Positions 1 to 64,000 of a DNA stretch of 64,000 nt are shown one piece after another. The stretch comes from Haloterrigena sp. KLK7 (GTDB lineage Archaea; Halobacteriota; Halobacteria; Halobacteriales; Natrialbaceae). The notes under the pieces were generated by a model that was not told where the DNA came from, ran no database searches, and saw only the letters and a list, made by a program, of their open reading frames with translations. The stretch lies in contig NZ_CP149787.1 of NCBI RefSeq assembly GCF_037914945.1, positions 310,001 through 374,000 of the forward strand, written 5' to 3'. Every line of letters starts with the position of its first letter. Position 1 is the stretch's first letter. The position numbers and the translations under genes were made by a program.

Positions 1-317
1 TCGACGACGACCTGCCCCGAGTCGAGGGCCTCAAGGACGCCGTCGGACCCTTCCATTACGGTTTCGACGGCTGCTTGCGTCGGTACACAGAGGACGATAC
101 CGTCGGCTCGAGTCGTGACGTCCGCCGGATCGTCGGCGGCGACGGCACCGCGGTCGACCGCGTCGGCGGCGGCCTCCGGGTCGGCGTCGAAAACGACCGT
201 CTCGTACCCCGCCCGCGTCAGTTTCGGCACGAACCATTGACCGGCACGACCCGCTCCGATGAGTCCGACGGTATCGATGTCGGATGTCGCACTGTATTTG
301 TCAACAGTTGATGTCAT
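1..317 (-). CDS. NAD-binding dehydrogenase (6-phosphogluconate / 3-hydroxyisobutyrate dehydrogenase family), partial
   Basis: The N-terminal 105 codons are present; the rest lies beyond the left edge. Starting at the ATG at 315-317 the protein reads MTSTVDKYSATSDIDTVGLI, followed by a Rossmann-type GAGRAGQWF loop at about residues 21-29 and an acidic VVFDAD strand end that would bind the NAD ribose. A segment reading GIVLCVPTQAAVETV matches the fourth strand region of beta-hydroxyacid dehydrogenases. The family oxidises beta-hydroxy acids such as 3-hydroxyisobutyrate, tartronate semialdehyde or 6-phosphogluconate. The substrate cannot be told because the catalytic lysine domain is missing. 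It is transcribed away from the aldo/keto reductase remnant to its right. Confidence 0.75.
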   Translation of the reverse strand, partial: MTSTVDKYSATSDIDTVGLIGAGRAGQWFVPKLTRAGYETVVFDADPEAAADAVDRGAVAADDPADVTTRADGIVLCVPTQAAVETVMEGSDGVLEALDSGQVVV

Positions 318-387
318 AGTATCAGTGCTATTAGCGTGCTCATAAAAGGAGTACCTCTCGTCTAGTTGCGGCGGTTCGAAGAGCCAA

Positions 388-980
388 TTGCCCCTACGGC
401 AAGGCATACTCGATACTACCGGGATCGATCCCACGTGAACCATCGACGACTCGGTTCGACCGGACGCGACGTGTCGGCGGTCGGGCTCGGTACATGGAAC
501 ATCGGCGGCAGTTGGGGCGACGTCTCCGACGAGACCGGCCGCGACGTCGTTCGCGCCGCCCTCGAGGCGGAGATCGACTTCATCGACACGGCGGACGTCT
601 ACGGCGACGGCCGCAGCGAGCGCCACGTCGGCCGCGTGCTCGACGAGCGCGACGCCCCCGACGACGTCTTCGTCGCGACGAAGGCCGGTCGACGGCTCGA
701 TCCCCACAAGGCCGTCTCGACGGTCATCCCGGGAACGACCTCGCCGGATCACGTCCGCTCGAACGCCGCCGTGTCAGGCCTCGGTTCGCTATCGAATCGG
801 GCCCATGGCGCGGCGCGAGACGTCTACGAGGAGTACGTCGCGGAGCACTACACCACCGCTGGTAACGCCGCGGTCACCTGTCGCGCGGGTTCCGTATCCG
901 GTCGTGCTTGCTGACGATTCGCGGTGTGTTTTTCACAGTCCAAACGGGTATCCGACCAATATGCCGGTCTCACTCGAGGA
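388..980 (+). repeat. Segmental duplication, left copy (unit A)
   Basis: Unit A matches 3351-4500 (unit B) from the upstream string attgcc...ggcaaggcatac, through an aldo/keto reductase, to the first codons of a small downstream gene (MPVSLE versus MSVSLE). Similarity ends at the shared CTCGAGG near 980. Unit A has lost 558 bp internally. The units are direct repeats about 2.4 kb apart and enclose a GrpB-family gene and a K+ channel gene. Confidence 0.85.
435..914 (+). pseudogene. Aldo/keto reductase, internally deleted copy
   Basis: From a GTG at 435 this frame reads VNHRRLGSTGRDVSAVGLGT and follows the intact reductase at 3400-4389 almost residue for residue to about residue 91 (GRRLDPH). 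It then jumps to the C-terminal segment AVSTVIPGTTSPDHVRSNAA. The missing part is residues 92-277 of the intact protein. This removes the histidine of the AKR catalytic tetrad and most of the TIM barrel, so the product should be inactive. The deletion is exactly in frame (558 bp, 186 codons). In the intact gene it is bounded by two copies of CCACGAGGCCG; one altered copy remains here. The stop has also drifted, so the frame runs past the ancestral end into about 20 extra residues. The reading frame could still be translated as a short protein. Confidence 0.85.
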
Positions 981-988
981 TAAATTTC

Positions 989-1585
989 ATGTCTACTACA
1001 CGCGTCTGCGAAATAATGGTCAATCCGAACGAGGATCCGATCGAACTCGTTCCGTCCAGACGTGACGCATGGCGCGACCGATTCCGCGCCGAACGCGATC
1101 GGGTGTCCGACACGCTCCGCGAGGCGAGTCTCGAACACGCCGTCGAGCGGATCGAACACGTCGGCTCGACCGCGGTTCCCGACCTCGCGGCCAAAGACAT
1201 CGTCGACCTCGATATCGTCGTCGCGGACGACGCCGTGCGTGACGTCTCGCGGACGCTCGAGTCCGAACTCGGCGGTGACAGGACCGAGAACGGCGACCGG
1301 TGGCACCCCGTATTTCGCCGCGAGGACGGCCAGCGGTTCAACGATCACGTCTTCGCGGCGTCGGCCGACGGCTGGAGGGTGAGCGTCGTCACGCGCGACG
1401 TCCTCGCCGCGCGGTCCGACCTCCGCGCGGAGTACGAGGCGCTGAAACGCAACCTGGCGGCCGACCACGACGACCTCTTCGCCTACTCGACGGGAAAAAC
1501 GGCGTTCGTCGAATGGCTCCTCGAGGTCGCCCGAACGGACGACGAGTTGGCCTTCGCGTTCGCAGTTCCGACGCTCGAGTCCTAA
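989..1585 (+). CDS. GrpB family protein (nucleotidyltransferase-like)
   Basis: The protein of about 190-198 residues carries the GrpB signature: DPIELVPSRRDAW near the N-terminus, then HVGSTAVPDLAAKDIVDLDI, which matches the H(V/I)GSTAVPGLxAKPIIDI motif of this family. Further on come HPVFRRE and a C-terminal TGKTAFVEWLL. GrpB proteins have a nucleotidyltransferase fold with acidic residues after the GST motif; their substrates are poorly known, and some members are fused to dephospho-CoA kinase. Two starts are possible: ATG 989 (MSTTRVCEIMVNP) and ATG 1016 (MVNPNEDPIELV). The latter lies about 30 bp from an AT-rich gataaattt element and fits the family start better. The gene sits inside the interval between two copies of a segmental duplication. 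Confidence 0.85.
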   Translation: MSTTRVCEIMVNPNEDPIELVPSRRDAWRDRFRAERDRVSDTLREASLEHAVERIEHVGSTAVPDLAAKDIVDLDIVVADDAVRDVSRTLESELGGDRTENGDRWHPVFRREDGQRFNDHVFAASADGWRVSVVTRDVLAARSDLRAEYEALKRNLAADHDDLFAYSTGKTAFVEWLLEVARTDDELAFAFAVPTLES

Positions 1586-1608
1586 CGGAGGAGGCGGACG
1601 CGCCGAGC

Positions 1609-3234
1609 TCAGCAGGCCAGCGCGACGAACCGGTTGATCGCGTCGTCGTCGCCGGCGACGATCAGGACGTCGGCCTCGCGGACGACGAATTCGGGACCGA
1701 GGTCGGTCAGCAGTTCGTCGTCCCGTTCGACGGCGACGACGGTACAGCCGGTCCGCGCCCGCAGGTCCACCTCACCGAGGCTCCGGCCCGCGATCTCTGG
1801 GGCGGTCGTCCGGACGAGTTCGAACTGCGTCTCGGGCGTGAGGATCTCCTCGTCCTCGATCAGCACGGACGCGAGCATCCGGCCGGTCACCGTCGACAGC
1901 GAGAGGACGTACTCCGCCCCGGCGCGGTAGAGCTTCGGGATGTTCTCCGTCTCGTTGGCCCGCGCGATGATCTCGATGTCCGGGACGACCTGTTTGAGGA
2001 CCAGCGTCGCGTAGATCGTCGTCGCGTCGTCGTTGACGGTGAGCAGGACCGAGCGAGCCTCGTCCACGCCGGCGGCCTCGAGGACGTCCTCGTCGGTGAC
2101 GCTGCCGGTGACGTCCACGCCGGGTCGGTCCGCGAGGTCGACGACGGTGGTCGAGACGCCGTTGCCCGACAGCGTCTCCACCGCGGTTCGGCCGACGACG
2201 CCGTAGCCGCCGACGATCACGTTTTCCGGCCGGTGCTCGAGCGTCGAGACCGTCCGGGCTTTCAGCTCCGTGAGGTCGTCCCGCCGTCCCGCGACGAGCA
2301 GGATCGTGTTGCCGTCGATTCGCCGGTCGGGATCGGGAACGGGGACGAAGTCGCCGTTGAACCACGCGCCGATGACGGTGACCCCCATCCGATCCCGGAT
2401 CCCCGACTCCGCGACCGTTCGACCGACGAGATCGCTGTCGTCCTGCACGAGCAGTTCGGTCACCGCGAGGTCCTCGCTGAGTTCGATCGTGTCCCGGAGT
2501 TCGGTCGACAGCGTCGTCGTCGCCTTCGTCGCGAGGCTCTGGCCGAGCACGCGCCGCGGGCGGACGGTCTCGTCGGCGCCCGCGTAGCGGTGGTAGCTCG
2601 CGACGTCCTCGTCCTCGACGACGCTGACGATCTCGAGGTCGCTCGAGAGCTCTCGAGCGGTGAGGATCACGACCGCGTTGGTCTCGTCGTCGACGTCGGT
2701 GACGAGCGCGCGGGCCTCGCCGGCGTTGGCCGCGCGCAGCGTCTCCTCCTCGTCGAGTTCGCCGTGGATCGCCTCGATCCCGTCCTTGGTGAGGTCGACG
2801 ACGAGCTCCGGATCGTCGTCGACGAAGACGTAGGGGACGTTCGCGGCCTCGAGTTCGTCCGCGAGGACGTCCGATCGCGGCGAGTAGCCGCAGATAACGA
2901 CGTGATCGGTGAGGTCGGTCGACTCCGGCGGTCGGTCCTGCAGCGCCTGCTGGAACAACGGGACGACCAGCAGCGGCAGGGCGAGAAAGACCAGCAGGAC
3001 CCCCGTGAGGTTCATCGCGACCACGAACAGATTCATCGCGGTGCTTTCCCAGGGCGCGTCGCCGCCGAAGCCGGCCGTCGTCAGCGACTCGATCACGGTC
3101 TGGATCGCCTGCGCGAACGTCTTGGTCTCCCCCTCGAAGGCGGCCATCCCCAGCTGATAGAGCCACGCGTAAACGACCACGAGCGCGAAGACGGCGCCCA
3201 GCGAGAGCGCGAGCCGGCGCCACCAGTAGTTCAT
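1609..3234 (-). CDS. Potassium channel / TrkA NAD-binding (RCK) protein
   Basis: This 541-residue protein has two N-terminal membrane helices (about residues 8-30 and 68-94) flanking a pore loop TTAGFGGDAPW at residues 52-62. That is the layout of a two-helix K+ channel, with T-A-G-F-G replacing the usual T-V-G-Y-G filter. Two RCK units follow. Rossmann loops lie at VVICGYSPRSDVL (about 112-124) and VIVGGYGVVGRTAV (about 340), each followed by a TrkA_C-type domain that typically binds a regulatory ligand. The fusion of pore and tandem RCK domains resembles MthK/GsuK-like channels, and ligand binding to the RCK ring would gate K+ flux, which matters in a salt-in haloarchaeon. It ends 23 bp from the convergent GrpB gene. 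Ion selectivity is inferred from the filter only. Confidence 0.88.
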   Translation of the reverse strand: MNYWWRRLALSLGAVFALVVVYAWLYQLGMAAFEGETKTFAQAIQTVIESLTTAGFGGDAPWESTAMNLFVVAMNLTGVLLVFLALPLLVVPLFQQALQDRPPESTDLTDHVVICGYSPRSDVLADELEAANVPYVFVDDDPELVVDLTKDGIEAIHGELDEEETLRAANAGEARALVTDVDDETNAVVILTARELSSDLEIVSVVEDEDVASYHRYAGADETVRPRRVLGQSLATKATTTLSTELRDTIELSEDLAVTELLVQDDSDLVGRTVAESGIRDRMGVTVIGAWFNGDFVPVPDPDRRIDGNTILLVAGRRDDLTELKARTVSTLEHRPENVIVGGYGVVGRTAVETLSGNGVSTTVVDLADRPGVDVTGSVTDEDVLEAAGVDEARSVLLTVNDDATTIYATLVLKQVVPDIEIIARANETENIPKLYRAGAEYVLSLSTVTGRMLASVLIEDEEILTPETQFELVRTTAPEIAGRSLGEVDLRARTGCTVVAVERDDELLTDLGPEFVVREADVLIVAGDDDAINRFVALAC

Positions 3235-3350
3235 TGGCGCATCGTGCCCGTTGTGCCCCTATGTAACTTCTCAACTTTCTCCGTATCCGTCTAGTGCCCG
3301 TCACGAGGCGGGCTCACGCTCGAAGGCGACTCGGACGGTTCCCGGCCGGG

Positions 3351-4500
3351 GATTGCCACGAAGGCAAGGCATACCCGACGTCAGGGGCATCGGACACACA
3401 TGAACCATCGACGGCTCGGTTCGACCGGACGCGACGTTTCGGAGGTCGGCCTCGGCACCTGGAACATCGGCGGCGATTGGGGCGACGTCGACGACGAGAC
3501 CGGCCGCGACGTCGTTCGCGCCGCCCTCGAGGCCGATATCGACTTCATCGACACGGCGGACGTCTACGGCGACGGTCGCAGCGAACGCCACATCGGGCAC
3601 GTCCTCGACGAGCGCGACGCCCACGACGACGTCTTCGTCGCGACGAAGGCCGGCCGCCGACTCGAGCCCCACGAGGCCGAGCGCTACGACTACGAACACC
3701 TCGCCGAGTTCGTCGAGCGCAGTCAGGAGTACCTCAACGAGGACACGCTGGACCTCCTGCAACTGCACTGCCCGCCGACCGAGGCCTACTACCAGCCCGA
3801 GACGTTCGATGCGCTCGAGCGGCTCAAAGCGGAGGGGGAGATCGCCCACGCGGGCGTCAGCGTCGAGAAGGTCGAGGAGGCGCTGAAGGCCATCGAGTAC
3901 GACGTCGTCGAGACGGTCCAGATCATCTTCAACCCGTTCCGCCAGCGCCCGAACGAGCTGTTCTTCGAACGGGCCGAGAAGAACGATATCGGCGTCATCG
4001 TCCGCGTCCCCTACGCGTCTGGACTGCTGACGGGCGCGCTCGAGCGCGACCAGGAGTTCGCCGAGGACGACCACCGCAACTTCAACCGCGAGGGCGAGGC
4101 CTTCGACGTCGGCGAGACGTTCGCGGGCGTCCCCTACGAGACCGGCCACGACGCCGTCGAGGCGCTCGAGCCCCACGTCCCCGACGACCTGACGATAGCC
4201 GAGTTCACGCTGCGCTGGATCCTCGACCACGAGGCCGTCTCGACGGTCATTCCGGGCACGACATCGCCGGAGCACGTCCGCTCGAACGCCGCGGTCTCGG
4301 AGCTCGACCCGCTCTCGAATCGGGTCCACGGCGCGGCGCGCGACGTCTACGAGGAGTACGTCGCGGAGCACGTCCACCACCGCTGGTAACGCCGCGAACT
4401 CCACGCGGATTCCGTATCCGGTCGTGTCCGCTGACGGTTCGCGGAGTGTTTTTCACGCTCGAAAACGTATAGCTAACCGATATGTCCGTCTCGCTCGAGG
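3351..4500 (+). repeat. Segmental duplication, right copy (unit B)
   Basis: This is the complete copy of the duplicated segment, with an intact aldo/keto reductase, the spacer that follows it (containing ttccgtatccggtcgtg) and the first codons of the 52-residue gene at 4482. It pairs with unit A at 388-980. Inside the reductase, CCACGAGGCCG occurs at 3669-3679 and 4227-4237; these are the probable endpoints of the deletion seen in unit A. Confidence 0.85.
3400..4389 (+). CDS. Aldo/keto reductase (intact copy)
   Basis: This 329-residue TIM-barrel oxidoreductase shows the AKR tetrad: Asp51 and Tyr56 in FIDTADVYGDGRSE, Lys83 in VATKAGRR and His123 in LLQLHCP. The C-terminal cofactor segment reads VIPGTTSPEHVRSNAA, the usual place for NADP(H) phosphate contacts. 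The enzyme should reduce aldehydes or ketones with NAD(P)H in the cytoplasm; the substrate is unknown. It is the intact member of a duplicated pair whose other copy (435-914) has a 186-codon internal deletion. A 52-residue small gene follows 92 bp downstream and is part of the duplicated block. Confidence 0.92.
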   Translation: MNHRRLGSTGRDVSEVGLGTWNIGGDWGDVDDETGRDVVRAALEADIDFIDTADVYGDGRSERHIGHVLDERDAHDDVFVATKAGRRLEPHEAERYDYEHLAEFVERSQEYLNEDTLDLLQLHCPPTEAYYQPETFDALERLKAEGEIAHAGVSVEKVEEALKAIEYDVVETVQIIFNPFRQRPNELFFERAEKNDIGVIVRVPYASGLLTGALERDQEFAEDDHRNFNREGEAFDVGETFAGVPYETGHDAVEALEPHVPDDLTIAEFTLRWILDHEAVSTVIPGTTSPEHVRSNAAVSELDPLSNRVHGAARDVYEEYVAEHVHHRW

Positions 4501-4640
4501 CGTACTACGGCGCGATATCGTCGGAGACCGCGACCGAACTCGAGACGATGGTCTCCGAGCGGCGATCCCGCCGTTCGAGCGATCGACGCGACCGAGTGGG
4601 ACGGATCGCGGCCATCGTGGATGCGGAGACCGCGGACTGA
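4482..4640 (+). CDS. Small hypothetical protein (52 aa)
   Basis: The frame from ATG 4482 to TGA 4638-4640 encodes MSVSLEAYYGAISSETATEL and continues as a charged, arginine-rich helix ending in IVDAETAD. I do not recognise a family. Two things support it as a gene: it sits in the 300-bp gap between two co-directional reductase genes, and its upstream spacer and first six codons were duplicated with the reductase (MPVSLE at 961, where the frame then diverges). There is no cysteine, signal or membrane segment. It could be translationally coupled to the reductase, but the 92-bp spacing argues for its own start signals. Confidence 0.5.
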   Translation: MSVSLEAYYGAISSETATELETMVSERRSRRSSDRRDRVGRIAAIVDAETAD

Positions 4641-4697
4641 ACCTCGCGGTTCGCCGGTTCCCCATCCGTTTTGCCGCTCGCGCCGGAATCGGCGCCC

Positions 4698-5702
4698 ATG
4701 GAGTACACGACGCTCGGCAACACGGGCACGACCGTCTCGCAACTGTGTTTCGGCACCTGGCGCTTCGCGAAGGAGAGCGACGGGACCGTCGAGACCGACC
4801 GCGAAGAGGCCCACGACCTGCTCGACGCAGCGTGGGAGCAGGGGATCAACTTCATCGACACCGCGAACGTCTACGGCGATCCCAACGGCACCAGCGAGGA
4901 GTGGATCGGCGAGTGGCTCGCGGACCGCGATATCCACCGCGAGGACGTCGTCATCGCCTCGAAGGTCTACTTCCCCTTCGACGGCCGGGGCGAACCCGGA
5001 CCGAACGACTCCGGGCTCGGCCGCAAGCACATCCGCGCCCAGATCGAGGGCACCTTGGAGCGCCTCGGCACTGACTACCTCGACCTGTACTACATCCACC
5101 GCTGGGACGAGGACACGCCCATCAGGGAGACCATGCAGACCCTCACCGAACTCGTCCGCGAGGGGAAGGTCCGCTACCTCGGCGCCTCCACGATGGCCGC
5201 CTGGCAGCTGACGAAGGCGCTGTGGACCAGCGACGTCGAGGGGCTCGAGCGGTTCGACGTCACCCAGCCGATGGTCAACGCGGCCCAGTACGACGAGGTC
5301 GGCGACTACCTCGACGTCTGCGCCGATCAGGACCTCGCCGTCTGCCCCTACTCGCCGCTGGCGGGCGGCTTCCTGACCGGCAAGTACGACCGCGCCGAGG
5401 ACGGCTCCGTCGAGGCGCCGGACGGCTCTCGAGGGAGCCTCGACGAGATGTTCGACGAGTACTACGCGACCGAGCAGGCCTGGGACGTCCTCGAGGCCGT
5501 CGAGTCCGTCGCGAGCGAGGTCGACGCCACGCCGGCGCAGGTCTCGCTGCGCTGGCTGATGGACCAGGATCGCTTCACGTGCGTGCCGATCGTCGGCGCG
5601 CGAACGCCCGAGCAACTCGAGGAGAACGTCGGCGCGGTCGAGGTCGACCTCAGCGACGAGCAGTTCGAGCGGATCGACGCGGCCCGCGGGAGCGACGAGT
5701 AA
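4698..5702 (+). CDS. Aldo/keto reductase, second type
   Basis: This 334-residue member of the aldo/keto reductase superfamily resembles the Tas/YajO and Kv-beta-like branch. The tetrad residues are visible: Asp54 and Tyr59 in FIDTANVYGDPNG, Lys89 in VIASKVYFPFDG and His134 in DLYYIHRWDEDTP. An insertion after the lysine (GEPGPNDSGLGRKHIRAQIE) and the segment CPYSPLAGGFLTGKYDR are typical of this branch. The C-terminal VGARTPEQLEENVGAVEVDL fits the NADP-binding end. The start at ATG 4698 (MEYTTLGNTG) matches the family's usual N-terminus. It differs clearly from the reductase at 3400, so it is not a third copy of the duplication. Confidence 0.92.
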   Translation: MEYTTLGNTGTTVSQLCFGTWRFAKESDGTVETDREEAHDLLDAAWEQGINFIDTANVYGDPNGTSEEWIGEWLADRDIHREDVVIASKVYFPFDGRGEPGPNDSGLGRKHIRAQIEGTLERLGTDYLDLYYIHRWDEDTPIRETMQTLTELVREGKVRYLGASTMAAWQLTKALWTSDVEGLERFDVTQPMVNAAQYDEVGDYLDVCADQDLAVCPYSPLAGGFLTGKYDRAEDGSVEAPDGSRGSLDEMFDEYYATEQAWDVLEAVESVASEVDATPAQVSLRWLMDQDRFTCVPIVGARTPEQLEENVGAVEVDLSDEQFERIDAARGSDE

Positions 5703-5816
5703 GCTACGTAACTCGGTCGTATCGCGGTCTACTCGTCGTTCAGATCTTTTCGTCGCTCCGAACTCGCCGAGGGGAGAACGTACGACCGAGAGCGTCTCGC
5801 ACCGCCAGTGCCGGCG

Positions 5817-7268
5817 TCAGAACAGCGACCCGGTCAGGACGAGCGCGTCGACGAGCACCGCGACGAGAACGGCCCCGAGGAAGGCGTTGGAGGCGTGGAA
5901 CGAGCGGAACGCCGCGGCCTCGGTCTGCTCGAAGTGGAGTCTGACGGCGGTCCAGAGGAAGATCCCGCCGAAGACGACCACCGTCGCGGCGTACAGCGCG
6001 CCGAGATCGGTGATCCAGGCCAGCGCGATCGTGCTCACGAGCGTCGCCGCGAGGTAGTAGATGATCTGCTTTCGCGTCTCGGTCTCGCCGCGGACGACGG
6101 GCATCATCGGGAAGCCGCCGCGGGCGTAGTCGTCCTTGTACGCCAGCGCGAGGTTGTAGAAGTGCGCCGGCGTCCAGAGGAAGATCACGCCCGCGAGCGC
6201 CAGCCCCGGGAGCCCGATCTCGTTGGTGACCGCGGCCCAGCCGATCAGCGCCGGGAGCGCCCCCGCGGCCCCGCCGATGACCGTGTTCTGGACGGTGTTG
6301 GGCTTGAGGACGAGGGTGTAGACGACGCTGTAGAAGATGATCGCCGCGAGGCCGAGCGCGGCCGCCAGCCGGTTGATCGTCAGGAAGATCCCGAGCGAGG
6401 CGACGGTCAACAGCCCGCCGAAGGCCAGCGCGTTGGGCACGGGAATCAGGTCGGTCGCCAGCGGGCGATCCGCCGTGCGGGACATCTTCCGATCGACGTC
6501 GCGCTCTAAGACGTGGTTGAAGGTCCCCGAGGCGCCGATGGCGAGGACGCCGCCGCCGAGCGTCGCCAGAATCGTATAGCGGTCGAGCGAGGGGCCGGCG
6601 GCCAGCGCCATCCCCGCGGCGGCGACCAGACAGAGCAGCCACATCAGGCGCGGCTTCATCATCTTGAAGTACGCGAAGGCGGTGAGCCGGGCCCGAGCGA
6701 GTCCGCCCTCGGGCAGGGTGCGACCGCCGGCGGCGGCCGTTCCCTCGCCGTCGACGTCGTCGGTGAGCGGTTCAGGATCGATCGCGTCGTCGTCGCTCCC
6801 GGTGGCGAGCTCGAGATCCCAGGCGAGCGCGAGGACGATCGTCCCGAAGATCACGAGCCCGAGCGCGAGATGCAGGCCGGGCACGATCGCCTCGGGTCCG
6901 GACATCGCCGTCGCGGCGCCGACGCCGACCTGAACCACGTAGAGAACGGCGCCGACGACGATCGCCGTCGTGACGCGCCGCGAGACGTCGCCGAGGACGG
7001 CGGTGACGGCCGTCGCGGCGACGAGCAGGCCGACGACGACGGCCGCGATCCGGTGGCCCCACGCGACGACGAGTTGCGTCTGACTCAGCGGATCGACGGG
7101 CGCGTGACAGGTCGGCCAGGTCGAACACGCCGCGGTCGCGTTCGTCAGCGAGGTCGTCGCGCCGACGATCAGGAGGAGGTAAACGCCCAGCGCGGTCGCT
7201 GCCAGCAGTGCGGAGAAGCGCTGTCGAGTGCCGATCGGACGGGGAAACGACGCTGATTCGGTTACCAC
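5817..7268 (-). CDS. ctaB: Heme A synthase-like / protoheme IX farnesyltransferase (heme O synthase) fusion
   Basis: This 483-residue polytopic membrane protein makes heme O, and probably helps make heme A, for terminal oxidases. Residues 1 to about 160 hold four helices resembling half of CtaA/Cox15, with a conserved pair of cysteines in ACSTWPTCHAP and histidines in AWGHRIAA and GLHLALG that could ligate heme. After an acidic linker (about 165-190), a UbiA-type prenyltransferase domain begins with MMKPRLMWLL and contains the Asp-rich site NHVLERDVDRKMSRTADRPL, the LWTPAHFYNLAL motif of CtaB and a YARGGFPMMP loop. The CtaA-like half fused to CtaB is known from other haloarchaea. A divergent gene for a small zinc-finger membrane protein starts about 130-170 bp away and may share its promoter region. 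Confidence 0.93.
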   Translation of the reverse strand: MVTESASFPRPIGTRQRFSALLAATALGVYLLLIVGATTSLTNATAACSTWPTCHAPVDPLSQTQLVVAWGHRIAAVVVGLLVAATAVTAVLGDVSRRVTTAIVVGAVLYVVQVGVGAATAMSGPEAIVPGLHLALGLVIFGTIVLALAWDLELATGSDDDAIDPEPLTDDVDGEGTAAAGGRTLPEGGLARARLTAFAYFKMMKPRLMWLLCLVAAAGMALAAGPSLDRYTILATLGGGVLAIGASGTFNHVLERDVDRKMSRTADRPLATDLIPVPNALAFGGLLTVASLGIFLTINRLAAALGLAAIIFYSVVYTLVLKPNTVQNTVIGGAAGALPALIGWAAVTNEIGLPGLALAGVIFLWTPAHFYNLALAYKDDYARGGFPMMPVVRGETETRKQIIYYLAATLVSTIALAWITDLGALYAATVVVFGGIFLWTAVRLHFEQTEAAAFRSFHASNAFLGAVLVAVLVDALVLTGSLF

Positions 7269-7402
7269 GGCTATTCTCGTCTACACCGTTCGACTCCGCG
7301 TATTTATCGTTCCCGCTTCGTCCCGCTTCTCGGGAATCGACGCCCGGGCGGACTCCCCCTCGACTTCGCTTCGATTCCCTCGAGTCGCGATCACTGAAAC
7401 GA

Positions 7403-7756
7403 ATGCGGAGGTCGATAAACGACGGTCGCGTAGGAGACGGTGTGCAACCGACCGATCGATCGCGGCCGACCGCGGACACCGACGGCGGGACCGCGAGTCA
7501 CCCGGCGGCCGACCTCCGGGGCGACGACCCGACCGCGCGGTGTCCCTACTGCGATCGGCCGTTTCGCGAGCGACGACTCGAGGCGCTCCACCGCGGCTTC
7601 GACCACCCCGATCGGCTCTCCGACCGGGAGCGGGCCGCCTTCGAGCGGGCCTACCTCGAGGAGCAGACGGTGGTCCGCCGGTATCGGTTGCTCGCGCTCG
7701 GCGCGGTGGTTCTGGGGTACTTCTGTTTTCTGTTCGTCTACGCGCTCGTTCTCTGA
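7403..7756 (+). CDS. Small zinc-finger membrane protein (DUF7410-like)
   Basis: The protein has a CPYCDRPFRERRLEALHRGF segment that looks like a single C2H2-type zinc finger (Cys-x2-Cys, then His in LHRG and FDH). It is followed by DRLSDRERAAFERAY and one C-terminal membrane helix (LLALGAVVLGYFCFLFVYAL). This layout matches a haloarchaeal family usually found beside ctaB, which I believe is DUF7410. The start is uncertain: ATG 7403 (MRRSIND) or GTG 7442 (VQPTDRSRP); the finger begins well after both. The stop is 3 bp from the convergent stop of a DUF7111-like fragment. A short degraded copy of this gene's middle part lies at about 11090-11166. Confidence 0.7.
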   Translation: MRRSINDGRVGDGVQPTDRSRPTADTDGGTASHPAADLRGDDPTARCPYCDRPFRERRLEALHRGFDHPDRLSDRERAAFERAYLEEQTVVRRYRLLALGAVVLGYFCFLFVYALVL

Positions 7757-7759
7757 TGG

Positions 7760-7855
7760 TCACATCCCCATCTCGTCGGCCGTCGCCGGGAGGGGAAGCT
7801 CGTGGGGTGAGACGCCGAGCAACTCCGCGGCGTGGTTCAGGGCTACGGAGACCAT
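7760..7855 (-). pseudogene. 3' fragment of a DUF7111-like gene
   Basis: Read leftwards, this gives ALNHAAELLGVSPHELPLPA, TADEMGM and then a stop. It matches the last 28 residues of the intact gene at 11169-11480 (ALDHAAELLGVSPHELPVPA...EDMGM). Upstream of this the homology stops abruptly near 7855 and unrelated sequence begins. The fragment lies directly beside the intact zinc-finger membrane gene, in the same convergent arrangement as the intact pair would have. It marks the left edge of the 7.86-11.1 kb islet. Confidence 0.8.
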
Positions 7856-8060
7856 CGACGAGACGGACGGAGCGATGTTCGGACGGATCCGTGCCGATCC
7901 GAGCACCGCCGGCGCATAGCGGAACGCATCGGTTAGACTGGTCTTTGACGCGACTCGCGAAGACAACGAGCTGGGGTTCCGAACCGATTCCACAAAACTA
8001 ACGCAAATAGTGAGACGCTAGCAGTGAGTTCCTAGACAACTCTCGAAACGAGACGGATAG

Positions 8061-9032
8061 TTAGCATCCATCTCCGAACGTCCCATTGAGGGCCATCGAG
8101 TGATTGGCATAGTAGGAGTAGAGGTTTTTCGGCGCGACATATCTGCCGCCGTAGTACCCAGCAGGGCCGTTCGACTCGATACGGTTAGTCTCGTGATCCG
8201 TTGTAAATCTCAAATCTTGCCGGTCATAGATGAGCTCGCCATCGAGCCAGTACCGGATGACACCATCGGGGTTTGCCACGCCATCGTCGATCGTATTCAC
8301 ACAGATGTAATACTCGAATTCGTACCACCGACCTGGGACGAGCTCGGCTTGTCGTACGGTGTAGGGATTACTATCGATCAGGTAGTCGTGGTCTTGGTTT
8401 TGATCCATGTGGTAGGTATATGAGAGGAGATGGAACGGACCGTCCGGATCGGTTTCCCGAGTACTGACATAGAGTCGATTGCTCCACCCATTAGTACCAT
8501 CGGGGACCCCACCGCCGGCACTTCCCTCACCGAAGGCCATTGCACAGTTCCAGATCCGACTGTGTGTTCGATCTCCCATCTCCCAGTTCGAGTTCAAAGC
8601 GAGATTGACACGGCCGTTGAGTTCGAGTAGCCCGCCATCGAAGTCGTAGTGCGTACTCAGCCCCCAATGCTGGTCTTCACGAACTCGTAGCTGGAGAGCG
8701 GTATCTCCGTCGTGTGTCGGGCTAGAAACGATTTCGAGGTTATCGCGCTCGCCGTTCGACATCCGATACATGTCCTCCCAGTTGTCGTACTCGCCGTAAT
8801 CGAGATGAACGATGTCGTCCGGCCGGTTACAGCCGCCTCCAGATGCACTGTCTACGTCTGGCGCTGCCGTACCCTCCGCTCCGATTCCCGCCACTCCAAT
8901 CAAACTACTTACACCCAAGAGACTGCCTGTACGTACCACCTGACGACGAGACATACCAGCATCACGTGTCGTCTCGTCTACACCGTTTCTATGATCTTCC
9001 GGGACTGTCCCAGTAGTGTGATCTTTTTTCAT
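8061..9032 (-). CDS. Secreted polysaccharide-lyase-like protein (Tat substrate, concanavalin-like fold)
   Basis: The 323-residue protein has a Tat signal SRRQVVRTGSLLGVSSLIGV at about residues 28-47. The mature part is rich in aromatic residues and shows a pattern of PL14/PL20-type polysaccharide lyases: DYGEYDNWEDMYRMSNG, then HWGLSTHYDFDGG, LLSYTYHMDQN, RWYEFEYYICVN and DGVIRYWLDGELIYDRQDL. These are strands of a beta-jelly roll with the 'lots of W/Y plus DGEL' hallmark. It would cleave or bind an anionic polysaccharide outside the cell. Its base composition is markedly lower in GC than the neighbours. A polysaccharide deacetylase gene lies on the same strand about 380 bp upstream. The assignment to PL14 rather than another concanavalin-like family is a judgement from motifs. 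Confidence 0.65.
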   Translation of the reverse strand: MKKDHTTGTVPEDHRNGVDETTRDAGMSRRQVVRTGSLLGVSSLIGVAGIGAEGTAAPDVDSASGGGCNRPDDIVHLDYGEYDNWEDMYRMSNGERDNLEIVSSPTHDGDTALQLRVREDQHWGLSTHYDFDGGLLELNGRVNLALNSNWEMGDRTHSRIWNCAMAFGEGSAGGGVPDGTNGWSNRLYVSTRETDPDGPFHLLSYTYHMDQNQDHDYLIDSNPYTVRQAELVPGRWYEFEYYICVNTIDDGVANPDGVIRYWLDGELIYDRQDLRFTTDHETNRIESNGPAGYYGGRYVAPKNLYSYYANHSMALNGTFGDGC

Positions 9033-9413
9033 ACGCGCTTGGTGAGATAAGATATTATGAGATAGTAATCCACCAACTATAGCGAAGTAGGTAGTATTTT
9101 ATCGGATAGAATCCTTGTTTATGATATCTATATTACTGATATTAGATGGGTTATGCGATGAGCGGGCGCAAAACCTCGCCGTTTACCGCGGGGAGGATGT
9201 CAACGGTCCCTAGAGGAGTTTCCTAACGGAGTGAGTCCAGGGAGTGTCTTCGTACTCAGCAAGGACTCGCTCGAGTCGGCGTCTCTCAGTCGATCCTCGC
9301 TCGAAGAACGTATTACTAGCTGATAGGTCACAGTAGTTCCCTCTCGAATCGCTATCCAGAAGCGGTCTCTGAGAGTCGGTGAGATCCGGTCTGAAACCGG
9401 GTTTCGAGGCCGA
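9033..9413. other. AT-rich intergenic stretch with insertion-element end remnant
   Basis: About 380 bp without a gene lie between the two secreted proteins. The left 130 bp are very AT-rich and probably hold the promoter of the lyase-like gene. The middle contains the element end described at 9160-9205; the right part shows nothing recognisable. Confidence 0.5.
9160..9205 (+). mobile_element. Right-end remnant of an IS200/IS605-type element
   Basis: The string cgcaaaacctcgccgttta then ccgcggggaggatgtcaac closely resembles the hairpin that closes the right end of haloarchaeal IS200/IS605 elements (CCTCGCCGTTTA / CGGCGGGGAGG). One arm carries a mismatch. No transposase gene lies on either side, so only the end is left. 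This is recognition by eye, without an IS database comparison. Confidence 0.45.
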
Positions 9414-10457
9414 CTAAGAGAGTCTAGTAATCGCATCTCGAAGCGTCAGCACTTCGATGCCGCGATCGTCGATCATTTCGAGCGTGGTACGAATCTCCTC
9501 GGGAGAGACGACATCTTTCTCCGTGTGAGCAGCAAAGATGCCGAGGCTCCCGTTCCGTGCGATTTCGTCGAGATCGTCTTCAATAACGTCTCGAGAGGTC
9601 TCCTCGATGAAATAGCCACGCTTGGTCTCGAAGGGGTCAAAGTCAATCGGTGAGTTGACACGTCCTCTGGTCACATAGGCGTTAGCAACACCGATATAGT
9701 ATTGTTTAGCGTGTCGGCGAACCCATTCGCCAAATGCATCGTACGGCGCGATCAAGGTATCGACAGTGAATCCCTCCTCTTCGAGAATAGCCTTCGAGTC
9801 ACCGAGAAAGTGGTTCATTTCGCTGCTGGTATAGCGTTCGACGGTCGACTCAGCGTCGAACGATTGGTTGATCTCCTCATCGAGTTGAATATAGGATCCG
9901 GTACCGTCCGTTCCACCGCCGAGAACGGTACGAGTAACCGATTTCTCTCCGTCCGTGATCTCGAGTGATTTCTCAGCGGGGTCAGCATGAGTAGTTCGAG
10001 TCGGATAGATCCGGTCATCTCCGGGAACGATATCCTCAGTGAGGCGGGCTTGATCGAGATCAGCGTGACTGGTCGTATGAGATGCAATCTCCCAACCGTG
10101 ACTCTGGAGAATACTGAGTTGATCGACGTTCATCCATCGTACTCCGTCGTCTCGATCTCGGGTCAGTGAATCTGTAACGACGCCAATCGTTGCAGGAGCG
10201 TCAAACTCCTGATGAACCGGAAATGCTTGCGTATAGTCCTGGAGAGGCGCATCATCATAGGTGATCACCACGGCACCGTTCTCACCGTGCCTACTGAACT
10301 GATCCTGATCGGAGGGCTCAGACGCCGTATCACTCGAGTCGTCGTCCTTACTCTCAGCGTTTGTCCCGGATTCGACGTCGAATCCGGACCGAGAACACCC
10401 TGCCATGAGCGCGGAGAATGATACCCCTGTAGCAGCGATGAATTTACGTCGGTCCAT
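9414..10457 (-). CDS. Polysaccharide deacetylase lipoprotein (NodB-like)
   Basis: This 347-residue exported lipoprotein starts MDRRKFIAATGVSFSALMAG with a lipobox cysteine at residue 21, followed by an acidic Ser/Asp linker. The NodB catalytic motifs are visible: VVITYDDAP (Asp68, Asp69; motif 1) and ASHTTSHADL (His127, His131; motif 2, H-x3-H). The late motifs APYDAFG and GIFAAHTEKD fit motifs 3 and 5. Between motifs 2 and 3 sits an insertion of about 90 residues (GDDRIYPTRTTHADPAEKSL onward) that looks like a separate beta-rich module. It should remove acetyl groups from an extracellular polysaccharide. Codon use is lower in GC than in flanking chromosomal genes, as for the lyase-like gene next to it, which suggests that both came with one islet. 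Confidence 0.85.
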   Translation of the reverse strand: MDRRKFIAATGVSFSALMAGCSRSGFDVESGTNAESKDDDSSDTASEPSDQDQFSRHGENGAVVITYDDAPLQDYTQAFPVHQEFDAPATIGVVTDSLTRDRDDGVRWMNVDQLSILQSHGWEIASHTTSHADLDQARLTEDIVPGDDRIYPTRTTHADPAEKSLEITDGEKSVTRTVLGGGTDGTGSYIQLDEEINQSFDAESTVERYTSSEMNHFLGDSKAILEEEGFTVDTLIAPYDAFGEWVRRHAKQYYIGVANAYVTRGRVNSPIDFDPFETKRGYFIEETSRDVIEDDLDEIARNGSLGIFAAHTEKDVVSPEEIRTTLEMIDDRGIEVLTLRDAITRLS

Positions 10458-11085
10458 ATTTTAAATAAAGTGCGTGCCGTATTTCAATGTGGTATGCAAT
10501 ATAAGCGATCCTCCCCTGTTCATGTCATTCGATTAGAGTTAGATCACATATATCTTCTGGAATCTCCAGGCCAGTTTTTTAGTTTATACAATATACTAGT
10601 GATATAAGATATTGTATTAAGTCCTGAGAGGGTGTAACTCGAGGGATCCTCCTTCAGCGAAACTACTTCTGGAAACTGAGTTTCAATAGGATCCTCTCCA
10701 CGAAAACGCGAAGAACGGTGTGTGCCGATCGATATTCGGCGGGACTGGCATGTGACCGGGAGGACTGCAGGACGGATCGGTCGAGTCACCGTCGTTGATT
10801 CGCCCGAGCATCGCTGGACGTCCGAGACACCCAGTCTCGCCAGCGTCGCGACCTCGGTCGATGATCGGTCGCAGGTATTCCCCCTCGTCGCGCTTGAAGC
10901 CCGCAGGAACGTGACCGACCATTTTCCTTCGCGGTGTGCACGTCACTGTCCGGTCTCTCTGAACAGCAGTCGAGCGTGACTCCCTCGAACCGCACCGAAC
11001 GCCCGACGCCGACCGTTCCGAGAGCGGTCGCTTCGTATCCGCACCGTCGACAATGCGACGCGAACACGCTCCCTGTAGCGACGAT
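10458..11085. other. Islet right flank, no intact gene
   Basis: The left 200 bp are AT-rich (around 10480-10620, with ttagatcacatatatc and tatacaatatactagtgata) and probably carry the promoter of the deacetylase gene. The right 400 bp return to high GC and hold only broken reading frames, one of which resembles a zinc-ribbon protein (see 10786-11067). Confidence 0.45.
10786..11067 (-). pseudogene. Degraded small zinc-ribbon-like ORF
   Basis: Read leftwards from 11067 the frame gives MFASHCRRCGYEATALGTVG and then VTLDCCSERPDSDVHT. This resembles small haloarchaeal zinc-finger proteins that carry two CPxCG-like knuckles, but the second knuckle is damaged (DCCSERP). A neighbouring frame (10946 leftwards) reads MVGHVPAGFKRDEGEYLRPI, which looks more protein-like than the in-frame continuation and suggests a frameshift. 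It lies at the right edge of the islet. No function can be assigned and it may be chance coding. Confidence 0.25.
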
Positions 11086-11089
11086 TCGG

Positions 11090-11166
11090 AGTGATCCGAG
11101 CGGCGTTGGGCGCTATCCTCGACCGCCCCGAGCGCCTCTCCGCGGACGAACGGGAGGCGTCGAGGC
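11090..11166 (+). pseudogene. Fragment of the zinc-finger membrane protein gene (DUF7410-like)
   Basis: The frame ILDRPERLSADEREASRR aligns with FDHPDRLSDRERAAFERAY of the intact gene at 7403-7756. The zinc-finger part before it and the membrane helix after it are missing, and the fragment runs straight into the convergent DUF7111-like gene. It is the right-hand counterpart of the fragment at 7760-7855 and helps define the duplicated borders of the islet. Confidence 0.6.
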
Positions 11167-11168
11167 GA

Positions 11169-11480
11169 TCACATCCCCATGTCCTCGGCCGCCGCCGGCA
11201 CCGGCAGCTCGTGGGGCGAGACGCCGAGCAGCTCCGCGGCGTGGTCTAAGGCCATGTCGAACCCGTAGTAGCGCTCGAGTTCGTCGCCGTCGACCGTCGG
11301 TCGCACCTTCAGCATGGCGTACCCCTCGATGTTCTGGGCGATCGCGGCGGTCGTCCCGACCAGGGCCGTCCCGGCGTCGTCGGTGACCTCGAACGCGATG
11401 CGGCGTTCCGACTCGGTCTCCGTGTACGTCGCCCTGATACCGTTTTCCGCGGCCGTCCGATCGTCGGTATCGTCGGTCAT
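11169..11480 (-). CDS. DUF7111-like conserved haloarchaeal protein
   Basis: The 103-residue protein starts at the ATG at 11478-11480 (MTDDTDDRTAAENGIRATYT). It contains a conserved core AAIAQNIEGYAMLKVRPTVD and a C-terminal GFDMALDHAAELLGVSPHEL ending in DMGM. The sequence is characteristic of a Halobacteria-only family, which I believe is DUF7111; its function is unknown. There is no signal or membrane segment, so it is probably cytoplasmic. A 28-codon fragment of a second copy lies at 7760-7855. Some 129 bp separate it from the divergent DUF3267 gene. Confidence 0.75.
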   Translation of the reverse strand: MTDDTDDRTAAENGIRATYTETESERRIAFEVTDDAGTALVGTTAAIAQNIEGYAMLKVRPTVDGDELERYYGFDMALDHAAELLGVSPHELPVPAAAEDMGM

Positions 11481-11609
11481 GGCCGATACTCGCGGGTCGA
11501 GGACCGGGAAGCTATCGGTTTCCCTCGCGGTCGCGCGCAAAACAGGACGTCGAATCGCTCGAGCGCGGGAACCGGTACCGATTTTTCGGTCCCGCGAGAG
11601 GATTCGGTC

Positions 11610-12539
11610 GTGAACCGGACGGAGCCTCGCAGGTCCCCGCAGCTGATCGCGACGTTCCGACGCACGCGGGCGGTCGCAGTCCAGTGGATCGTCGTCTCCG
11701 CGGTCGGTTTTTTCGGCTTCGCCTACCTGTTCGGCCGCGTCCGCGCGGCGATTCTCGGGACGTCCCTCGAGCCGATCGTCGTGCCGGTGTTCGCACCGCC
11801 GGACGCGCTGCTCTGGCTCGTCGCCTCGGTCGGCCTCGTCGCGCTCGTCGTGGTGCCCCACGAACTGCTCCACGGCGTCTTCATGGCCCGCTACGGCGGC
11901 GACGTCGGATACGGGATCGGCGTCTCCTACTTCGTCCTGCCGTACGCGTACGCGAAGACGGAGGGCGCGAGCTACGCGCGCGATCAGTTGCTCGTCGCCC
12001 TGTTGGCCCCGTTCGTCGGCATCACGGCCGTCGGGCTAGCGGCGATGTTCGTTTACCCGTCGCCGCTGGTGATCGTCCCGCTCGCGGCCAACGCCGCCGG
12101 CTCGATCGGCGACCTCTGGATGGCCGGCGTCCTCCTGCAGTACCCCGCGGACGTCCGCGTCGGCCCGCTCCCCGACGGCGACGCGCAGGGCTTCGGCGTC
12201 TACGGCTCGCGTTCGAACGCCGGCAGCGTCGGTCGCCGGCCGGGGATGCGGTTCCTGTCGCGGCTCGTCGCCGGTGCCGTCGGGACGCTGGCGCTGCTGG
12301 CGACCGCGCTCGTCGCGACGGTGTTCGGCTCGCTCGTCGTCGGCTCCGGGACCGTCGTGATCGGCGAGCCCGGCAGCCAGTGGTTCCTCTTTCGCCACGA
12401 ACTCGATTCCCGCGCCGGAGCGGTCCTCCTCGAGATCGGCGCCGTCGCGGCGGTCGCCCTCGCGGCCGTCGGCGGGCTCGCGTGGGCGGGGCTCCGGGAA
12501 GGCTATCGCGCGGTCGCGGCCGATCGGTCCGAGCGATGA
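11610..12539 (+). CDS. DUF3267 membrane metalloprotease-like protein
   Basis: This 309-residue polytopic protein begins at a GTG (VNRTEPRRSPQLIATFRR). It has six or so membrane helices, and within the third lies VVPHELLHGVFMARYGGD, an HExxH-like zinc motif in the form H-E-L-L-H. The later segment NAAGSIGDLWMAGVLL occupies the place where DUF3267 and site-2-protease-like families provide a third zinc ligand (Asp). Such proteins are predicted intramembrane metallopeptidases. The C-terminus (GLREGYRAVAADRSER) is cytoplasmic and charged. A PadR-type regulator follows 50 bp downstream on the same strand and may be co-transcribed. No substrate can be inferred. Confidence 0.82.
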   Translation: MNRTEPRRSPQLIATFRRTRAVAVQWIVVSAVGFFGFAYLFGRVRAAILGTSLEPIVVPVFAPPDALLWLVASVGLVALVVVPHELLHGVFMARYGGDVGYGIGVSYFVLPYAYAKTEGASYARDQLLVALLAPFVGITAVGLAAMFVYPSPLVIVPLAANAAGSIGDLWMAGVLLQYPADVRVGPLPDGDAQGFGVYGSRSNAGSVGRRPGMRFLSRLVAGAVGTLALLATALVATVFGSLVVGSGTVVIGEPGSQWFLFRHELDSRAGAVLLEIGAVAAVALAAVGGLAWAGLREGYRAVAADRSER

Positions 12540-12589
12540 GTCGCCCGCGAACCGTAACGTTCGAGCGGTCGCGCCGCGGGAACCGGAAC

Positions 12590-12889
12590 ATGACCAAGTG
12601 GCTCCGAAGCGGTCGCCGCCGCGACATCTGTTTCCTGCTGGCCGCCGCCGAGGACGGCGAACTCCGCGGCCAGCAGCTGAAATCGCGACTCGAGTCCCAC
12701 TACGACGACCACCTCGATCCGCAGTCGTTCTACGGCTCGCTGTCGGCGCTCGAGGACGCGGGGTTCGTCGAGAAGCGAACCGAGGGGCTGTACGACGTCT
12801 ACGCGTTCACCGAGGCCGGCGAGCGACGGGTCCGAGAGCACTACGACTGGGTGCGGGAGTGTCTCGAGGGCGACTCGGGACCCGAATAG
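12590..12889 (+). CDS. PadR family transcriptional regulator
   Basis: The 99-residue winged-helix protein starts at ATG 12590 (MTKWLRSGRRRDICFLLAAA). The PadR core is visible: ELRGQQLKSRLESHYDDHLD as the first helices with the HTH, SFYGSLSALEDAGFVEKRTE as recognition helix and wing start, and LYDVYAFTEAGERRVREHYD as the wing and dimerisation region. Its length fits minimal PadR proteins lacking the long C-terminal coiled coil. Such regulators bind palindromic sites near their own or neighbouring genes; the adjacent DUF3267 gene is a possible target. It could be regulated by a small ligand, which is unknown. Confidence 0.85.
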   Translation: MTKWLRSGRRRDICFLLAAAEDGELRGQQLKSRLESHYDDHLDPQSFYGSLSALEDAGFVEKRTEGLYDVYAFTEAGERRVREHYDWVRECLEGDSGPE

Positions 12890-13425
12890 GCCGCCTCGGA
12901 GGTCCCGGGCGGAGAACCGCGCACCGCTGTCGCGTCCCGTGAAGCGATACCGTCGACTCGTCGCGAAGCGGTCGTCGTTCCCCGCGGATCTGACTGCCGT
13001 GCCGAGTACTGTCGGCGGATTCGATTCCGTCGTTCGTCCCGCAGTGCCACTGGATACCGACTGCTGCGGTGGGGATTCGCCGACCGGCGATTGCCGCCGA
13101 GACGATCGTCCGAGAGCCGTCGTTATCGACCCCTTCATTTCAGTGTCCGTGACTGCGTAAAACCTATCTTGTAAATCAAATCTAAGCTAGATTTAATTCA
13201 CCTAGTCCGAAGTATAGACTCTGTGGGAAAAACAGGTAAGGCGAACTGATCCGTCGGATCGGCCTTCAACGGGTTTCTCTGATACTGTAGCGGCGGTAGT
13301 CAATTCATTAGAAATCACGGACCTCGATCGATATACTAGATTCAGCACTGGATCAGTGTCTGAATATTTTTACTAATTCGTAGAGAAGGTTTATGGTTCG
13401 GTAGAATACTCCGCCAAATACTGAA
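12890..13425. other. Intergenic region
   Basis: The first 260 bp are GC-rich without a convincing gene. From about 13140 the DNA turns AT-rich (aaatcaaatctaagctag, atttttactaattcg), which is probably the promoter and leader region of the membrane regulator at 13426. Confidence 0.5.
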
Positions 13426-14073
13426 ATGGTCCGAAACCCAGGCCGTCACTCCCTCCCTTCGGTCGATCGCTCCGGCGGTTCGCAGCCCGACGAGCCCTGC
13501 GACCTCTCCCAGGACGAGATCTTCCATATCCTCCAGACGAATCGCAGACGGGACGTCATCGTCTATCTGTTGGACAAAGAGGATCCCATCAAGATGCGCG
13601 ATATCGCCGAGATCGTCGCGGCGAAAGAGAACGAGACGACCGTCGCGAACCTGACGTCCGCCCAGCGCCAGCGTGTCTACATTCCGCTGTACCAGAATCA
13701 CCTCCCGAAACTGGACGAGGAGGGGATCATCGAGTACGACAAACCTCGCGGAATCGTCCGACCGACCGATCGGTTGGAAATCTTTCGCCCGTATCTCGAC
13801 GCAGCGAACCCGAACGACAGATCCGACCGACCGGACGCTGAGCCCGATCGGTTCCCGAACGCGCGTGCCATGGACGACGCTGCTACCGACTACTACGTCG
13901 CGGCGGTCGGCGTGAGCGCCGGTCTGCTAACGGCCTCCGCGTCCGGCCTGCTTCCGATCCCCGGACTGGCTCTCGCGACGATAACCAACGCGCTGTTCGT
14001 ACTGGCTATCATCGCAGCGAATCGCTCCGTCTCACTCGCAGACGGCACCGAGGACGAGGCTCGTCCGCTCTAG
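13426..14073 (+). CDS. Membrane-anchored HTH regulator (DUF7344-like)
   Basis: The 215-residue protein combines an N-terminal winged-helix domain (DEIFHILQTNRRRDVIVYLL, MRDIAEIVAAKENETTV, RQRVYIPLYQNHLPKLDEEG, IIEYDKPRGIVRPT) with two C-terminal membrane helices (about 160-180 and 182-198). This architecture is the haloarchaeal family I know as DUF7344. It should bind DNA from the membrane and may respond to envelope signals. The closest relative in the window is at 60473-61081, with the same RQRVYIPLYQxHLxKLDExG core. Its upstream region is AT-rich. No adjacent target gene stands out; the next gene is convergent. Confidence 0.75.
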   Translation: MVRNPGRHSLPSVDRSGGSQPDEPCDLSQDEIFHILQTNRRRDVIVYLLDKEDPIKMRDIAEIVAAKENETTVANLTSAQRQRVYIPLYQNHLPKLDEEGIIEYDKPRGIVRPTDRLEIFRPYLDAANPNDRSDRPDAEPDRFPNARAMDDAATDYYVAAVGVSAGLLTASASGLLPIPGLALATITNALFVLAIIAANRSVSLADGTEDEARPL

Positions 14074-14106
14074 TACCCACCGAGGGTGATCCGGGACGCT
14101 CGAGCG

Positions 14107-15252
14107 TTACTCCTCGAGCAACTGGTCGCCGATCGTGTTCCGCAGCACCTCACTGGTGCCCTCGTAGATCTCGTTGAGTTTGGCGTCGCGGTAGAACCGC
14201 TGGGCGGCGAAGTCCTTGGTATAGCCGTAGCCGCCGTGGATCTGGATGCCCTCGTTTGCCACCTCGCGGCTCACCTCGGAGGCGTACAGTTTGGCCTGCG
14301 AGGCGTCCTTGATGTAGTTCTCGTCGCGGATCTTCTTGTCTGCGGCCTTGTGCATGAGCATCTTGGCGGCCTGAATCTTCGTGTCCATGTCGGCCAGCTT
14401 GTGCTTGATCGACTGGAACTCGCCGATCGGCTGGCCGAACTGCTCGCGCTCGTTGGCGTAGTCGCGGGCCTCCTCGAAGGCCGCGCGGGCGATGCCGACG
14501 CCGCGGGCGGCGATGGTGATCCGGCCGCCGTTGAGCGTCTTCAGCGCGTGGACGAAGCCCTCGCCCTCCTCGCCGAGCCGTCGTGATTCGGGAATGCGCA
14601 ACTCGTCGAAGCGAAGTTCGGCGGTCGGACAGCCCTTGTCGCCGAGCTTCTCCTCCGTGCCCTCGACGATGAAGCCGTCGTCCTCTTCGGGACGGACGAT
14701 GAAGGACGAGATACCCTTGTTGCCCGCGTCGGGATCGGTCTTCGCGAAGAGGGTGACCGTATCCGCGACGGAGCCGTTGGAGATCCAGAGCTTGCCGCCG
14801 TCGATCACGTACTCGTCGCCCTCTTTCTCCGCCCGCGTCTCCATTGCGGGAACGTCGCTTCCGGCCCCCGCCTCCGAGAGCGCGAACGCGCCGATGTCCC
14901 GCCCCTCCGCGAGCGGCGTCAGATACTCCTCCTTCTGGGACTCGTCGCCGAACTCGTAGAGCATGTTCCCCGCCAGCGACGTGTGGGCGGCGACGATCGT
15001 CCCGAGGCCGCCCGAACCCCGCGAGATCTCCTCGAGGCCGATCGCGTAGGAGTGGTAGTCCAGCCCGGCGCCGCCGTACTCTTCGGGGAACGGCATCCCC
15101 ATCAGCCCGAGCTCGGCCATCTCGCTGACGAGATCGGCGGGGAACTCGTCCTCGTGGTCGATCTCGTCGGCGATGGGAACGACCTCCTCGTCGACGAACT
15201 CCGACACCATGTCGCGAATCTGTTGCTGCTCGGCTGAGAGCGCAAAGTCCAT
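14107..15252 (-). CDS. Acyl-CoA dehydrogenase
   Basis: This 381-residue flavoprotein catalyses the first, FAD-dependent step of fatty-acid beta-oxidation, passing electrons to ETF. It shows the family order: N-terminal helical domain (MDFALSAEQQQIRDMVSEFV), the middle beta domain with FALSEAGAGSDVPAMETRAE and GGKLWISNG, and the C-terminal domain with REQFGQPIGEFQSIKHKLAD, QIHGGYGYTKDF and the catalytic base in NEIYEGTSEVLRNTI (Glu of YEG). Its length is typical of the short/medium-chain type. An acyl-CoA ligase lies just upstream on the same strand, and the two genes share a string (TCACTCTTTC on the plus strand) about 30 bp before their start codons. Confidence 0.95.
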   Translation of the reverse strand: MDFALSAEQQQIRDMVSEFVDEEVVPIADEIDHEDEFPADLVSEMAELGLMGMPFPEEYGGAGLDYHSYAIGLEEISRGSGGLGTIVAAHTSLAGNMLYEFGDESQKEEYLTPLAEGRDIGAFALSEAGAGSDVPAMETRAEKEGDEYVIDGGKLWISNGSVADTVTLFAKTDPDAGNKGISSFIVRPEEDDGFIVEGTEEKLGDKGCPTAELRFDELRIPESRRLGEEGEGFVHALKTLNGGRITIAARGVGIARAAFEEARDYANEREQFGQPIGEFQSIKHKLADMDTKIQAAKMLMHKAADKKIRDENYIKDASQAKLYASEVSREVANEGIQIHGGYGYTKDFAAQRFYRDAKLNEIYEGTSEVLRNTIGDQLLEE

Positions 15253-15284
15253 AAACGATTATACGATTCCGTTCCCTTTATTGT

Positions 15285-15294
15285 TCACTCTTTC
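15285..15294 (-). promoter_or_regulatory. Shared upstream element of fatty-acid genes (copy 1)
   Basis: On the coding strand the string GAAAGAGTGA is followed by acaataaagg and ends 32 bp before the acyl-CoA dehydrogenase ATG. The same ten bases end 29 bp before the ATG of the acyl-CoA ligase at 17062. An ATTGTTC or GAACAAT half-site lies next to both copies. It could be an operator or a promoter element. Confidence 0.4.
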
Positions 15295-15409
15295 GTCTCG
15301 GGTGTGGACCAGTAGCACCCTCGGTGCCAGCAAAACGGGCTCTCGTCCGCGTGGTCGGTCGATGGTCGCGGTCTCCGCGTCTCGACGACCGAATCGGATC
15401 GCGGTCGTT

Positions 15410-17062
15410 TCAGTCGCGATCCGGCGCGGCGTCTTCGGGAACCTGTCCCTCGACGAGAGACTGCTCGGCGTACTCCTCGCGGATGTCCTTCTTCGAGAAC
15501 TTCCCCGTCGCCGTCTTGGGGACTTCCTCGATGAACTCGATCTCGTCCGGCAGCCACCACTTGGGATACTCGTCGGCGAGCAGGTCGTTGATTTCGGCGA
15601 CGATCGTCTCCCGATCGGCGCCCTCCGCGGGAACGATGAACGCGACCGGTCGCTCTTGCCAGCGCTCGTGGGGGACGCCGACGACGGCCGCCTCGGCGAC
15701 GTCGTCGTGAGCCATGATCGCGTTCTCGAGTTCGACCGACGAGATCCACTCGCCGCCGGACTTGATCACGTCCTTCTCCCGGTCGACGATCTTGATGTAG
15801 CCGTCCTCGTCGACGGTGACGACGTCACCGGTCTTGAGCCAGCCGTCCTCGAAGTCCGCTTCGTTGGCCTCGGGGCGCTTGAAGTACTCCTTGGTCACCC
15901 ACGGGCCACGGATCCACAGTTCACCGAACTCCCGTCCGTTCCAGGCGATCTCCTCGCCGTCGTCGTCGATGACCCTGAACTCGAGGCCGGGAACCACGAG
16001 TCCCTGCTTGCTGCGCTTTTCGACCTGCGTATCGTAGTCGGCGTTCCGCAGATCGGCTTTGAGGTGAGACACCGAGCCGATCGGTGCCATCTCGGTCATC
16101 CCCCAGGCGTGAAGCACTTCGACGCCCTGCGTGTCGAACCACTCGACCATCGATTTCGGCGCTGCCGACCCGCCGACGATCACGGTATCGAGCGTCGAGA
16201 GGTCCACCTGATTCTCCGAACAGTACTCCATCAGCCCGAGCCAGACGGTCGGAACGCCCGCGCTGATAGTCACACCCTCGTTTTCGATGAGGGTCGCGAG
16301 GTCTTCGGGGTCCGGAGATGGGCCGGGGAAGACCTGTTTGGAGCCGCCCGCCGTCGCCGTAAACGGCATCCCCCAGGCGTTGACGTGGAACATCGGTACG
16401 ACGGGCATGACGACGTCGTCGTCGGCCATCGGGATCCCCTGTGGCGTCTGGGACGCCATCGTGTGGCTCCAGAGCATCTGTTGGGTGTATTCGACGCCCT
16501 TCGGGTCGCCGGTCGTTCCCGAGGTGTAACACATCCCCGCGGGCTGTTCCTCGTCGACGTCGGGCCAGTCGTACTCGCTCTGGTGGCCCTCGATGAACGA
16601 CTCGTAGGGCGTCGCCTCGAGGTCGTCGGACTCCTCGCTTCCCATGACGACGAAGTCGACGTCGTCGAACTCGCCGTCGGCGTCGGCGACCGCGCCCGCG
16701 AGCTTCGGGGCGAGCGACTGATCGACGAAGATCAGTTCGTCGTCGGCGTCGTCGACGATATACTGAATGTGCGCGTCGGGGAGCAACGGATTGATCGTGT
16801 GGAGCTGGGCGCCGATCGACGGCACGGCGAAGTACGTCTCGAAGTGACGCGAGTGATTCCAGCAGAACGTCCCGACCCGATCGCCGCTCTCGATCCCGTA
16901 TTCGTCGAGGGCGTTCGCGAGCTGGCTCGTTCGATCCTCGTACTCGCCGTAGGTGTATCGCTGCATCCCGTCGTGATTTCGGGAGACGATCTCCGTATCA
17001 GCGTATAGCTTACTCGCACGCCACAAAAACGGTCGAAGTGTTTGGTCCGTTCCCGTCGGCAT
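15410..17062 (-). CDS. Long-chain acyl-CoA synthetase (AMP-binding)
   Basis: The 550-residue ligase activates fatty acids to acyl-CoA through an acyl-adenylate. Visible motifs are the phosphate-binding loop [18 protein letters not shown], the [13 protein letters not shown] helix, the adenine motif [12 protein letters not shown], the core [20 protein letters not shown] then [20 protein letters not shown], and the C-terminal catalytic lysine in [19 protein letters not shown] chose ATG 17062 ([20 protein letters not shown]) because the sequence upstream in frame is arginine/proline-rich and the intergenic AT-rich block lies just before it. It pairs with the acyl-CoA dehydrogenase downstream on the same strand, which supports fatty-acid catabolism. 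Confidence 0.95.
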
Positions 17063-17417
17063 ATTCACTACTATAATAATGAACAATACATCACTCTTTC
17101 CATACGGCTGTCGTCGGCGGCGCCGGACGGTTCGCGTTCGCGCGGGGCGGACTCGAGGGGCCGGTGGTAGCCGTCCGCCCGCCCTGACCGACGAGGACGA
17201 CGGCGGGGTACGCCGCGGCGTGGTCGGCGAAGCCGACGCGCTCCGGGGGCACTGGCGGCCGCTCCGGGCGGGATCGACGTCGCGGTCGAGCGCGTCGGGG
17301 AACACGACGTCCCGCGGGAGACCGGTCGACGCCGCGCTCACGCCGCGTCAGAGAATGACGCTCGTCATCGCTGCCGCGATGGTCGCGTCTACGGGACGGC
17401 GCGAGTCCGACAGTCCG
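17063..17417. other. Intergenic region
   Basis: The first 40 bp are AT-rich and carry the ligase promoter, including the element at 17091-17100. The remaining 310 bp are GC-rich. One minus-strand frame reads ERVGFADHAAAYPAVVLVG, which looks protein-like, but it has no start and no stop-free extension. It may be a gene remnant. Confidence 0.4.
17091..17100 (-). promoter_or_regulatory. Shared upstream element of fatty-acid genes (copy 2)
   Basis: GAAAGAGTGA on the coding strand, then tgtattgttcattattata, ends 29 bp before the acyl-CoA ligase ATG. It matches the element at 15285-15294 upstream of the acyl-CoA dehydrogenase. The AT-rich string after it is a likely TATA region. Confidence 0.4.
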
Positions 17418-18059
17418 TCATCGCGGAGCGATCGTCTCGAGCGCTTCGTCGATCGGTTCGTCGCCCGAGAGGAGTTCGAACGTCTCCCCGACGAGTTCGT
17501 CGTGCTCGAGCGCGACCACGAGCGTCCTGGCGACGTCCTCGCGGGGAATGTCGCCGGCGTCTAGCCCGATGTCATCTCCGACTTCGATCGTCCCGGTTCC
17601 GGAGTCGTTCGTCAGTTCGCCCGGGCGGACGATCGTGTACTCCAGTCCGCTCTGGCGGAGGTACTCGTCGGCCTCGGCCTTGGCGGTCAGGTAGTCCTCG
17701 AGCGCGTCGGGGCCCGACTCCGGGTCGTCGGCGCCCATCGAACTGAGCATGACGAAGCGGTCGACGCCGGCGTCCTCGGCGGCGTCGATCAGGTTGATCG
17801 CGCCGTCGCGGTCGACGTCGTAGACGGCGTCGCCGCCGGAGCCGGCGGCGAAGATTATCGCATCAGCGCCCTCGACCGCGTCCGCAACGTCCTCGGTTAG
17901 ATCAGCGACGACGGGGTCTCCGCCCAGCGCTTCCATCTCGTCGGTCTGGTCCGGGTCGCGGACCATCGCTCGAGCGGTGTGATCGCGCTCGGCGAGCAGT
18001 TCGGTGACGTGTTGTCCCACCTGTCCGTGTGCGCCGGCGACGAGTACGGTCTGAGTCAC
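17418..18059 (-). CDS. NAD(P)-binding atypical SDR protein (NmrA/YwnB-like)
   Basis: The 213-residue Rossmann protein begins at a GTG (VTQTVLVAGAHGQVGQHVTE); the loop GAHGQVGQH at about residues 8-16 is the GxxGxxG nucleotide site. It continues with RAMVRDPDQTDEMEALGGDP, ADAIIFAAGSGGD, FVMLSSMGADDPES and TIVRPGELTNDSGTG. These are features of the atypical short-chain dehydrogenases (SDR_a5-like), which lack a strict YxxxK site. They often act as NAD(P)H sensors or quinone/flavin reductase-like proteins. It is divergent from the squalene synthase gene, separated by 175 bp. The function in this organism is unknown. Confidence 0.85.
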   Translation of the reverse strand: MTQTVLVAGAHGQVGQHVTELLAERDHTARAMVRDPDQTDEMEALGGDPVVADLTEDVADAVEGADAIIFAAGSGGDAVYDVDRDGAINLIDAAEDAGVDRFVMLSSMGADDPESGPDALEDYLTAKAEADEYLRQSGLEYTIVRPGELTNDSGTGTIEVGDDIGLDAGDIPREDVARTLVVALEHDELVGETFELLSGDEPIDEALETIAPR

Positions 18060-18234
18060 GGTCGCCCTTGTCGGCGCGCCGGGAAACGAATTGCGTCGGG
18101 AGGTGCCGGGCCGCCGTCGTCTCGATTTCGACCCCACCGGAGACCGGGCTCGGGCGCCGATTCTCGCGTCGACCGGAAGAACACGCCGCGACCGGGGTGT
18201 TTTTCCCGAGAGAGGTCGAAAAGGACTCGAGTAG

Positions 18235-19281
18235 ATGACCACGGGCCAGCCCGAACCTCCAACTGACGCCGACCTGGATTGGTGTTACGACGCGGTTCAC
18301 GGCGTTTCGCGGACCTTTTCGATCACTATCGATCGGCTCGAGGAGCCGATGGCGCGACACATCTGTCTGGGGTACCTCCTCTGTCGAGTCGCCGACACGA
18401 TCGAGGACGCGGGACACATTCCGCCGGAAACGCAGACGGAACTGCTCACCGAATACGACCGCGTGCTCGATCCGGACGCCGACCGGACCGTCGCGGAGTT
18501 CATGGACGACGTCGAACCGTGGCTCCCCGAGGAGCGCAACGACGACTGGGAGGTCGTCGCCCAGACGCCGCGGGTGCTGCGGACGTTCGAGTCGCTGGAC
18601 GCCGAGCCCCGTGAGATCATGCGCGAGCCGGTTCGGGAACTCGTCGACGGCATGGCGATGTTCACCGACCGCTACGCCGACGAGGGCGGCCTGCGCTTAC
18701 AGACCGTCGAGGAACTCGAGGAGTACTGCTGGTACGCCGCCGGCACCGTCGGGACGCTGATCACCGGGCTGGTCGCCCGCGGCACCTCCCAGGATCGGGC
18801 CGACGAGATGCGGGAGAACGCCCGCTCGTTCGCGCTCCTCCTGCAACTGGTCAACATCGCGAAGGACGTCGAATCGGACTACCACGAGGAGAACAACGTC
18901 TACCTCCCCGCCGAGTGGCTCGCGGCGGAGGACGTCGACGTCGAGGAAGTCACCGACGAGGCCCACCACGGTGGCGTTACGAACGTCATCAAGCGGGTGA
19001 CAGGCCGCGCCGAGCGCTACCTCGACGACGCCCAGCGCTACCTCGAGGTCGTCCCCGAGCACAACGGCAACCGGCTCTCGGCGTGGGCGATTCCCTACCT
19101 GCTTGCCGTCGGGACGCTCCGCGAACTGCGCGAGCGCCCCGAGGACGTCGTCCGCGAGGGCGACGTCAAGGTCTCGCGCGCGGAGGTCTTCGCGCTGCTC
19201 CAGCAGTTCGAGGACGGCGTCTCGCGGTCGAACCTGGCCGAACTTCGCAAGGAGATGGCGGAGAAACCGTTACACCACTGA
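18235..19281 (+). CDS. Squalene/phytoene synthase family protein, probably squalene synthase
   Basis: The 348-residue all-helical prenyl-condensing enzyme shows both Asp-rich motifs. The first is RVADTIEDAG (Asp54 and Asp58), preceded by VSRTFSITIDRLEEPMARHI; the second is LLQLVNIAKDVESDYHEENN (Asp211 and Asp215) followed by VYLPAEWL. The VSRTF start, YCWYAAGTVGTLITGL and the spacing resemble head-to-head farnesyl diphosphate coupling enzymes (squalene synthase) more than short phytoene synthases. Squalene and its derivatives are abundant in haloarchaeal membranes. No carotenoid genes are adjacent. A bifunctional or phytoene-synthase role cannot be excluded from sequence. Confidence 0.88.
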   Translation: MTTGQPEPPTDADLDWCYDAVHGVSRTFSITIDRLEEPMARHICLGYLLCRVADTIEDAGHIPPETQTELLTEYDRVLDPDADRTVAEFMDDVEPWLPEERNDDWEVVAQTPRVLRTFESLDAEPREIMREPVRELVDGMAMFTDRYADEGGLRLQTVEELEEYCWYAAGTVGTLITGLVARGTSQDRADEMRENARSFALLLQLVNIAKDVESDYHEENNVYLPAEWLAAEDVDVEEVTDEAHHGGVTNVIKRVTGRAERYLDDAQRYLEVVPEHNGNRLSAWAIPYLLAVGTLRELRERPEDVVREGDVKVSRAEVFALLQQFEDGVSRSNLAELRKEMAEKPLHH

Positions 19282-19398
19282 CCCAGTTCTCTCGGTCGTC
19301 CGTTCAGTGCCCGTCCGGCGGCGCGATGCCCCTCTCGAGTGGCCGTCCGATGACGACGCGTTCAACGGTAAGTTCGGCCCGCTATCGCTCCGTTCCCG

Positions 19399-19656
19399 CT
19401 ATCCTTCCCCTTCGGACTGGTATGGCTCGCCGACGGCGTGGCGGGGGAGGAGGTTGAACACTTCCGATTCCAGATCGTCCATCGACGAGAACTCGTCACC
19501 GCCCGACTCGGCGACGAGGTCGCCGAGGTTCTCCTCGCCGTCGGCTAAGACCAGCGTGACGTCGTCGCACTGGTCGGCGACCGCGTCCCGAGAGATCGGG
19601 TAGTCGAGTTCCTCGAGCACCGGTTCGATGTCGTTGAGGTGGACGCTTCGACCCAT
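19399..19656 (-). CDS. DUF5789-like small haloarchaeal protein
   Basis: The 85-residue acidic protein starts at the ATG at 19654-19656 (MGRSVHLNDIEPVLEELDYP) and contains ISRDAVADQCDDVTLVLADG and SSMDDLESEVFNLLPRHAVG. This pattern (a conserved YPI, a short beta strand, then a helix ending in hAVGEP) matches the small halobacterial family I know as DUF5789. The function is unknown. There is no signal or membrane segment. It stands between squalene synthase and a membrane protein gene with no clear operon partner. Confidence 0.72.
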   Translation of the reverse strand: MGRSVHLNDIEPVLEELDYPISRDAVADQCDDVTLVLADGEENLGDLVAESGGDEFSSMDDLESEVFNLLPRHAVGEPYQSEGEG

Positions 19657-19849
19657 GACGGACCCTTCGACGCCGGTCCGCTTACAGCTACGCATGTATC
19701 ACTGTGCGGGATCATCCGTGCGAACGGCTCGTTCGTCCCGTTCCGAGCATCGTATCGCCAGCGCGTAATCGGGGCTGGTATCGTGACGGAACGTGACTCG
19801 AGGGGCGTCTCCGTCCGTTGCTGTTCGTTTCGGTTCCGACCTCGCGCGG

Positions 19850-21136
19850 TCAGTCGACGCCGAGCGCGAGCCGTCGACCGAGCAGCGCGAGCGGGTAGCC
19901 GAAGGCGGCGACGGCCGCGACCCACGGTAACAGGAGGAGGCCGTACAGGGCCGGTCCGTAGCCGAACGCGGAGACGGGAGCGACGCTCGCGATCGCGGCG
20001 ATCGGCGCGAGCGCGGCGCCCGCGACGAGCGCGACCGGGAACCGTCCGCGCTCGGCGGCGTACCCGATCGGGAGACAGAGCGCGGTGGCCGCGCCGAACC
20101 AGAGCGGGACCGCGTACACCGGCGGGCCGGCGATCAGGAGGGCGATCCCGCCGGCGACGACCGTCGCGAGGAGCGAGAGCCCGAGGAGCCCGCGGGTCTC
20201 GAGCCGGCGGCCGAGGCGGCGCGCCCCGCCCCCCAGCAGGGCGTACCCGACCCCGAGCGAGGCCAGCGCGACGGCGCTCGGCGCGAGGCCGGCGTCGGTC
20301 GCGGCCACGCCGACGACGAGGAAGCCGACCGCCCCGACGGCGCCGACGGCTGCGATCGATCGCTCGAGCGTCGCGGCGTCGAAGACGGCGATCCCCAGAT
20401 CGGTTCGACAGACCGCGACGCCGACGAATCCGACGAGTAGGCCGAGCGCGGCGCCGCCGCGTACCCCGTGCTCGAGGGCCGTCGGACCGACCTCGAGGCC
20501 GATCGTGGCGTAGCCGGCCGCCGCTCCGAAAACGCCGCCGCTGCCGTAGGTAACGTACGTCTGCCTGTCGAACTCGGCGTCGTCCGTCCACGTCGCGGTG
20601 TTCCCGTCCACCGCAGCGTCGGCGGGGCGGTTCGTGATTTCCGCCCCCTCGGGCGCGTGGATCGTCACGCGCTCGGCCGTCCGTCCGTAGCGAGCGTTCG
20701 ACGTCCCGACGGCGAAGTAATCGACGATCCAGGCGTCGCCGGCGCCCGGCCTGGCGACGTCGTCGACGGTGTACTCGACGACCACCGTCTCCCCCTCGAG
20801 CGTCGACTCGACGGTGCCGACGTCCCCCTCGGCCGCGTGATAGGGCGCCCACGCGTCGTCGACCGCGGCCTCGAGCGCGCTCTCGTTGGTTCGGTATCGC
20901 TCGACGGCCGACGAGTCCACGGGAACGCGGGCCCGCCACAGCGAATCGCCGCTCTCGTCGACGTGGATATCGAGCGTTCCCGGACCGGTCGCGCCGTCGA
21001 TCCCCGCTCCGTCGGTCATCTCGGAACCACAGACCCCGCAGAGCTGCGTCGGCGGCGGTGCGCCCGCGACGACGATGATTCCAGCGGTGCCGACGAGACA
21101 GAGGAGGGCGACGATCGCGAGGCGGGGAACGCGCAT
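19850..21136 (-). CDS. Predicted membrane protein with extracellular N-terminal domain
   Basis: The 428-residue protein starts MRVPRLAIVALLCLVGTAGI, a signal peptide or signal anchor. After it come a CGVC pair (about residues 33-36) and about 160 residues of beta-rich extracellular domain (STLEGETVVVEYTVDDVARP, VTIHAPEGAEITNRP). The C-terminal half has seven or eight hydrophobic helices beginning near GVFGAAAGYATIGLEV. I do not recognise the family; similar secreted-domain-plus-membrane proteins are common in haloarchaea. The AT-rich string tttctatatactcatatagg directly before the start codon is a likely promoter for a leaderless transcript. Confidence 0.7.
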   Translation of the reverse strand: MRVPRLAIVALLCLVGTAGIIVVAGAPPPTQLCGVCGSEMTDGAGIDGATGPGTLDIHVDESGDSLWRARVPVDSSAVERYRTNESALEAAVDDAWAPYHAAEGDVGTVESTLEGETVVVEYTVDDVARPGAGDAWIVDYFAVGTSNARYGRTAERVTIHAPEGAEITNRPADAAVDGNTATWTDDAEFDRQTYVTYGSGGVFGAAAGYATIGLEVGPTALEHGVRGGAALGLLVGFVGVAVCRTDLGIAVFDAATLERSIAAVGAVGAVGFLVVGVAATDAGLAPSAVALASLGVGYALLGGGARRLGRRLETRGLLGLSLLATVVAGGIALLIAGPPVYAVPLWFGAATALCLPIGYAAERGRFPVALVAGAALAPIAAIASVAPVSAFGYGPALYGLLLLPWVAAVAAFGYPLALLGRRLALGVD

Positions 21137-21228
21137 ATTTCTATATACTCATATAGGATATAAAAACACTGAGGTGGGACGGAGTGTTCTCCACGGGCAG
21201 TCACAGCACGGACGCGGCGTGCCCGCGA

Positions 21229-22467
21229 TCACTCGGCGTCCAGTTCGGTTCGAACCAGTTCCTCGAGTCGATCCAGTCCCAGTTCGAGTCGGTCGCGGTC
21301 GTTCGCGAAGCTCAGCCGGAGGTGTCCCTCGCCGCCGGCGCCGAAGGCCCGTCCGGGCGCCGTGACAACGCCGCCGTCGTAGAGGAGCCGCTTCGCAATG
21401 TCTACGCTCGAGCCCTCGAGTTCGCTCACGTCGACGAACGCGTAGAAGGCCCCCTCGGGTTCGGCGACGGAGACGCGGGGGATCGACTCGAGGCGGTCGA
21501 CGACGTAGTCCCGGCGGGAGCGGAAGGCGGCGGCCATTTCGCGGAACGGCTCCTGCGGACCGGTCAGCGCCTCGAGCGCGGCGTACTGGGCGGGCGTGTT
21601 GACGCAGGACGTCGTGCTCTCGTGGATCTTCGCGATCTGCGAGACGACGTCGGCGGGGCCGGAGAGCCAGCCGACGCGCCAGCCCGTCATCGCGTAGGTC
21701 TTCGAGAAGGAGTTGACCGAGAGGACCCGTTCGTCGCGATCGGTGACGCTCGCGACGCGGGGCGGAATCTCGTCGTACGTGAGCTCCCTGTAGACTTCGT
21801 CCGCGAGTACGTAAGCGCCGTGTGCAGCGGCGGCGTCGACGACGCGTTCGATGGCGTCCGCGGAGAACGCCCGTCCGGTCGGGTTCGAGGGCGAGGTCAG
21901 CGTGACCGCCGCCGTGTTCGGACCGATGGCGTCGACGATCCGCTCGGGGTCGGGTTCGAATCCCTCGTCGGCCGGCATCGGCACCTCGACGGGGACGGCG
22001 TCGGCGAGCTTCGCCTGCGAGATCGGGTTCGGCCACGCGGGCGTCGGCACGACGACCTCCTCGCCGGGGTCGGCGACCGTCTGGATCGCGAGGTGCAGCG
22101 CCTCGACGCCGCCGTTCGTGACGACGAGTTCCGACTCGGGATCGACCGGTAGCTCGCCGTCGGCGGACAGCTTCTCGGCGATCGCCTCCCTGAGCGCCGG
22201 GAGGCCCGCGTTCGAGGTGTATCGGGTCGCTCCGTCGCGAGCGGCCTCGAACGCCGCGTCGACGACGTGCGCCGGCGTGTCGAAGTCGGGTTCGCCGAAC
22301 TCGAGGTGGACGAGATCGGCCTCGTCCCCGCGCTCGCGCTCGTACTCGGCGGCGAGTTCGAACATCACGCGGATCCCCTGGGGCTCGATTTCGCGGACGC
22401 GGTCGGAGAGCCGATCGCGCTCGGTCCCGCGTTCGGTGTCGGATTCGGAGGCGGACGATCGATTCAT
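21229..22467 (-). CDS. Pyridoxal-phosphate aminotransferase, class I/II
   Basis: The 412-residue fold-type I aminotransferase shows the PLP lysine in VNSFSKTYAMTGWRVGWLSG (Lys256), the substrate-carboxylate arginine region HLRLSFAND, the cofactor contacts TSPSNPTGRAFSADA and LADEVYRELTYDE, and the early LEFGEPDFDTPAHVVDAAFE segment. These are hallmarks of aspartate/aromatic-type archaeal aminotransferases. The first 25 residues are a charged, disordered extension common in haloarchaea. It could act on aspartate, aromatic amino acids or alanine; the sequence alone does not decide. It is separated from the 3-hydroxyacyl-CoA dehydrogenase gene by a short region with a 30-bp tandem repeat. Confidence 0.92.
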   Translation of the reverse strand: MNRSSASESDTERGTERDRLSDRVREIEPQGIRVMFELAAEYERERGDEADLVHLEFGEPDFDTPAHVVDAAFEAARDGATRYTSNAGLPALREAIAEKLSADGELPVDPESELVVTNGGVEALHLAIQTVADPGEEVVVPTPAWPNPISQAKLADAVPVEVPMPADEGFEPDPERIVDAIGPNTAAVTLTSPSNPTGRAFSADAIERVVDAAAAHGAYVLADEVYRELTYDEIPPRVASVTDRDERVLSVNSFSKTYAMTGWRVGWLSGPADVVSQIAKIHESTTSCVNTPAQYAALEALTGPQEPFREMAAAFRSRRDYVVDRLESIPRVSVAEPEGAFYAFVDVSELEGSSVDIAKRLLYDGGVVTAPGRAFGAGGEGHLRLSFANDRDRLELGLDRLEELVRTELDAE

Positions 22468-22575
22468 TGCGCGAAACGACGTCCGTAGACGGGAAGAATA
22501 TTCGGTGTCAGAACCGACGTGAGGGGCCGTCCGTGGACTCCGGTAACTCGCGTCTCCGGACTCGAGGTGAAACCG

Positions 22576-22640
22576 CCGACTCGAGGACGCTGCTCGTACC
22601 GGCTGCCGACTCGAGGACGCTGCTCGTATCGGCTCCCGAC
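22576..22640. repeat. 30-bp tandem repeat, two full copies
   Basis: The unit begins ccgactcgaggacgctgctc and continues with gtaccggctg. It occurs at 22576-22605 and 22606-22635 with one mismatch, and a third start is seen at 22636-22640. It lies in the 193-bp gap between two minus-strand genes, downstream of the hydroxyacyl-CoA dehydrogenase. No function is evident. Confidence 0.8.
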
Positions 22641-22660
22641 CCGGGGCGTTACTCGTGGAG

Positions 22661-23515
22661 CTATTCGTACTCGTAGAACCCTTTTCCCGTCTTCTTGCCG
22701 AGGTCGCCGGCCTCGACCTTCCGCTTGAGGAGGTAGGCCGGTTTGTACCGATCCCCGAGTTCCTCGTGGAGCGTCTCGGAGGCGTGCAGACAGACGTCCA
22801 GCCCGATGTGGTCGGCCAGCGTCAGCGGCCCCATGGGGACGTTCGTGCCGAGTTCCATCCCCGCGTCGATGTCCTCCTTCGTGGCGACGCCCTCGTCGAA
22901 GGCCCGGATCCCCTCGTTGATCCACGGCATCAGGATGCGGTTCGTGACGAAGCCGGGCTTGTCGTCGGCCTCCCAGGTCGTCTTCTCTAACTCCTCGGCG
23001 AGGTCGTGGGCCAGGTCGGTCGCCTCGTCGGTCGTCTTCTCGCCGACGACCACCTCGACGCCCTCCATGATCGGGACGGGATTCATGAAGTGCAGGCCGA
23101 TCACCCGCTCGGGGTGCTCTAAGTCGCTCGCGATCGAGGTGATCGAGAGCGTGCTCGTGTTCGTCGCGAGCAACACGTCCTCGTCGCAGACCCGCTCGAG
23201 GTCGGCGAAGACGTCCTGCTTGACCTCGAGTTCCTCCAGCGCGGCCTCGACGACGAGGTCGCAGTCCGATAAGTCGTCGAGAACCGTCGTCCCCTCGATC
23301 CGGTCGCGGATCGTCTCGGGGTCGTCCTCGAGGGCGTCCCGGCTCTCGAGTCGCCCGAGACTGTCCGCGATCGTCTCGAAGCCGCTCTCGACGAACTCCT
23401 GCTCGATATCGCGCATCACGACGTCGTAGCCGTGCGTGGCGGCGACCTGTGCGATTCCGCTGCCCATCGTTCCCGCGCCGACGACGCCGATCCGATCGAT
23501 TCGGTCGCGAACCAT
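22661..23515 (-). CDS. hbd: 3-hydroxyacyl-CoA (3-hydroxybutyryl-CoA) dehydrogenase
   Basis: The 284-residue NAD-dependent enzyme oxidises (S)-3-hydroxyacyl-CoA to 3-ketoacyl-CoA. The dinucleotide loop IGVVGAGTMGSGIAQVAATH is at residues 9-28. The catalytic dyad is visible as His142 in VIGLHFMNPVPIMEGVEVV with a glutamate about a dozen residues later. The C-terminal dimer domain shows GFVTNRILMPWINEGIRAFD, DIDAGMELGTNVPMGPLTLA and GKKTGKGFYEYE. Its length equals that of the stand-alone bacterial enzymes, without a fused enoyl-CoA hydratase. It probably works with the acyl-CoA dehydrogenases and ligase encoded elsewhere in the window. The start at ATG 23515 gives a standard N-terminus. Confidence 0.95.
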   Translation of the reverse strand: MVRDRIDRIGVVGAGTMGSGIAQVAATHGYDVVMRDIEQEFVESGFETIADSLGRLESRDALEDDPETIRDRIEGTTVLDDLSDCDLVVEAALEELEVKQDVFADLERVCDEDVLLATNTSTLSITSIASDLEHPERVIGLHFMNPVPIMEGVEVVVGEKTTDEATDLAHDLAEELEKTTWEADDKPGFVTNRILMPWINEGIRAFDEGVATKEDIDAGMELGTNVPMGPLTLADHIGLDVCLHASETLHEELGDRYKPAYLLKRKVEAGDLGKKTGKGFYEYE

Positions 23516-23601
23516 GCCTCGAGTTCTACGCTCCGACTGGTAAACGTGGGGGCGGGAACCGAGAACTAGAACTATAAGTCATCGGGAAATTCGGTTGAAC
23601 T

Positions 23602-24630
23602 ATGCAACAGGATAACATCCAGTTCCACAACGTCGGCGATCGCCGACCGATCGAGGGTCGAGACGGGGAGTTGCTCCAGCGCGTGCCGGAATCGGTGCGG
23701 CGCGAACTCAACGACGGCGCGCAGTCGCGGATGCGCCACCCCGCGGGCGTCGAACTCCGGTTCGTCCCCGACGGCACCGCGACGGTAACGCTCTCGACCG
23801 TTCCCGGCGGGAGCGCCGAGGAAGGGACCGTCCGCGTCTTCTGGGGCCCGATTCAGGGCTCGACCGAGGTCGTCGTCGGCTCCGAGCCGACCGAGATCGA
23901 GGTCTCGCTGCCAGAGAAGCTCGCCGACCTCGAGCCGTCGGCCGTCGAGGACCTCGCCTTCGATCCCCAGGTCTGCCGGATTCAGTTGCCGGGCGAGCAC
24001 CGCGGCGGGCCGATGGTCTACCACGGCCTCGAGGGCGACGTCCGCCCGCCGCGCGACGAGGAACTCCCCGACCGGCGCTACCTCGCCTACGGCACCTCGA
24101 TCACCGAGGGCGAGGCGCCGCTGGCCGAGCACCTGACCTACGTCAGCCAAACGGCGCGCCGGTTGGACGCCGACCTCGTCAACCTCGGCTCCTGTGGGAC
24201 CGCGTACTGCGACGCCGCGATCGCCGACCACATCGCCGAGCGCGACGACTGGGACGTGGCGACGCTCTCGGTCTCGGTGAACATGGTCGGTACGTTCGAT
24301 CCCGAGGAGTTCCGCGAGCGGGCCGCGACCCTGATCGACCGCGTGGCGAGCGCCCATCCCGAGAAACCGGTCGTCGCGATCACCATCTTCCGCAACTCCC
24401 GGGACGTCTGTCGGAGCAACTGCGAGACCGAACGCTGCGAGCGATTCCGCGAGGAACTCCGCGAGGTCGTCGCCGAAACGACCCACGACAACGTCCACCT
24501 GCTCGAGGGCCCCGAACTGCTCCCCACGATCGGCGGGCTCACCACCGATCTGGTCCACCCCGGCGACAACGCGATGATCACGATGGGCGAGAACCTCGCC
24601 GCCGAACTCGAGGCGCTGCTCGAGGACTGA
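23602..24630 (+). CDS. SGNH/GDSL-family hydrolase
   Basis: The 342-residue cytoplasmic protein has two domains. Residues 1 to about 150 form a beta-rich N-terminal domain (VELRFVPDGTATVTLSTVPG). The C-terminal SGNH hydrolase domain shows block I RRYLAYGTSITEGEA (nucleophile Ser166), block II glycine in VNLGSCGTAYCDAAI, block III asparagine in LSVSVNMVGTF and block V Asp316/His319 in TTDLVHPGDNAM. A late cysteine cluster (DVCRSNCETERCERF) is unusual. Relatives with this layout act as esterases or carbohydrate deacetylases on unknown substrates. No signal peptide is present. It is divergent from the hydroxyacyl-CoA dehydrogenase gene, with 86 bp between them. Confidence 0.85.
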   Translation: MQQDNIQFHNVGDRRPIEGRDGELLQRVPESVRRELNDGAQSRMRHPAGVELRFVPDGTATVTLSTVPGGSAEEGTVRVFWGPIQGSTEVVVGSEPTEIEVSLPEKLADLEPSAVEDLAFDPQVCRIQLPGEHRGGPMVYHGLEGDVRPPRDEELPDRRYLAYGTSITEGEAPLAEHLTYVSQTARRLDADLVNLGSCGTAYCDAAIADHIAERDDWDVATLSVSVNMVGTFDPEEFRERAATLIDRVASAHPEKPVVAITIFRNSRDVCRSNCETERCERFREELREVVAETTHDNVHLLEGPELLPTIGGLTTDLVHPGDNAMITMGENLAAELEALLED

Positions 24631-24732
24631 TCGCCGGGCCGTCGACGAGGCGCGAATCGAACCGTTCGGTTGAGGATACATTCAGCTCGAGGGTAACCTT
24701 CAAGGATGGAGGGTGTGAGCTATCGGTAACTG

Positions 24733-25524
24733 GTGAACCGTGTGAACAAGAACGACGCCGTCAGCCAGCCGGGAGCGAAGGGGGGAAGCGAGACCGACGC
24801 CGCGACAGACACCGACAGCACCGACGAAACCGTCGATCTCGGGATCGGTATCTCGGTCGATATCGACGTCGGCGACGTCGACGAGGAGACCGACCACGTC
24901 GAACTCGCGTTCGACGAGGACGACTATCTCGAGTCGGCCGACGAATCGGGACGGGATCGGGCGGACGATGGGGAACGAAGCGACCGCGACGGTCGCGGCC
25001 GCGACCTCGAGTCCGGCGAGCGCGAGCGCCTCGAGAGCGCGGGCATCGAGCCCGACGCGGTCCGCGAGAAGGAGTACTCCTACCGGCTGTTGCTCGACGC
25101 GGGGCTCGACGAAGCGACCGCGGACGCGCTGCGACGACGGTTCTCGCTGCCGTGGTCGTTCGAGGGCGACAGCGACGGCGACCTCGAGCGCCGCTCGAGC
25201 GAGGTGCGGGGTCTCGGGGCCGCCGAACGCGAGTGGATCGCGGTCAGCGGGGACGAGGACTGGCAATCGTTCGAGTACGAGCACTCGCCGATCGCCGCGG
25301 TCGAGCGCGAACGGCCCGCGGAGCGTCCGTATCCGAAGCCGACGCCGGTGACCGCCGTCACGGGCGTCGGGCCCGATAACGCCGACGACCTGGCCGAGGC
25401 CGGAGTTCGCTCGGCGGAGCGGCTGGCGACGGTGAGCGCGTTCGCGGTCGCCGACGCCCTCGGTCTGGACGTTCTGCACGTTCGAACGTGGCGACACAAC
25501 GCGCGGGAACTGCTCGCCGACTGA
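24733..25524 (+). CDS. Helix-hairpin-helix protein (DUF7409-like)
   Basis: The 263-residue protein starts at a GTG (VNRVNKNDAVSQPGAKGGSE). The first 95 residues are acidic and low-complexity. A middle helical part follows (YSYRLLLDAGLDEATADALR then RRFSLPWSFEGDSDGD). The C-terminus has a helix-hairpin-helix motif TAVTGVGPDNADDLAEAGVR, continuing SAERLATVSAFAVADALGLD. HhH motifs bind DNA without sequence preference or mediate protein contacts. In haloarchaea this gene is commonly seen upstream of the class I aldolase gene. The role is unknown, and it does not contain a nuclease domain I can recognise. Confidence 0.75.
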   Translation: MNRVNKNDAVSQPGAKGGSETDAATDTDSTDETVDLGIGISVDIDVGDVDEETDHVELAFDEDDYLESADESGRDRADDGERSDRDGRGRDLESGERERLESAGIEPDAVREKEYSYRLLLDAGLDEATADALRRRFSLPWSFEGDSDGDLERRSSEVRGLGAAEREWIAVSGDEDWQSFEYEHSPIAAVERERPAERPYPKPTPVTAVTGVGPDNADDLAEAGVRSAERLATVSAFAVADALGLDVLHVRTWRHNARELLAD

Positions 25525-25618
25525 CTCGAATCGCTCGGGCTCTCGCGGCGACTCGATCGGCGCTCCCGGACCTAATAACTACGAATGTACGTAATTTCGA
25601 TAATCCGGACCATCAGAG

Positions 25619-25625
25619 ATATATA
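25619..25625 (+). promoter_or_regulatory. TATA box of the aldolase-FBPase operon
   Basis: The sequence atatata is centred 28 bp before the A of the aldolase ATG at 25650. With archaeal spacing of about 25-27 bp from TATA to transcription start, the transcript would be nearly leaderless. The preceding 50 bp are also AT-rich (taataactacgaatgtacg) and could hold an activator site. Confidence 0.6.
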
Positions 25626-25649
25626 GCGGCCTAGTGCACCGTCTAACAG

Positions 25650-26444
25650 ATGATTCCGATCGACGACTCTCCGATCGTTCGCGACGGCAAGTCACTGATT
25701 CTCGCGATGGACCACGGGTTAGAGCACGGCCCGGTCGACTTCGAGGACGTCCCGGAGAAACTCGACCCGTCGACGGTCTTCGAGACGGCGACCCACGACG
25801 CCGTCTCCGCGATGGCCGTCCAGAAGGGGATCGCCGAGGGCTACTATCCCAGCTACGAGGACGACGTCAACCTCCTGTTGAAGCTCAACGGGACGTCGAA
25901 CCTCTGGATGGGCGAACCGGACTCGGCGGTCAACTGCTCGGTCGACTACGCCGCCGAACTGGGCGCCGACGCCCTCGGCTTTACCGTCTACGGCGGTTCG
26001 AACCACGAGATCGAGATGGTCGAGGAGTTCCGCGACGCCCAGGAGAAGGGCCGCGAGTACGATCTCCCGATGGTCATGTGGTCGTACCCGCGCGGACAGG
26101 GACTGAAAAACGACACCAAACCCTCGACGATCTCCTACGCGACGCGGCTGGCCCTCGAGCTCGGCGCCGACATCGCGAAGGTCAAGTATCCCGGTAGCAA
26201 GGACGCGATGGCTCACGCGGTACAGTGTGCCGGCGACATGAACGTCGTCATGTCCGGCGGCTCGAAGACCTCCGACTACGAGTTCCTTTCGACCGTCGAG
26301 GCCGTAATCGACGCCGGCGCGACGGGGCTGGCCGTCGGCCGCAACGTCTGGCAGCGCGAGAACCCCACGCAGCTTCTCGACGCCCTGGAGAAGGTCATCT
26401 ACGAGGAGGAAACCGCCGACGCCGCGCTCGAGCAGACCGAGTAG
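25650..26444 (+). CDS. Fructose-bisphosphate aldolase, class I (archaeal DhnA type)
   Basis: The 264-residue aldolase cleaves or forms fructose 1,6-bisphosphate. Archaeal class I features are clear: SLILAMDHGLEHGP near residue 20, MVMWSYPRGQGLKND at 141-155, the Schiff-base lysine region GADIAKVKYPGSKDA (Lys177/179), and the phosphate-binding glycine segments NVVMSGGSKTSDYE and GATGLAVGRNVWQ. The FBPase gene starts 2 bp after the stop, so the two form an operon. This pairing serves gluconeogenesis, since haloarchaea mostly use a semi-phosphorylated Entner-Doudoroff route for sugar breakdown. A TATA box lies 28 bp upstream. Confidence 0.95.
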   Translation: MIPIDDSPIVRDGKSLILAMDHGLEHGPVDFEDVPEKLDPSTVFETATHDAVSAMAVQKGIAEGYYPSYEDDVNLLLKLNGTSNLWMGEPDSAVNCSVDYAAELGADALGFTVYGGSNHEIEMVEEFRDAQEKGREYDLPMVMWSYPRGQGLKNDTKPSTISYATRLALELGADIAKVKYPGSKDAMAHAVQCAGDMNVVMSGGSKTSDYEFLSTVEAVIDAGATGLAVGRNVWQRENPTQLLDALEKVIYEEETADAALEQTE

Positions 26445-26446
26445 TG

Positions 26447-27316
26447 ATGACGGTATCGGACCCAACGGTCGAGGACGTCGTCGCGACCGTCAGCCGATCA
26501 GCGACCGAGATCAAGCAGGGACTCATCGGTCGGCGCGGCACCGTCGACGAGGAGAACCCGAGCGGCGAGCGACAGGCCGAGGCCGACGTCTGGGCCGACG
26601 AGATGCTGGGAGAGCGACTCGCTGCGATCGACGGCGTCGGACAGTACGCCAGCGAGGAGCGTCCCGCGGTCGTCGACTGCGGCGGCGATCCGGACGCGGG
26701 CGACGCCTACGCGGTCGCCGTCGACCCGCTGGACGGCTCGTCGAACCTCAAGTCCAACAACGCGATGGGGACGATCTTCGGCGTCTACGACGCCGCGCTG
26801 CCCGCGCCGGGCGAATCGCTCGTCGCGGCCGGCTACGTCCTCTACGGGCCGATCACGACGATGGTGATCGCCACCGAGGAGACCGTCGCCGAGTACGAGA
26901 TGACCGGCGGCGAACGCCAACTCATCGAACGGGACGTCACGCTCCCCGAGGACCCCGTCGTCTACGGCTTCGGCGGCCGCGTCCCCGACTGGCCCGCGGA
27001 CTTCGAGGCCTACGCCCGCGAGATCGAGGACGAACTCAAACTCCGCTACGGCGGCGCGATGATCGCCGACGTCAACCAGGTGCTCACCTACGGCGGCGTC
27101 TTCGCGTATCCCGGCCTCGAGTCCCGCCCCGAGGGCAAACTGCGGCTGCAGTTCGAGGGGAACCCCATCGGCTACATCGTCGAACGCGCCGGGGGACGGT
27201 CCTCGGACGGCGACGGGTCGCTGCTGTCAGTCGAGCCCGACGCGTTACACGACCGGACGCCGGTCCACGTCGGTAACGCCGAACTGATCGATCGACTCGA
27301 GGACACGCTCGAGTAA
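26447..27316 (+). CDS. fbp: Fructose-1,6-bisphosphatase, class I
   Basis: The 289-residue phosphatase hydrolyses fructose 1,6-bisphosphate in gluconeogenesis. The metal-binding core AVAVDPLDGSSNLKSNNAMG matches the class I FBPase DPLDGSSN motif. An earlier acidic site lies in QAEADVWADEMLGERL and GQYASEERP. The later segments LKLRYGGAMIADVNQVLTYG and GKLRLQFEGNPIGYIVERAG correspond to the YxGxMVADVH and KLRLxYExxPMA motifs. ATG 26447 is used; an in-frame GTG directly before it overlaps the aldolase stop. The gene is translated right after the aldolase, so the pair is probably co-expressed. Confidence 0.95.
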   Translation: MTVSDPTVEDVVATVSRSATEIKQGLIGRRGTVDEENPSGERQAEADVWADEMLGERLAAIDGVGQYASEERPAVVDCGGDPDAGDAYAVAVDPLDGSSNLKSNNAMGTIFGVYDAALPAPGESLVAAGYVLYGPITTMVIATEETVAEYEMTGGERQLIERDVTLPEDPVVYGFGGRVPDWPADFEAYAREIEDELKLRYGGAMIADVNQVLTYGGVFAYPGLESRPEGKLRLQFEGNPIGYIVERAGGRSSDGDGSLLSVEPDALHDRTPVHVGNAELIDRLEDTLE

Positions 27317-27371
27317 TATCTGCACCGCTTTTAGCGGCGAGACGCTCGAGTCCCGGCCGTTCGTCGGTTCG

Positions 27372-27629
27372 TCAGTCCGCTTCGTCGGTTCGGTCTCGGC
27401 GCCACGCCGCCGTCACGGTGACGTAGACGCCGATCCCGGCGATGAGCAGCGCGTAAAACGCCCACTGAGGCCAGCCGATCTCGAGGAAGAGCAGCGTCAG
27501 GAAAACGACCCAGACCGTGGCGACGAGCAGGTCGATGAGGAGTCGAACGACGGTGCCGACGAGGCCTCTCACGGTTCGGCCGTCGCGGTTCGATTCGTGA
27601 TTCGAGCCGGAGGCGGTATCAGTTGCCAT
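27372..27629 (-). CDS. Small two-helix membrane protein
   Basis: The 85-residue protein has a polar N-terminus (MATDTASGSNHESNRDGRTV), then two hydrophobic helices: LLIDLLVATVWVVFLTLLFL and WAFYALLIAGIGVYVTVTAA. A short basic-acidic tail RRDRTDEAD ends it. I do not recognise a characterised family, though similar small membrane proteins are widespread in Halobacteria. It is convergent with the FBPase gene (55 bp apart) and lies 80 bp from the next minus-strand gene. Confidence 0.65.
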   Translation of the reverse strand: MATDTASGSNHESNRDGRTVRGLVGTVVRLLIDLLVATVWVVFLTLLFLEIGWPQWAFYALLIAGIGVYVTVTAAWRRDRTDEAD

Positions 27630-27710
27630 GGATTCGGTGCGTGCGGTCGGTGATAGCGGACGCGGACGTCGCGTTCGTGTGGTCGTGAGCGATCATCGGT
27701 ACAGCGTCGG

Positions 27711-28883
27711 TCAGAAGTAATAGCCGTGCTCCTCGGTCAGTTTGTAGGCGCCGACTCCCCAGACGTAGCTCTGGCCCGGCCACCAGGTCCGCGCGTTGTT
27801 GAACCCGGCGATGAGCACCTCGTCGTCGTCGCCCTCGGGGTCGGCGTGGAAGCTCACCGAACCGCTGTCGCCGTCGGTCAGGTCCATCTCGCCGCCCCAG
27901 CGGATCTGGCCGTAGCGACAGAAGTCGTCGGTGAAACAGGTGACCGCGTCGATCCCCTGAATCTTCCCGACCGTGTGGCCGGTCACCGCGCCGACCTTCT
28001 CGAGTTCCGCGTCGCGAGCGACGAGATCGGCGAGTCCGAGCCGCGTGAACTGGCCGCGGACGCGGGCCGTCGACGAGGTGTCGATCCTGTCCGACGGCTC
28101 GACGGTGCCGTTCGGCTCGACGGCGACGACGTCCTCGGCCGGGTGGGCGCGGTCGACGGTCCCGAGTTCGATCGAGTCGTCATTCTCGAGGGGCAGCGAG
28201 AGCGCGTCGGTGTATTCCTCCGCCCCGCCCTGGAAGGCGTGTTCGGCCGTCACGAACAGCTCTCGTTCGGTGTCGGGATCGTACAGCGTGGGGCCGAGCG
28301 TCGCGAGGCTATTGGCCGTTTCGCAGGCGACGCCGGTCGGCACCTCGTCGTTCACGACGGAGCCGGCGAGCCGCGGATCGAGGTCCTCGGGGCCCTGTTC
28401 GATGTCGTCGATATCGATGATCGTCTCGATATCGAGCGAGACGCCGTCGGCGAGGCCGTCGAGCGCCTCGCGGATCGACCCCGCGTCGCTCGAGATACCG
28501 ACGGAGACGGACGCGGTGGCGCTGTCGTACGAGCCGGGAACGACCGCACTGCCGAGGTAGCCGGTAAACGCCGTCCGCGCCAGCAACTCGTTCAGTTCGA
28601 ACGCCTTCTCGACGGCGGCGTACCACTCCGCCGGAACGTACTTCGTTCGCTTCTCGAGCGACCAGGGGTCGTCGGGATCGGGTCTGACGAGCGCGGTGAC
28701 GATCGGAACCTCTCCGTCGTCGGCCGCGAGAAAGTCGTCGACGCCGAGCAGTCCGCCGACGCCGATCGCGTAGCCGCCGGTAATCAGGGTCCGGAGAAAC
28801 TCGCGACGGTCCATGCCTGCCTCGATCCGATCTCGAATCGTCGCGAGACGGTGGCCGAGATGCTCGGTATATGTACGTTCCAT
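27711..28883 (-). CDS. Exported trypsin-like protein (S1-fold peptidase candidate)
   Basis: The 390-residue protein has a Tat signal MDRREFLRTLITGGYAIGVG beginning at residue 24; the actual start may be ATG 28883 or ATG 28814. The mature part shows chymotrypsin-fold marks: FVTAEHAFQGG supplies a candidate histidine, an Asp-rich stretch around TVDRAHPAEDVVAVE could give the acid, and LTDGDSGSVSFHADP gives the serine in GDSGS. About 190 residues precede the histidine, much longer than a standard trypsin-like enzyme. It would act outside the cell or at the membrane. A non-proteolytic role remains possible, because only the serine motif is strong. Confidence 0.65.
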   Translation of the reverse strand: MERTYTEHLGHRLATIRDRIEAGMDRREFLRTLITGGYAIGVGGLLGVDDFLAADDGEVPIVTALVRPDPDDPWSLEKRTKYVPAEWYAAVEKAFELNELLARTAFTGYLGSAVVPGSYDSATASVSVGISSDAGSIREALDGLADGVSLDIETIIDIDDIEQGPEDLDPRLAGSVVNDEVPTGVACETANSLATLGPTLYDPDTERELFVTAEHAFQGGAEEYTDALSLPLENDDSIELGTVDRAHPAEDVVAVEPNGTVEPSDRIDTSSTARVRGQFTRLGLADLVARDAELEKVGAVTGHTVGKIQGIDAVTCFTDDFCRYGQIRWGGEMDLTDGDSGSVSFHADPEGDDDEVLIAGFNNARTWWPGQSYVWGVGAYKLTEEHGYYF

Positions 28884-29877
28884 GCCGCTACTAGGAGTTC
28901 AACTCGGATTCTCCCCGTGGCGTCAAAGCTAATGTTCACGTACACGGGAGGGACGGTCCGGATCGGATATAACGTCGAAATCGTCGAAAGCGATTCTGCC
29001 TGCATCTGCCGTTTGCCGTCGCGGACTCGCGTCACGCGCCGCTGATCGGATTTCGAGTCCGGTGCCGGTCGGCCACCTCGATCGCCGCCCGTCCGCTCGA
29101 GGTGTCAGCGGTCGCTACCGCCGAGCCGGCGGGCGATCGCGCGCACCGGCCCCGATATAATAGCTGGACGACTGAACGCGAGCGTTGGTGTCGATCGGCC
29201 GCCCAGCGTACGATGTCTCCGTGCTGGTGACCACGGAGGCGGTACGGCCAGGCGAATTCGGAGCGACGTCGGTCGCATTTTCCGCGACCGAACGTCGAAT
29301 CCGTCCGCCGGCCGTACGACTCACTCCCGATCGGTTCGCGTCCCACGACACGCGATCCTCCTCATCCCTCGCGGCGAACTCCCAACGATCGGTGGCGGTC
29401 TGTCGACGCGAACCGTCTCCTCTCTTTCCCGTTGTGTCGCTCCCGACGTAGTCCAGTAGCCGCTGCGACCGTCGTGATCGACGCTCGGCGTCTCGCTCGA
29501 GCCTCGGTATCGTTCGATTACCCGCCGGAATACGGCTGCTACCGCCGGAACGCTTCCCCGTAGCCGAGGCACGCCTGTGAACTGTTAACGGTCATACTGG
29601 ACCGATCAGCGTCTGCTACGTGAATCGTGCAGACTGTTGGCAGTTACCTCAACTACGGACACCGCCGCCGAGCGATCGCGCCGGTGCCGCGAGTCTCTCC
29701 GACTCGCTCCCCGGACCGTTCGACGACGTTCGTCACCGATTACCGGCGTGTTACGCAGAGAAAACGGTGTCTACGGCTTTCATAACAATACCCCGAGTCG
29801 TGGAATCGTCGCGTGCTCGTGACGCGCTCCCGACGGTCGACGGCCCCGACGACCGGTTCGACTCCGGCGGGGAGCCT
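28884..29877. other. Long intergenic region
   Basis: About 1 kb with no convincing gene. The AT-richer part near 28930-29000 is probably the promoter of the exported peptidase-like gene. The rest is GC-rich with short broken frames on both strands. The string ctttcataacaatacccc near 29780 may belong to the promoter of the DUF5658-like gene, though it is rather far from the start. Confidence 0.4.
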
Positions 29878-30228
29878 ATGAGTTCCGACGGCGCCTACCC
29901 CCGGTTCCAGCTCCCGCTCGAGGTCTCGCCGATCGCCCTCGAGCGCGCCCTGTGGGTCCTCGTCGGCCTCTCGCTGGTCGGGGACGTCCTGACGACGTTC
30001 GCCGGACTCCGTCTGGGACTGGTCGAGTCGAACCCGGTCGCTCGCAGCGTGATCGACGGCTACGGATTCGTCGGGATGTTCGCTCTCAAGGGGCTGGCGA
30101 TCGGCATCGGACTGGTCTGTCGTCCGTTGCTACCCGCGGCCTATCGGTCGATCGTTCCCGCCGGACTCGCCGTCCCCTGGACGATCGCCGTCTGTATCAA
30201 CCTCTACGTGATCTCGACGGTGCTGTAG
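29878..30228 (+). CDS. DUF5658-like membrane protein
   Basis: From ATG 29878 the 116-residue protein reads MSSDGAYPRFQLPLEVSPIA and then has about three helices: LWVLVGLSLVGDVLTTFAGL, GFVGMFALKGLAIGIGLVC and AVPWTIAVCINLYVIST. The first helix followed by RLGLVESNPVARSVID matches the DUF5658 pattern of a helix, an acidic residue and an xxNPxxR turn. The frame remains open for 86 codons upstream, but that part is arginine/serine-rich and unlike a protein start. The function is unknown; the helices suggest a cytoplasmic-membrane protein. Confidence 0.7.
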   Translation: MSSDGAYPRFQLPLEVSPIALERALWVLVGLSLVGDVLTTFAGLRLGLVESNPVARSVIDGYGFVGMFALKGLAIGIGLVCRPLLPAAYRSIVPAGLAVPWTIAVCINLYVISTVL

Positions 30229-30596
30229 CGACCGTCGCTCTCTCGACGGTACCGGGGTGACCGTCGTTCGAGGCCGTCAGAAGGGACTCGGCAACGGAGC
30301 TCAGTTCCGCGAATCGCCGTCCTGTGATGTCGGCTCGGTCGTCGATTCGAGCATCGGTTCGGCGTCACAGGGTGACGATAACGAGTCACCACTCTCGAGA
30401 CGAAAGCGCCGCTCGAGGAGGGCCGGCCGAGTGCGGCGGAACCGACGCCGCTCGAGCCGTCGAACCGCCGGTACTCGTCTCGACCCGTCCGACGGCTGAG
30501 ACATCGCGATCGTCTTACTCCCCCCATACCACGTACCTTGATAACGAATGACGTAGTATCGGAAACTGACCCCGTATTTGAGGGGAGAACCGGACG
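30229..30596. other. Intergenic region
   Basis: About 370 bp without a recognisable gene. The last 60 bp are AT-richer (ccttgataacgaatgacg) and may hold the promoter of the 49-residue membrane protein that follows. Confidence 0.4.
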
Positions 30597-30746
30597 ATGC
30601 CACTGCCACCGGAGCCGATGTTGCTGTACGTGACGGTCGCCTCGGCCAGCTACGCGCTGGTGTGGCGATGGTGGTGGCGGACGTTCGAGGACGACGGCGT
30701 CGAACTCAGCTACAACGAGGACCGGTTCCGAGACGCCGAGGACTGA
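30597..30746 (+). CDS. Small single-helix membrane protein (49 aa)
   Basis: The frame from ATG 30597 to TGA 30744-30746 encodes [20 protein letters not shown], continuing [20 protein letters not shown] and EDRFRDAED. One hydrophobic helix ends in a tryptophan-rich interface (WRWWWR), followed by an acidic cytoplasmic tail. Its codon use and third-position GC fit the neighbours. The stop is one base from the stop of the convergent aldehyde dehydrogenase gene, as is typical of real gene pairs here. No family is recognised. Confidence 0.55.
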
Positions 30747-30747
30747 C

Positions 30748-32148
30748 CTACTCGACCATCTCCGTCTCCTCTCCCGCGTCGCCTTGCACCCAGATCGTCT
30801 TCCGGTTGACGAACTCCCGGATGCCGTCGCGAGCGAGTTCGCGGCCGTATCCGGAGTCCTTCACGCCGCCGAAGGGCAGCCGCGGGTCGGACTTGACGAG
30901 TTCGTTCACGAACGCGAGGCCCGACTCGAACTGCCGGGCGACGCGCTCGCCGCGCTCCAGATCCTCCGTCCAGACGCTGGCGCCGAGACCGAACCGGGTG
31001 TCGTTGGCCTTCTCGATCGCGGCCTCCTCGTCCGGCACGCGGAAGACCGTCGCCACTGGGCCGAACAGTTCCTCCTGATCCGCGGGCGCGTTTTCTGGGA
31101 CGTCGGTGAGGACGGTCGGCGGGTAGAACGCGCCGTCGCGGTCCATCGGCTCGCCGCCGATTCGGCACTCGCCGCCCTGCTCTACGGTCTCCTCGACCTG
31201 TCCGTGAAGCTCCTCCATGAGGTCCTCGCGGGCCTGCGGGCCGATATCGGTGTCCTCGTTCATCGGATCGCCGACCGTCTGGGCGTCCATTTCCTCGGTG
31301 AAGCGCTCGACGAACTCGTCGTAGACGTCGTCGACGACGACGAACCGCTTGGCCGCGATACAGGACTGGCCGTTGTTGATGAGACGGGCCTGCACCGCCG
31401 TCTCGACGGTCTTGTCCATCGGCGCGTCCTCGAGGACGACGAAGGGGTCGCTCCCGCCGAGCTCGAGGACGTTCTTCTTGAGTTCGCTGCCGGCGGTCTC
31501 GGCGACCGCCCGGCCCGCGCCGTCGCTACCGGTGATGGTGACGCCCGCGATCCGGTCGTCCGAAATCACCTCGTCGATCTCGTCGGAGCTAATCAGGAGG
31601 GACGTGAAGGCGCCCTCGGGAGCGCCCGCCTCCCGGAAGACGTCCTCGATCGCCTCCGCGCAGCCCGGGACGTTCGAGGCGTGTTTCAGCAGACCGACGT
31701 TGCCCGCCGCGAGGTTAGGCGCGGCGAAGCGGAACACTTGCCAGAACGGGAAGTTCCACGGCATGATCGCCAGGATCGGACCCAGCGGCTCGTAGGAGAC
31801 GAGCGTCCGTGCATCGGGCTCGCTCGCGACGACGTCGTCGTCGAGGTGCTCGGCGGCGTGTTCGGCGTAGTAGTCACAGACCCACGCGCACTTCTCGACC
31901 TCGTCGCGGGCCTGCCCGATCGGCTTGCCCATCTCCTCGGTCATCAGTTCGGCGTACTCCTCGCTCCGATCGCGGAGGACGTCGGCCGCCGCCGACAGGA
32001 GTTGCTGGCGGTGCTCGACCGAGGTCTCGCTCCACTCGTCGAAGGTCTCGGCCGCGCGCTCGAGGTGGGCCTCGCGATCGTCACTCGAAGTCTCGTCGAA
32101 GGTGCCGACGACCTCGCCCGTCGCCGGGTTGGTGCTTTCGATGGACAC
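30748..32148 (-). CDS. NAD(P)-dependent aldehyde dehydrogenase (succinate-semialdehyde type)
   Basis: The 466-residue protein starts at a GTG ([20 protein letters not shown]), the standard N-terminus of the GabD/Sad branch. Motifs include [20 protein letters not shown], the cofactor segment [20 protein letters not shown], the catalytic glutamate in [13 protein letters not shown], the nucleophile in [13 protein letters not shown], and [20 protein letters not shown]. Its length is on the short side for the family but complete. It oxidises an aldehyde such as succinate semialdehyde to the acid. It is divergent from a glutamate dehydrogenase gene (186 bp between starts), consistent with glutamate/GABA or 2-oxoglutarate metabolism, though this is inferred from context. 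Confidence 0.92.
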
Positions 32149-32334
32149 GCGGTTCCCGACCACGAGGAGTCGCTTCAAACGTGGCGTGGCGATGGAAGGG
32201 ACGCGACCGACGCGCCAGCAGAGTACAGCGCGCGGTGCGGAGACGGGACTCGTACGCCGACGCAGACGAGTGCAGTGCCAAGGGTTTTGCCTGGGGTCCG
32301 GCAAGGACCAGATCACGGATCCCTCGATTCTACT

Positions 32335-33609
32335 ATGACAGTCGCTGATTCACAGTCGGAGCCCGAATCGGAGAGCGCCGTCGAAACGGCCCGCCACCAG
32401 CTCGAGCGCGCGGCGGCCCACCTCGACGTCGACGAGGGAATCGTCAACCGCCTGCGCCACCCCACGAGCGTCCACCGCGTGACGATTCCCCTCGAGCGCG
32501 ACGACGGCTCCCGCGAGATGTTCACGGGATATCGTGCCCACCACGACAGCGTGCGCGGGCCGTACAAGGGCGGGCTGCGCTACCATCCGGAGGTGTCCGA
32601 AGAGGAGTGCGTCGGCCTCTCGATGTGGATGACCTGGAAGTGCGCCGTGATGGACCTCCCCTTCGGCGGCGGTAAGGGGGGAATCATCGTCAATCCGAAG
32701 GAGCTCAGCGCCGACGAGAAGGAGCGCCTCACCCGGCGCTTCGCGGAGGAGCTGCGGCCGGTGATCGGACCGATGACGGACATCCCCGCGCCGGACATGG
32801 GAACGGATCCGCAGACGATGGCGTGGTTCATGGACGCCTACTCGATGCAACAGGGCGAGACCACTCCCGGCGTCGTCACCGGCAAGCCGCCCATCGTCGG
32901 GGGCAGCTACGGCCGCGAGGAGGCGCCGGGCCGCAGCGTCGGGATCATCACGCGCGAGGCGATGGCGTACTACGACTGGGACGTCGAGGAAACGACCGTC
33001 GCCGTGCAGGGATTCGGTAGCGTCGGCGCCAACGCGGCACGGTACCTCGAGGACCTCGGCGCCTCCGTCGTCGCCGTCTCGGACGTCGACGGCGCCATCT
33101 ACGACCCCGACGGGCTCGACACGACCGATGTCGAGGACCACGACGAGAGCCCGGGCATGGTCTCGGGCTACGACGCGCCCGAGACGCTCACGAACGAGGA
33201 ACTGCTCGAGTTGGACGTGGACGTGCTCGTCCCCGCCGCGATCGGCAACGTCCTGACCGGCGAGAACGCCCGCGACGTCGACGCGGACATGATCGTCGAA
33301 GGGGCCAACGGCCCGACGACCACCACGGCCGAGCGCATCTTCGAGGAACGCGAGATCCCCGTGATTCCGGACATCATCGCCAACGCCGGCGGCGTCACCG
33401 TCTCGTACTTCGAGTGGCTCCAGGACATCAACCGGCGGGCGTGGACGCTCGAGCGGGTCAACGACGAACTCGAGAGCGAGATGCGTACGGCCTGGAACGA
33501 CGTTCAGACGGAGTACGACGCCCGGGACGTGACCTGGCGGGACGCGACGTATATCGTGGCCCTCGAGCGGATCGCATGCGCCCACGAGACCCGTGGACTC
33601 TGGCCGTAG
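32335..33609 (+). CDS. Glutamate dehydrogenase (Glu/Leu/Phe/Val family), copy 1
   Basis: The 424-residue enzyme interconverts glutamate and 2-oxoglutarate plus ammonia with NAD(P). It shows the substrate-site lysines in [20 protein letters not shown] and [13 protein letters not shown], the catalytic aspartate region [20 protein letters not shown], and the dinucleotide loop [20 protein letters not shown]. Late motifs are VEGANGPTT and [23 protein letters not shown] 32335 gives [14 protein letters not shown], an acidic extension as in other haloarchaeal homologues. A paralogue lies at 38722-39978; the two differ in the glycine loop (GFGSVG versus GYGNAG) and in the active-site loop (PDMGT versus PDVNT), so they may differ in cofactor or direction. 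Confidence 0.95.
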
Positions 33610-33724
33610 CGAGACGGTGCGTCGCGCGAGGGCGACGAGGACGTTCCGTCGCAGGCTGGTGACGACAGATGTCGAGACGCGTACCAGAATTGTTGTTAGT
33701 CCGCGGCGCTAGAGTTACCATCGA

Positions 33725-34327
33725 ATGACGACTGGACGCGATACGGTCGCTCGACGGAACATCCTCCGATTGGTCGGCGCGGGATCGGTCGCCGCGCTCG
33801 CGGGATGTACGAGTACCGACGGCGACGAGTCAGACGAAGAGCCCGCGCCGGAGCCCGAAGCGGTCGACGTCAGCGAGGAGGCGACCTGGCGAACGACGGC
33901 GCTGACCGACGTGACGACCGGCGAGGAGTATCGCATCGAGGAGTTCGACCGTCCCGTTATCGTACACACGTTCGCGACGGGCTGTGCCGTCTGTCAGTCC
34001 CAGCACAGCGACTTCGGTGATTTCTATCCGAACGCTGACATCGAAATCGTCGACCTCACTATCGATCCGAACGACGAACCGGAAGATCTCCGGAACTACG
34101 CGGACGAAGAGGGCTACGACTGGCGATTCGGAACCGCGACTGACGAGGTCACCAGCGCTCTCGCCTCGGACTTCGGACAGGAAGTCTACAGCAGCGCGTC
34201 CTCGCCGGTCATCCTCGACTGTGGGGACGGCAGCGAGGTGTACACGCTCGAGAAGAGAGTCGACGCCAACCATCTCGAGTCGATCCTCGCGGACGTCTGC
34301 GGATCGGCCGACTCGAGCGCAGATTAG
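33725..34327 (+). CDS. Thioredoxin-like lipoprotein
   Basis: The 200-residue protein has a twin-arginine-type leader with lipobox: ARRNILRLVGAGSVAALAGC, with the lipid cysteine at residue 28. After an acidic linker comes a thioredoxin-like domain: RPVIVHTFATGCAVCQSQHS (Cys87 and Cys90 as CxxC), a strand DIEIVDLTIDPN, and the cis-proline region ASSPVILDCGDG. TlpA/PrrC-like lipoproteins of this kind reduce or oxidise exported protein thiols. A CcdA-type electron carrier gene follows 117 bp downstream on the same strand and would supply electrons across the membrane. The pair is therefore a probable extracytoplasmic thiol-redox module. Confidence 0.82.
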   Translation: MTTGRDTVARRNILRLVGAGSVAALAGCTSTDGDESDEEPAPEPEAVDVSEEATWRTTALTDVTTGEEYRIEEFDRPVIVHTFATGCAVCQSQHSDFGDFYPNADIEIVDLTIDPNDEPEDLRNYADEEGYDWRFGTATDEVTSALASDFGQEVYSSASSPVILDCGDGSEVYTLEKRVDANHLESILADVCGSADSSAD

Positions 34328-34444
34328 ACGGATGAGTGGCGTACCTCGAGCGTTCCAGTGCAGTCGGTCGGCGCCGCGCAACGAGTGCCGTAACGGATCG
34401 CGACGACCGGCGACTGCACCATCGACGTCGACCGCGAGGACGCG

Positions 34445-35173
34445 ATGACGTCGACGACCGCCGCCCTGCTCGAGTTCTTCCTGCTCGGTCTCGCGACGCC
34501 GCTCACCGCGACGTGTGTCGTGCCGCTCTACCCGGCCTTCATCGCCTATCTGGCGTCGGCCGGCGAGGGGGACCGCGAGACGCCCGTCGCGGTGCTCGGC
34601 GGCCTCGTCGTCGCGGGCGTACTCGCGTTCGTGACGCTCGTCGGCCTCCTGTGGACCGTCGTCTTCGAAGCCGGAATCTCGAGCGCCGTCGATCTGGTTT
34701 CGCCCGTCGCCTTCGCCGTCCTCGCCGTCGTCGGCGCGGTACTGGTCGTCTCGCCGAGCGGATTCGCCCGAGTACCGACGATCGAACCGCCGCACACGCG
34801 GTATCCGACGCTGTCGGCGTTCGGCTACGGTTTCTTCTTCGGGGCGACCGTGCTCCCCTGTAATCCGGGGCTGATCGCGCTGTTTTTCGGCCGTTCGACG
34901 GTCGCCTTCCCGGCGTTCGACTCGCGACTCGAGGTCATGCTCGGCTTCCTCGCGTTCGGGCTGGGGATCGGGGCCCCACTGCTGGCGTTCGCCCTCGTCT
35001 CTCAGCCGGTCGGCCGACGCGTCACGCGGACGCTGGCCCGCTACAGTCGGCCGATCAATCGGCTCGTCGGCGTCGTGTTGCTCGTCGTCTCGCTGTACTA
35101 CCTGCTGTTCGTCTTCAGCGTCGTTCCCGGAACCGAGGGACTGGAGCCCCCGTTCGATCTCTATCTGGGATGA
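34445..35173 (+). CDS. ccdA: CcdA/DsbD-type thiol-electron transporter
   Basis: The 242-residue protein has six hydrophobic helices and the two membrane cysteines of this family: Cys24 in GLATPLTATCVVPLYPAFIA and Cys138 in FFGATVLPCNPGLIALFF, each next to prolines as in CcdA. A third conserved segment GIGAPLLAFALVSQPVGRRV fits helix 5. CcdA carries electrons from cytoplasmic thioredoxin to extracytoplasmic thioredoxin-like partners, for example in cytochrome c maturation. The upstream thioredoxin lipoprotein is the obvious partner. No cytochrome c synthesis genes are adjacent in the window. Confidence 0.9.
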   Translation: MTSTTAALLEFFLLGLATPLTATCVVPLYPAFIAYLASAGEGDRETPVAVLGGLVVAGVLAFVTLVGLLWTVVFEAGISSAVDLVSPVAFAVLAVVGAVLVVSPSGFARVPTIEPPHTRYPTLSAFGYGFFFGATVLPCNPGLIALFFGRSTVAFPAFDSRLEVMLGFLAFGLGIGAPLLAFALVSQPVGRRVTRTLARYSRPINRLVGVVLLVVSLYYLLFVFSVVPGTEGLEPPFDLYLG

Positions 35174-35227
35174 TCGCGGCGCTCGCTATCGCTCGCCGTC
35201 CGTTCGGAGCGAACGCTGGGACCCCCA

Positions 35228-35247
35228 CCCCTCGTTCAGAGTGAAAG
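35228..35247 (-). repeat. Origin recognition box, distal copy
   Basis: On the minus strand it reads ctttcactctgaacgagggg. It lies between ccdA and the 3' end of orc1, about 1.6 kb from the main box cluster, and faces the same way as the box at 36836. Confidence 0.75.
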
Positions 35248-35370
35248 GCGTCCGGAGCGGGGGAGGGTGGATCGAGGCTCGAGTCGGACGTGGTCGCCAG
35301 TTGAACGACGAGCGGCCAGTGTCGCAACCGTCGTCGATCGACCGATGGGAAAGTGGCGTCGCGACCGCGG

Positions 35371-36654
35371 TCAGTCGAACGAGGAGAGGTCGGTATCGCG
35401 ACCGCCGGTCGCCGGTCCGGTCTCGGTGAGCCGGCCGTAGGTCGGCAGCTCCTCGAGCGAGGCGTCGCGGCGGACGGCCTTGACGATGTGCTTCGGATCG
35501 GTGACCAGTCGGTGGAGGAGGTAACTCCCCTGCGAGCGGCCGCCGCCGGTCTTCTCGGACTCGATGACGCCGAGGAACGCCTGTTCCTTGAGCTGTCGGT
35601 AGAGGCCGTTCTCGGTGATCGGATCGGTCGCGACCAGATCGCAGATGCCGACGTAGCGCTGGTAGATCTCCCGCGTCTTGTACGTCTCTCGCTCCCCGGT
35701 GATGATGTGACTCGCCAGGGCGTAGAGCGCGAGTTTCGCATGGACGGTCGCGCCGCTGGTGAGTTCCTCGATCCGGTTGATCTCCGCGACCTCTTGGGCC
35801 TGCTTGATGTGGTTCTCCGAGACGGTCTCGCTCCCGGTGCGACGGGCGAGTTCGCCCGCCTCTTTCAGGATCTCGATGGCCTTCCGAGCGTCGCCGTGTT
35901 TCTTCGCGGCCAGCGCGGCGCAGAGTTCGATCGTGCCGTCCGCGAGGACGTCGGGTTGGAAGGCGTCCTCGCGGTTGCGCATGATCTCCCGGAGCTGCGA
36001 GGCGTCGTAGGGATGGAAGAACAGTTCGCGGTGGCCGAAGCTACTGTCGATTCGCTCGTCGAGCGTCTCCCGGTACTTGACCTTGTTACTGATCCCGATG
36101 ACGCCGATGTAGGCGTCGGTCTTCCGGGCCTCGCGAGCGCGGGAGAGCTGCATCAGAATGTTGCTGTTGTCCAGTTTGTCGATCTCGTCCAGGATGACGA
36201 CGACCGCGTCGAAACAGTCCTCGAGGATCGCCCAGATGTGCTGGTAGTACTCCATCGTCCCGACGCCCCGAACCGGGATGTTCTCCCGGTAGTCGGTCCC
36301 GTCTTTGAGACTGAGCGCCAACTGGCGCGTCGTCCGGGTCTCCGTGTTCGCTTCCGAGCAGTCGACGTAGAGCACGCCGCAGTCGATCCCGTTGTCTCGA
36401 GCGGCGTTCCGAGCGCGCGTCGCGACGTGACGAGAGATGAGACTCTTCCCGGTTCCGGTCTTCCCGTAGATCATCACGTTGTTCGGCGGATCGCCGCGCG
36501 TGATCGCGCCGATCTCGGCGGCGACGGATTCGATCTCGTCGTCCCGCCCGACGATCCGATCCTCGTCGGGGACGTGTCCGACGTGGAGGAGTTCCTTCCG
36601 ATCGAAGATCGGATCCTGTGATTGAAAAAGCGGGTCCCCTGCCTGATCAGCCAT
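35371..36654 (-). CDS. orc1: Orc1/Cdc6 replication initiator
   Basis: The 427-residue AAA+ protein binds the origin and loads the MCM helicase. Walker A is NVMIYGKTGTGKSLISRHVA (about residues 59-78), Walker B is VVVILDEIDKLDNSNI (about 150-165), and sensor-1 and the arginine region appear in YIGVIGISNKVKYRETLDER. The lid and helical subdomain contain FFHPYDASQLREIMRNREDA and AAKKHGDARKAIEIL. A C-terminal winged helix (LALYALASHIITGERETYKT onward, with SEKTGGGRSQGSYLLHRLVT as its wing) contacts the boxes. It is transcribed away from the AT-rich origin region just upstream, the usual position of haloarchaeal oriC-linked orc1 genes. Confidence 0.96.
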   Translation of the reverse strand: MADQAGDPLFQSQDPIFDRKELLHVGHVPDEDRIVGRDDEIESVAAEIGAITRGDPPNNVMIYGKTGTGKSLISRHVATRARNAARDNGIDCGVLYVDCSEANTETRTTRQLALSLKDGTDYRENIPVRGVGTMEYYQHIWAILEDCFDAVVVILDEIDKLDNSNILMQLSRAREARKTDAYIGVIGISNKVKYRETLDERIDSSFGHRELFFHPYDASQLREIMRNREDAFQPDVLADGTIELCAALAAKKHGDARKAIEILKEAGELARRTGSETVSENHIKQAQEVAEINRIEELTSGATVHAKLALYALASHIITGERETYKTREIYQRYVGICDLVATDPITENGLYRQLKEQAFLGVIESEKTGGGRSQGSYLLHRLVTDPKHIVKAVRRDASLEELPTYGRLTETGPATGGRDTDLSSFD

Positions 36655-36835
36655 GTCTCCGTGCTCGGAGAGCGACCTAATAAATCTGTGGAAGGTAGTT
36701 CAGACTGATAGACCGACTCGAGACGTTCTCAAAACCATCGTATCGGTCGGAACGACTCGAGAAAATCTCAGTCCCGAATCAGACTGAAGGCCGGACGAAG
36801 GCCGACGGACCGTCGCTTCGATCGAGGGACCCGGA

Positions 36836-36855
36836 CCCCTCATTCAGAGTGAAAC
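36836..36855 (-). repeat. Origin recognition box 1
   Basis: The minus strand reads gtttcactctgaatgagggg, one base from the consensus. It is the box nearest the orc1 start and forms the left side of the AT-rich core. Confidence 0.8.
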
Positions 36856-37093
36856 GGTACACTGATGGGACGGGAGTGGCTCGGTGTCGGAATGGATCAC
36901 GCAACGCCAATCGATCGACCAGCCCGATGTCGCTCGATGTCCTTCGCAGTAAAGCGTCCGTTCTGGCGATTTCGTCCAATAACTATCGAGCTATTTCGAG
37001 TTCTTCCGTCTACGTGTCTTCTTACCTTCAGACCTTCACTTCTACTCTACTAGTCTAGAAATAGGCTAGATATAGTAGTATTATATTTTATGG

Positions 37094-37112
37094 TAGGAGA
37101 ACCAATCTCCTA
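37094..37112. repeat. Inverted repeat in the origin core
   Basis: TAGGAGA, a five-base loop and TCTCCTA form a perfect 7-bp stem inside the AT-rich core of the origin, just after the most AT-rich run. It may be part of the unwinding element or a protein site. Confidence 0.5.
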
Positions 37113-37223
37113 TGAAGAAATAAATATATGGCACAAATATCCTTTCGCGCCAGAAGGCGCAATCTCGTTTCCCACCCGCCCCGCTATCAGCAGCGAGTGC
37201 AAGGTCCCCCGTCTCGAGCCCCC

Positions 37224-37243
37224 GTTTCACTCTGAACGAGGGG
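37224..37243 (+). repeat. Origin recognition box 2
   Basis: GTTTCACTCTGAACGAGGGG matches the consensus exactly. It lies right of the AT-rich core and points opposite to box 1, so boxes 1 and 2 form a large inverted pair. Confidence 0.85.
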
Positions 37244-37415
37244 AGTCCCTCCCAACCAACTCCATCTCGGCTCCATCCCGCTCTCGAATCTCATCGATCC
37301 GGCATCATCCCGGAGAGTCATCTTCTCAGAGAATCGTTTACCCGGAAGGTCACCGTCTCTTCCGCTCCGTTCGATCGCAGATTCGCCGCTTCTCTCGGAA
37401 CCGAATCGGGAGGCC

Positions 37416-37435
37416 CCCCTCGTTCAGAGTGAAAG
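37416..37435 (-). repeat. Origin recognition box 3
   Basis: The minus strand reads ctttcactctgaacgagggg, an exact core match, followed by two more G residues. Confidence 0.85.
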
Positions 37436-37474
37436 TCATCTCACTGTCAGATCCGGAGCGGACACCGTCGACCT

Positions 37475-37495
37475 CGTTTCACTCTGAACGACGGG
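37475..37495 (+). repeat. Origin recognition box 4
   Basis: CGTTTCACTCTGAACGACGGG keeps the core dyad TTCA/TGAA, but the G-run is broken by a C. It may bind more weakly. Confidence 0.8.
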
Positions 37496-37548
37496 CCCGT
37501 CCCCGCCCGAACCGGTCCGCCACCGATCGCCCGGCGATCCGACGCTAC

Positions 37549-37567
37549 TTTCACTCTGAACCAGGGG
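37549..37567 (+). repeat. Origin recognition box 5
   Basis: TTTCACTCTGAACCAGGGG differs from the consensus at one base (C for G before the A). It is the box farthest from orc1 within the main cluster. Confidence 0.8.
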
Positions 37568-37746
37568 TGTCCGTGGCTACCGCGCAGTGAGTCGGACGGC
37601 AGCCGATCAGCTACGGACAGTGTTCATCTCGATAGCTACGGTCGGCACTCGTCTCAGTGACCACGGAGTCTCGGTAACCACGAACGTCGTTCGACACGTG
37701 CGACTGCCACACCCATTCCTATGGGCGTGGCTCGAGGACACACCGT

Positions 37747-38613
37747 ATGGTCCGCAGAAGCGTTCTGTTCACTCCCGGCGACCGTCCCGAGATGCTTCGC
37801 AAGGCACCCACAGCGGGAGCGGACGTGATCGTGTTCGACCTCGAGGACGCCGTCGCGCCACAGCGGAAGGACGAAGCCCGCGAGACGGTCCGCGGGGTGC
37901 TCACCGACCCCGAGTTCGATCCCGACTGCGAGGTCTGCGTTCGCGTCAACGCCGCCGACTCGGCGCTGTCGGCCGACCTCGAGACCGTTCTCGAGCCGAC
38001 GGAATCGGGCGACCGCGGACTCGATAGCGTAATGGCTCCCAAAGTCGCCTCGGCGGCGGACGTCCGCGACCTCGAGGACGAAATCGCGAAGTACGACGCC
38101 ACGCTCCCCGTCTTCGCACTGATCGAGAGCGCGGCCGGCGTCCTCGCCGCGCCGGAGATCGCCGCCGCGCGGGCGACCGACGCGCTCGTCTTCGGCGCCG
38201 AGGACCTCTCGGCGGACATCGGCGCGACCCGGAGCGAGGAGGGGACGGAAGTGCTCTACGCGCGCGAACGCGTCGTGATCGCCGCCGCCGCGAACGACTG
38301 TACGGCGATCGACACGCTCGTCACCGACTTCGAGGCCGATCAGCGGCTCCGCGACGACGCCGCGTTCGCGGTTCAGCTCGGATACGACGGCAAGTTGGCG
38401 ATCCACCCGGCTCAGGTCGATCCGATCAACGAGGCCTTCACTCCAAGTGAGGCGGATCGGGAGTGGGCCGAACGCGTCCTCGAAGCCAAACGCGAGGCCG
38501 ACGCCGAGGGGCGAGGGGTCTTCGAGGTCGACGGCGAGATGATCGACGCACCGCTGATCGCCCAGGCCGAACGGATCGTGGAGCGAGCGTCTGCCGCTAC
38601 CGATAGTATCTGA
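37747..38613 (+). CDS. HpcH/HpaI aldolase / citrate-lyase beta family (CitE-like CoA-ester lyase)
   Basis: The 288-residue TIM-barrel protein starts MVRRSVLFTPGDRPEMLRKA, which matches the CitE/malyl-CoA lyase N-terminus (RSxLFxPGxxPxM). It continues with DVIVFDLEDAVAPQRKDEAR (Mg-binding Glu/Asp), VCVRVNAAD (substrate arginine), PVFALIESAAGVLAAPEIAA and DALVFGAEDLSADIGATRSE, all hallmarks of the family. The end, IHPAQVDPINEAFTPSEADR, is the usual closing signature. It would cleave or form a CoA ester such as malyl-CoA, beta-methylmalyl-CoA or citramalyl-CoA. The second glutamate dehydrogenase follows about 110 bp downstream. Confidence 0.9.
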   Translation: MVRRSVLFTPGDRPEMLRKAPTAGADVIVFDLEDAVAPQRKDEARETVRGVLTDPEFDPDCEVCVRVNAADSALSADLETVLEPTESGDRGLDSVMAPKVASAADVRDLEDEIAKYDATLPVFALIESAAGVLAAPEIAAARATDALVFGAEDLSADIGATRSEEGTEVLYARERVVIAAAANDCTAIDTLVTDFEADQRLRDDAAFAVQLGYDGKLAIHPAQVDPINEAFTPSEADREWAERVLEAKREADAEGRGVFEVDGEMIDAPLIAQAERIVERASAATDSI

Positions 38614-38721
38614 ACATTCGTCCAGAATACAAGGATATCTTACTGACCTGAATGGACGGGGGATTATGAGGTGTGGTAGATATTCGCTACGCTTATCCTC
38701 CCGTCGCCAAAACCAGCGAGT

Positions 38722-39978
38722 ATGGCCGAAGAAGCGAACCCATTCGAAAGCCTTCAATCGCAGATCGACGACGCCGCCGCGTACCTCGACGTCGACGACG
38801 ACGTCATCGAGCGGCTCAAGCACCCCGAGCGCGTGCTCGAGACGAACCTCACCGTGGAGATGGACGACGGTTCGCTCGAGCGGTTCACGGCCTTCCGCTC
38901 GCAGTTCAACGGCGACCGTGGCCCCTACAAGGGCGGCATTCGCTACCATCCGCAGGTCTCCCGGGACGAAGTCAAGGCACTGTCGGGCTGGATGACCTAC
39001 AAGACGGCGACCGTCGACATCCCGCTGGGCGGCGGGAAGGGCGGGATCATCATCGATCCGGCCGACTACTCCGAGAGCGAACTCGAGCGAGTCACCCGCG
39101 CGTTCGCGACGGAGCTCCGCCCGCTGATCGGCGAGGACCGGGACATCCCCGCGCCCGACGTGAACACGGGCCAGCGGGAGATGAACTGGATCAAGGACAC
39201 CTACGAGACCCTGGAAAACACCACGGAGCCGGGCGTCATCACGGGCAAGAACATCTCCAGCGGCGGTAGCGAGGGCCGCGTCGAGGCGACGGGCCGCTCG
39301 ACCGTCATCGCCGCCCGCGAGGCGTTCGACTACCTCGACAAGGATCTCGAGGGCGCGACCGTCGCCGTGCAGGGCTACGGGAACGCCGGCTGGATCGCCG
39401 CGAAACTGATCGACGAGATGGGCGCGACCGTCGTCGCCGCCAGCGACTCCTCGGGCGGCATCTACAACCCCGACGGCTTCGATCCGGTCGCGGCCAAGGA
39501 CCACAAGAACGAGACCGGCAGCGTCGTCGGCTACGAGGAGAGCGAGGAGGAGATCACCAACGAGGACGTGCTCACCCTCGACGTCGACCTCCTGATTCCC
39601 GCGGCCCTCGAGAACGCCATCGACGCCGACCTCGCGGAGGACGTGAAGGCCGACGTCATCTCCGAGGCCGCGAACGGACCGCTGACGCCCGACGCCGACG
39701 AGGTCCTCGAGGACAAGGACGTCTTCGTGATCCCGGATATCCTGGCCAACGCCGGCGGCGTCACCGTCTCGTACTTCGAGTGGGTCCAGAACCGACAGCG
39801 ATTCCACTGGACGGAAGAGCGCGTCAACGAGGAACTCGAGGCCCACATCGTCGACGCCTTCGACTCGCTGGTCGAGACGATCGAGGAACACGACCTCGAG
39901 AATCCGCGGACCGCGACGTACGTGGTCGCGATTCAGCGCGTCGCCGACTCCTTCGAGGAAGCCGGATCGTTCCCGTGA
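38722..39978 (+). CDS. Glutamate dehydrogenase (Glu/Leu/Phe/Val family), copy 2
   Basis: This 418-residue paralogue of the enzyme at 32335 shows [60 protein letters not shown] and the Rossmann loop [20 protein letters not shown]. Late motifs [20 protein letters not shown] and [20 protein letters not shown] are conserved. The N-terminus [20 protein letters not shown] resembles the haloarchaeal enzymes often annotated GdhA/GdhB. Divergence from copy 1 in the loops argues for an old duplication with different roles, perhaps NADP-linked assimilation against NAD-linked catabolism. Which copy has which role cannot be read from the sequence. It lies on the other side of the replication origin from copy 1. 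Confidence 0.95.
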
Positions 39979-40144
39979 AACGCTTCGGAACCGACAGTTC
40001 GTAATCCGCCGACTCGCGGTTTCGACCGACGCCGCAGTCGGTTCCGTTGCACTCCTTCCGACCGGGAATTTATCGGACGTATGAGAATAGAACGCCGCTC
40101 TCGGTATCTTTTTGTTCGCCGCTGGTAACCGACGCACAGAGCGA

Positions 40145-40642
40145 ATGGTTCGGGAACGGCTCGCCAGCTATCGTGATCGCATCCGCCGGAAACTCGTCGC
40201 CGCGTTCCGCGAGGAGCATACCCCGCATCAGATCGCCGCGAGCTTCGCGATCGGCGTCTTCGTGACGGCGCTCCCGACCGGCGGGCTGGGCGTCGGGCTG
40301 TTCTTCGTCCTCGTCGCGCTGCAGGCGTGGATCAGCAAACCCGCGATCTTCGCCTCCGTCGCCGTTCTCAACCCGATGGTGAAACCCGCGGTCTACCTCT
40401 CGAGCTTTCGGCTCGGCTCCCTGCTGCTGGGAGCCGACTCGGTGGGCTCTCGAGACGCGATGACGGGCGAGACGGCGTGGGTCGCGATCCGGCAACTCGT
40501 CCTCGGAAACGTCGTCGTCGCCGTCGGGCTCGCCGGCCTCGGCTACGTAGCTGTTTTATATTTGACACTCATTCATCGGCGCCGATCGGAGCGATTCGAC
40601 GTGGCGTCCGATGCAGACGTCTTCGGTCTGTTTCGCCGCTGA
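40145..40642 (+). CDS. DUF2062 membrane protein
   Basis: The 165-residue protein starts at ATG 40145 (MVRERLASYRDRIRRKLVAA) with a basic amphipathic helix. The DUF2062 signature follows: EEHTPHQIAASFAIGVFVTA, LPTGGLGVGLFFVLVAL and NPMVKPAVYLSS. Three or four helices are visible, the last being LGNVVVAVGLAGLGYVAVLY. DUF2062 proteins are small membrane proteins, sometimes fused to glycosyltransferases, with unknown function. It stands alone between the second glutamate dehydrogenase and a lipoprotein gene. Confidence 0.85.
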   Translation: MVRERLASYRDRIRRKLVAAFREEHTPHQIAASFAIGVFVTALPTGGLGVGLFFVLVALQAWISKPAIFASVAVLNPMVKPAVYLSSFRLGSLLLGADSVGSRDAMTGETAWVAIRQLVLGNVVVAVGLAGLGYVAVLYLTLIHRRRSERFDVASDADVFGLFRR

Positions 40643-40749
40643 AAATCGGTTGGTGAGTTCGGAACTGTGAGAGCCGAACACCTTGTCAATTCGACAGACT
40701 CTCAGAATTCCGATACACACATATGAACCGAACACCCATTGACTCGAAA

Positions 40750-41532
40750 ATGAATCGGAGAACACTGCTCGGTGGGCTCGGCACTGCGGGGCTGGCGAGT
40801 CTCGCGGGCTGTCTCGGGCTGGTCGGAATGGACAATCACGAGTCGTCGCCGGCCGGCGTCGACTCGGCCGTTCGCGGGGAGACCGGCTACGAACAGACGG
40901 CCATCGACGACGTCGTCATCGAAACGGAGGTCGGGATCAGCGCTTACTCCGAGACGATCTCCGTCACGAACTACAAGACCGAACACGAGAAATCCGTGGA
41001 GATCCCGCCGATCGGGAGCCAGCGCGCTGCCATCTTCACCGTCTTCACTTCCCCGAAAGTCGGGATCGCGGGCCGGAACTTCAATCCCCTCGAGGATATG
41101 TCGACCACGGAACTGATCGAGAAGGTCGGTAACAGCTACGACAACATCGGCGACATCTCCCACGAGGCGGACGCCGAGATCACGATCCTCGAGGAGACGA
41201 CGACGCGGTCGCGGTTCAGCGCCAACGCGACGTTCAACGGTCACGACCTCGAGGTCGACGTCCACGTCACCGAGGCCGTCGAAGCCGGCGACGACCTGCT
41301 CGTGACCATCGGCGTCTATCCGCAGCGGGCCCGCGGACAGGAGGAAGAGAACGTTCTGGCGCTCATGGAGGGAGTCGACCCGGACGCCGCCGACGACGGC
41401 GGAAACGAGAGCGACGGGAACGGCGACGCCAACGAATCCGACGGGGGCAACGGCGGTGGTTCCAACGAATCCGACGACGGGACGAACGAGAGCGACGACA
41501 GCGACGACGGTCCGCTCGGAACGCTCGAGTAG
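40750..41532 (+). CDS. DUF6517-like lipoprotein
   Basis: The protein of about 260 residues begins MNRRTLLGGLGTAGLASLAG with a twin-arginine and a lipobox cysteine directly after (GC). An upstream ATG at 40723 in the same frame would add nine residues; the shorter start fits the Tat signal better, and the AT-rich acacacatatgaac string lies about 30 bp before it. The mature part (ISVTNYKTEHEKSVEIPPIG, AAIFTVFTSPKVGIAGRNFN, then PLEDM) matches a haloarchaeal lipoprotein family I know as DUF6517. The C-terminal 60 residues are a Ser/Asn/Asp/Gly-rich low-complexity tail (GNESDGNGDANESDGGNGGG). The function is unknown; it is probably anchored at the outer face of the membrane. Confidence 0.75.
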   Translation: MNRRTLLGGLGTAGLASLAGCLGLVGMDNHESSPAGVDSAVRGETGYEQTAIDDVVIETEVGISAYSETISVTNYKTEHEKSVEIPPIGSQRAAIFTVFTSPKVGIAGRNFNPLEDMSTTELIEKVGNSYDNIGDISHEADAEITILEETTTRSRFSANATFNGHDLEVDVHVTEAVEAGDDLLVTIGVYPQRARGQEEENVLALMEGVDPDAADDGGNESDGNGDANESDGGNGGGSNESDDGTNESDDSDDGPLGTLE

Positions 41533-41574
41533 CCTCCGTACTTCACGGTCGTCACTCTCCTCTCACGAGACCGA

Positions 41575-42717
41575 TCAGAGCCCGAGCTCTCGACCGATGA
41601 CGAGGTGCTGGATCTCGCTGGTGCCTTCGCCGATCTCCATCAGTTTCGCGTCGCGGTAGAACCGCTGGGGCGCGAAGTCGGTGGTGTAGCCGTAGCCGCC
41701 CAGCACCTGCACGGCGTCCTCGGCGACCTCGCGGGCGGCCTCGCTGGCGTCGAGTTTCGCGAGGGCGGACTCGCGGGTCACGGGTTCGCCCTTGTCGTAC
41801 GTCCGCGCGGCGCGATAGGTGAGCAATCGCGCCCGTTCGGTCTTCCGGTGCATGTCGACGACCTTGTCGCGGACGGCGTCGAACTCGCAGATCGGCTGGC
41901 CGAACTGCTCGCGCTCTTTGCTGTACTCCTTCGCGTGCTCGTAGGCGCCCTGCGCCAGCCCCGTCGAGAGTGCGGCGATGGAGATGCGACCGCCGTCCAA
42001 GGTCTTCTTCGTCTGTTCCCAGCCCTCGCCCTCCTCGCCGAGCAGGCGGTCTTCGGGGAGCCGAACGTTCTCGAGTCGAATCTCGCAGGTCGGCGAGGCG
42101 TTCAGCCCCATCTTGTCCCAGATCGTCGTCACCTCGAAGCCGTCGTCCTCGCGGGGGTCGACGATGAACGTCGAGATGCCGTCGTAGCCCGCGTCAGGGT
42201 CGGTGACGGCCTTGACGAGGATCGAGCCCGCCTCGCTGGCGTTCGTGATGAACTGCTTGGTGCCGTTTAGCACCCACTCATCGCCCTCTTTTTCGGCCGT
42301 GGTCTCCATGTCCGAGGCGTCGGAGCCGCTGTCCGGTTCGGTCAGCGCCCAGCCGCCCAGGTGCTCGCCCTCCGCCAGCGGCCGCAGCCAGCGTTCCTGC
42401 TGTGACCTCGTGCCGAAGCGCTCGATGGGCTTCGAGGCCAGCGACGTGTGGGCGACGTAGGAGAGCCCGATCGATCCCGAGACGCGACCGAGTTCCTCGG
42501 CGACCAGCGTATACATGAGCGTGTCGCCGCCGAGCCCGCCGTACTCCTCGTCGATGGGGACGCCCATCATGTCGAGATCCGCGAGCTGGTCGAAGATCTC
42601 CGCGGGGAACCGGTGTTCGTCCTCGATCTCCTGGGCGATCGGCTCGATCTCGGTCTCGCAGAAGTCCCTGACGGTCTCCCGGACCATTCGGTGTTCGTCG
42701 GGTAGCTCCGTGTCCAT
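41575..42717 (-). CDS. Acyl-CoA dehydrogenase, second copy
   Basis: The 380-residue FAD enzyme starts at ATG 42717 (MDTELPDEHRMVRETVRDFC). Family marks are EEYGGLGGDTLMYTLVAEEL, WALTEPDSGSDASDMETTAE, NGTKQFITNASEAGS, REQFGQPICEFDAVRDKVVD and VQVLGGYGYTTDFAPQRFYR. The catalytic glutamate lies in LMEIGEGTSEIQHLVIGREL, in the usual C-terminal position. It differs from the copy at 14107 and may act on another chain length or branched acyl-CoA. A TnpB-type element ends about 30 bp upstream of its start, so its natural promoter is probably displaced or replaced. Confidence 0.94.
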   Translation of the reverse strand: MDTELPDEHRMVRETVRDFCETEIEPIAQEIEDEHRFPAEIFDQLADLDMMGVPIDEEYGGLGGDTLMYTLVAEELGRVSGSIGLSYVAHTSLASKPIERFGTRSQQERWLRPLAEGEHLGGWALTEPDSGSDASDMETTAEKEGDEWVLNGTKQFITNASEAGSILVKAVTDPDAGYDGISTFIVDPREDDGFEVTTIWDKMGLNASPTCEIRLENVRLPEDRLLGEEGEGWEQTKKTLDGGRISIAALSTGLAQGAYEHAKEYSKEREQFGQPICEFDAVRDKVVDMHRKTERARLLTYRAARTYDKGEPVTRESALAKLDASEAAREVAEDAVQVLGGYGYTTDFAPQRFYRDAKLMEIGEGTSEIQHLVIGRELGL

Positions 42718-42749
42718 ACGCAATTCTTGCCGGGGTGAAGATTGAATGT

Positions 42750-42960
42750 TACCCCGCGCAGGGTGGTGCGGGGAATCCTACTCTCACGAGAGCAGGCTTC
42801 CTGCTTCCACGACGTGACTTGCAGACACGCGCTGAAAATCAGCGGTGTCCGTAGCGTTGACGAGAGCGAAGCTCTCGTTCGCACACCAGAAACGCGAAGC
42901 GTTTCTGGGGACGGTTACAGTCTCTACAGGCGTATCTTCGGGCCATCCCAGCCCTAGTTC
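42750..42960 (-). ncRNA. Candidate omega RNA (TnpB guide RNA scaffold)
   Basis: The 3' end of tnpB and the adjoining right end hold three strong hairpins: ccagaaacgc/gcgtttctgg with a 3-base loop (42886-42908), acgagagc/gctctcgt with a 3-base loop (42860-42878), and ccccgc/gcgggg (42752-42773). TnpB omega RNAs come from exactly this part of the element, and sense overlapping RNAs from tnpB 3' ends are known in Halobacterium. The guide would be the flank just beyond the right end (from about 42749 leftwards), in the leader of the acyl-CoA dehydrogenase gene. Confidence 0.55.
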
Positions 42961-44082
42961 AGAAAACCCTCTTTGCAACACGTTCATCGCCGCGTTCGCG
43001 TCCCTGTCCGTCTCGAACCCGCACGACGGACACGAATGTTCACGTATCCAGATGGGTTTTTCCACTTCCACACCACACTGAGCGCACTCCTTCGTTGTTC
43101 CTCGTGCTTCAACCTGTACGACGTATGTGCCGTATAACTCGGCCTTGTATTCGAGGAGCGTGACGAACTGTCGCCATGCCGCGTCTTGCTTGTTCCGAGC
43201 ATTCCCGTCTCCCTGAAGCATCCCGGCAACGTTGAGGTCTTCCACAAACACGGCATCGTACTCTTTGACGAGCCACGTCGTCAACTTGTGCTGGTAGTCC
43301 AGCACCTTTCGACGGATGTGCCGCTTGGCCGTAGCGACCTTCTTCCGTTGTTTCTCGTAGTTTCTGGACCCGTGTTCTTTCCGCGAGAGTTTCCGTTGCT
43401 CCCGGCGGAATCGCTCGTACTCGTCTTTGAGGTCAAGCCACTCGACGGTCTTTCCGTCGCTGGTGTGGATGTAGTTCTGGATACCGAGATCGATACCTAC
43501 GCTGTTGCTCGCGTTGAGCGTGTCCAGCGCGGGTTTCTCTGGAATGTGTTCGTCGTCGGTTTCAAGATTGAACGTGACGAACCACTCGCTAGTTCGCTCT
43601 TTCTTGAACGTGGCTTCCTTGATGGAAGCGTTGTCGGGGACCGGGCGTGAGTAGCGGATTTTGAGCCACCCGACCTTGCTGAAGCGCACGTAGGCGAACT
43701 TGTCTTAGCCCCTCTTTTCATCGAGGTCGAAGCCTGACTGGTTGTACGTGACGCTCCGGTAGTCGGCGGGTGATTGCCTCTTGAGCCAACCGACGTTGTA
43801 CCCCTTCTCTTTCTTCTTGCGAAGGTTCGAGAGGTTGCGGTGAAAGCGTGCAACAGTAGCTTGGGCCGCTTTCGAGTGTGTGTCCGCAAATAGCGGCCAC
43901 TTCCGTTTCCAGTCGGGAAGGTTGTTGTTCTGGTCGTACTCACTCGGCTTGTCGTTCTCAGGACTGTTTCCGTAGTCCCAGCGGACGTGGTTGTAGAGTT
44001 GGCGATGAACGTCGAGTTGATGGTCCAGTCGCTCCGCTACCGCTTCTGTCGGGTAAGCACGGTAGCGGTGACTGTATTTCAT
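42784..44082 (-). pseudogene. tnpB: TnpB (IS1341-type), interrupted by one in-frame stop
   Basis: The frame from ATG 44082 reads MKYSHRYRAYPTEAVAERLD and runs to a TAA at 43705-43707. The same frame then continues without shift as DKFAYVRFSKVGWLKIRYSR to 42784, about 431 residues in total, full length for TnpB. All catalytic features are intact: the RuvC aspartate in SVGIDLGIQNYIH, glutamate in AVFVEDLNVAGML, the zinc ribbon ECAQCGVEVE with HSCPSCGFETD, and the last aspartate in DRDANAAMNVLQ. The only visible defect is the stop after about residue 125, between the wedge and RuvC parts. It is therefore either a recent nonsense mutation, or the downstream part is translated separately from the GTG at 43689. 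Confidence 0.85.
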
Positions 44083-44245
44083 CGCTGCCTATTGGTTAGA
44101 TCTATGTCAACTTAATAGTTTAGATCACCGAGTGTCAGCTTCATCCCCGGCCACAGTGGGCCGGGTATTCGCCTCGCTATCCAGTATAAACGCACCGCCG
44201 GATCGAGGCGTGTGTGACGAGTGACTCCGGGACTCGAGCGCTGCG

Positions 44246-45604
44246 CTACCAGGTTCGATCGTCGTCGCTGGTATCGTTCGATCCGTTCGTCTCGTTCTCC
44301 GAGTCGGTCTCGTTGGACTCGGACGGCTCGTCCCACGGACCAGTGTTACTCGAGTCGTCCGTCTCGCTCCACGGATCACTCTCGTGGTCGGAGTTCGACG
44401 CCTCGCTCCACGGGTCGTGATCGGTGCCGGAACCGGAGTCAGCACCGTCAGAATCGTCCCACAAGTCAGTGCCGTCAGCGTCGGTCCAGGGATCCGTTTC
44501 TCCAAACGGATCGCTGTCGTCGCTCGCTCGCTCGTCGCTCGAGGGGCGATCGGCTCGCCGCGACGGACCGCGGTCGACGCCGGCCCAGTCGTCGTTCCGG
44601 CCGACTGTGGCTGCGCCACCGTCCCCTCGAATCGCCGCTCGCTGGTCGGGGATGAGATCGAGGTCGTCGTCCGTATCGCCGAGCAACAGGAGCGCGTAGT
44701 ACTGGAAGACGGTCGTGATCGGCGCCCAGACGACACCCATGAACAGCAGGACGGCCGCGAGCGAGAGCGGGCCGACGACGACGAACAGCAGGATCCCGAC
44801 CGGGCCGAGAAGGGTCAGAACGAACGACACGATCACGATGGGAATCAGGAGTAGAAAGAGGCCGATGCCGACGACGATCCAGGCGCCGATCAGCACCGCG
44901 AAATAGAGGATCCAGGCCAGCAACAGGTAGACCGCGTACTCCGTCCAGTTCTCGGCCAGTACCTCCCGAAACCGGCCCCAGGCACCGAGCACGCCCCGAT
45001 CCTCGAGGAGCATGATCGGCGCGACGAACTCGTCGGTGAACCGGCGGACGATCGAGTAGCCGAGGTACAGCGCGAAGCCGTAGATCGAATAGAGTCCGAG
45101 TAGCCCCGGTGAGAGCTCGGCGAGACTGCCGCCGCCGGCCGTGACGAAGGAGGCGGGTGCCGCCCCGAGCCCGCTGGCGACGAGCAGGAGACCGAGGCGA
45201 AAGCAGAACAGCCGGACTCCCTTCCCGACGTTCGCGGTGAAATATCGCCGCACGCGGACCTCGTTCGACCGCAGGGACTCGAGGAAGACGAACTCCATGA
45301 CGCCGGCGACGAAGGCGTAGCACAACCACACTAACAGCACGAGCCCGACGAGGGCCACTCCGACGGCGACGAGTTCGTCGGTCGGAACCGCTCCGTCGAC
45401 GTTCTCGATCTGCCAGCCGCCGGCCGTCGGATCGTCGGTGACGGTCAGGAAGTCGCTCCCCGGAACCGACGTACTGAACCCGAATCCGAGCGAGCTCACG
45501 AAGACGACGACGAACGCGAGCTTGACCCAGGCGCTCAGGCGTATCGGCGTCAAGAAGTTCCGACTGGCCTCGATCGCGTCTCCGAGGTCGTCGATCGCGT
45601 CCAT
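44246..45604 (-). CDS. Polytopic membrane protein with acidic tail (DUF7544-like)
   Basis: From ATG 45604 the 452-residue protein reads MDAIDDLGDAIEASRNFLTP and has about six membrane helices: AWVKLAFVVVFVSSLGFGF, AVGVALVGLVLLVWLCYAFV, FRLGLLLVASGLGAAPASFV and three later ones up to about residue 325. This N-terminus is typical of a haloarchaeal family I believe is DUF7544. The C-terminal 110 residues form a disordered acidic tail with repeated DPW/DPF/DLW motifs (SDPFGETDPWTDADGTDLWD), which might bind partner proteins. No enzymatic motif is visible. It is divergent from the RIO-like kinase gene. Confidence 0.7.
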   Translation of the reverse strand: MDAIDDLGDAIEASRNFLTPIRLSAWVKLAFVVVFVSSLGFGFSTSVPGSDFLTVTDDPTAGGWQIENVDGAVPTDELVAVGVALVGLVLLVWLCYAFVAGVMEFVFLESLRSNEVRVRRYFTANVGKGVRLFCFRLGLLLVASGLGAAPASFVTAGGGSLAELSPGLLGLYSIYGFALYLGYSIVRRFTDEFVAPIMLLEDRGVLGAWGRFREVLAENWTEYAVYLLLAWILYFAVLIGAWIVVGIGLFLLLIPIVIVSFVLTLLGPVGILLFVVVGPLSLAAVLLFMGVVWAPITTVFQYYALLLLGDTDDDLDLIPDQRAAIRGDGGAATVGRNDDWAGVDRGPSRRADRPSSDERASDDSDPFGETDPWTDADGTDLWDDSDGADSGSGTDHDPWSEASNSDHESDPWSETDDSSNTGPWDEPSESNETDSENETNGSNDTSDDDRTW

Positions 45605-45780
45605 ACCTATCGTCTCGTTCCGTCGCATTGCTGATAACAATACTGTTCCCAAGTCCGAGCGAGCGGTATCGGATCGCGTCGGCGGACGTTCGACCCGGTA
45701 GCCGACGGTCCGGCGGTCATTCGCCCCCGATACGTCGCTCCGGAAACAGTTCGGGACGCATTTAACCTCGAAGCCCCCAC

Positions 45781-46599
45781 ATGCGAGGTATGGACATCCG
45801 CCGGCTCGCCCGAGGGACCGTCGAGTGGGATCGCCTCGAGCGCGTGATCCGGACGCTGGCGGATCGCTACGACCGCGAGGCGGTCCGCGTGGAGTTTCTC
45901 GAGGCCGACAACTGGCTGTCGACCCCCTGTGTCATCGACGACGAGTGGTTCGTCAAGATCGTTTCCCGACAGAACGCGCTGGTCCACGCGCTGTTGACCG
46001 CCGGGCGCAACGTCGGCGCGGTGTCGGCGGGCACCGGCGGCTTCTTCGGCCGGTTCGATACGCCCCGCGCGATGGTCGAACACGAGTACGAGGCGACCGA
46101 GCGCATGCGCGAGATCGGAATCAACGCGCCCCAGCCGATCGACGCTTTCGAAGTCAACGGGCTCGGCGTGCTCGTCCTCGAGTACCTGCCCGAGTTCCGT
46201 TCGCTCGACGATACGCCCGACTGGCTCGTCGCCGAACGGGCACCGGAACTGTTCGAGATGCTGGCCACGCTGCGCGATCACGGCATGGCTCACGGCGACC
46301 TGCGCGCCGAGAACATCCTGCTGTGTGACGGCGAGTTCTACTTCATCGACGCCACCAACGTCCACGAGGATCGCGTCACCGAGACCACCGCCTACGATCT
46401 GGCCTGCGCGCTGGCCGTCCTCGAGCCCCGGATCGGGGCCCACGACGCCGTCAGTGCGGCCGCGACGGTCTACGATTCCGAGGAGTTGCTCGCGGCGCGG
46501 CGGTTTCTGGACTTCGTTCGCCTCCGTCCCGACCACGAGTTCGACGCCACGCGGGTGCGCCTCGAACTCGAGCAGGCGGCAGAGCTGCGCCAGCAGTAG
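45781..46599 (+). CDS. RIO-type atypical protein kinase
   Basis: The 272-residue protein (or 269 from the second ATG at 45790, MDIRRLARGTVEW) is a small kinase-fold protein. ATP-site lysine candidates lie in DDEWFVKIVSRQNALVHAL. The glutamate of helix C fits MVEHEYEATERMREIG. The hinge reads VLVLEYLPEFRSLDD, the catalytic loop is MAHGDLRAENILLCDG (H-G-D-L-x3-N) and the metal aspartate is in FYFIDATNV. RIO and Bud32 kinases share the HGDLxxxN loop and the short length. The role of such kinases in haloarchaea is mostly ribosome or stress related, but the target here is unknown. The first 60 residues lack a winged helix, so it is not a canonical Rio2. Confidence 0.82.
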   Translation: MRGMDIRRLARGTVEWDRLERVIRTLADRYDREAVRVEFLEADNWLSTPCVIDDEWFVKIVSRQNALVHALLTAGRNVGAVSAGTGGFFGRFDTPRAMVEHEYEATERMREIGINAPQPIDAFEVNGLGVLVLEYLPEFRSLDDTPDWLVAERAPELFEMLATLRDHGMAHGDLRAENILLCDGEFYFIDATNVHEDRVTETTAYDLACALAVLEPRIGAHDAVSAAATVYDSEELLAARRFLDFVRLRPDHEFDATRVRLELEQAAELRQQ

Positions 46600-47290
46600 G
46601 CACGAGTCGCGCCTCGTCGGTCCGTGAGAACCATCGACCAGTGGGACCGTTGCCGATTCGCCAACCGCAATGGAACGCCCGCACTTCGGGAACGATCCGT
46701 GTGGTTGACGCGGGTGAAACGGGTTATCGACCGCATTGGAAAAGGCGATGCCCACCTGTTCTCGAACGTGTTGACGAGCGGTGTCTCGAGACAGCGGTGG
46801 GGACGACGCTCCGGTCGACGGGCCGGGCGGTCCACGAAGACTGTCCGAGTACCACGACTCGAGGTCCCGTTCGTCCGGTTTCGACGTGGTTGTCCCCTGA
46901 ATCGGGCAGCGAAACGGCGAGCGGTGATTCGAGAACGGGGGATCCGACCGGGTTCTCTCCTGCCGCGGCGGTCGGAAACAGTCGCCATAATTGTAGCCAG
47001 CGAAATAGTTTATGAGACTGATAGCGGCGCTTAACAGAGCCATAGTGAACCGTCGGTAGCCGAAATGAACGGGTAATGCACCCTGCTGGTCCCGCCTCCG
47101 GTCCCCGACCGCTGTGGTCGGGTTCGACCCGGACGCCGGAGTGGTATTCGGCGGATCGAGCCGTAGAGACAGCCTCGGCGATCGATCGGGCGAGACCACT
47201 CGGTCCGTCGGTCGACGATCGGTCGCCGTCGTCGGCGCCGAGAACAGGGACGACGAGGAACGCGTAACGAGACCACCGTCAGTAATTACT
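46600..47290. other. Long intergenic region
   Basis: About 690 bp with no recognisable gene on either strand. An AT-rich stretch at 46975-47045 (aattgtagccagcgaaatag) could hold a promoter for a short transcript. The start of the next gene is preceded by agtaattact, a weak TATA-like string. Confidence 0.4.
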
Positions 47291-48370
47291 ATGAGACAAA
47301 ATCAGAGCGCGGAGGGTCGAACGGTTCAGCAAAACGTCCAGATCCTGCTCACCGTCTGTGGTATCGTGTTCCTGGCACTCGGGCTGATACTCGCCGTGAG
47401 CGGAACGTCCGTCAGCAGCGCGATCGGATCGGTCACCGACGAGTTGGGCAATTCCGACGCACCCGACGACGGGGGTCCCGCTTCGAGCGACGATTCCGAC
47501 GCGTCCGGCGACGGGAACGACACGGCAGCCGACGACCCAGCCGGTACGAATGAGACAAACGGCACCGACGAGGCCGGTTCCGACGGAGGCGACTCCACCG
47601 GAAGCGATAGCGACGACACCGGCGACGGCGATTCGGATGGCGCGGATAATAGCAACGACGGCTCCGACACAGACGATGACAGCGGATCCGACACGGGCGA
47701 CGGAAGCGAGACGCATACGCTGACGACGACCGTCGAGGGCGATAACGGCGAGCGAATCGATAACGCAACCGTCACCGTCGCTCCCGAAGGCGGCTCGAAC
47801 GAGAATCGGAACGTCAACAATCGTGGCGAAGCGACGTTCGATCTCGAGGACGGGTCGTACACAGTCACCGCCGAGGCAGACGGGTATCAGTCGGCCACGA
47901 CGGACGTCGAAATCGACGGCGACGACAGGTCGGTCACGCTGGTTCTCGAGAGTCAATCCACCAACGACGGCTCCGGCGGAGACGACGGCTCCGGCGGAGA
48001 CGACGGCTCCGGTGGAGACGATGGCTCTGGCGGAGATGACGGCTTCGGCGGAGACGACGGTTCTGGCGCAAACAACGGTGGCAACCAGACCGACACAAAC
48101 GAGAGCAACGGGACGCACACGCTGACCGTGACCGTCGTGGACGACGACGGTGAGGCGATCAATAACGCGACCGTCACGAGCACGGAGTCCGACACCTTCT
48201 TCGGCTCGAGCGAGAGCCGGAACGTCAACAATCGCGGCCAAGCGACGTTCGACCTCGAGGACGGGTCGTACACGGTCACCGCCGAGGCAGACGGGTACGA
48301 GGAGGCCACGACGGACGTCGAGATCGACGGCAGCGACGAGTCGGTCACGCTGGTTCTCGAAGAGGACTAG
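47291..48370 (+). CDS. Membrane-anchored surface protein with two carboxypeptidase-regulatory-like repeats
   Basis: The 359-residue protein has one N-terminal membrane helix (QILLTVCGIVFLALGLILAV). Then comes a Ser/Asp/Gly low-complexity stalk, and two copies of a beta-sandwich domain of the PEGA/CarbopepD_reg type. Copy 1 contains NVNNRGEATFDLEDGSYTVT and copy 2 NVNNRGQATFDLEDGSYTVT; both end in a DVEID...SVTLVLE strand. Between them lies a GSGGDD linker built from six 18-bp DNA units. Each domain would be displayed outside the cell, for adhesion or as an add-on to other surface proteins. High identity between the copies suggests recent internal duplication. Confidence 0.75.
   Translation: MRQNQSAEGRTVQQNVQILLTVCGIVFLALGLILAVSGTSVSSAIGSVTDELGNSDAPDDGGPASSDDSDASGDGNDTAADDPAGTNETNGTDEAGSDGGDSTGSDSDDTGDGDSDGADNSNDGSDTDDDSGSDTGDGSETHTLTTTVEGDNGERIDNATVTVAPEGGSNENRNVNNRGEATFDLEDGSYTVTAEADGYQSATTDVEIDGDDRSVTLVLESQSTNDGSGGDDGSGGDDGSGGDDGSGGDDGFGGDDGSGANNGGNQTDTNESNGTHTLTVTVVDDDGEAINNATVTSTESDTFFGSSESRNVNNRGQATFDLEDGSYTVTAEADGYEEATTDVEIDGSDESVTLVLEED
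47966..48073 (+). repeat. 18-bp coding tandem repeat (six units)
   Basis: The unit gacggctccggcggagac is repeated in frame six times with third-position changes in later units, giving the GSGGDD linker. It lies between two duplicated domains of the surface protein and could change copy number by slippage. Confidence 0.85.
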
Positions 48371-49346
48371 CAGCGATTCATCGTATTTCTGGTCCTCACA
48401 CCGCGTCACAGACGCGTTCGTTTGCCGGACGCCACTGACAGTCGATAGTAGCGCGGTTTCTTTTTCAGAACGTCTCGTGAAAATCACGGCACGGACAGAG
48501 CGCGTATCCTCCGTAGAGAGAATCCCCATAAGAAGTCGTTCCGTTATAACACCCTGAAATCACCAAAGAATATGGCTGCGTTCCATCGCATTGTTACGCA
48601 TGGCCATCCCTAGCGGAGGTAGGGACGACTATTTCTTCCGACGAGTCGACGAGGGGTTCGGATAGCTCGTGGACCATCGTCGCACTGATTCTCTTATTCC
48701 TCGCGTTTATCGCGATTCTCTACATCCGCTGACTCGTGAACTGACCCTGTCCTACCCGCTCACAGTGGCCGTTCGTCGAGGACGGGGCGTAGCGCCCTCT
48801 CTTTCAGCTACCGATGCCAGATGCACACACGTACTTACCGGATCAGGCGATCCAGTTTCGGTTTCTACGTTGAATCACGAAATCGGATCGCTAACTACCG
48901 GTAATCGAAGCGAGCGGATACGCAATAGTCCGTTCTCGAGAGGGCGCTCGGTCAGTAGCGACGGATCTGTGCGAGCTGGTTTCTGCGTGCGATCGACTCT
49001 CGACGCTCGATTTCCGGCGCCCGCTCGAGAGTACCTCCCCTGTCTCCGCCGTCGCGAACCCGTGTCTCTGTCGTCGACGACGACCGGTGGTCGTACGCCC
49101 GGGCTCGATCTCAGTCGATCGCCGAACGATCGCACCGGTCCACGCGGACCGACACGGGACGAACTCGAGGGCGTGCCCGACCAGAAAGTGGTCTCTCGAC
49201 CCCGAATCGGAATCACTGAAACGGCGACTGAGAACGGACCGAACGACACCCAGCGTACCGACGCGCGAACGGAGGCCACACTATCGAATCGACGATTCAG
49301 CGGGTCGATAGAGCTTCGAAAAGACGTCAGTCAGCGAGCGAACCGT
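48371..49346. other. Long intergenic region
   Basis: Nearly 1 kb. Apart from the possible frameshifted small membrane gene at 48600-48732, I see no gene. The part from 48770 to 49340 is GC-rich with broken frames. It is downstream of both flanking genes, so promoters for them are not expected here. Confidence 0.4.
48600..48732 (+). pseudogene. Possible frameshifted small membrane protein
   Basis: One frame ending at TGA 48730-48732 reads TTISSDESTRGSDSSWTIVA then LILLFLAFIAILYIR, a Ser/Asp linker with a clean C-terminal membrane helix. That frame has no start codon. An ATG at 48600 in the neighbouring frame gives MAIPSGGRDD, and a one-base shift there would join both parts into a protein of about 43 residues. 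It may be a damaged small membrane gene or a chance hydrophobic stretch. Confidence 0.3.
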
Positions 49347-51152
49347 TCATTCGACCGTCACGCTCTTCGCGAGGTTGCGCGGCTTGTCGATCGGCCGATC
49401 GAGCAAGGCGGCGGCGTGGTAGGAGACCAGTTGCAACTGGACGTTCGCGAGCAGCCCCGCCCAGACGGGATGCGTCTCGGGGATCGACAGCTGCCTGTCG
49501 GCGGCGGCGGCGAGCGGGTGGTCGTCCGGCGCCACTGCGACGATCGGAGCGCCGCGCGTTCGGGCCTCGATCGCGTTCGTCTTCGTCTTCTCGTCGTCGC
49601 CGGTGGCGACCGCGAACACCGGCGTCTCCTGGGTCACGAGCGCGAGCGGGCCGTGTTTCAGTTCGCCGGCGGCGAACCCTTCCGCGTGCTCGTAGGTAAT
49701 CTCCTTGAACTTCAGCGCGCCCTCGAGGGCTACCGAGTGGCCCAGGCCGTTGCCGATGAAGAAGTAGGAGTCGCTGTCGATGTACTCCCGGGCGAGGGCC
49801 TCGGCGTCGGTGGTCTCGAGGACGGTCTCGACGTGTCGGGGGAGGTCCTCGAGCGACTCGAGCATCGCCTCGCAGTCCTCGATCGGCGTCGCGGTCGGCA
49901 CGTCGGCGGCGATGCGCTGGGTGAGCAGCGCGAGCGTCACCGCCTGCGAGGAGAACGTCTTCGTCGCGGCGACGCCCACCTCCGGACCGGCCCGGATGTA
50001 GATTGCGTCGTCCGCCTCGCGGGCGGCCGTCGAGCCGACGACGTTGGTGACGGCCAGCGACCGGGCGCCGCGATCGGTCGCTTCCCGGACCGCGTCGAGC
50101 GTGTCTGCGGTCTCGCCGCTCTGAGTGACCGCGACGACGAGGGTGTTCTCGTCGACCGGCCCGGCCGTTCGCGAGTACTCGCTCGCGCGGATCACGTCGG
50201 CCCGTACGCCGGCCGAACGCAACAGCTGATTCCCGTACATCGCCGCGTGATAGGACGTCCCGCAGGCGACGAACTGGACGGTTTCGACGTCGGCGAACGT
50301 CCCCGCCGGCAGTCCCTCGAGCGCGACGTCGCCGTCCTCGACGCGGCCCTCGATCGTGTTCGAGAGCGCCGTCGGCTGCGTGTCGATCTCCTTGGCCATG
50401 TAGTGGTCGTACTCACCTTTCCCCGCGTCCTCCGGATCCCAGTCGACGGTGTCGACCGACCGCTCGATCGGGTTCCCCGCGATATCGGTGATCCGGTAGG
50501 AGTCGGGTTCGAGGACGACCAGGTCGCCGTCCTCGAGGTAAATTACCTCGTCGGTGTGCTCGAGGAAGGCCGGGACGTCGCTGGCGAGGAACCACTCCTC
50601 GTCGTCGAGTCCGAGGACGAGCGGCGACCCCTTCCGGGCCGCGTAGACCCGTTCCTCGCCGTCGACGATCGCGGCGATCGCGTAGCTGCCTTCGAGCGTT
50701 TCGACGGCCTCGCGGACTGCCTGTTCGGTGTCGCCGGCTTCGTCCCGATACTCGTCGATGAGATGGGGGATGACCTCCGTGTCGGTGTCGCTGTCGAACT
50801 CGTGGCCTCGCTCCTGGAGCTCCGCGCGGAGCTCGTCGTAATTGTCGATGACGCCGTTGTGGACGACGGCGACGTCGCCGGCTGTGTCCGTGTGTGGGTG
50901 GGCGTTCTCGTCGGTCGGCGGGCCGTGGGTACTCCAGCGCGTGTGGCCGATTCCCATGTTTCCGTGGAGTCCGCGCTCGAGCGACGCCTTGAGCTCGTCG
51001 ACCTCGCCCGAACACTTGCGGACCTTGACGCCGGAGCCGTTCTGGACGGCGATTCCCGCCGAATCGTAGCCGCGGTACTCGAGATTCTCGAGCCCCGACA
51101 GCAGGGTCTCGGTCGCGTCGCCGTGGCCGATGCGGGCGATGATCCCACACAT
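49347..51152 (-). CDS. glmS: Glutamine-fructose-6-phosphate aminotransferase (isomerizing)
   Basis: The 601-residue enzyme makes glucosamine 6-phosphate, the entry point to amino sugars. The N-terminal Ntn glutaminase domain starts MCGIIARIGHGDATE with Cys2 as nucleophile and shows GIGHTRWSTHGPPTDENAHP and VVHNGVIDNYDELR. Two SIS domains follow, with VETVQFVACGTSYHAAMYGN, VVAVTQSGETADTLDAVRE and SYFFIGNGLGHSVALEGAL. The C-terminal AKSVTVE matches the flexible tail whose lysine and final residues close the sugar site. It lies next to a surface-glycan gene cluster and probably supplies UDP-HexNAc precursors. The extension upstream of the ATG is out of the family, so ATG 51152 is firm. Confidence 0.97.
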   Translation of the reverse strand: MCGIIARIGHGDATETLLSGLENLEYRGYDSAGIAVQNGSGVKVRKCSGEVDELKASLERGLHGNMGIGHTRWSTHGPPTDENAHPHTDTAGDVAVVHNGVIDNYDELRAELQERGHEFDSDTDTEVIPHLIDEYRDEAGDTEQAVREAVETLEGSYAIAAIVDGEERVYAARKGSPLVLGLDDEEWFLASDVPAFLEHTDEVIYLEDGDLVVLEPDSYRITDIAGNPIERSVDTVDWDPEDAGKGEYDHYMAKEIDTQPTALSNTIEGRVEDGDVALEGLPAGTFADVETVQFVACGTSYHAAMYGNQLLRSAGVRADVIRASEYSRTAGPVDENTLVVAVTQSGETADTLDAVREATDRGARSLAVTNVVGSTAAREADDAIYIRAGPEVGVAATKTFSSQAVTLALLTQRIAADVPTATPIEDCEAMLESLEDLPRHVETVLETTDAEALAREYIDSDSYFFIGNGLGHSVALEGALKFKEITYEHAEGFAAGELKHGPLALVTQETPVFAVATGDDEKTKTNAIEARTRGAPIVAVAPDDHPLAAAADRQLSIPETHPVWAGLLANVQLQLVSYHAAALLDRPIDKPRNLAKSVTVE

Positions 51153-51736
51153 CAGCCGCTCACCTCCGCTCGAGCGGGAGTCGAACCCCACGCCTCGCGG
51201 CCGGCCGCCCGTCGAAGCGCGAACCGGGACGTCGTTCGGACGGTCGTCGCGACGCAATTCGAGCCAGTAGTCTGGAGGATCGGAGTGCGTGTCATTGTTT
51301 GCGATCACCCGATCCGTCCGTGCCGGCGGCGGACCGGGTCACTGTTCGCTCCAACGTCAGTACGGGCCATTACTATACCACGAATAAGATACCGGTTATC
51401 GGTTGTATATGGCTGAATTCCGTTTCGGTCGCTGAAATCGTTTCCGCGTTCGGGTCAAAATAGCGCTAAACACTCGGCATTCGTTCGGTTCTCGAGTTCG
51501 GGTCGCCGAGGTGTGGGTATCGGACCGCGGACCGATCGGCACGGTCGGCACAACCGTGCCGAGGAATCGAGCGGAACCGACGTGACCGTACCGAACGCAT
51601 CGGATCGCTTATCGGTGTGATAACTGGCGGCTCAGCCGCTCTATGATCGAAGTAGCGGAAGGGAGAAGTCAGCCGGTGCGATCGGTTCGACCCGGTTTTC
51701 GGTACGGGTCCGTATCGGTGGGTGCCGTCGGAGCGA
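51153..51736. other. Intergenic region
   Basis: About 580 bp with no clear gene. It should hold the glmS promoter; AT-rich strings such as ttactataccacgaataag near 51370 are candidates, although they are over 200 bp from the start codon. The right half shows nothing recognisable. Confidence 0.4.
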
Positions 51737-52390
51737 CTACGCCAGTGGGTTCTCGACGTCGTCCGTCCCGGTCGCGTCGTCGATCGCCGGATCGGACAGG
51801 GTGATAACGTTCTCCCGGCCGACCGATACTTTCTCGATGATTCCGTCGGCGTCCAGCTGCGAGCAGAGCCGACTGACTTTCGACTTCGACCAGTCAGTCT
51901 CGTCAGCGATTCGATGCTGACGAAGCTGCCCGTCGTTCGCGACGAGCAGACGGACGACTTTCCCTTCGTCGCTCAGCAGTACGGATGGTGTGTCGGGTGC
52001 GATGTACCGGTCGAACGACTGATGATCAGCGGTGGGTGAGCGGTCCGTCCCTCGCGTTCGATCCGATTCTGTCGACCCCGTCGCAATCATCGATCGCGAC
52101 GGGAGCGCAACCAGATCGACGTCTCGGTCGGACAATGCCTCGGCGATGCGGATCGCGACGAGGCTACTGACCAGCAGGAACAGAACCGTAATCAGAGCCA
52201 CTTCCAGGGCCGACGAGAGCCCCCAGAGTGACGTCCCGGGCGAGAACACATCGCTCACACCGACCTCGAAGGCCGAGACGATTGCGGACGCATCGGGTCG
52301 GTGATCCGACGCGCGGATCGCGTCGATCCGAACTGGCGCGTGAATCGACGCGAGCGGGACGGAAACTCCGATCTGGGGCAGTGAGACCAT
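51737..52390 (-). CDS. Membrane-anchored winged-helix regulator (DUF7343-like)
   Basis: The 217-residue protein has a short extracellular N-terminal part, one membrane helix (LEVALITVLFLLVSSLVAIR, about residues 62-81), a polar linker and a C-terminal winged-helix domain: VLLSDEGKVVRLLVANDGQL, RQHRIADETDWSKSKVSRLC (recognition helix) and SQLDADGIIEKVSVGRENVI (wing). It has the form of a one-component transmembrane regulator. It sits between glmS and the nucleotide-sugar dehydrogenase operon, and the operon is divergent from it, so it is a candidate regulator of surface-glycan genes. Confidence 0.75.
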   Translation of the reverse strand: MVSLPQIGVSVPLASIHAPVRIDAIRASDHRPDASAIVSAFEVGVSDVFSPGTSLWGLSSALEVALITVLFLLVSSLVAIRIAEALSDRDVDLVALPSRSMIATGSTESDRTRGTDRSPTADHQSFDRYIAPDTPSVLLSDEGKVVRLLVANDGQLRQHRIADETDWSKSKVSRLCSQLDADGIIEKVSVGRENVITLSDPAIDDATGTDDVENPLA

Positions 52391-52752
52391 GGGTGTTCGG
52401 TTCTGTGACGATCGGCGGTGGTCTGTCGACGGTGGAATGGCGATGGCCTATCGACGTTGGAATCGCCGACCGCATCGAGACATCGGACTACTCCCCTTTC
52501 ATTATAGATCCGTATAAGCTCGTTTAACACCATTCTAAGCGACTGTCGTCGCAATTTCGTCGATCGGTGGTTCATCGGTCCAGAGGACACCCAGCGGTCG
52601 GGTTGTCCGTCGAATTCGTCTGTTGCAATCGTTTATCTCGGCTATAGTAAACCGCCCCAGTCGTCTCGATGGTTCTCGAGGACTAAGAGCGGAACAGATC
52701 GGACAGTCACCGTTGCATACGGTCGTGTAACGGCCCAGATCCCGTCTCAACC
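52391..52752. promoter_or_regulatory. Divergent promoter region of the glycan operon
   Basis: This 362-bp region separates the membrane regulator and the nucleotide-sugar dehydrogenase. AT-rich strings lie near 52495-52530 (ctttcattatagatccg) for the regulator side and near 52630-52655 (atcggctatagtaaac) for the operon side. The latter is about 100 bp from the ATG, which would leave a 5' leader. No clear palindromic operator was found by eye. Confidence 0.4.
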
Positions 52753-54146
<1,394 letters not shown>

Positions 54147-54150
<4 letters not shown>

Positions 54151-55256
54151 CGGCATCCTCCCACCCGAGCTCGACGGAGACGAAGCGAGTCGTCGTGACG
54201 ATCCAGCATCCGGGTCACGTCCACTTCTTTCGCCATCCCATCGAGGAGCTCCGGGCCCGCGGCCACGAGGTCTACGTCTTCGCCCGCGAGAGCGACGTGG
54301 CGATCGACCTCCTCGAGGCCTACGACATCGATCACGAGGTGCTCGCCGGTACGTCCGACTCGCTGGTCTCGATGGCCGCGGTTCAGGCGACCTACGAGGC
54401 GAAGCTGCTGCGACGGGCCCGCCGGATCGATCCGGACGTCATCACGGCCATCGGCGGCGTCGCCGCCGCCCACGTCGCGTCAGTGCTTCGGACGACGAGC
54501 GTCGTCTTCTACGACACCGAACACGCGACGCTCGTCACGAAGCTCGCCTACCCGTTCGCGGACGTGATCTGCACGCCGTCGTGCTATCGGGGGGAGATCG
54601 GCTCGAAACAGGTGACGTATCCGGGCTATCACGAACTCGCCTACCTCCACCCTGACCGATTCGATCCGGACCCGGCCGTCCTCGAGTCGGTCGGACTGGC
54701 TCCCGACGATCGGTTCGCCGTCGTTCGACTCAGCAGCTGGGAGGCGTCCCACGACGTCGGCCACGACGGGTTCGACGATCCCCGCGAGGTCGTCGATCGG
54801 CTCGAGGACGCCGGCGCCGAGGTCCTGCTCTCGGCCGAGGGCGAACCGCCCGCGGCGCTCGCGGAGTACGGGTTCGAGACGGCGCCAGAGCGGCTCCACG
54901 ATCTGCTCGCGTACGCCGACGTCGTCCTGAGCGAGGGCGCGACGACCGCGGCGGAAGCCGCCGTCCTCGGAACGCCGGCAGTCTACGTCAATCCGCTCTC
55001 GCTGGGATACACGACGGAGCTCGACTCCGAGTACGGCCTCCTGTTCGAGTACACCGGCGAGCGGCGACACGACCGCGGGCTCGATCGGGCCGCGTCGGTC
55101 CTCGAAGAGCCGACCGAAACGTGGGCGCAACGCCACCAGCGACTGCTGTCGGAACGGATCGACGTAACCGACCTCGTCGTCGAACAGATAGAAACACACG
55201 CGCGAACATCCACACCGGATCGCCCGCCGTCCGCAACGAATCCGACCGAATCATGA
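54147..55256 (+). CDS. DUF354 glycosyltransferase-like protein
   Basis: The 369-residue protein starts inside the stop of the previous gene (ATGA). It has a GT-B-like build with an N-terminal HVHFFRHPIEELRARGHEVY, then FARESDVAIDLLEAYDIDHE, DVITAIGGVAAAHVASVLRT, VVFYDTEHATLVTKLAYPFA and DVICTPSCYRGEIG. The C-terminal domain includes VVRLSSWEASHDVGHDGFDD and VVLSEGATTAAEAAVLGTPA, the latter like the donor-binding loop of MurG/UDP-GlcNAc epimerase-type proteins. These traits define archaeal DUF354. The enzyme probably transfers or modifies a nucleotide-linked sugar in the cytoplasm. The downstream gene also overlaps by four bases. Confidence 0.85.
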
Positions 55257-56212
55257 ACGTACTCCAGCTGGTCACCTCGCCGCGACCGTTTTTCGACCAC
55301 CAGGTATCGGTCCTCGAGGAGCGCGGCATCGACTGTACCGTCCGCACCGTTCCCGGAGCGGACGACGCCGGCGGCCGATCGCCGGCGGACTACGCCCGGT
55401 TCTACCCGGCCGTCCTCTCGGAGATTCGCTCGGCCGAGTACGATCTGGTCCACGCGAACTACGGACTCACGACGCCGTTCGCGTTCGCCCAGCCGACCCG
55501 CCCCGTCGTGGTGAGTCTCTGGGGCACGGACCTGATGAGCGACCGCTCGTGGCTCCGGACGATCAGCCGATACGCGGCTCGCGGAGCCGACGCCGCGATC
55601 GTTCCGAGCCGACCCATGTCCGAGGCACTCGAGACCGACCACCACGTAATCCCCTTCGGCGTCGACACCGAGCAGTTCAGGCCGATTCCCCAGGCGGAGG
55701 CCCGCGAGCGTGTCGGCTGGGAGACCGACCAGCCGATCGCGCTCTTCCCGTACGACACCGAGCGTGCGGTCAAGGACTTCCCCCGCGCGCGTCGGCTCGT
55801 CGAACGGGTCGACGTCGACCTCGAGTTGCGTCCGGTCTCCGGCGTCGACCACGAGGAGATGCCCTACTACATGAACGCCAGCGACGTCCTCCTCGTCACG
55901 TCGAACCGCGAGAGCGGACCGATGGTCGTCAAAGAGGCCGCCGCGTGTAACCTGCCGATCGTCTCGACCGACGTCGGTTTCGTCCGCGAGACGATCGGCG
56001 ACGTGGCCAATTGCGTCGTCAGCGACGACGACGAGGCGCTGGTCGCGGGCCTCGAGCGGGTCGCCACCGTTCGCGGTCGGTCCGACGGCCGCGACGTCAT
56101 CGACGGACTGCGCCTCGAGGAGCTGGGCGACCGGCTCCACGAGGTGTACCGCCGCGTCCTCGAGCGCCCCGACTGCTCGAGTCAGCCGACGGGGGTGGGC
56201 CATGGGACGTAA
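55253..56212 (+). CDS. Glycosyltransferase family 4
   Basis: The 319-residue GT-B enzyme starts MNVLQLVTSPRPFFDHQVSV. It shows DLVHANYGLTTPFAFAQPTR, VVVSLWGTDLMSDRSWLRT, AAIVPSRPMSEALETDHHVI with PFGVDTEQFRPI, and the donor-phosphate region ASDVLLVTSNRESGPMVVKE, where the E-x7-E motif is SNRESGPMVVKEA. It is shorter than the 370-400 residues usual for GT4 but has all landmarks. It probably adds a hexose-type sugar to a lipid carrier or growing glycan at the inner face of the membrane. Its start overlaps the preceding stop, and its end overlaps the next start by 11 bp, so translation is likely coupled. Confidence 0.9.
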   Translation: MNVLQLVTSPRPFFDHQVSVLEERGIDCTVRTVPGADDAGGRSPADYARFYPAVLSEIRSAEYDLVHANYGLTTPFAFAQPTRPVVVSLWGTDLMSDRSWLRTISRYAARGADAAIVPSRPMSEALETDHHVIPFGVDTEQFRPIPQAEARERVGWETDQPIALFPYDTERAVKDFPRARRLVERVDVDLELRPVSGVDHEEMPYYMNASDVLLVTSNRESGPMVVKEAAACNLPIVSTDVGFVRETIGDVANCVVSDDDEALVAGLERVATVRGRSDGRDVIDGLRLEELGDRLHEVYRRVLERPDCSSQPTGVGHGT

Positions 56213-58199
56213 TCCGGCCGGGAGGCTCTCGGACCTCCGCCCGCTGCGACTCGACACCGTCGCGGCGCTCGGCGGGCTCCTGATCGCACTGGTGCTGTTT
56301 CCGCTGCGATTTCTGGCGTCGCAGGTCTATCTCGATACGGTTCCGGTAATCCTCGGAACGGCGTGTATCCTGTACCTCGTCTGTCTGTATCAACGACAGC
56401 AGACGACCGACGACGCCCGCCTGACCCTTCCGTCGCAGGTAACGATGTCACTCCCGACGCTGGTCCTCCTCGGGCTCGCGGGACTGATCGTCCTGACGGT
56501 TCTCGAGGGCTCCCGAACGGTCCGGTTCTTCGCCCTCGCGAGCGTCGTTGGGACCCTGCTGGTCGGCCAGATCCTCTTCGCGAGCGACCGCGATTTCAAC
56601 GCCCGACTGTTGTTGCTGCAGGTCGTCCTCTTCGCGCTCGTCTTCCGCGGGACCGCGCTCTACGCGACGCCGGGGTTCATCGGGATCGACGTCTGGACGC
56701 ACATGGGGCTGACCGAACAGATCGTGACGGAGGGTCGAGTCGGTGCGATCTCACACGACAAGCACTACGCCTCGCCGTTCTACCACCTCCTGGTCACCGC
56801 CTCGTCGATGCTGTTCGACGTGTCGCTGCGCTCCGCGCTGTACCTCACGCTCGGCGTCGTGATGCCGATCTCGGTCCTGCTCGTCTACGCCGGGGGGAAC
56901 CTGCTCGTCTCGCAGCGGTGGGCGACGCTGGCGGCGGCGGTGTACGCGCTCGCCAGCCACGTGTCGATGTGGGGCCTGCATCTCATCCCCACGAGCATGG
57001 GGCTGGTCTTCTTCCTCGCGATGGTGTACGCGTTGCTCCGGGTGATGCGCATCGAGTACACGACCCGTGACTTCTCGCTGTTGCTCCTCTCGAGCGTCGC
57101 CGTGATCCTCACCCACCAGGTGTCGACGTTCATCATGCTCGTGTTGCTGCTCGCGGCGTTCGTCGCACAGTTGGTCTTCGAGATCGGTCCGCTCGGGCTG
57201 GCGCGACTCGACACGAGCGTGTTCCGGACGAAGAGACCGGTCAACCTCGTCGGCCTCGTCGTCTTCAACGTCGGGCTGACGATCTTCGTCTGGTCGCTGA
57301 CACCCTACCGCCAGCAGTCGTTCCTCGCGACCGTGCTGAGCTACTTCCGCCAGACCGTCGAGGAGAGTGCCGGCTTCCTCAACATCGCGAGCGGCTCCGG
57401 CGATGACGCGGCCGAGGCGGGAGCCGCGGAGGCGGCGACGACGCTGCTCGACCAAGTCGTCCCCTACGTCGAAGAGGTGGGCTTTCTCTTCCTGCTCGGG
57501 GCGACGTTCGTCGGCTGCCTGTACATCGTCCACCGGCGCCGGGCCGAGCAGTCGGTGTTCACGCTGCTGCTCGCGGCGGCGTTCATGCTGGTGTTCGTCA
57601 TGGGGTTCCCGATGTTCGGGATCCACACGTTCATCCCGAACCGGTGGTTCGCGTTCCTCTACGCGCCGATGGCGATCCTCGGCGCGATCGGGCTGCGGAC
57701 CCTCGACCGGGGACTCGCGCCCGCGCTGGTTGTCGTCGTTCTCCTCCTGTTCACGCTCGTCTACCCGGGCGCGATGATCGTGGCCTCGGAGAGCAACATC
57801 GACAACCCGGTCTTCGAGGACCACCACGAGCAACTCGCCTACGAGGAGTCGGAACTGGCCGCCGTCGGGTCGATCGGCGAGATGACCGGCTCGCCCGACG
57901 GCAGCGAAATCAGACCCTACCAGGGGCTCTACACCGACCATCCCTATCAGACGCTGTTCAGTCGGACCGGTGCCTATCCGTCGACGGACATAGCGACGGT
58001 CCCCGAAGGCGGGACCGCCGACCACGACTACGTGGTCCATCGGACGACCGCCGCGAACCAGGCGGTCTACTTCAACAACGCCGACGGAGCGGGCCGGATC
58101 GAGCAGGCCACCGCCGACCGGCTCTGTGGGCCGAACCAGGCCACGGTGTACACGAACGGTGACGTGACGATGTGTACGCCTTCACCGTCCACCGACTAG
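56202..58199 (+). CDS. Large polytopic membrane protein (GT-C-like)
   Basis: The 665-residue protein starts MGRNPAGRLSDLRPLRLDTV, overlapping the end of the GT4 gene. It has about 13 hydrophobic helices up to residue 530, then a soluble C-terminal domain of some 120 residues. An early loop after helix 5 reads GFIGIDVWTHMGLTEQIVTE, followed by HYASPFYHLLVTASSML, which resembles the first acidic loop of GT-C glycosyltransferases (oligosaccharyltransferase, Pmt and O-antigen enzymes). The C-terminal part (SDGS-like SPDGSEIRPYQGLYTDHPYQ) faces outside. It may transfer a sugar from a lipid donor or assemble the glycan outside the cell. A polymerase or transporter role is an alternative. Confidence 0.78.
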   Translation: MGRNPAGRLSDLRPLRLDTVAALGGLLIALVLFPLRFLASQVYLDTVPVILGTACILYLVCLYQRQQTTDDARLTLPSQVTMSLPTLVLLGLAGLIVLTVLEGSRTVRFFALASVVGTLLVGQILFASDRDFNARLLLLQVVLFALVFRGTALYATPGFIGIDVWTHMGLTEQIVTEGRVGAISHDKHYASPFYHLLVTASSMLFDVSLRSALYLTLGVVMPISVLLVYAGGNLLVSQRWATLAAAVYALASHVSMWGLHLIPTSMGLVFFLAMVYALLRVMRIEYTTRDFSLLLLSSVAVILTHQVSTFIMLVLLLAAFVAQLVFEIGPLGLARLDTSVFRTKRPVNLVGLVVFNVGLTIFVWSLTPYRQQSFLATVLSYFRQTVEESAGFLNIASGSGDDAAEAGAAEAATTLLDQVVPYVEEVGFLFLLGATFVGCLYIVHRRRAEQSVFTLLLAAAFMLVFVMGFPMFGIHTFIPNRWFAFLYAPMAILGAIGLRTLDRGLAPALVVVVLLLFTLVYPGAMIVASESNIDNPVFEDHHEQLAYEESELAAVGSIGEMTGSPDGSEIRPYQGLYTDHPYQTLFSRTGAYPSTDIATVPEGGTADHDYVVHRTTAANQAVYFNNADGAGRIEQATADRLCGPNQATVYTNGDVTMCTPSPSTD

Positions 58200-59083
58200 G
58201 TGAGAGCGACACCGCGACGCTCTCCGTCTCTATTTCTCGCACGGAACGGAATCGACGTCTCGAGGCCGGCGGGTAGCGACGACTGCTTCTCGAGGTGAGG
58301 ATCGGTACAGTTGCTTCTCGGATCGAGGACCGGGTGCGACTGTATCTCGAGGCCGACGAGCGGCGACACCTCCCTTCCGAGGCCGAGGAACGCTGGTGAC
58401 ACCGCGACCGTGACGAGTGCGTTCCGTAGCGGTGTGATCCGATAGCCACGACCATCGGGCGTCGATCCGCGAACCGCTCTCCGTCCGAACGCCCGCTGGT
58501 CACACCGTCCGGTAGATCGAACGGGACTGCCGAGGGAGGGCGTCGAACGCGATCGGTATGGGCCGACGTGCTGGAACCGCGAACACCGTCCTGAACAGTG
58601 GGACCTCGAGGACGGAGCGAGCGGGCCGATCCGATGGCATCGAGCGCGGTCAGCGCTTCCTCGACGATCGACGGTGCGGCGTCGTGTACGCTGCGAGACG
58701 ACGTTGCAACCGCCGCCAGACGTCGGTGACGATCGATTGCCCTTGGACAGCCAGCACTGCGGCAGCGATCGTGACTCCGATCTGGAAGAGAATCCGAAGC
58801 GTCAGTCTCGGGACGACCTGGCTCACGAGCGCGCGATCCGGTCGCGTCGGATCGGACACATTGGGTAGGCGGATCGCGTACGCGAGCACAACAAGTCTCC
58901 GCGACCGGCCAGTTCTCGACTCCGCGTCGGCCGACTGTGATGCCGACGAGCCAGCGCAGCGGGATGACGACAGCGAGTGGACCCGCTGGTCAGTGATGCC
59001 GACCGTCCAGAAAGGGGTTCATCGATGAAATCGGGTACCGGGGAACCGACGACAGCGATCGCCTCTCGAGCCGACGGCGACCG
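58200..59083. other. Long intergenic region
   Basis: About 880 bp. Apart from the questionable 79-codon frame at 58650-58889, no gene is visible. The first 200 bp contain a loosely repeated phrase (cgaggccg... gactg... tctcga) that gives repetitive but meaningless translations. It probably ends the operon to the left and separates it from the DUF1616 gene. Confidence 0.4.
58650..58889 (-). CDS. Possible small membrane protein (79 aa)
   Basis: The frame reads MLAYAIRLPNVSDPTRPDRA and then a hydrophobic helix LRILFQIGVTIAAAVLAVQG with a basic tail QSIVTDVWRRLQRRLAAYTT. The helix plus positive C-terminus is plausible for a small cytoplasmic-membrane protein. No family is recognised, and it could be a remnant of a longer polytopic gene such as a flippase. 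Third-position base use is close to the genome norm, which slightly favours coding. Confidence 0.35.
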   Translation of the reverse strand: MLAYAIRLPNVSDPTRPDRALVSQVVPRLTLRILFQIGVTIAAAVLAVQGQSIVTDVWRRLQRRLAAYTTPHRRSSRKR

Positions 59084-60082
59084 CTATTCTACCACGACCG
59101 GGAGGTGCATAGTCCGGTAGGCGTTCTCGGACGTTGGCTCCGACGGCGGCTCGCCCTCGTAGAGCAGCACCGTCAACCGGAGGTCGTCGCCCGTCATCGT
59201 CGGCGTGATCTCGAGCGTCTGCTCGCGCGCCTCACCGTCGGCGATCGTCACGGACGCTCGGGCGAGTTCGTCACGTTCCGCGACGGTCACGTTGTCACCG
59301 TCGCCCTCGGTTCGCTCGAGCAAGACGACCGTCGTGTAGTCGCGTTCGGCGTGCTCCTGATTCGTGATCGTCACCTGCAGGTCCTCGGCCTGGCCGGCGG
59401 TGTACGTCGAGTTGTACAGCGTCTCGGTCTCGTCCGTGACGTTCGTGACGTTCTCGGTTTCGACCGAAAGCTCAGTGAAGCCGTCGCCCTGTGGCGGGTT
59501 GATAGCCGCGAACCCGGCACTCGCGAGCAGCACCACCAGTCCGACGGCGATCGCGAGGTTGTACGGTCGCGGATCGAGTCGCTCGTAGGCTCTCGGTCGC
59601 TCCCGGGAGAAGAATAGCGACCCCGCCGATACCGACGGCGAGAACCGTCGCTCCGACGGACACCGGTAGCGAGCCACGATCGCGATCAGTGACAGGACGA
59701 CGGTCAGCGATGCAAGCCCGAGGAGTACCGTTTCCGCGGTGATACCCCGAGGGGTAACGGACGCGAAAAGGGCAACCGTCGGAACGAGGGCGATGCTAAA
59801 CACGACCGACAGGACGAACCGTTCGATCGACTCGAGTCCGCCGGTCACCAGACGCGGCGTCTCGAGTCCGGTCTTCTGCCTGTCGAACGGCTGGTACTCG
59901 TCAGCCGATTCGGACGGAAACAGGATCGAGACGAACGCATATCCGGGAAGACAGAGAACGATCGGGAGCGCTATCGCGGTTCGTATCACGCCATCGATTC
60001 CGGAAACGATGCCGAACGTGAGGCCGCCGGTGAACGCGATCACCGCTGCCAGATCGAGAAACCACCATTGACTGTCGCTCAT
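59084..60082 (-). CDS. DUF1616 membrane protein
   Basis: The 332-residue protein has two N-terminal helices (LAAVIAFTGGLTFGIVSGID, IRTAIALPIVLCLPGYAFV) with a LPGYAFVSILFPSESADEYQ turn that is the DUF1616 signature. Then come two central helices with ERFVLSVVFSIALVPTVALF, and a fifth before the extracellular domain (AIAVGLVVLLASAGFAAINP). The soluble C-terminal half (about 210-332) is a beta-rich domain with N-x-T sites (ENVTNVTDETETLYNSTYTA) that could be glycosylated outside. DUF1616 genes are often found in archaeal surface-glycan and extracellular polymer loci. The function is unknown. Confidence 0.85.
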   Translation of the reverse strand: MSDSQWWFLDLAAVIAFTGGLTFGIVSGIDGVIRTAIALPIVLCLPGYAFVSILFPSESADEYQPFDRQKTGLETPRLVTGGLESIERFVLSVVFSIALVPTVALFASVTPRGITAETVLLGLASLTVVLSLIAIVARYRCPSERRFSPSVSAGSLFFSRERPRAYERLDPRPYNLAIAVGLVVLLASAGFAAINPPQGDGFTELSVETENVTNVTDETETLYNSTYTAGQAEDLQVTITNQEHAERDYTTVVLLERTEGDGDNVTVAERDELARASVTIADGEAREQTLEITPTMTGDDLRLTVLLYEGEPPSEPTSENAYRTMHLPVVVE

Positions 60083-60472
60083 TACCGGAAATATCCGGTC
60101 GGCGTGCGGTTTATTATCGTCCCGATAAGCCGGTTTGACCCGGTCGATAGGGCGGTCTCCTGTGGTTGATTTACCAGAAATGAGACAATATTTCCTCGTA
60201 AGTACCTTTCGTTTGTTCTAGAGCGTTCCGAACGCTCCAACGATAGGAAATTTAGTATAATTTACTCACTATTATTACCTTCTATGAAAATAGAAATAAA
60301 ACAATCAGTGATTCGTGAATCACGCGTATTGGGGCCTCATCGGCGAGATATTGCAGTTTTAAAATAAACTAAAAGGATCGAGCTCGTTTGTGAAAACACT
60401 TAAAATGAGTTTGTCTGAGAGATACGGTTTCAACCCTTTATTACACACTTCTGATTAGGGGAGATTGGCGCA
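60083..60472. promoter_or_regulatory. AT-rich divergent promoter region
   Basis: This 390-bp region between DUF1616 and the DUF7344-like gene is one of the most AT-rich in the window (tatgaaaatagaaataaaac, gcagttttaaaataaactaa). It holds an inverted string gttccgaacgctccaac near 60225-60243. Both flanking genes start here, so it is a likely regulatory hub. No transcript is predicted within it. Confidence 0.5.
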
Positions 60473-61081
60473 ATGAAAGCAGCACATATCAGCTCCGAAG
60501 GTGATACTGAGCAGGATATGGCCGACGCAGACGACCAGTCGGCTGACCCGGACGAGCAATCGGCTGATTCGGCCTCGCTCTCCAAGGACGAGATCTTCCA
60601 CCTCCTGCAAAACGAACGCCGTCGGTTGGTCCTCAGGTACCTTCGCGGCACCGAAGACCCCGTGCGTATGCGCGATATCGCCGAACAGGTCGCAGCGTGG
60701 GAACACGATACGACTGTCGAGGAGCTCACCTCGAAGCAACGTCAGCGCGTCTATATTCCGCTCTACCAGTCCCACCTCTCGAAGCTCGACGAAGCGGGGC
60801 TCATCGACTATCAGAAGAACCGCGGCATCGTCGAACGGCAACCGCGCGCAGATAAGGTCGATCAGTACCTGCAGGACGGCCCCGAGACGGACTCGAGCGA
60901 CGAGGAGGAGTCCGACGCGGGCCTCGACGATTACTACGTCGGCTCGACGGTCCTCGGCTTCGCGCTGCTGCTCGGTGCGGTACTCGAGCTCCCGTTCACG
61001 TCGTTCCTCTCGGGAATCGCGCTGAGCGCGTGCATTCTGCTCATGTTCACGGTATCGACGATCAAACGACTCCTCGACTGA
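60473..61081 (+). CDS. Membrane-anchored HTH regulator (DUF7344-like), second copy
   Basis: The 202-residue protein may start at ATG 60473 or at ATG 60518 (MADADDQSADPDEQ). Its winged-helix core is LSKDEIFHLLQNERRRLVLR, RMRDIAEQVAAWEHDTTVEE and RQRVYIPLYQSHLSKLDEAG, then LIDYQKNRGIVERQPRADKV, clearly homologous to the protein at 13426. Two helices (VGSTVLGFALLLGAVLELPF, LSGIALSACILLMFTVSTIK) at the C-terminus anchor it. It is convergent with a third membrane-bound HTH gene (61127) 45 bp away. This placement in the surface-glycan region suggests a regulator responding at the membrane. Confidence 0.78.
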   Translation: MKAAHISSEGDTEQDMADADDQSADPDEQSADSASLSKDEIFHLLQNERRRLVLRYLRGTEDPVRMRDIAEQVAAWEHDTTVEELTSKQRQRVYIPLYQSHLSKLDEAGLIDYQKNRGIVERQPRADKVDQYLQDGPETDSSDEEESDAGLDDYYVGSTVLGFALLLGAVLELPFTSFLSGIALSACILLMFTVSTIKRLLD

Positions 61082-61126
61082 TATGTGACAGTACGTTACA
61101 GCGATGCAGTAGTTTCTCGAGACGGC

Positions 61127-61636
61127 TCAGACGAGCAGCGCAACGCCGACGAGCGCGATCGCCAGTCCGGACGTAACCAGTACGGCGAGTCCCGCGAGCC
61201 GAAGCATTCTCTGGAGTTCGAACCCGCTCGACTCGCGTCTGGTGACAGCGTCGGTTTGGACCGTGCGGCGATCGACGAGTCCCTGTTCCGCGTCGAACTC
61301 GACGTGGCCCGTCGTATCGAGTTCCGGAAGGCGATACTGGTAGAGCCGTTCGTGAACGGACGCCCACGTCTCGACCGACGGTCGAGCCGGGTGGATCAGT
61401 TCGTCGGCGACCTCGTCGACGGTGACGGGCGTCTCCATCTCGTCCAGTACGGACAGCAACTCGGTGTTGGAGTCCGGGACGAACTCGGCCGCGGATCCCG
61501 AAGTCGAGAGATCGGTCGACGGGTCCCGATAAATGGTGACACCCGAAACCGTCTCGGCGTCGGTATCGTCGGAGCCGTCCTCGGACTCGGACGAATCCGA
61601 CGGCGTAGCGAACAACCAAGACGGCGTCAGACGCAT
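61127..61636 (-). CDS. Membrane-anchored HTH regulator (DUF7344-like), third copy
   Basis: From ATG 61636 the 169-residue protein reads MRLTPSWLFATPSDSSESED. After an acidic linker comes a compact winged helix (NTELLSVLDEMETPVTVDEV, then ADELIHPARPSVETWASVHE and RLYQYRLPELDTTGHVEFDA), and a C-terminal hydrophobic helix pair (LAGLAVLVTSGLAIALVGVA). The LYQYRLPELDxxGHVEFD phrase parallels LYQxHLxKLDExGxIxYD in the two other members, so the three are homologous, with this one the most divergent. The start lies 39 bp from an AT-rich string (tatataagtattgtt), a plausible TATA region. Confidence 0.72.
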   Translation of the reverse strand: MRLTPSWLFATPSDSSESEDGSDDTDAETVSGVTIYRDPSTDLSTSGSAAEFVPDSNTELLSVLDEMETPVTVDEVADELIHPARPSVETWASVHERLYQYRLPELDTTGHVEFDAEQGLVDRRTVQTDAVTRRESSGFELQRMLRLAGLAVLVTSGLAIALVGVALLV

Positions 61637-61777
61637 ATTCCGCGGTAATCCTGCGCGGTATATAAGTATTGTTACGGTTGATCTGGGCAAACGATTTGTC
61701 CTGGGATTAAACAGGTTGAAACTACCGTTCCGGTCATCAAAAGTGACTGGTATTCCGACCGCAATCGGGTCGATATA

Positions 61778-63481
61778 TCAAATCGCTGCGAACTCCGGCG
61801 GGGCGAGCCACGGCAGCGACGCCTCGGAGGACGCGGTCCAGCAGTCGAGCCACGTCCGGAGATCGACGAGCCGCAACTTGTGTCTGACCGGCAGGTCGTG
61901 GACGTGCTCGAGGTCATCTAGGTATCGCCGGTCGAAATCGTAGCGGTCGAACAGCGTCCGGCGGTCGGGCCACGGCGGCTGAAACGACTCGAGGAACGGG
62001 GTCTTCCGCCGAACGAAGCGCTCGACCTCGTTGAGCAGCGTCTCGTCGTGTGGACGGTCCGGCGGCCTGTACCGCAAGATCTCGTCGTCGACCCGCGTAC
62101 AGGCCTCGAGGAATGTCTCCGTCGTGCGGTGTTCCGGCGGCGTCCGGAGGTGCCAGTCGAGCAGTTCGCGGTCGACCGCGGGAAACGACGTCACGAACTG
62201 ATCGGCCAAATGTGCGTGAAACGGCATCGAGGGCTGGTTGGAAATACCGACGCAGGTGAGCGCGTTCTGTACAGTGTCCGCACGGGACGACCGCGCGTCG
62301 AGCTCGTCGGCGATCGCGTCCCTGACGAACGACTCCGGATCGACGCCGAACGACGTCCGTTCGGCGAGGTCGCGACTGGCGTCGCGGCTGTAGCCGAAGG
62401 TCTCGAGCAACTCCTCGACGGGATCGGGATCGGGATCGAGTCTCCCGGTCGGGATCCGCTTGTCGAGGACGTCGACGGTCTGCTCTGCGGTGAAGTGACC
62501 CCGGAGGAACGTATCACAGAGCAGGCCGTGAAACATCGTGTCGACGTCCATCTCGTCGGTGTAGCCGGCGTGGTGGATGTGCAGCGATTCCTTGATACCC
62601 TGCGAGTAGCGCACCTTCGACTCGTCGGGGCGGAGATATCGCTCGTCCGGCGGAAACGCCGTGTGACTCGCGCCGTACTGTTCGGCGAGGCGACTCGCGA
62701 CCTGTACTTCCTGTGCGTCCGGATCGCCGACGGTGAAACTGCGCTCGATTCCGGGAATCCCCGCGAGGAGGACCCGCGAGTCGTAGCCCGCCGACAGGAG
62801 AACGCCCTTGGTCCCGGACAGCGTCGACCGCCGCCGAAACGCCCGCTCGAGGCGGTCTGCGAGCTCGGCGACGTAATCGAACGACTCCGGGCGGTAGACG
62901 AACCGCTCGAGCGAGTCGATGGCGTCGGCCCGGAGTAGGCTGTCGATCGGCAGTCGGCTGAGTTCCGTGACGGCGGTTTTCTCGCCGAGGGCAACGCCGA
63001 GGTGGAGGAACTCGAGGACGCCGTCCCGATCGATCGTCGGCTCCGGAACCGTCCGTCCGACCTCGGCGGCGTCGGTCCCGAAGACGCGCGTCCCGGGCTC
63101 GTCGGTGTAGAAACACTCGCGGGATCGGGCCGGATCCGTCGCCACGAACGCGTCGTCCGCACCGACGTCGATGACGGCCAGATACGAGCCGTTGAGCGCG
63201 TCCAGGGCGTCGCGGCCCGCCGTCTCGTAGCGTTCGAGCAGCCAGCGCGCGGCGTTGGACTCCTCCGACGACTCGTCGTTGGGGACGTACGCTTCGCCCC
63301 AGACGACACACCGGGCGTCGCCGTCCGCGTAGCTGGCGGTCCAGCCGGGCGCACCGAGCGCGTCGTCTCTGATACCGACGGTGACGGACGGTCCCGTCAG
63401 TACCTGATCGAATTCGTCGCTCGCCCTGTATCGCTCGAACGTCTCTCTGTCGCCGAATACGCCGAAGAGTTCCCTATTCAT
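61778..63481 (-). CDS. Asparagine-synthase-like amidotransferase lacking the glutaminase cysteine
   Basis: The 567-residue protein begins MNRELFGVFGDRETFERYRA and has an N-terminal Ntn-like domain (ALNGSYLAVIDVGADDAFVA, TDPARSRECFYTDEPGTRVF). It lacks the Cys2 that starts active class B glutamine amidotransferases. The synthetase domain has a PP-loop TKGVLLSAGYDSRVLLAGIP (SAGYDS at 230-235, ATP pyrophosphatase type) and a helical part with KVRYSQGIKESLHIHHAGYT. It should adenylate a carboxylate and amidate it, using free ammonia or a separate amide donor. In bacterial O-antigen loci such proteins (WbpS type) turn uronic acids into uronamides. With a nucleotide-sugar dehydrogenase 8 kb away, that role fits, but it is inference. 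Confidence 0.82.
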   Translation of the reverse strand: MNRELFGVFGDRETFERYRASDEFDQVLTGPSVTVGIRDDALGAPGWTASYADGDARCVVWGEAYVPNDESSEESNAARWLLERYETAGRDALDALNGSYLAVIDVGADDAFVATDPARSRECFYTDEPGTRVFGTDAAEVGRTVPEPTIDRDGVLEFLHLGVALGEKTAVTELSRLPIDSLLRADAIDSLERFVYRPESFDYVAELADRLERAFRRRSTLSGTKGVLLSAGYDSRVLLAGIPGIERSFTVGDPDAQEVQVASRLAEQYGASHTAFPPDERYLRPDESKVRYSQGIKESLHIHHAGYTDEMDVDTMFHGLLCDTFLRGHFTAEQTVDVLDKRIPTGRLDPDPDPVEELLETFGYSRDASRDLAERTSFGVDPESFVRDAIADELDARSSRADTVQNALTCVGISNQPSMPFHAHLADQFVTSFPAVDRELLDWHLRTPPEHRTTETFLEACTRVDDEILRYRPPDRPHDETLLNEVERFVRRKTPFLESFQPPWPDRRTLFDRYDFDRRYLDDLEHVHDLPVRHKLRLVDLRTWLDCWTASSEASLPWLAPPEFAAI

Positions 63482-63680
63482 CGAAGACCACCGTCGCGAC
63501 GTGCGATCGAAGTGGACCGGCGACGATTCGACCGATCGATAGCCGACCGACCACCGATCCCCGATCGCGGACGCGGCCATCGTCTCTCCGAGCGATACGA
63601 CAATTACTATGCCATTGTTAAGACCTGGAACGGCCGTATAGTGCCGATTCGAGCGACGGCTGATTCCGGCCTATCGGATC

Positions 63681-63688
63681 TATAATAA
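63681..63688 (+). promoter_or_regulatory. TATA box of the secreted lipoprotein gene
   Basis: The string tataataa lies about 35 bp before the lipoprotein ATG at 63720. With usual archaeal spacing, transcription would start about 9 bp before the ATG. Confidence 0.5.
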
Positions 63689-63719
63689 TGTCCCGACTGT
63701 CAGTAGCTTCGGGTCGTCA

Positions 63720-64000
63720 ATGCCACAGCAGCGACCTACCCGCCGACGAGTTCTCGCACTGTCGAGCGCAACCGCGATCGCCGGTCTCGCGGGGTGTACC
63801 GATCAGCTCAGCTCCGTCCTCGGCGAGTCGGACGACGATTCGAAAGAAGAGAAGAACGAGACGGACGACGAGTCGACCGAACAGGCGGCTGCACTCGCTG
63901 ACGGCGTCCCGCCGCTCGAGACGGAGTACGACAGCCGCGAGAAGTACCGCCAGCCCGGCGAGTCGCTCGACGACTTCAGCGACCTCTCCGACTGGGAGGT
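63720..64000 (+). CDS. Secreted lipoprotein, partial
   Basis: The gene is cut by the right edge after 93 codons. From ATG 63720 it reads MPQQRPTRRRVLALSSATAI with a twin-arginine run and a lipobox GLAGC (cysteine at residue 26), then an acidic Ser/Asp/Glu linker and the start of the mature domain: VPPLETEYDSREKYRQPGES followed by LDDFSDLSDWEV. The DDFSDLSDWEV phrase is often the beginning of a concanavalin-like or lyase-type domain in haloarchaeal exoproteins, so a polysaccharide-active protein is possible. It is divergent from the asparagine-synthase-like gene, with 238 bp between them. Confidence 0.7.
   Translation, partial: MPQQRPTRRRVLALSSATAIAGLAGCTDQLSSVLGESDDDSKEEKNETDDESTEQAAALADGVPPLETEYDSREKYRQPGESLDDFSDLSDWE

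Follow-up and report, generated by a model that had tools for sequence, protein, structure and literature searches.

The islet of 3.3 kb that separates the convergent DUF7410 zinc-finger and DUF7111 genes on the main contig of this haloarchaeal genome is very likely a decayed insertion of plasmid origin. It is bounded by a direct repeat of the DUF7111 3' end, congeners retain the empty site, remnants of plasmid genes lie at its opposite ends, and its polysaccharide-lyase-like gene was acquired horizontally. The nearest relatives at the locus are Haloterrigena. Coordinates refer to the window, which is the whole stretch of 64,000 nucleotides analysed here, positions 310001-374000 of that contig, and the features are collected in Table 1. 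Beyond what the earlier note had read from the same DNA, the analysis adds plasmid remnants at both ends of the islet and a clearer source.

Table 1 Features of the islet and of the genes that flank it, in window coordinates
Feature	Position	Strand	Basis
DUF7410 zinc-finger membrane gene, intact, native	7403..7756	+	Pfam PF24166; alignment with five congeners
Left repeat: last 28 codons of a second DUF7111 copy	7760..7843	-	86% repeat of 11169-11252; DUF7111 profile
RepH-type replication initiator remnant, joined in frame with the DUF7111 end	7838..7990	-	protein and DNA matches
Lyase gene plus flanks, 89% identity to a Natrinema plasmid of 881 kb	7998..9082		DNA match
Polysaccharide-lyase-like gene, predicted secreted, open	8061..9032	-	PF14099, 29.9 bits, exactly at cut-off; dN/dS 0.17
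Short motif common to many haloarchaea, likely IS200/IS605-type (tnpB) element end	9149..9207		order-wide matches
Polysaccharide deacetylase gene, open	9414..10457	-	PF01522; weak match to solved structure 6dq3
Small serine recombinase, remnant of the C-terminal part	10782..10996	-	46% over 70 aa to the recombinase of the genome's own contig C5
Possible 14-codon DUF7410 zinc-finger piece (tentative)	11118..11159	+	32/42 bases to Halopiger gene; profile negative
DUF7111 gene, intact; last 84 bp form the right repeat	11169..11480	-	PF23423, 148 bits

The interrupted gene pair

The earlier note had placed an intact zinc-finger gene and a 28-codon DUF7111 end to the left of the islet and an intact DUF7111-like gene to its right, and Pfam and profile matches bear out all three. 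In an alignment with five congeners the DUF7410 gene is native through its stop codon, its 3' end being identical to that of congener G003. At this left junction 3 bp separate the two stop codons, versus 75-97 bp between the coding ends in the five congeners. The left DUF7111 end is recognised as such by itself (profile E 2.6e-8) and was the only one of six small or overlapping open reading frames of the islet to exceed the Pfam cut-off. Direct repeats are present at both ends of the insert, with 72 of 84 bases the same (E 1.7e-23 against the window); when the same self-scan was run on 80 related loci with DUF7111, secondary matches were never better than about 4e-5 in any of them. An assembly artefact was rejected because the two copies of the DUF7111 end differ by 14%. 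A 40 bp DUF7111 repeat in another family genome (G093) was considered as a second example and likewise rejected, as equally good chance repeats occur among the 80 scanned loci.

Comparison with related genomes identifies the empty site, the pair being uninterrupted in 5 of 5 congeners. DUF7111 is found in 125 of 125 genomes of the family and DUF7410-like proteins in 74; in the 56 genomes in which the two lie within 5 kb of each other, the coding ends are 9-145 bp apart in 51 and more than 500 bp apart in five, the largest gap (3418 bp) being that of the window's genome. Among the 125 family genomes, this is the only one in which an insertion is accompanied by a partial duplicate of the pair. 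The earlier note had also raised the prospect of other cargo at the pair elsewhere, and four other family genomes (L156, L157, L158 and L159) indeed hold 0.6-2.3 kb of unrelated DNA in the same gap: a hydrolase-like gene in G093, an apparent remnant of the same kind in G095, a small cyclase-like gene in G130 (all named by eye from translations) and 0.6 kb without an obvious gene in G125. No plasmid genes and no duplicated junction were seen at these four pairs. We rejected the idea that insertions of this kind recur at the pair as at a hotspot: 5 of 56 pairs are interrupted, but the other four carry unrelated cargo with no duplicated end. As a separate observation, 16294 bp around DUF7111 are identical on the chromosome and on an 827 kb plasmid of Natronorubrum bangense (L009, L010).

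The occupied gaps of the four other genomes would suit a piecemeal growth of the islet, in which the neutral space separating the convergent genes gradually took up unrelated fragments; the end of the Natrinema-plasmid-like block at 9082 and the tnpB-type end between the two islet genes point the same way. We nevertheless regard this explanation as very unlikely, for it accounts neither for the 86% direct repeat that flanks the islet nor for the plasmid remnants at both of its outer ends.

Plasmid remnants at the islet ends

At the left edge, a single open frame of 77 codons runs through the DUF7111 end and the RepH remnant, which are almost contiguous. When eight RepH proteins were compared with the whole window, the best match fell on 7838-7990 (36.6 bits, E 1.7e-4) and the next reached 30.0 bits. 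The protein identity of the remnant is 44% over 45 aa with the RepH on contig C8 of congener G002, and 41% over 51 aa with the one on the genome's own contig C5; at the DNA level the matches are 84-85% over 40-43 bp. G021 and G091 likewise contain a short DNA match of this kind, in stretches that were not recognised as RepH; the one in G021 gave no RepH match. The 51-aa remnant alone found no match when compared with plasmids. These roughly 50 codons are all that the insert retains of a replication gene. At the right edge, three recombinases compared with the window gave their best match at 10782-10985 (E 2e-11; next place 0.01), and the DNA of this remnant is 73-76% identical to C5 and to contig C41 of G085.

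A DNA search within the genome itself also led from the islet edges to the 8187 bp contig C5, by two short matches. The left-edge match lies inside the gene of an 864-aa protein whose relatives include the main pHV2 protein and the RepH proteins of phages ChaoS9, phiCh1 and phiH. The right-edge match lies inside the gene of a serine recombinase of 243 aa, which has a Resolvase domain. The two remnants thus sit at opposite ends of the islet while intact relatives of both are found on C5, which argues for a plasmid origin. Both remnants are on the minus strand in the islet and their C5 relatives are divergent; given this different strand arrangement, the islet is not a plain copy of C5. Comparison of C5 with the DUF7111 end gave no match longer than 15 bp. 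No free relative with the full gene set was found, and subsets occur on C5 (RepH and recombinase) and on pHTUR02 (lyase, deacetylase and RepH). Taken by itself, C5 (L086, G000:C5, 1-8187) has the appearance of a RepH plasmid that also encodes a small serine recombinase and a ribbon-helix-helix protein. Contig C8 of a congener carries a RepH with 86% identity to the one on C5, and no overlap was found between the two ends of C5.

With the RepH-type haloarchaeal plasmids and plasmid-phages (pHV2, pHTUR03, ChaoS9, phiH and phiCh1), a type that includes C5, the islet has in common a left remnant that aligns with RepH of the C5 subtype. It differs from them in that it is chromosomal and keeps only about 50 RepH codons, and a replication function is not expected.

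The view of the earlier note that this is not a classical integrase site agrees with the searches, as none of the 14 matches to Phage_integrase (tyrosine integrase) in the genome falls in the window and no tRNA was found in 1-20000. The window also gave no Resolvase-domain match, and the islet lacks an integrase gene, the C-terminal piece of the small serine recombinase being the only such sequence. The view does not stand without reserve, since site-specific integration retains a small share of the probability. Here, the 3' end of DUF7111 would have served as the attachment site, the 84 bp brought by the element rebuilding the gene on the right and the native end being displaced to the left. 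Such a mechanism would account for much of the layout: the insert is indeed flanked by direct repeats of 84 bp from the 3' end of a gene, and a recombinase remnant lies within it. What makes this mechanism unlikely, besides the missing tyrosine integrase, is that relatives of the recombinase measure 243-254 aa, the size of resolvases, that the DUF7111 end has no second copy in the 80 related loci, and that a possible zinc-finger piece left of the intact DUF7111 gene is not predicted by it.

Composition and cargo of the islet

The islet is poor in GC (53% versus 67%; 0.533 in 7844-11096 versus 0.675 in 1-7403), and the lower GC had been stated in the earlier note. GC3 is reduced too, being 0.59 and 0.557 in the two islet genes versus 0.91-0.95 in CtaAB, DUF7111, DUF3267 and AKR and 0.82 in the zinc-finger gene. 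The two proteins, for which the note had likewise proposed activity on polysaccharides, match PF14099 (exactly at the cut-off) and PF01522; secretion is predicted from twin-arginine and lipobox-like starts, judged by eye.

The lyase gene and its flanks have their counterpart on a plasmid from Natrinema sp. SYSU A 869, in which the block is followed 1.8 kb downstream by a RepH end in the same orientation. Two further replicons, H. turkmenica pHTUR02 and contig C4 of congener G002, also have lyase homologues within about 5 kb of a RepH sequence. Both the 89% identity to a Natrinema plasmid near RepH and these further homologues near RepH argue for a plasmid source. The dS of the lyase gene is 0.315 to the Natrinema plasmid copy, 1.0 to congener G003 and 1.26 to another congener copy, whereas that of the flanking DUF7111 and zinc-finger genes is 0.22-0.24 to G003; the lyase gene was therefore gained horizontally. 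Its dN/dS values of 0.12-0.17 indicate that it has been kept by purifying selection, at least over the divergence from the Natrinema copy. A search of solved structures with the lyase gave no match. We also note that homologues of the islet lyase near a RepH sequence on three other replicons (L152 / L177, L128 / L178 and L129) form a recurrent link between enzyme and plasmid type.

The deacetylase has distant relatives only, the best plasmid match being 45%, and short DNA matches in the order-wide set of 293 genomes; pHTUR02 also bears a deacetylase (41% identity). The motif between the two genes is probably the end of an IS200/IS605-type element, judging from locus L171, which matches it and has an adjoining tnpB-like open reading frame.

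Origin of the repeat and mode of entry

According to the earlier note, a middle fragment of the zinc-finger gene stands to the right of the islet, and both sides keep the same convergent junction. The junction is clear on the left and tentative on the right. A nucleotide comparison aligned 11117-11160 with the zinc-finger gene of Halopiger (77% over 44 bases), and when 5294 overlapping 72-base segments were ranked, just one other distinct place scored better; the piece was not reported by a profile built from 24 zinc-finger proteins. Over its 42 bases, the identities are 29 to the window's own gene, 30 to that of congener G001 and 32 to that of Halopiger, and matches of 80-84% over 42-50 bases are likewise found in genomes without a detected zinc-finger gene, for example G077.

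The left 84 bp share 72 bases with the genome's own DUF7111 gene, 68-71 with those of four congeners and 65 with that of the fifth. The stretch is about equally far from the genome's own gene and from the congeners, and tests of codon pattern and phylogenetic states on so short a sequence did not point to one source. Were it native, a break at the pair might have been repaired by capture of plasmid DNA, with about 300 bp of native sequence being duplicated on the two sides, and the copies would then have decayed. Such a duplication yields the same geometry, is in keeping with a DUF7111-RepH joint without long homology, and finds some support in three states that the left copy has in common with the right copy against four congeners. 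We judge it improbable, however: the eight private changes of the left copy are distributed 3/0/5 over the codon positions, with none at the second (P ~0.03), and are conservative (P ~0.03), which weakly suggests that the copy was once part of a working gene, and the zinc-finger-like stretch is no nearer to the genome's own gene than to others.

In the explanation that we prefer, the incoming DNA would have borne RepH, the small serine recombinase, the lyase and the deacetylase, and would have become part of the chromosome in the space where DUF7410 and DUF7111 converge. Most likely it brought its own short copy of the end of the gene pair, where a single crossover would have added the incoming DNA and thereby created the direct repeat; the plasmid genes would later have degenerated, leaving fragments, and the two enzyme genes would have remained open, with purifying selection acting on the lyase. 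The two truncations are complementary, as would be expected if a captured segment had recombined through a single crossover, and the pieces may all have arrived in one event. For this course as a whole, a decayed RepH-type plasmid insertion with the homology step included, we consider the chances about even. The integration by homology put forward in the earlier note is accordingly borne out as regards the insertion and the partial second copy of the pair; homologous entry itself fits the layout and is the favoured route. Against our explanation speak the weak zinc-finger piece on the right, a strand layout unlike that of C5, the similar distance of the left 84 bp from the genome's own DUF7111 and from those of the congeners, the loss of about 70 bp of intergenic DNA, and the shortness of the RepH remnant together with its similar match in G021 and G091. 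The scarcity of DUF7111 in plasmid records weighs in the same direction: it occurs in only three, the RepH type is established for none of these, and no plasmid record carrying the DUF7410-DUF7111 pair was found. A more specific version, which we put forward tentatively and hold to be somewhat doubtful, is that a RepH plasmid acquired a stretch of about 300 bp, spanning the DUF7410-DUF7111 junction, from the chromosome of another haloarchaeon. This stretch would then have acted as a homing arm for integrase-free homologous entry into the chromosome of a related species, delivering the pair of polysaccharide-degradation genes.

Homology-facilitated illegitimate recombination has been described in bacteria (PMC5361080 and PMC3240628). 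The islet has in common with such additive integration by homology that foreign DNA is anchored at a conserved sequence and leaves gene pieces behind; it differs in being archaeal, old and decayed, with a homologous step that we infer. With integrase-driven archaeal elements (PMC8371274 and PMC11431627, the latter with passages on integrase-bearing elements at a tRNA), it shares an insert between direct repeats of a gene end. It departs from them in that neither an integrase nor a nearby tRNA was found and the target is the end of a protein-coding gene. We found no literature on DUF7111, and publications on integrated haloarchaeal plasmids, pHV2, RepH and island formation contained no description of the locus in their titles or the beginnings of their abstracts.

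By comparison with the empty site, the islet documents how plasmid-borne genes for sugar-polymer enzymes reach a haloarchaeal chromosome, and it illustrates in practice how a decayed insertion can be read from what it has left behind. If entry was indeed driven by homology, it would represent integrase-free island formation between haloarchaeal genera. Elsewhere in the window, the composition profile displays further GC dips (0.54-0.59) at 36501-38000, 42501-44500 and 59501-61000.
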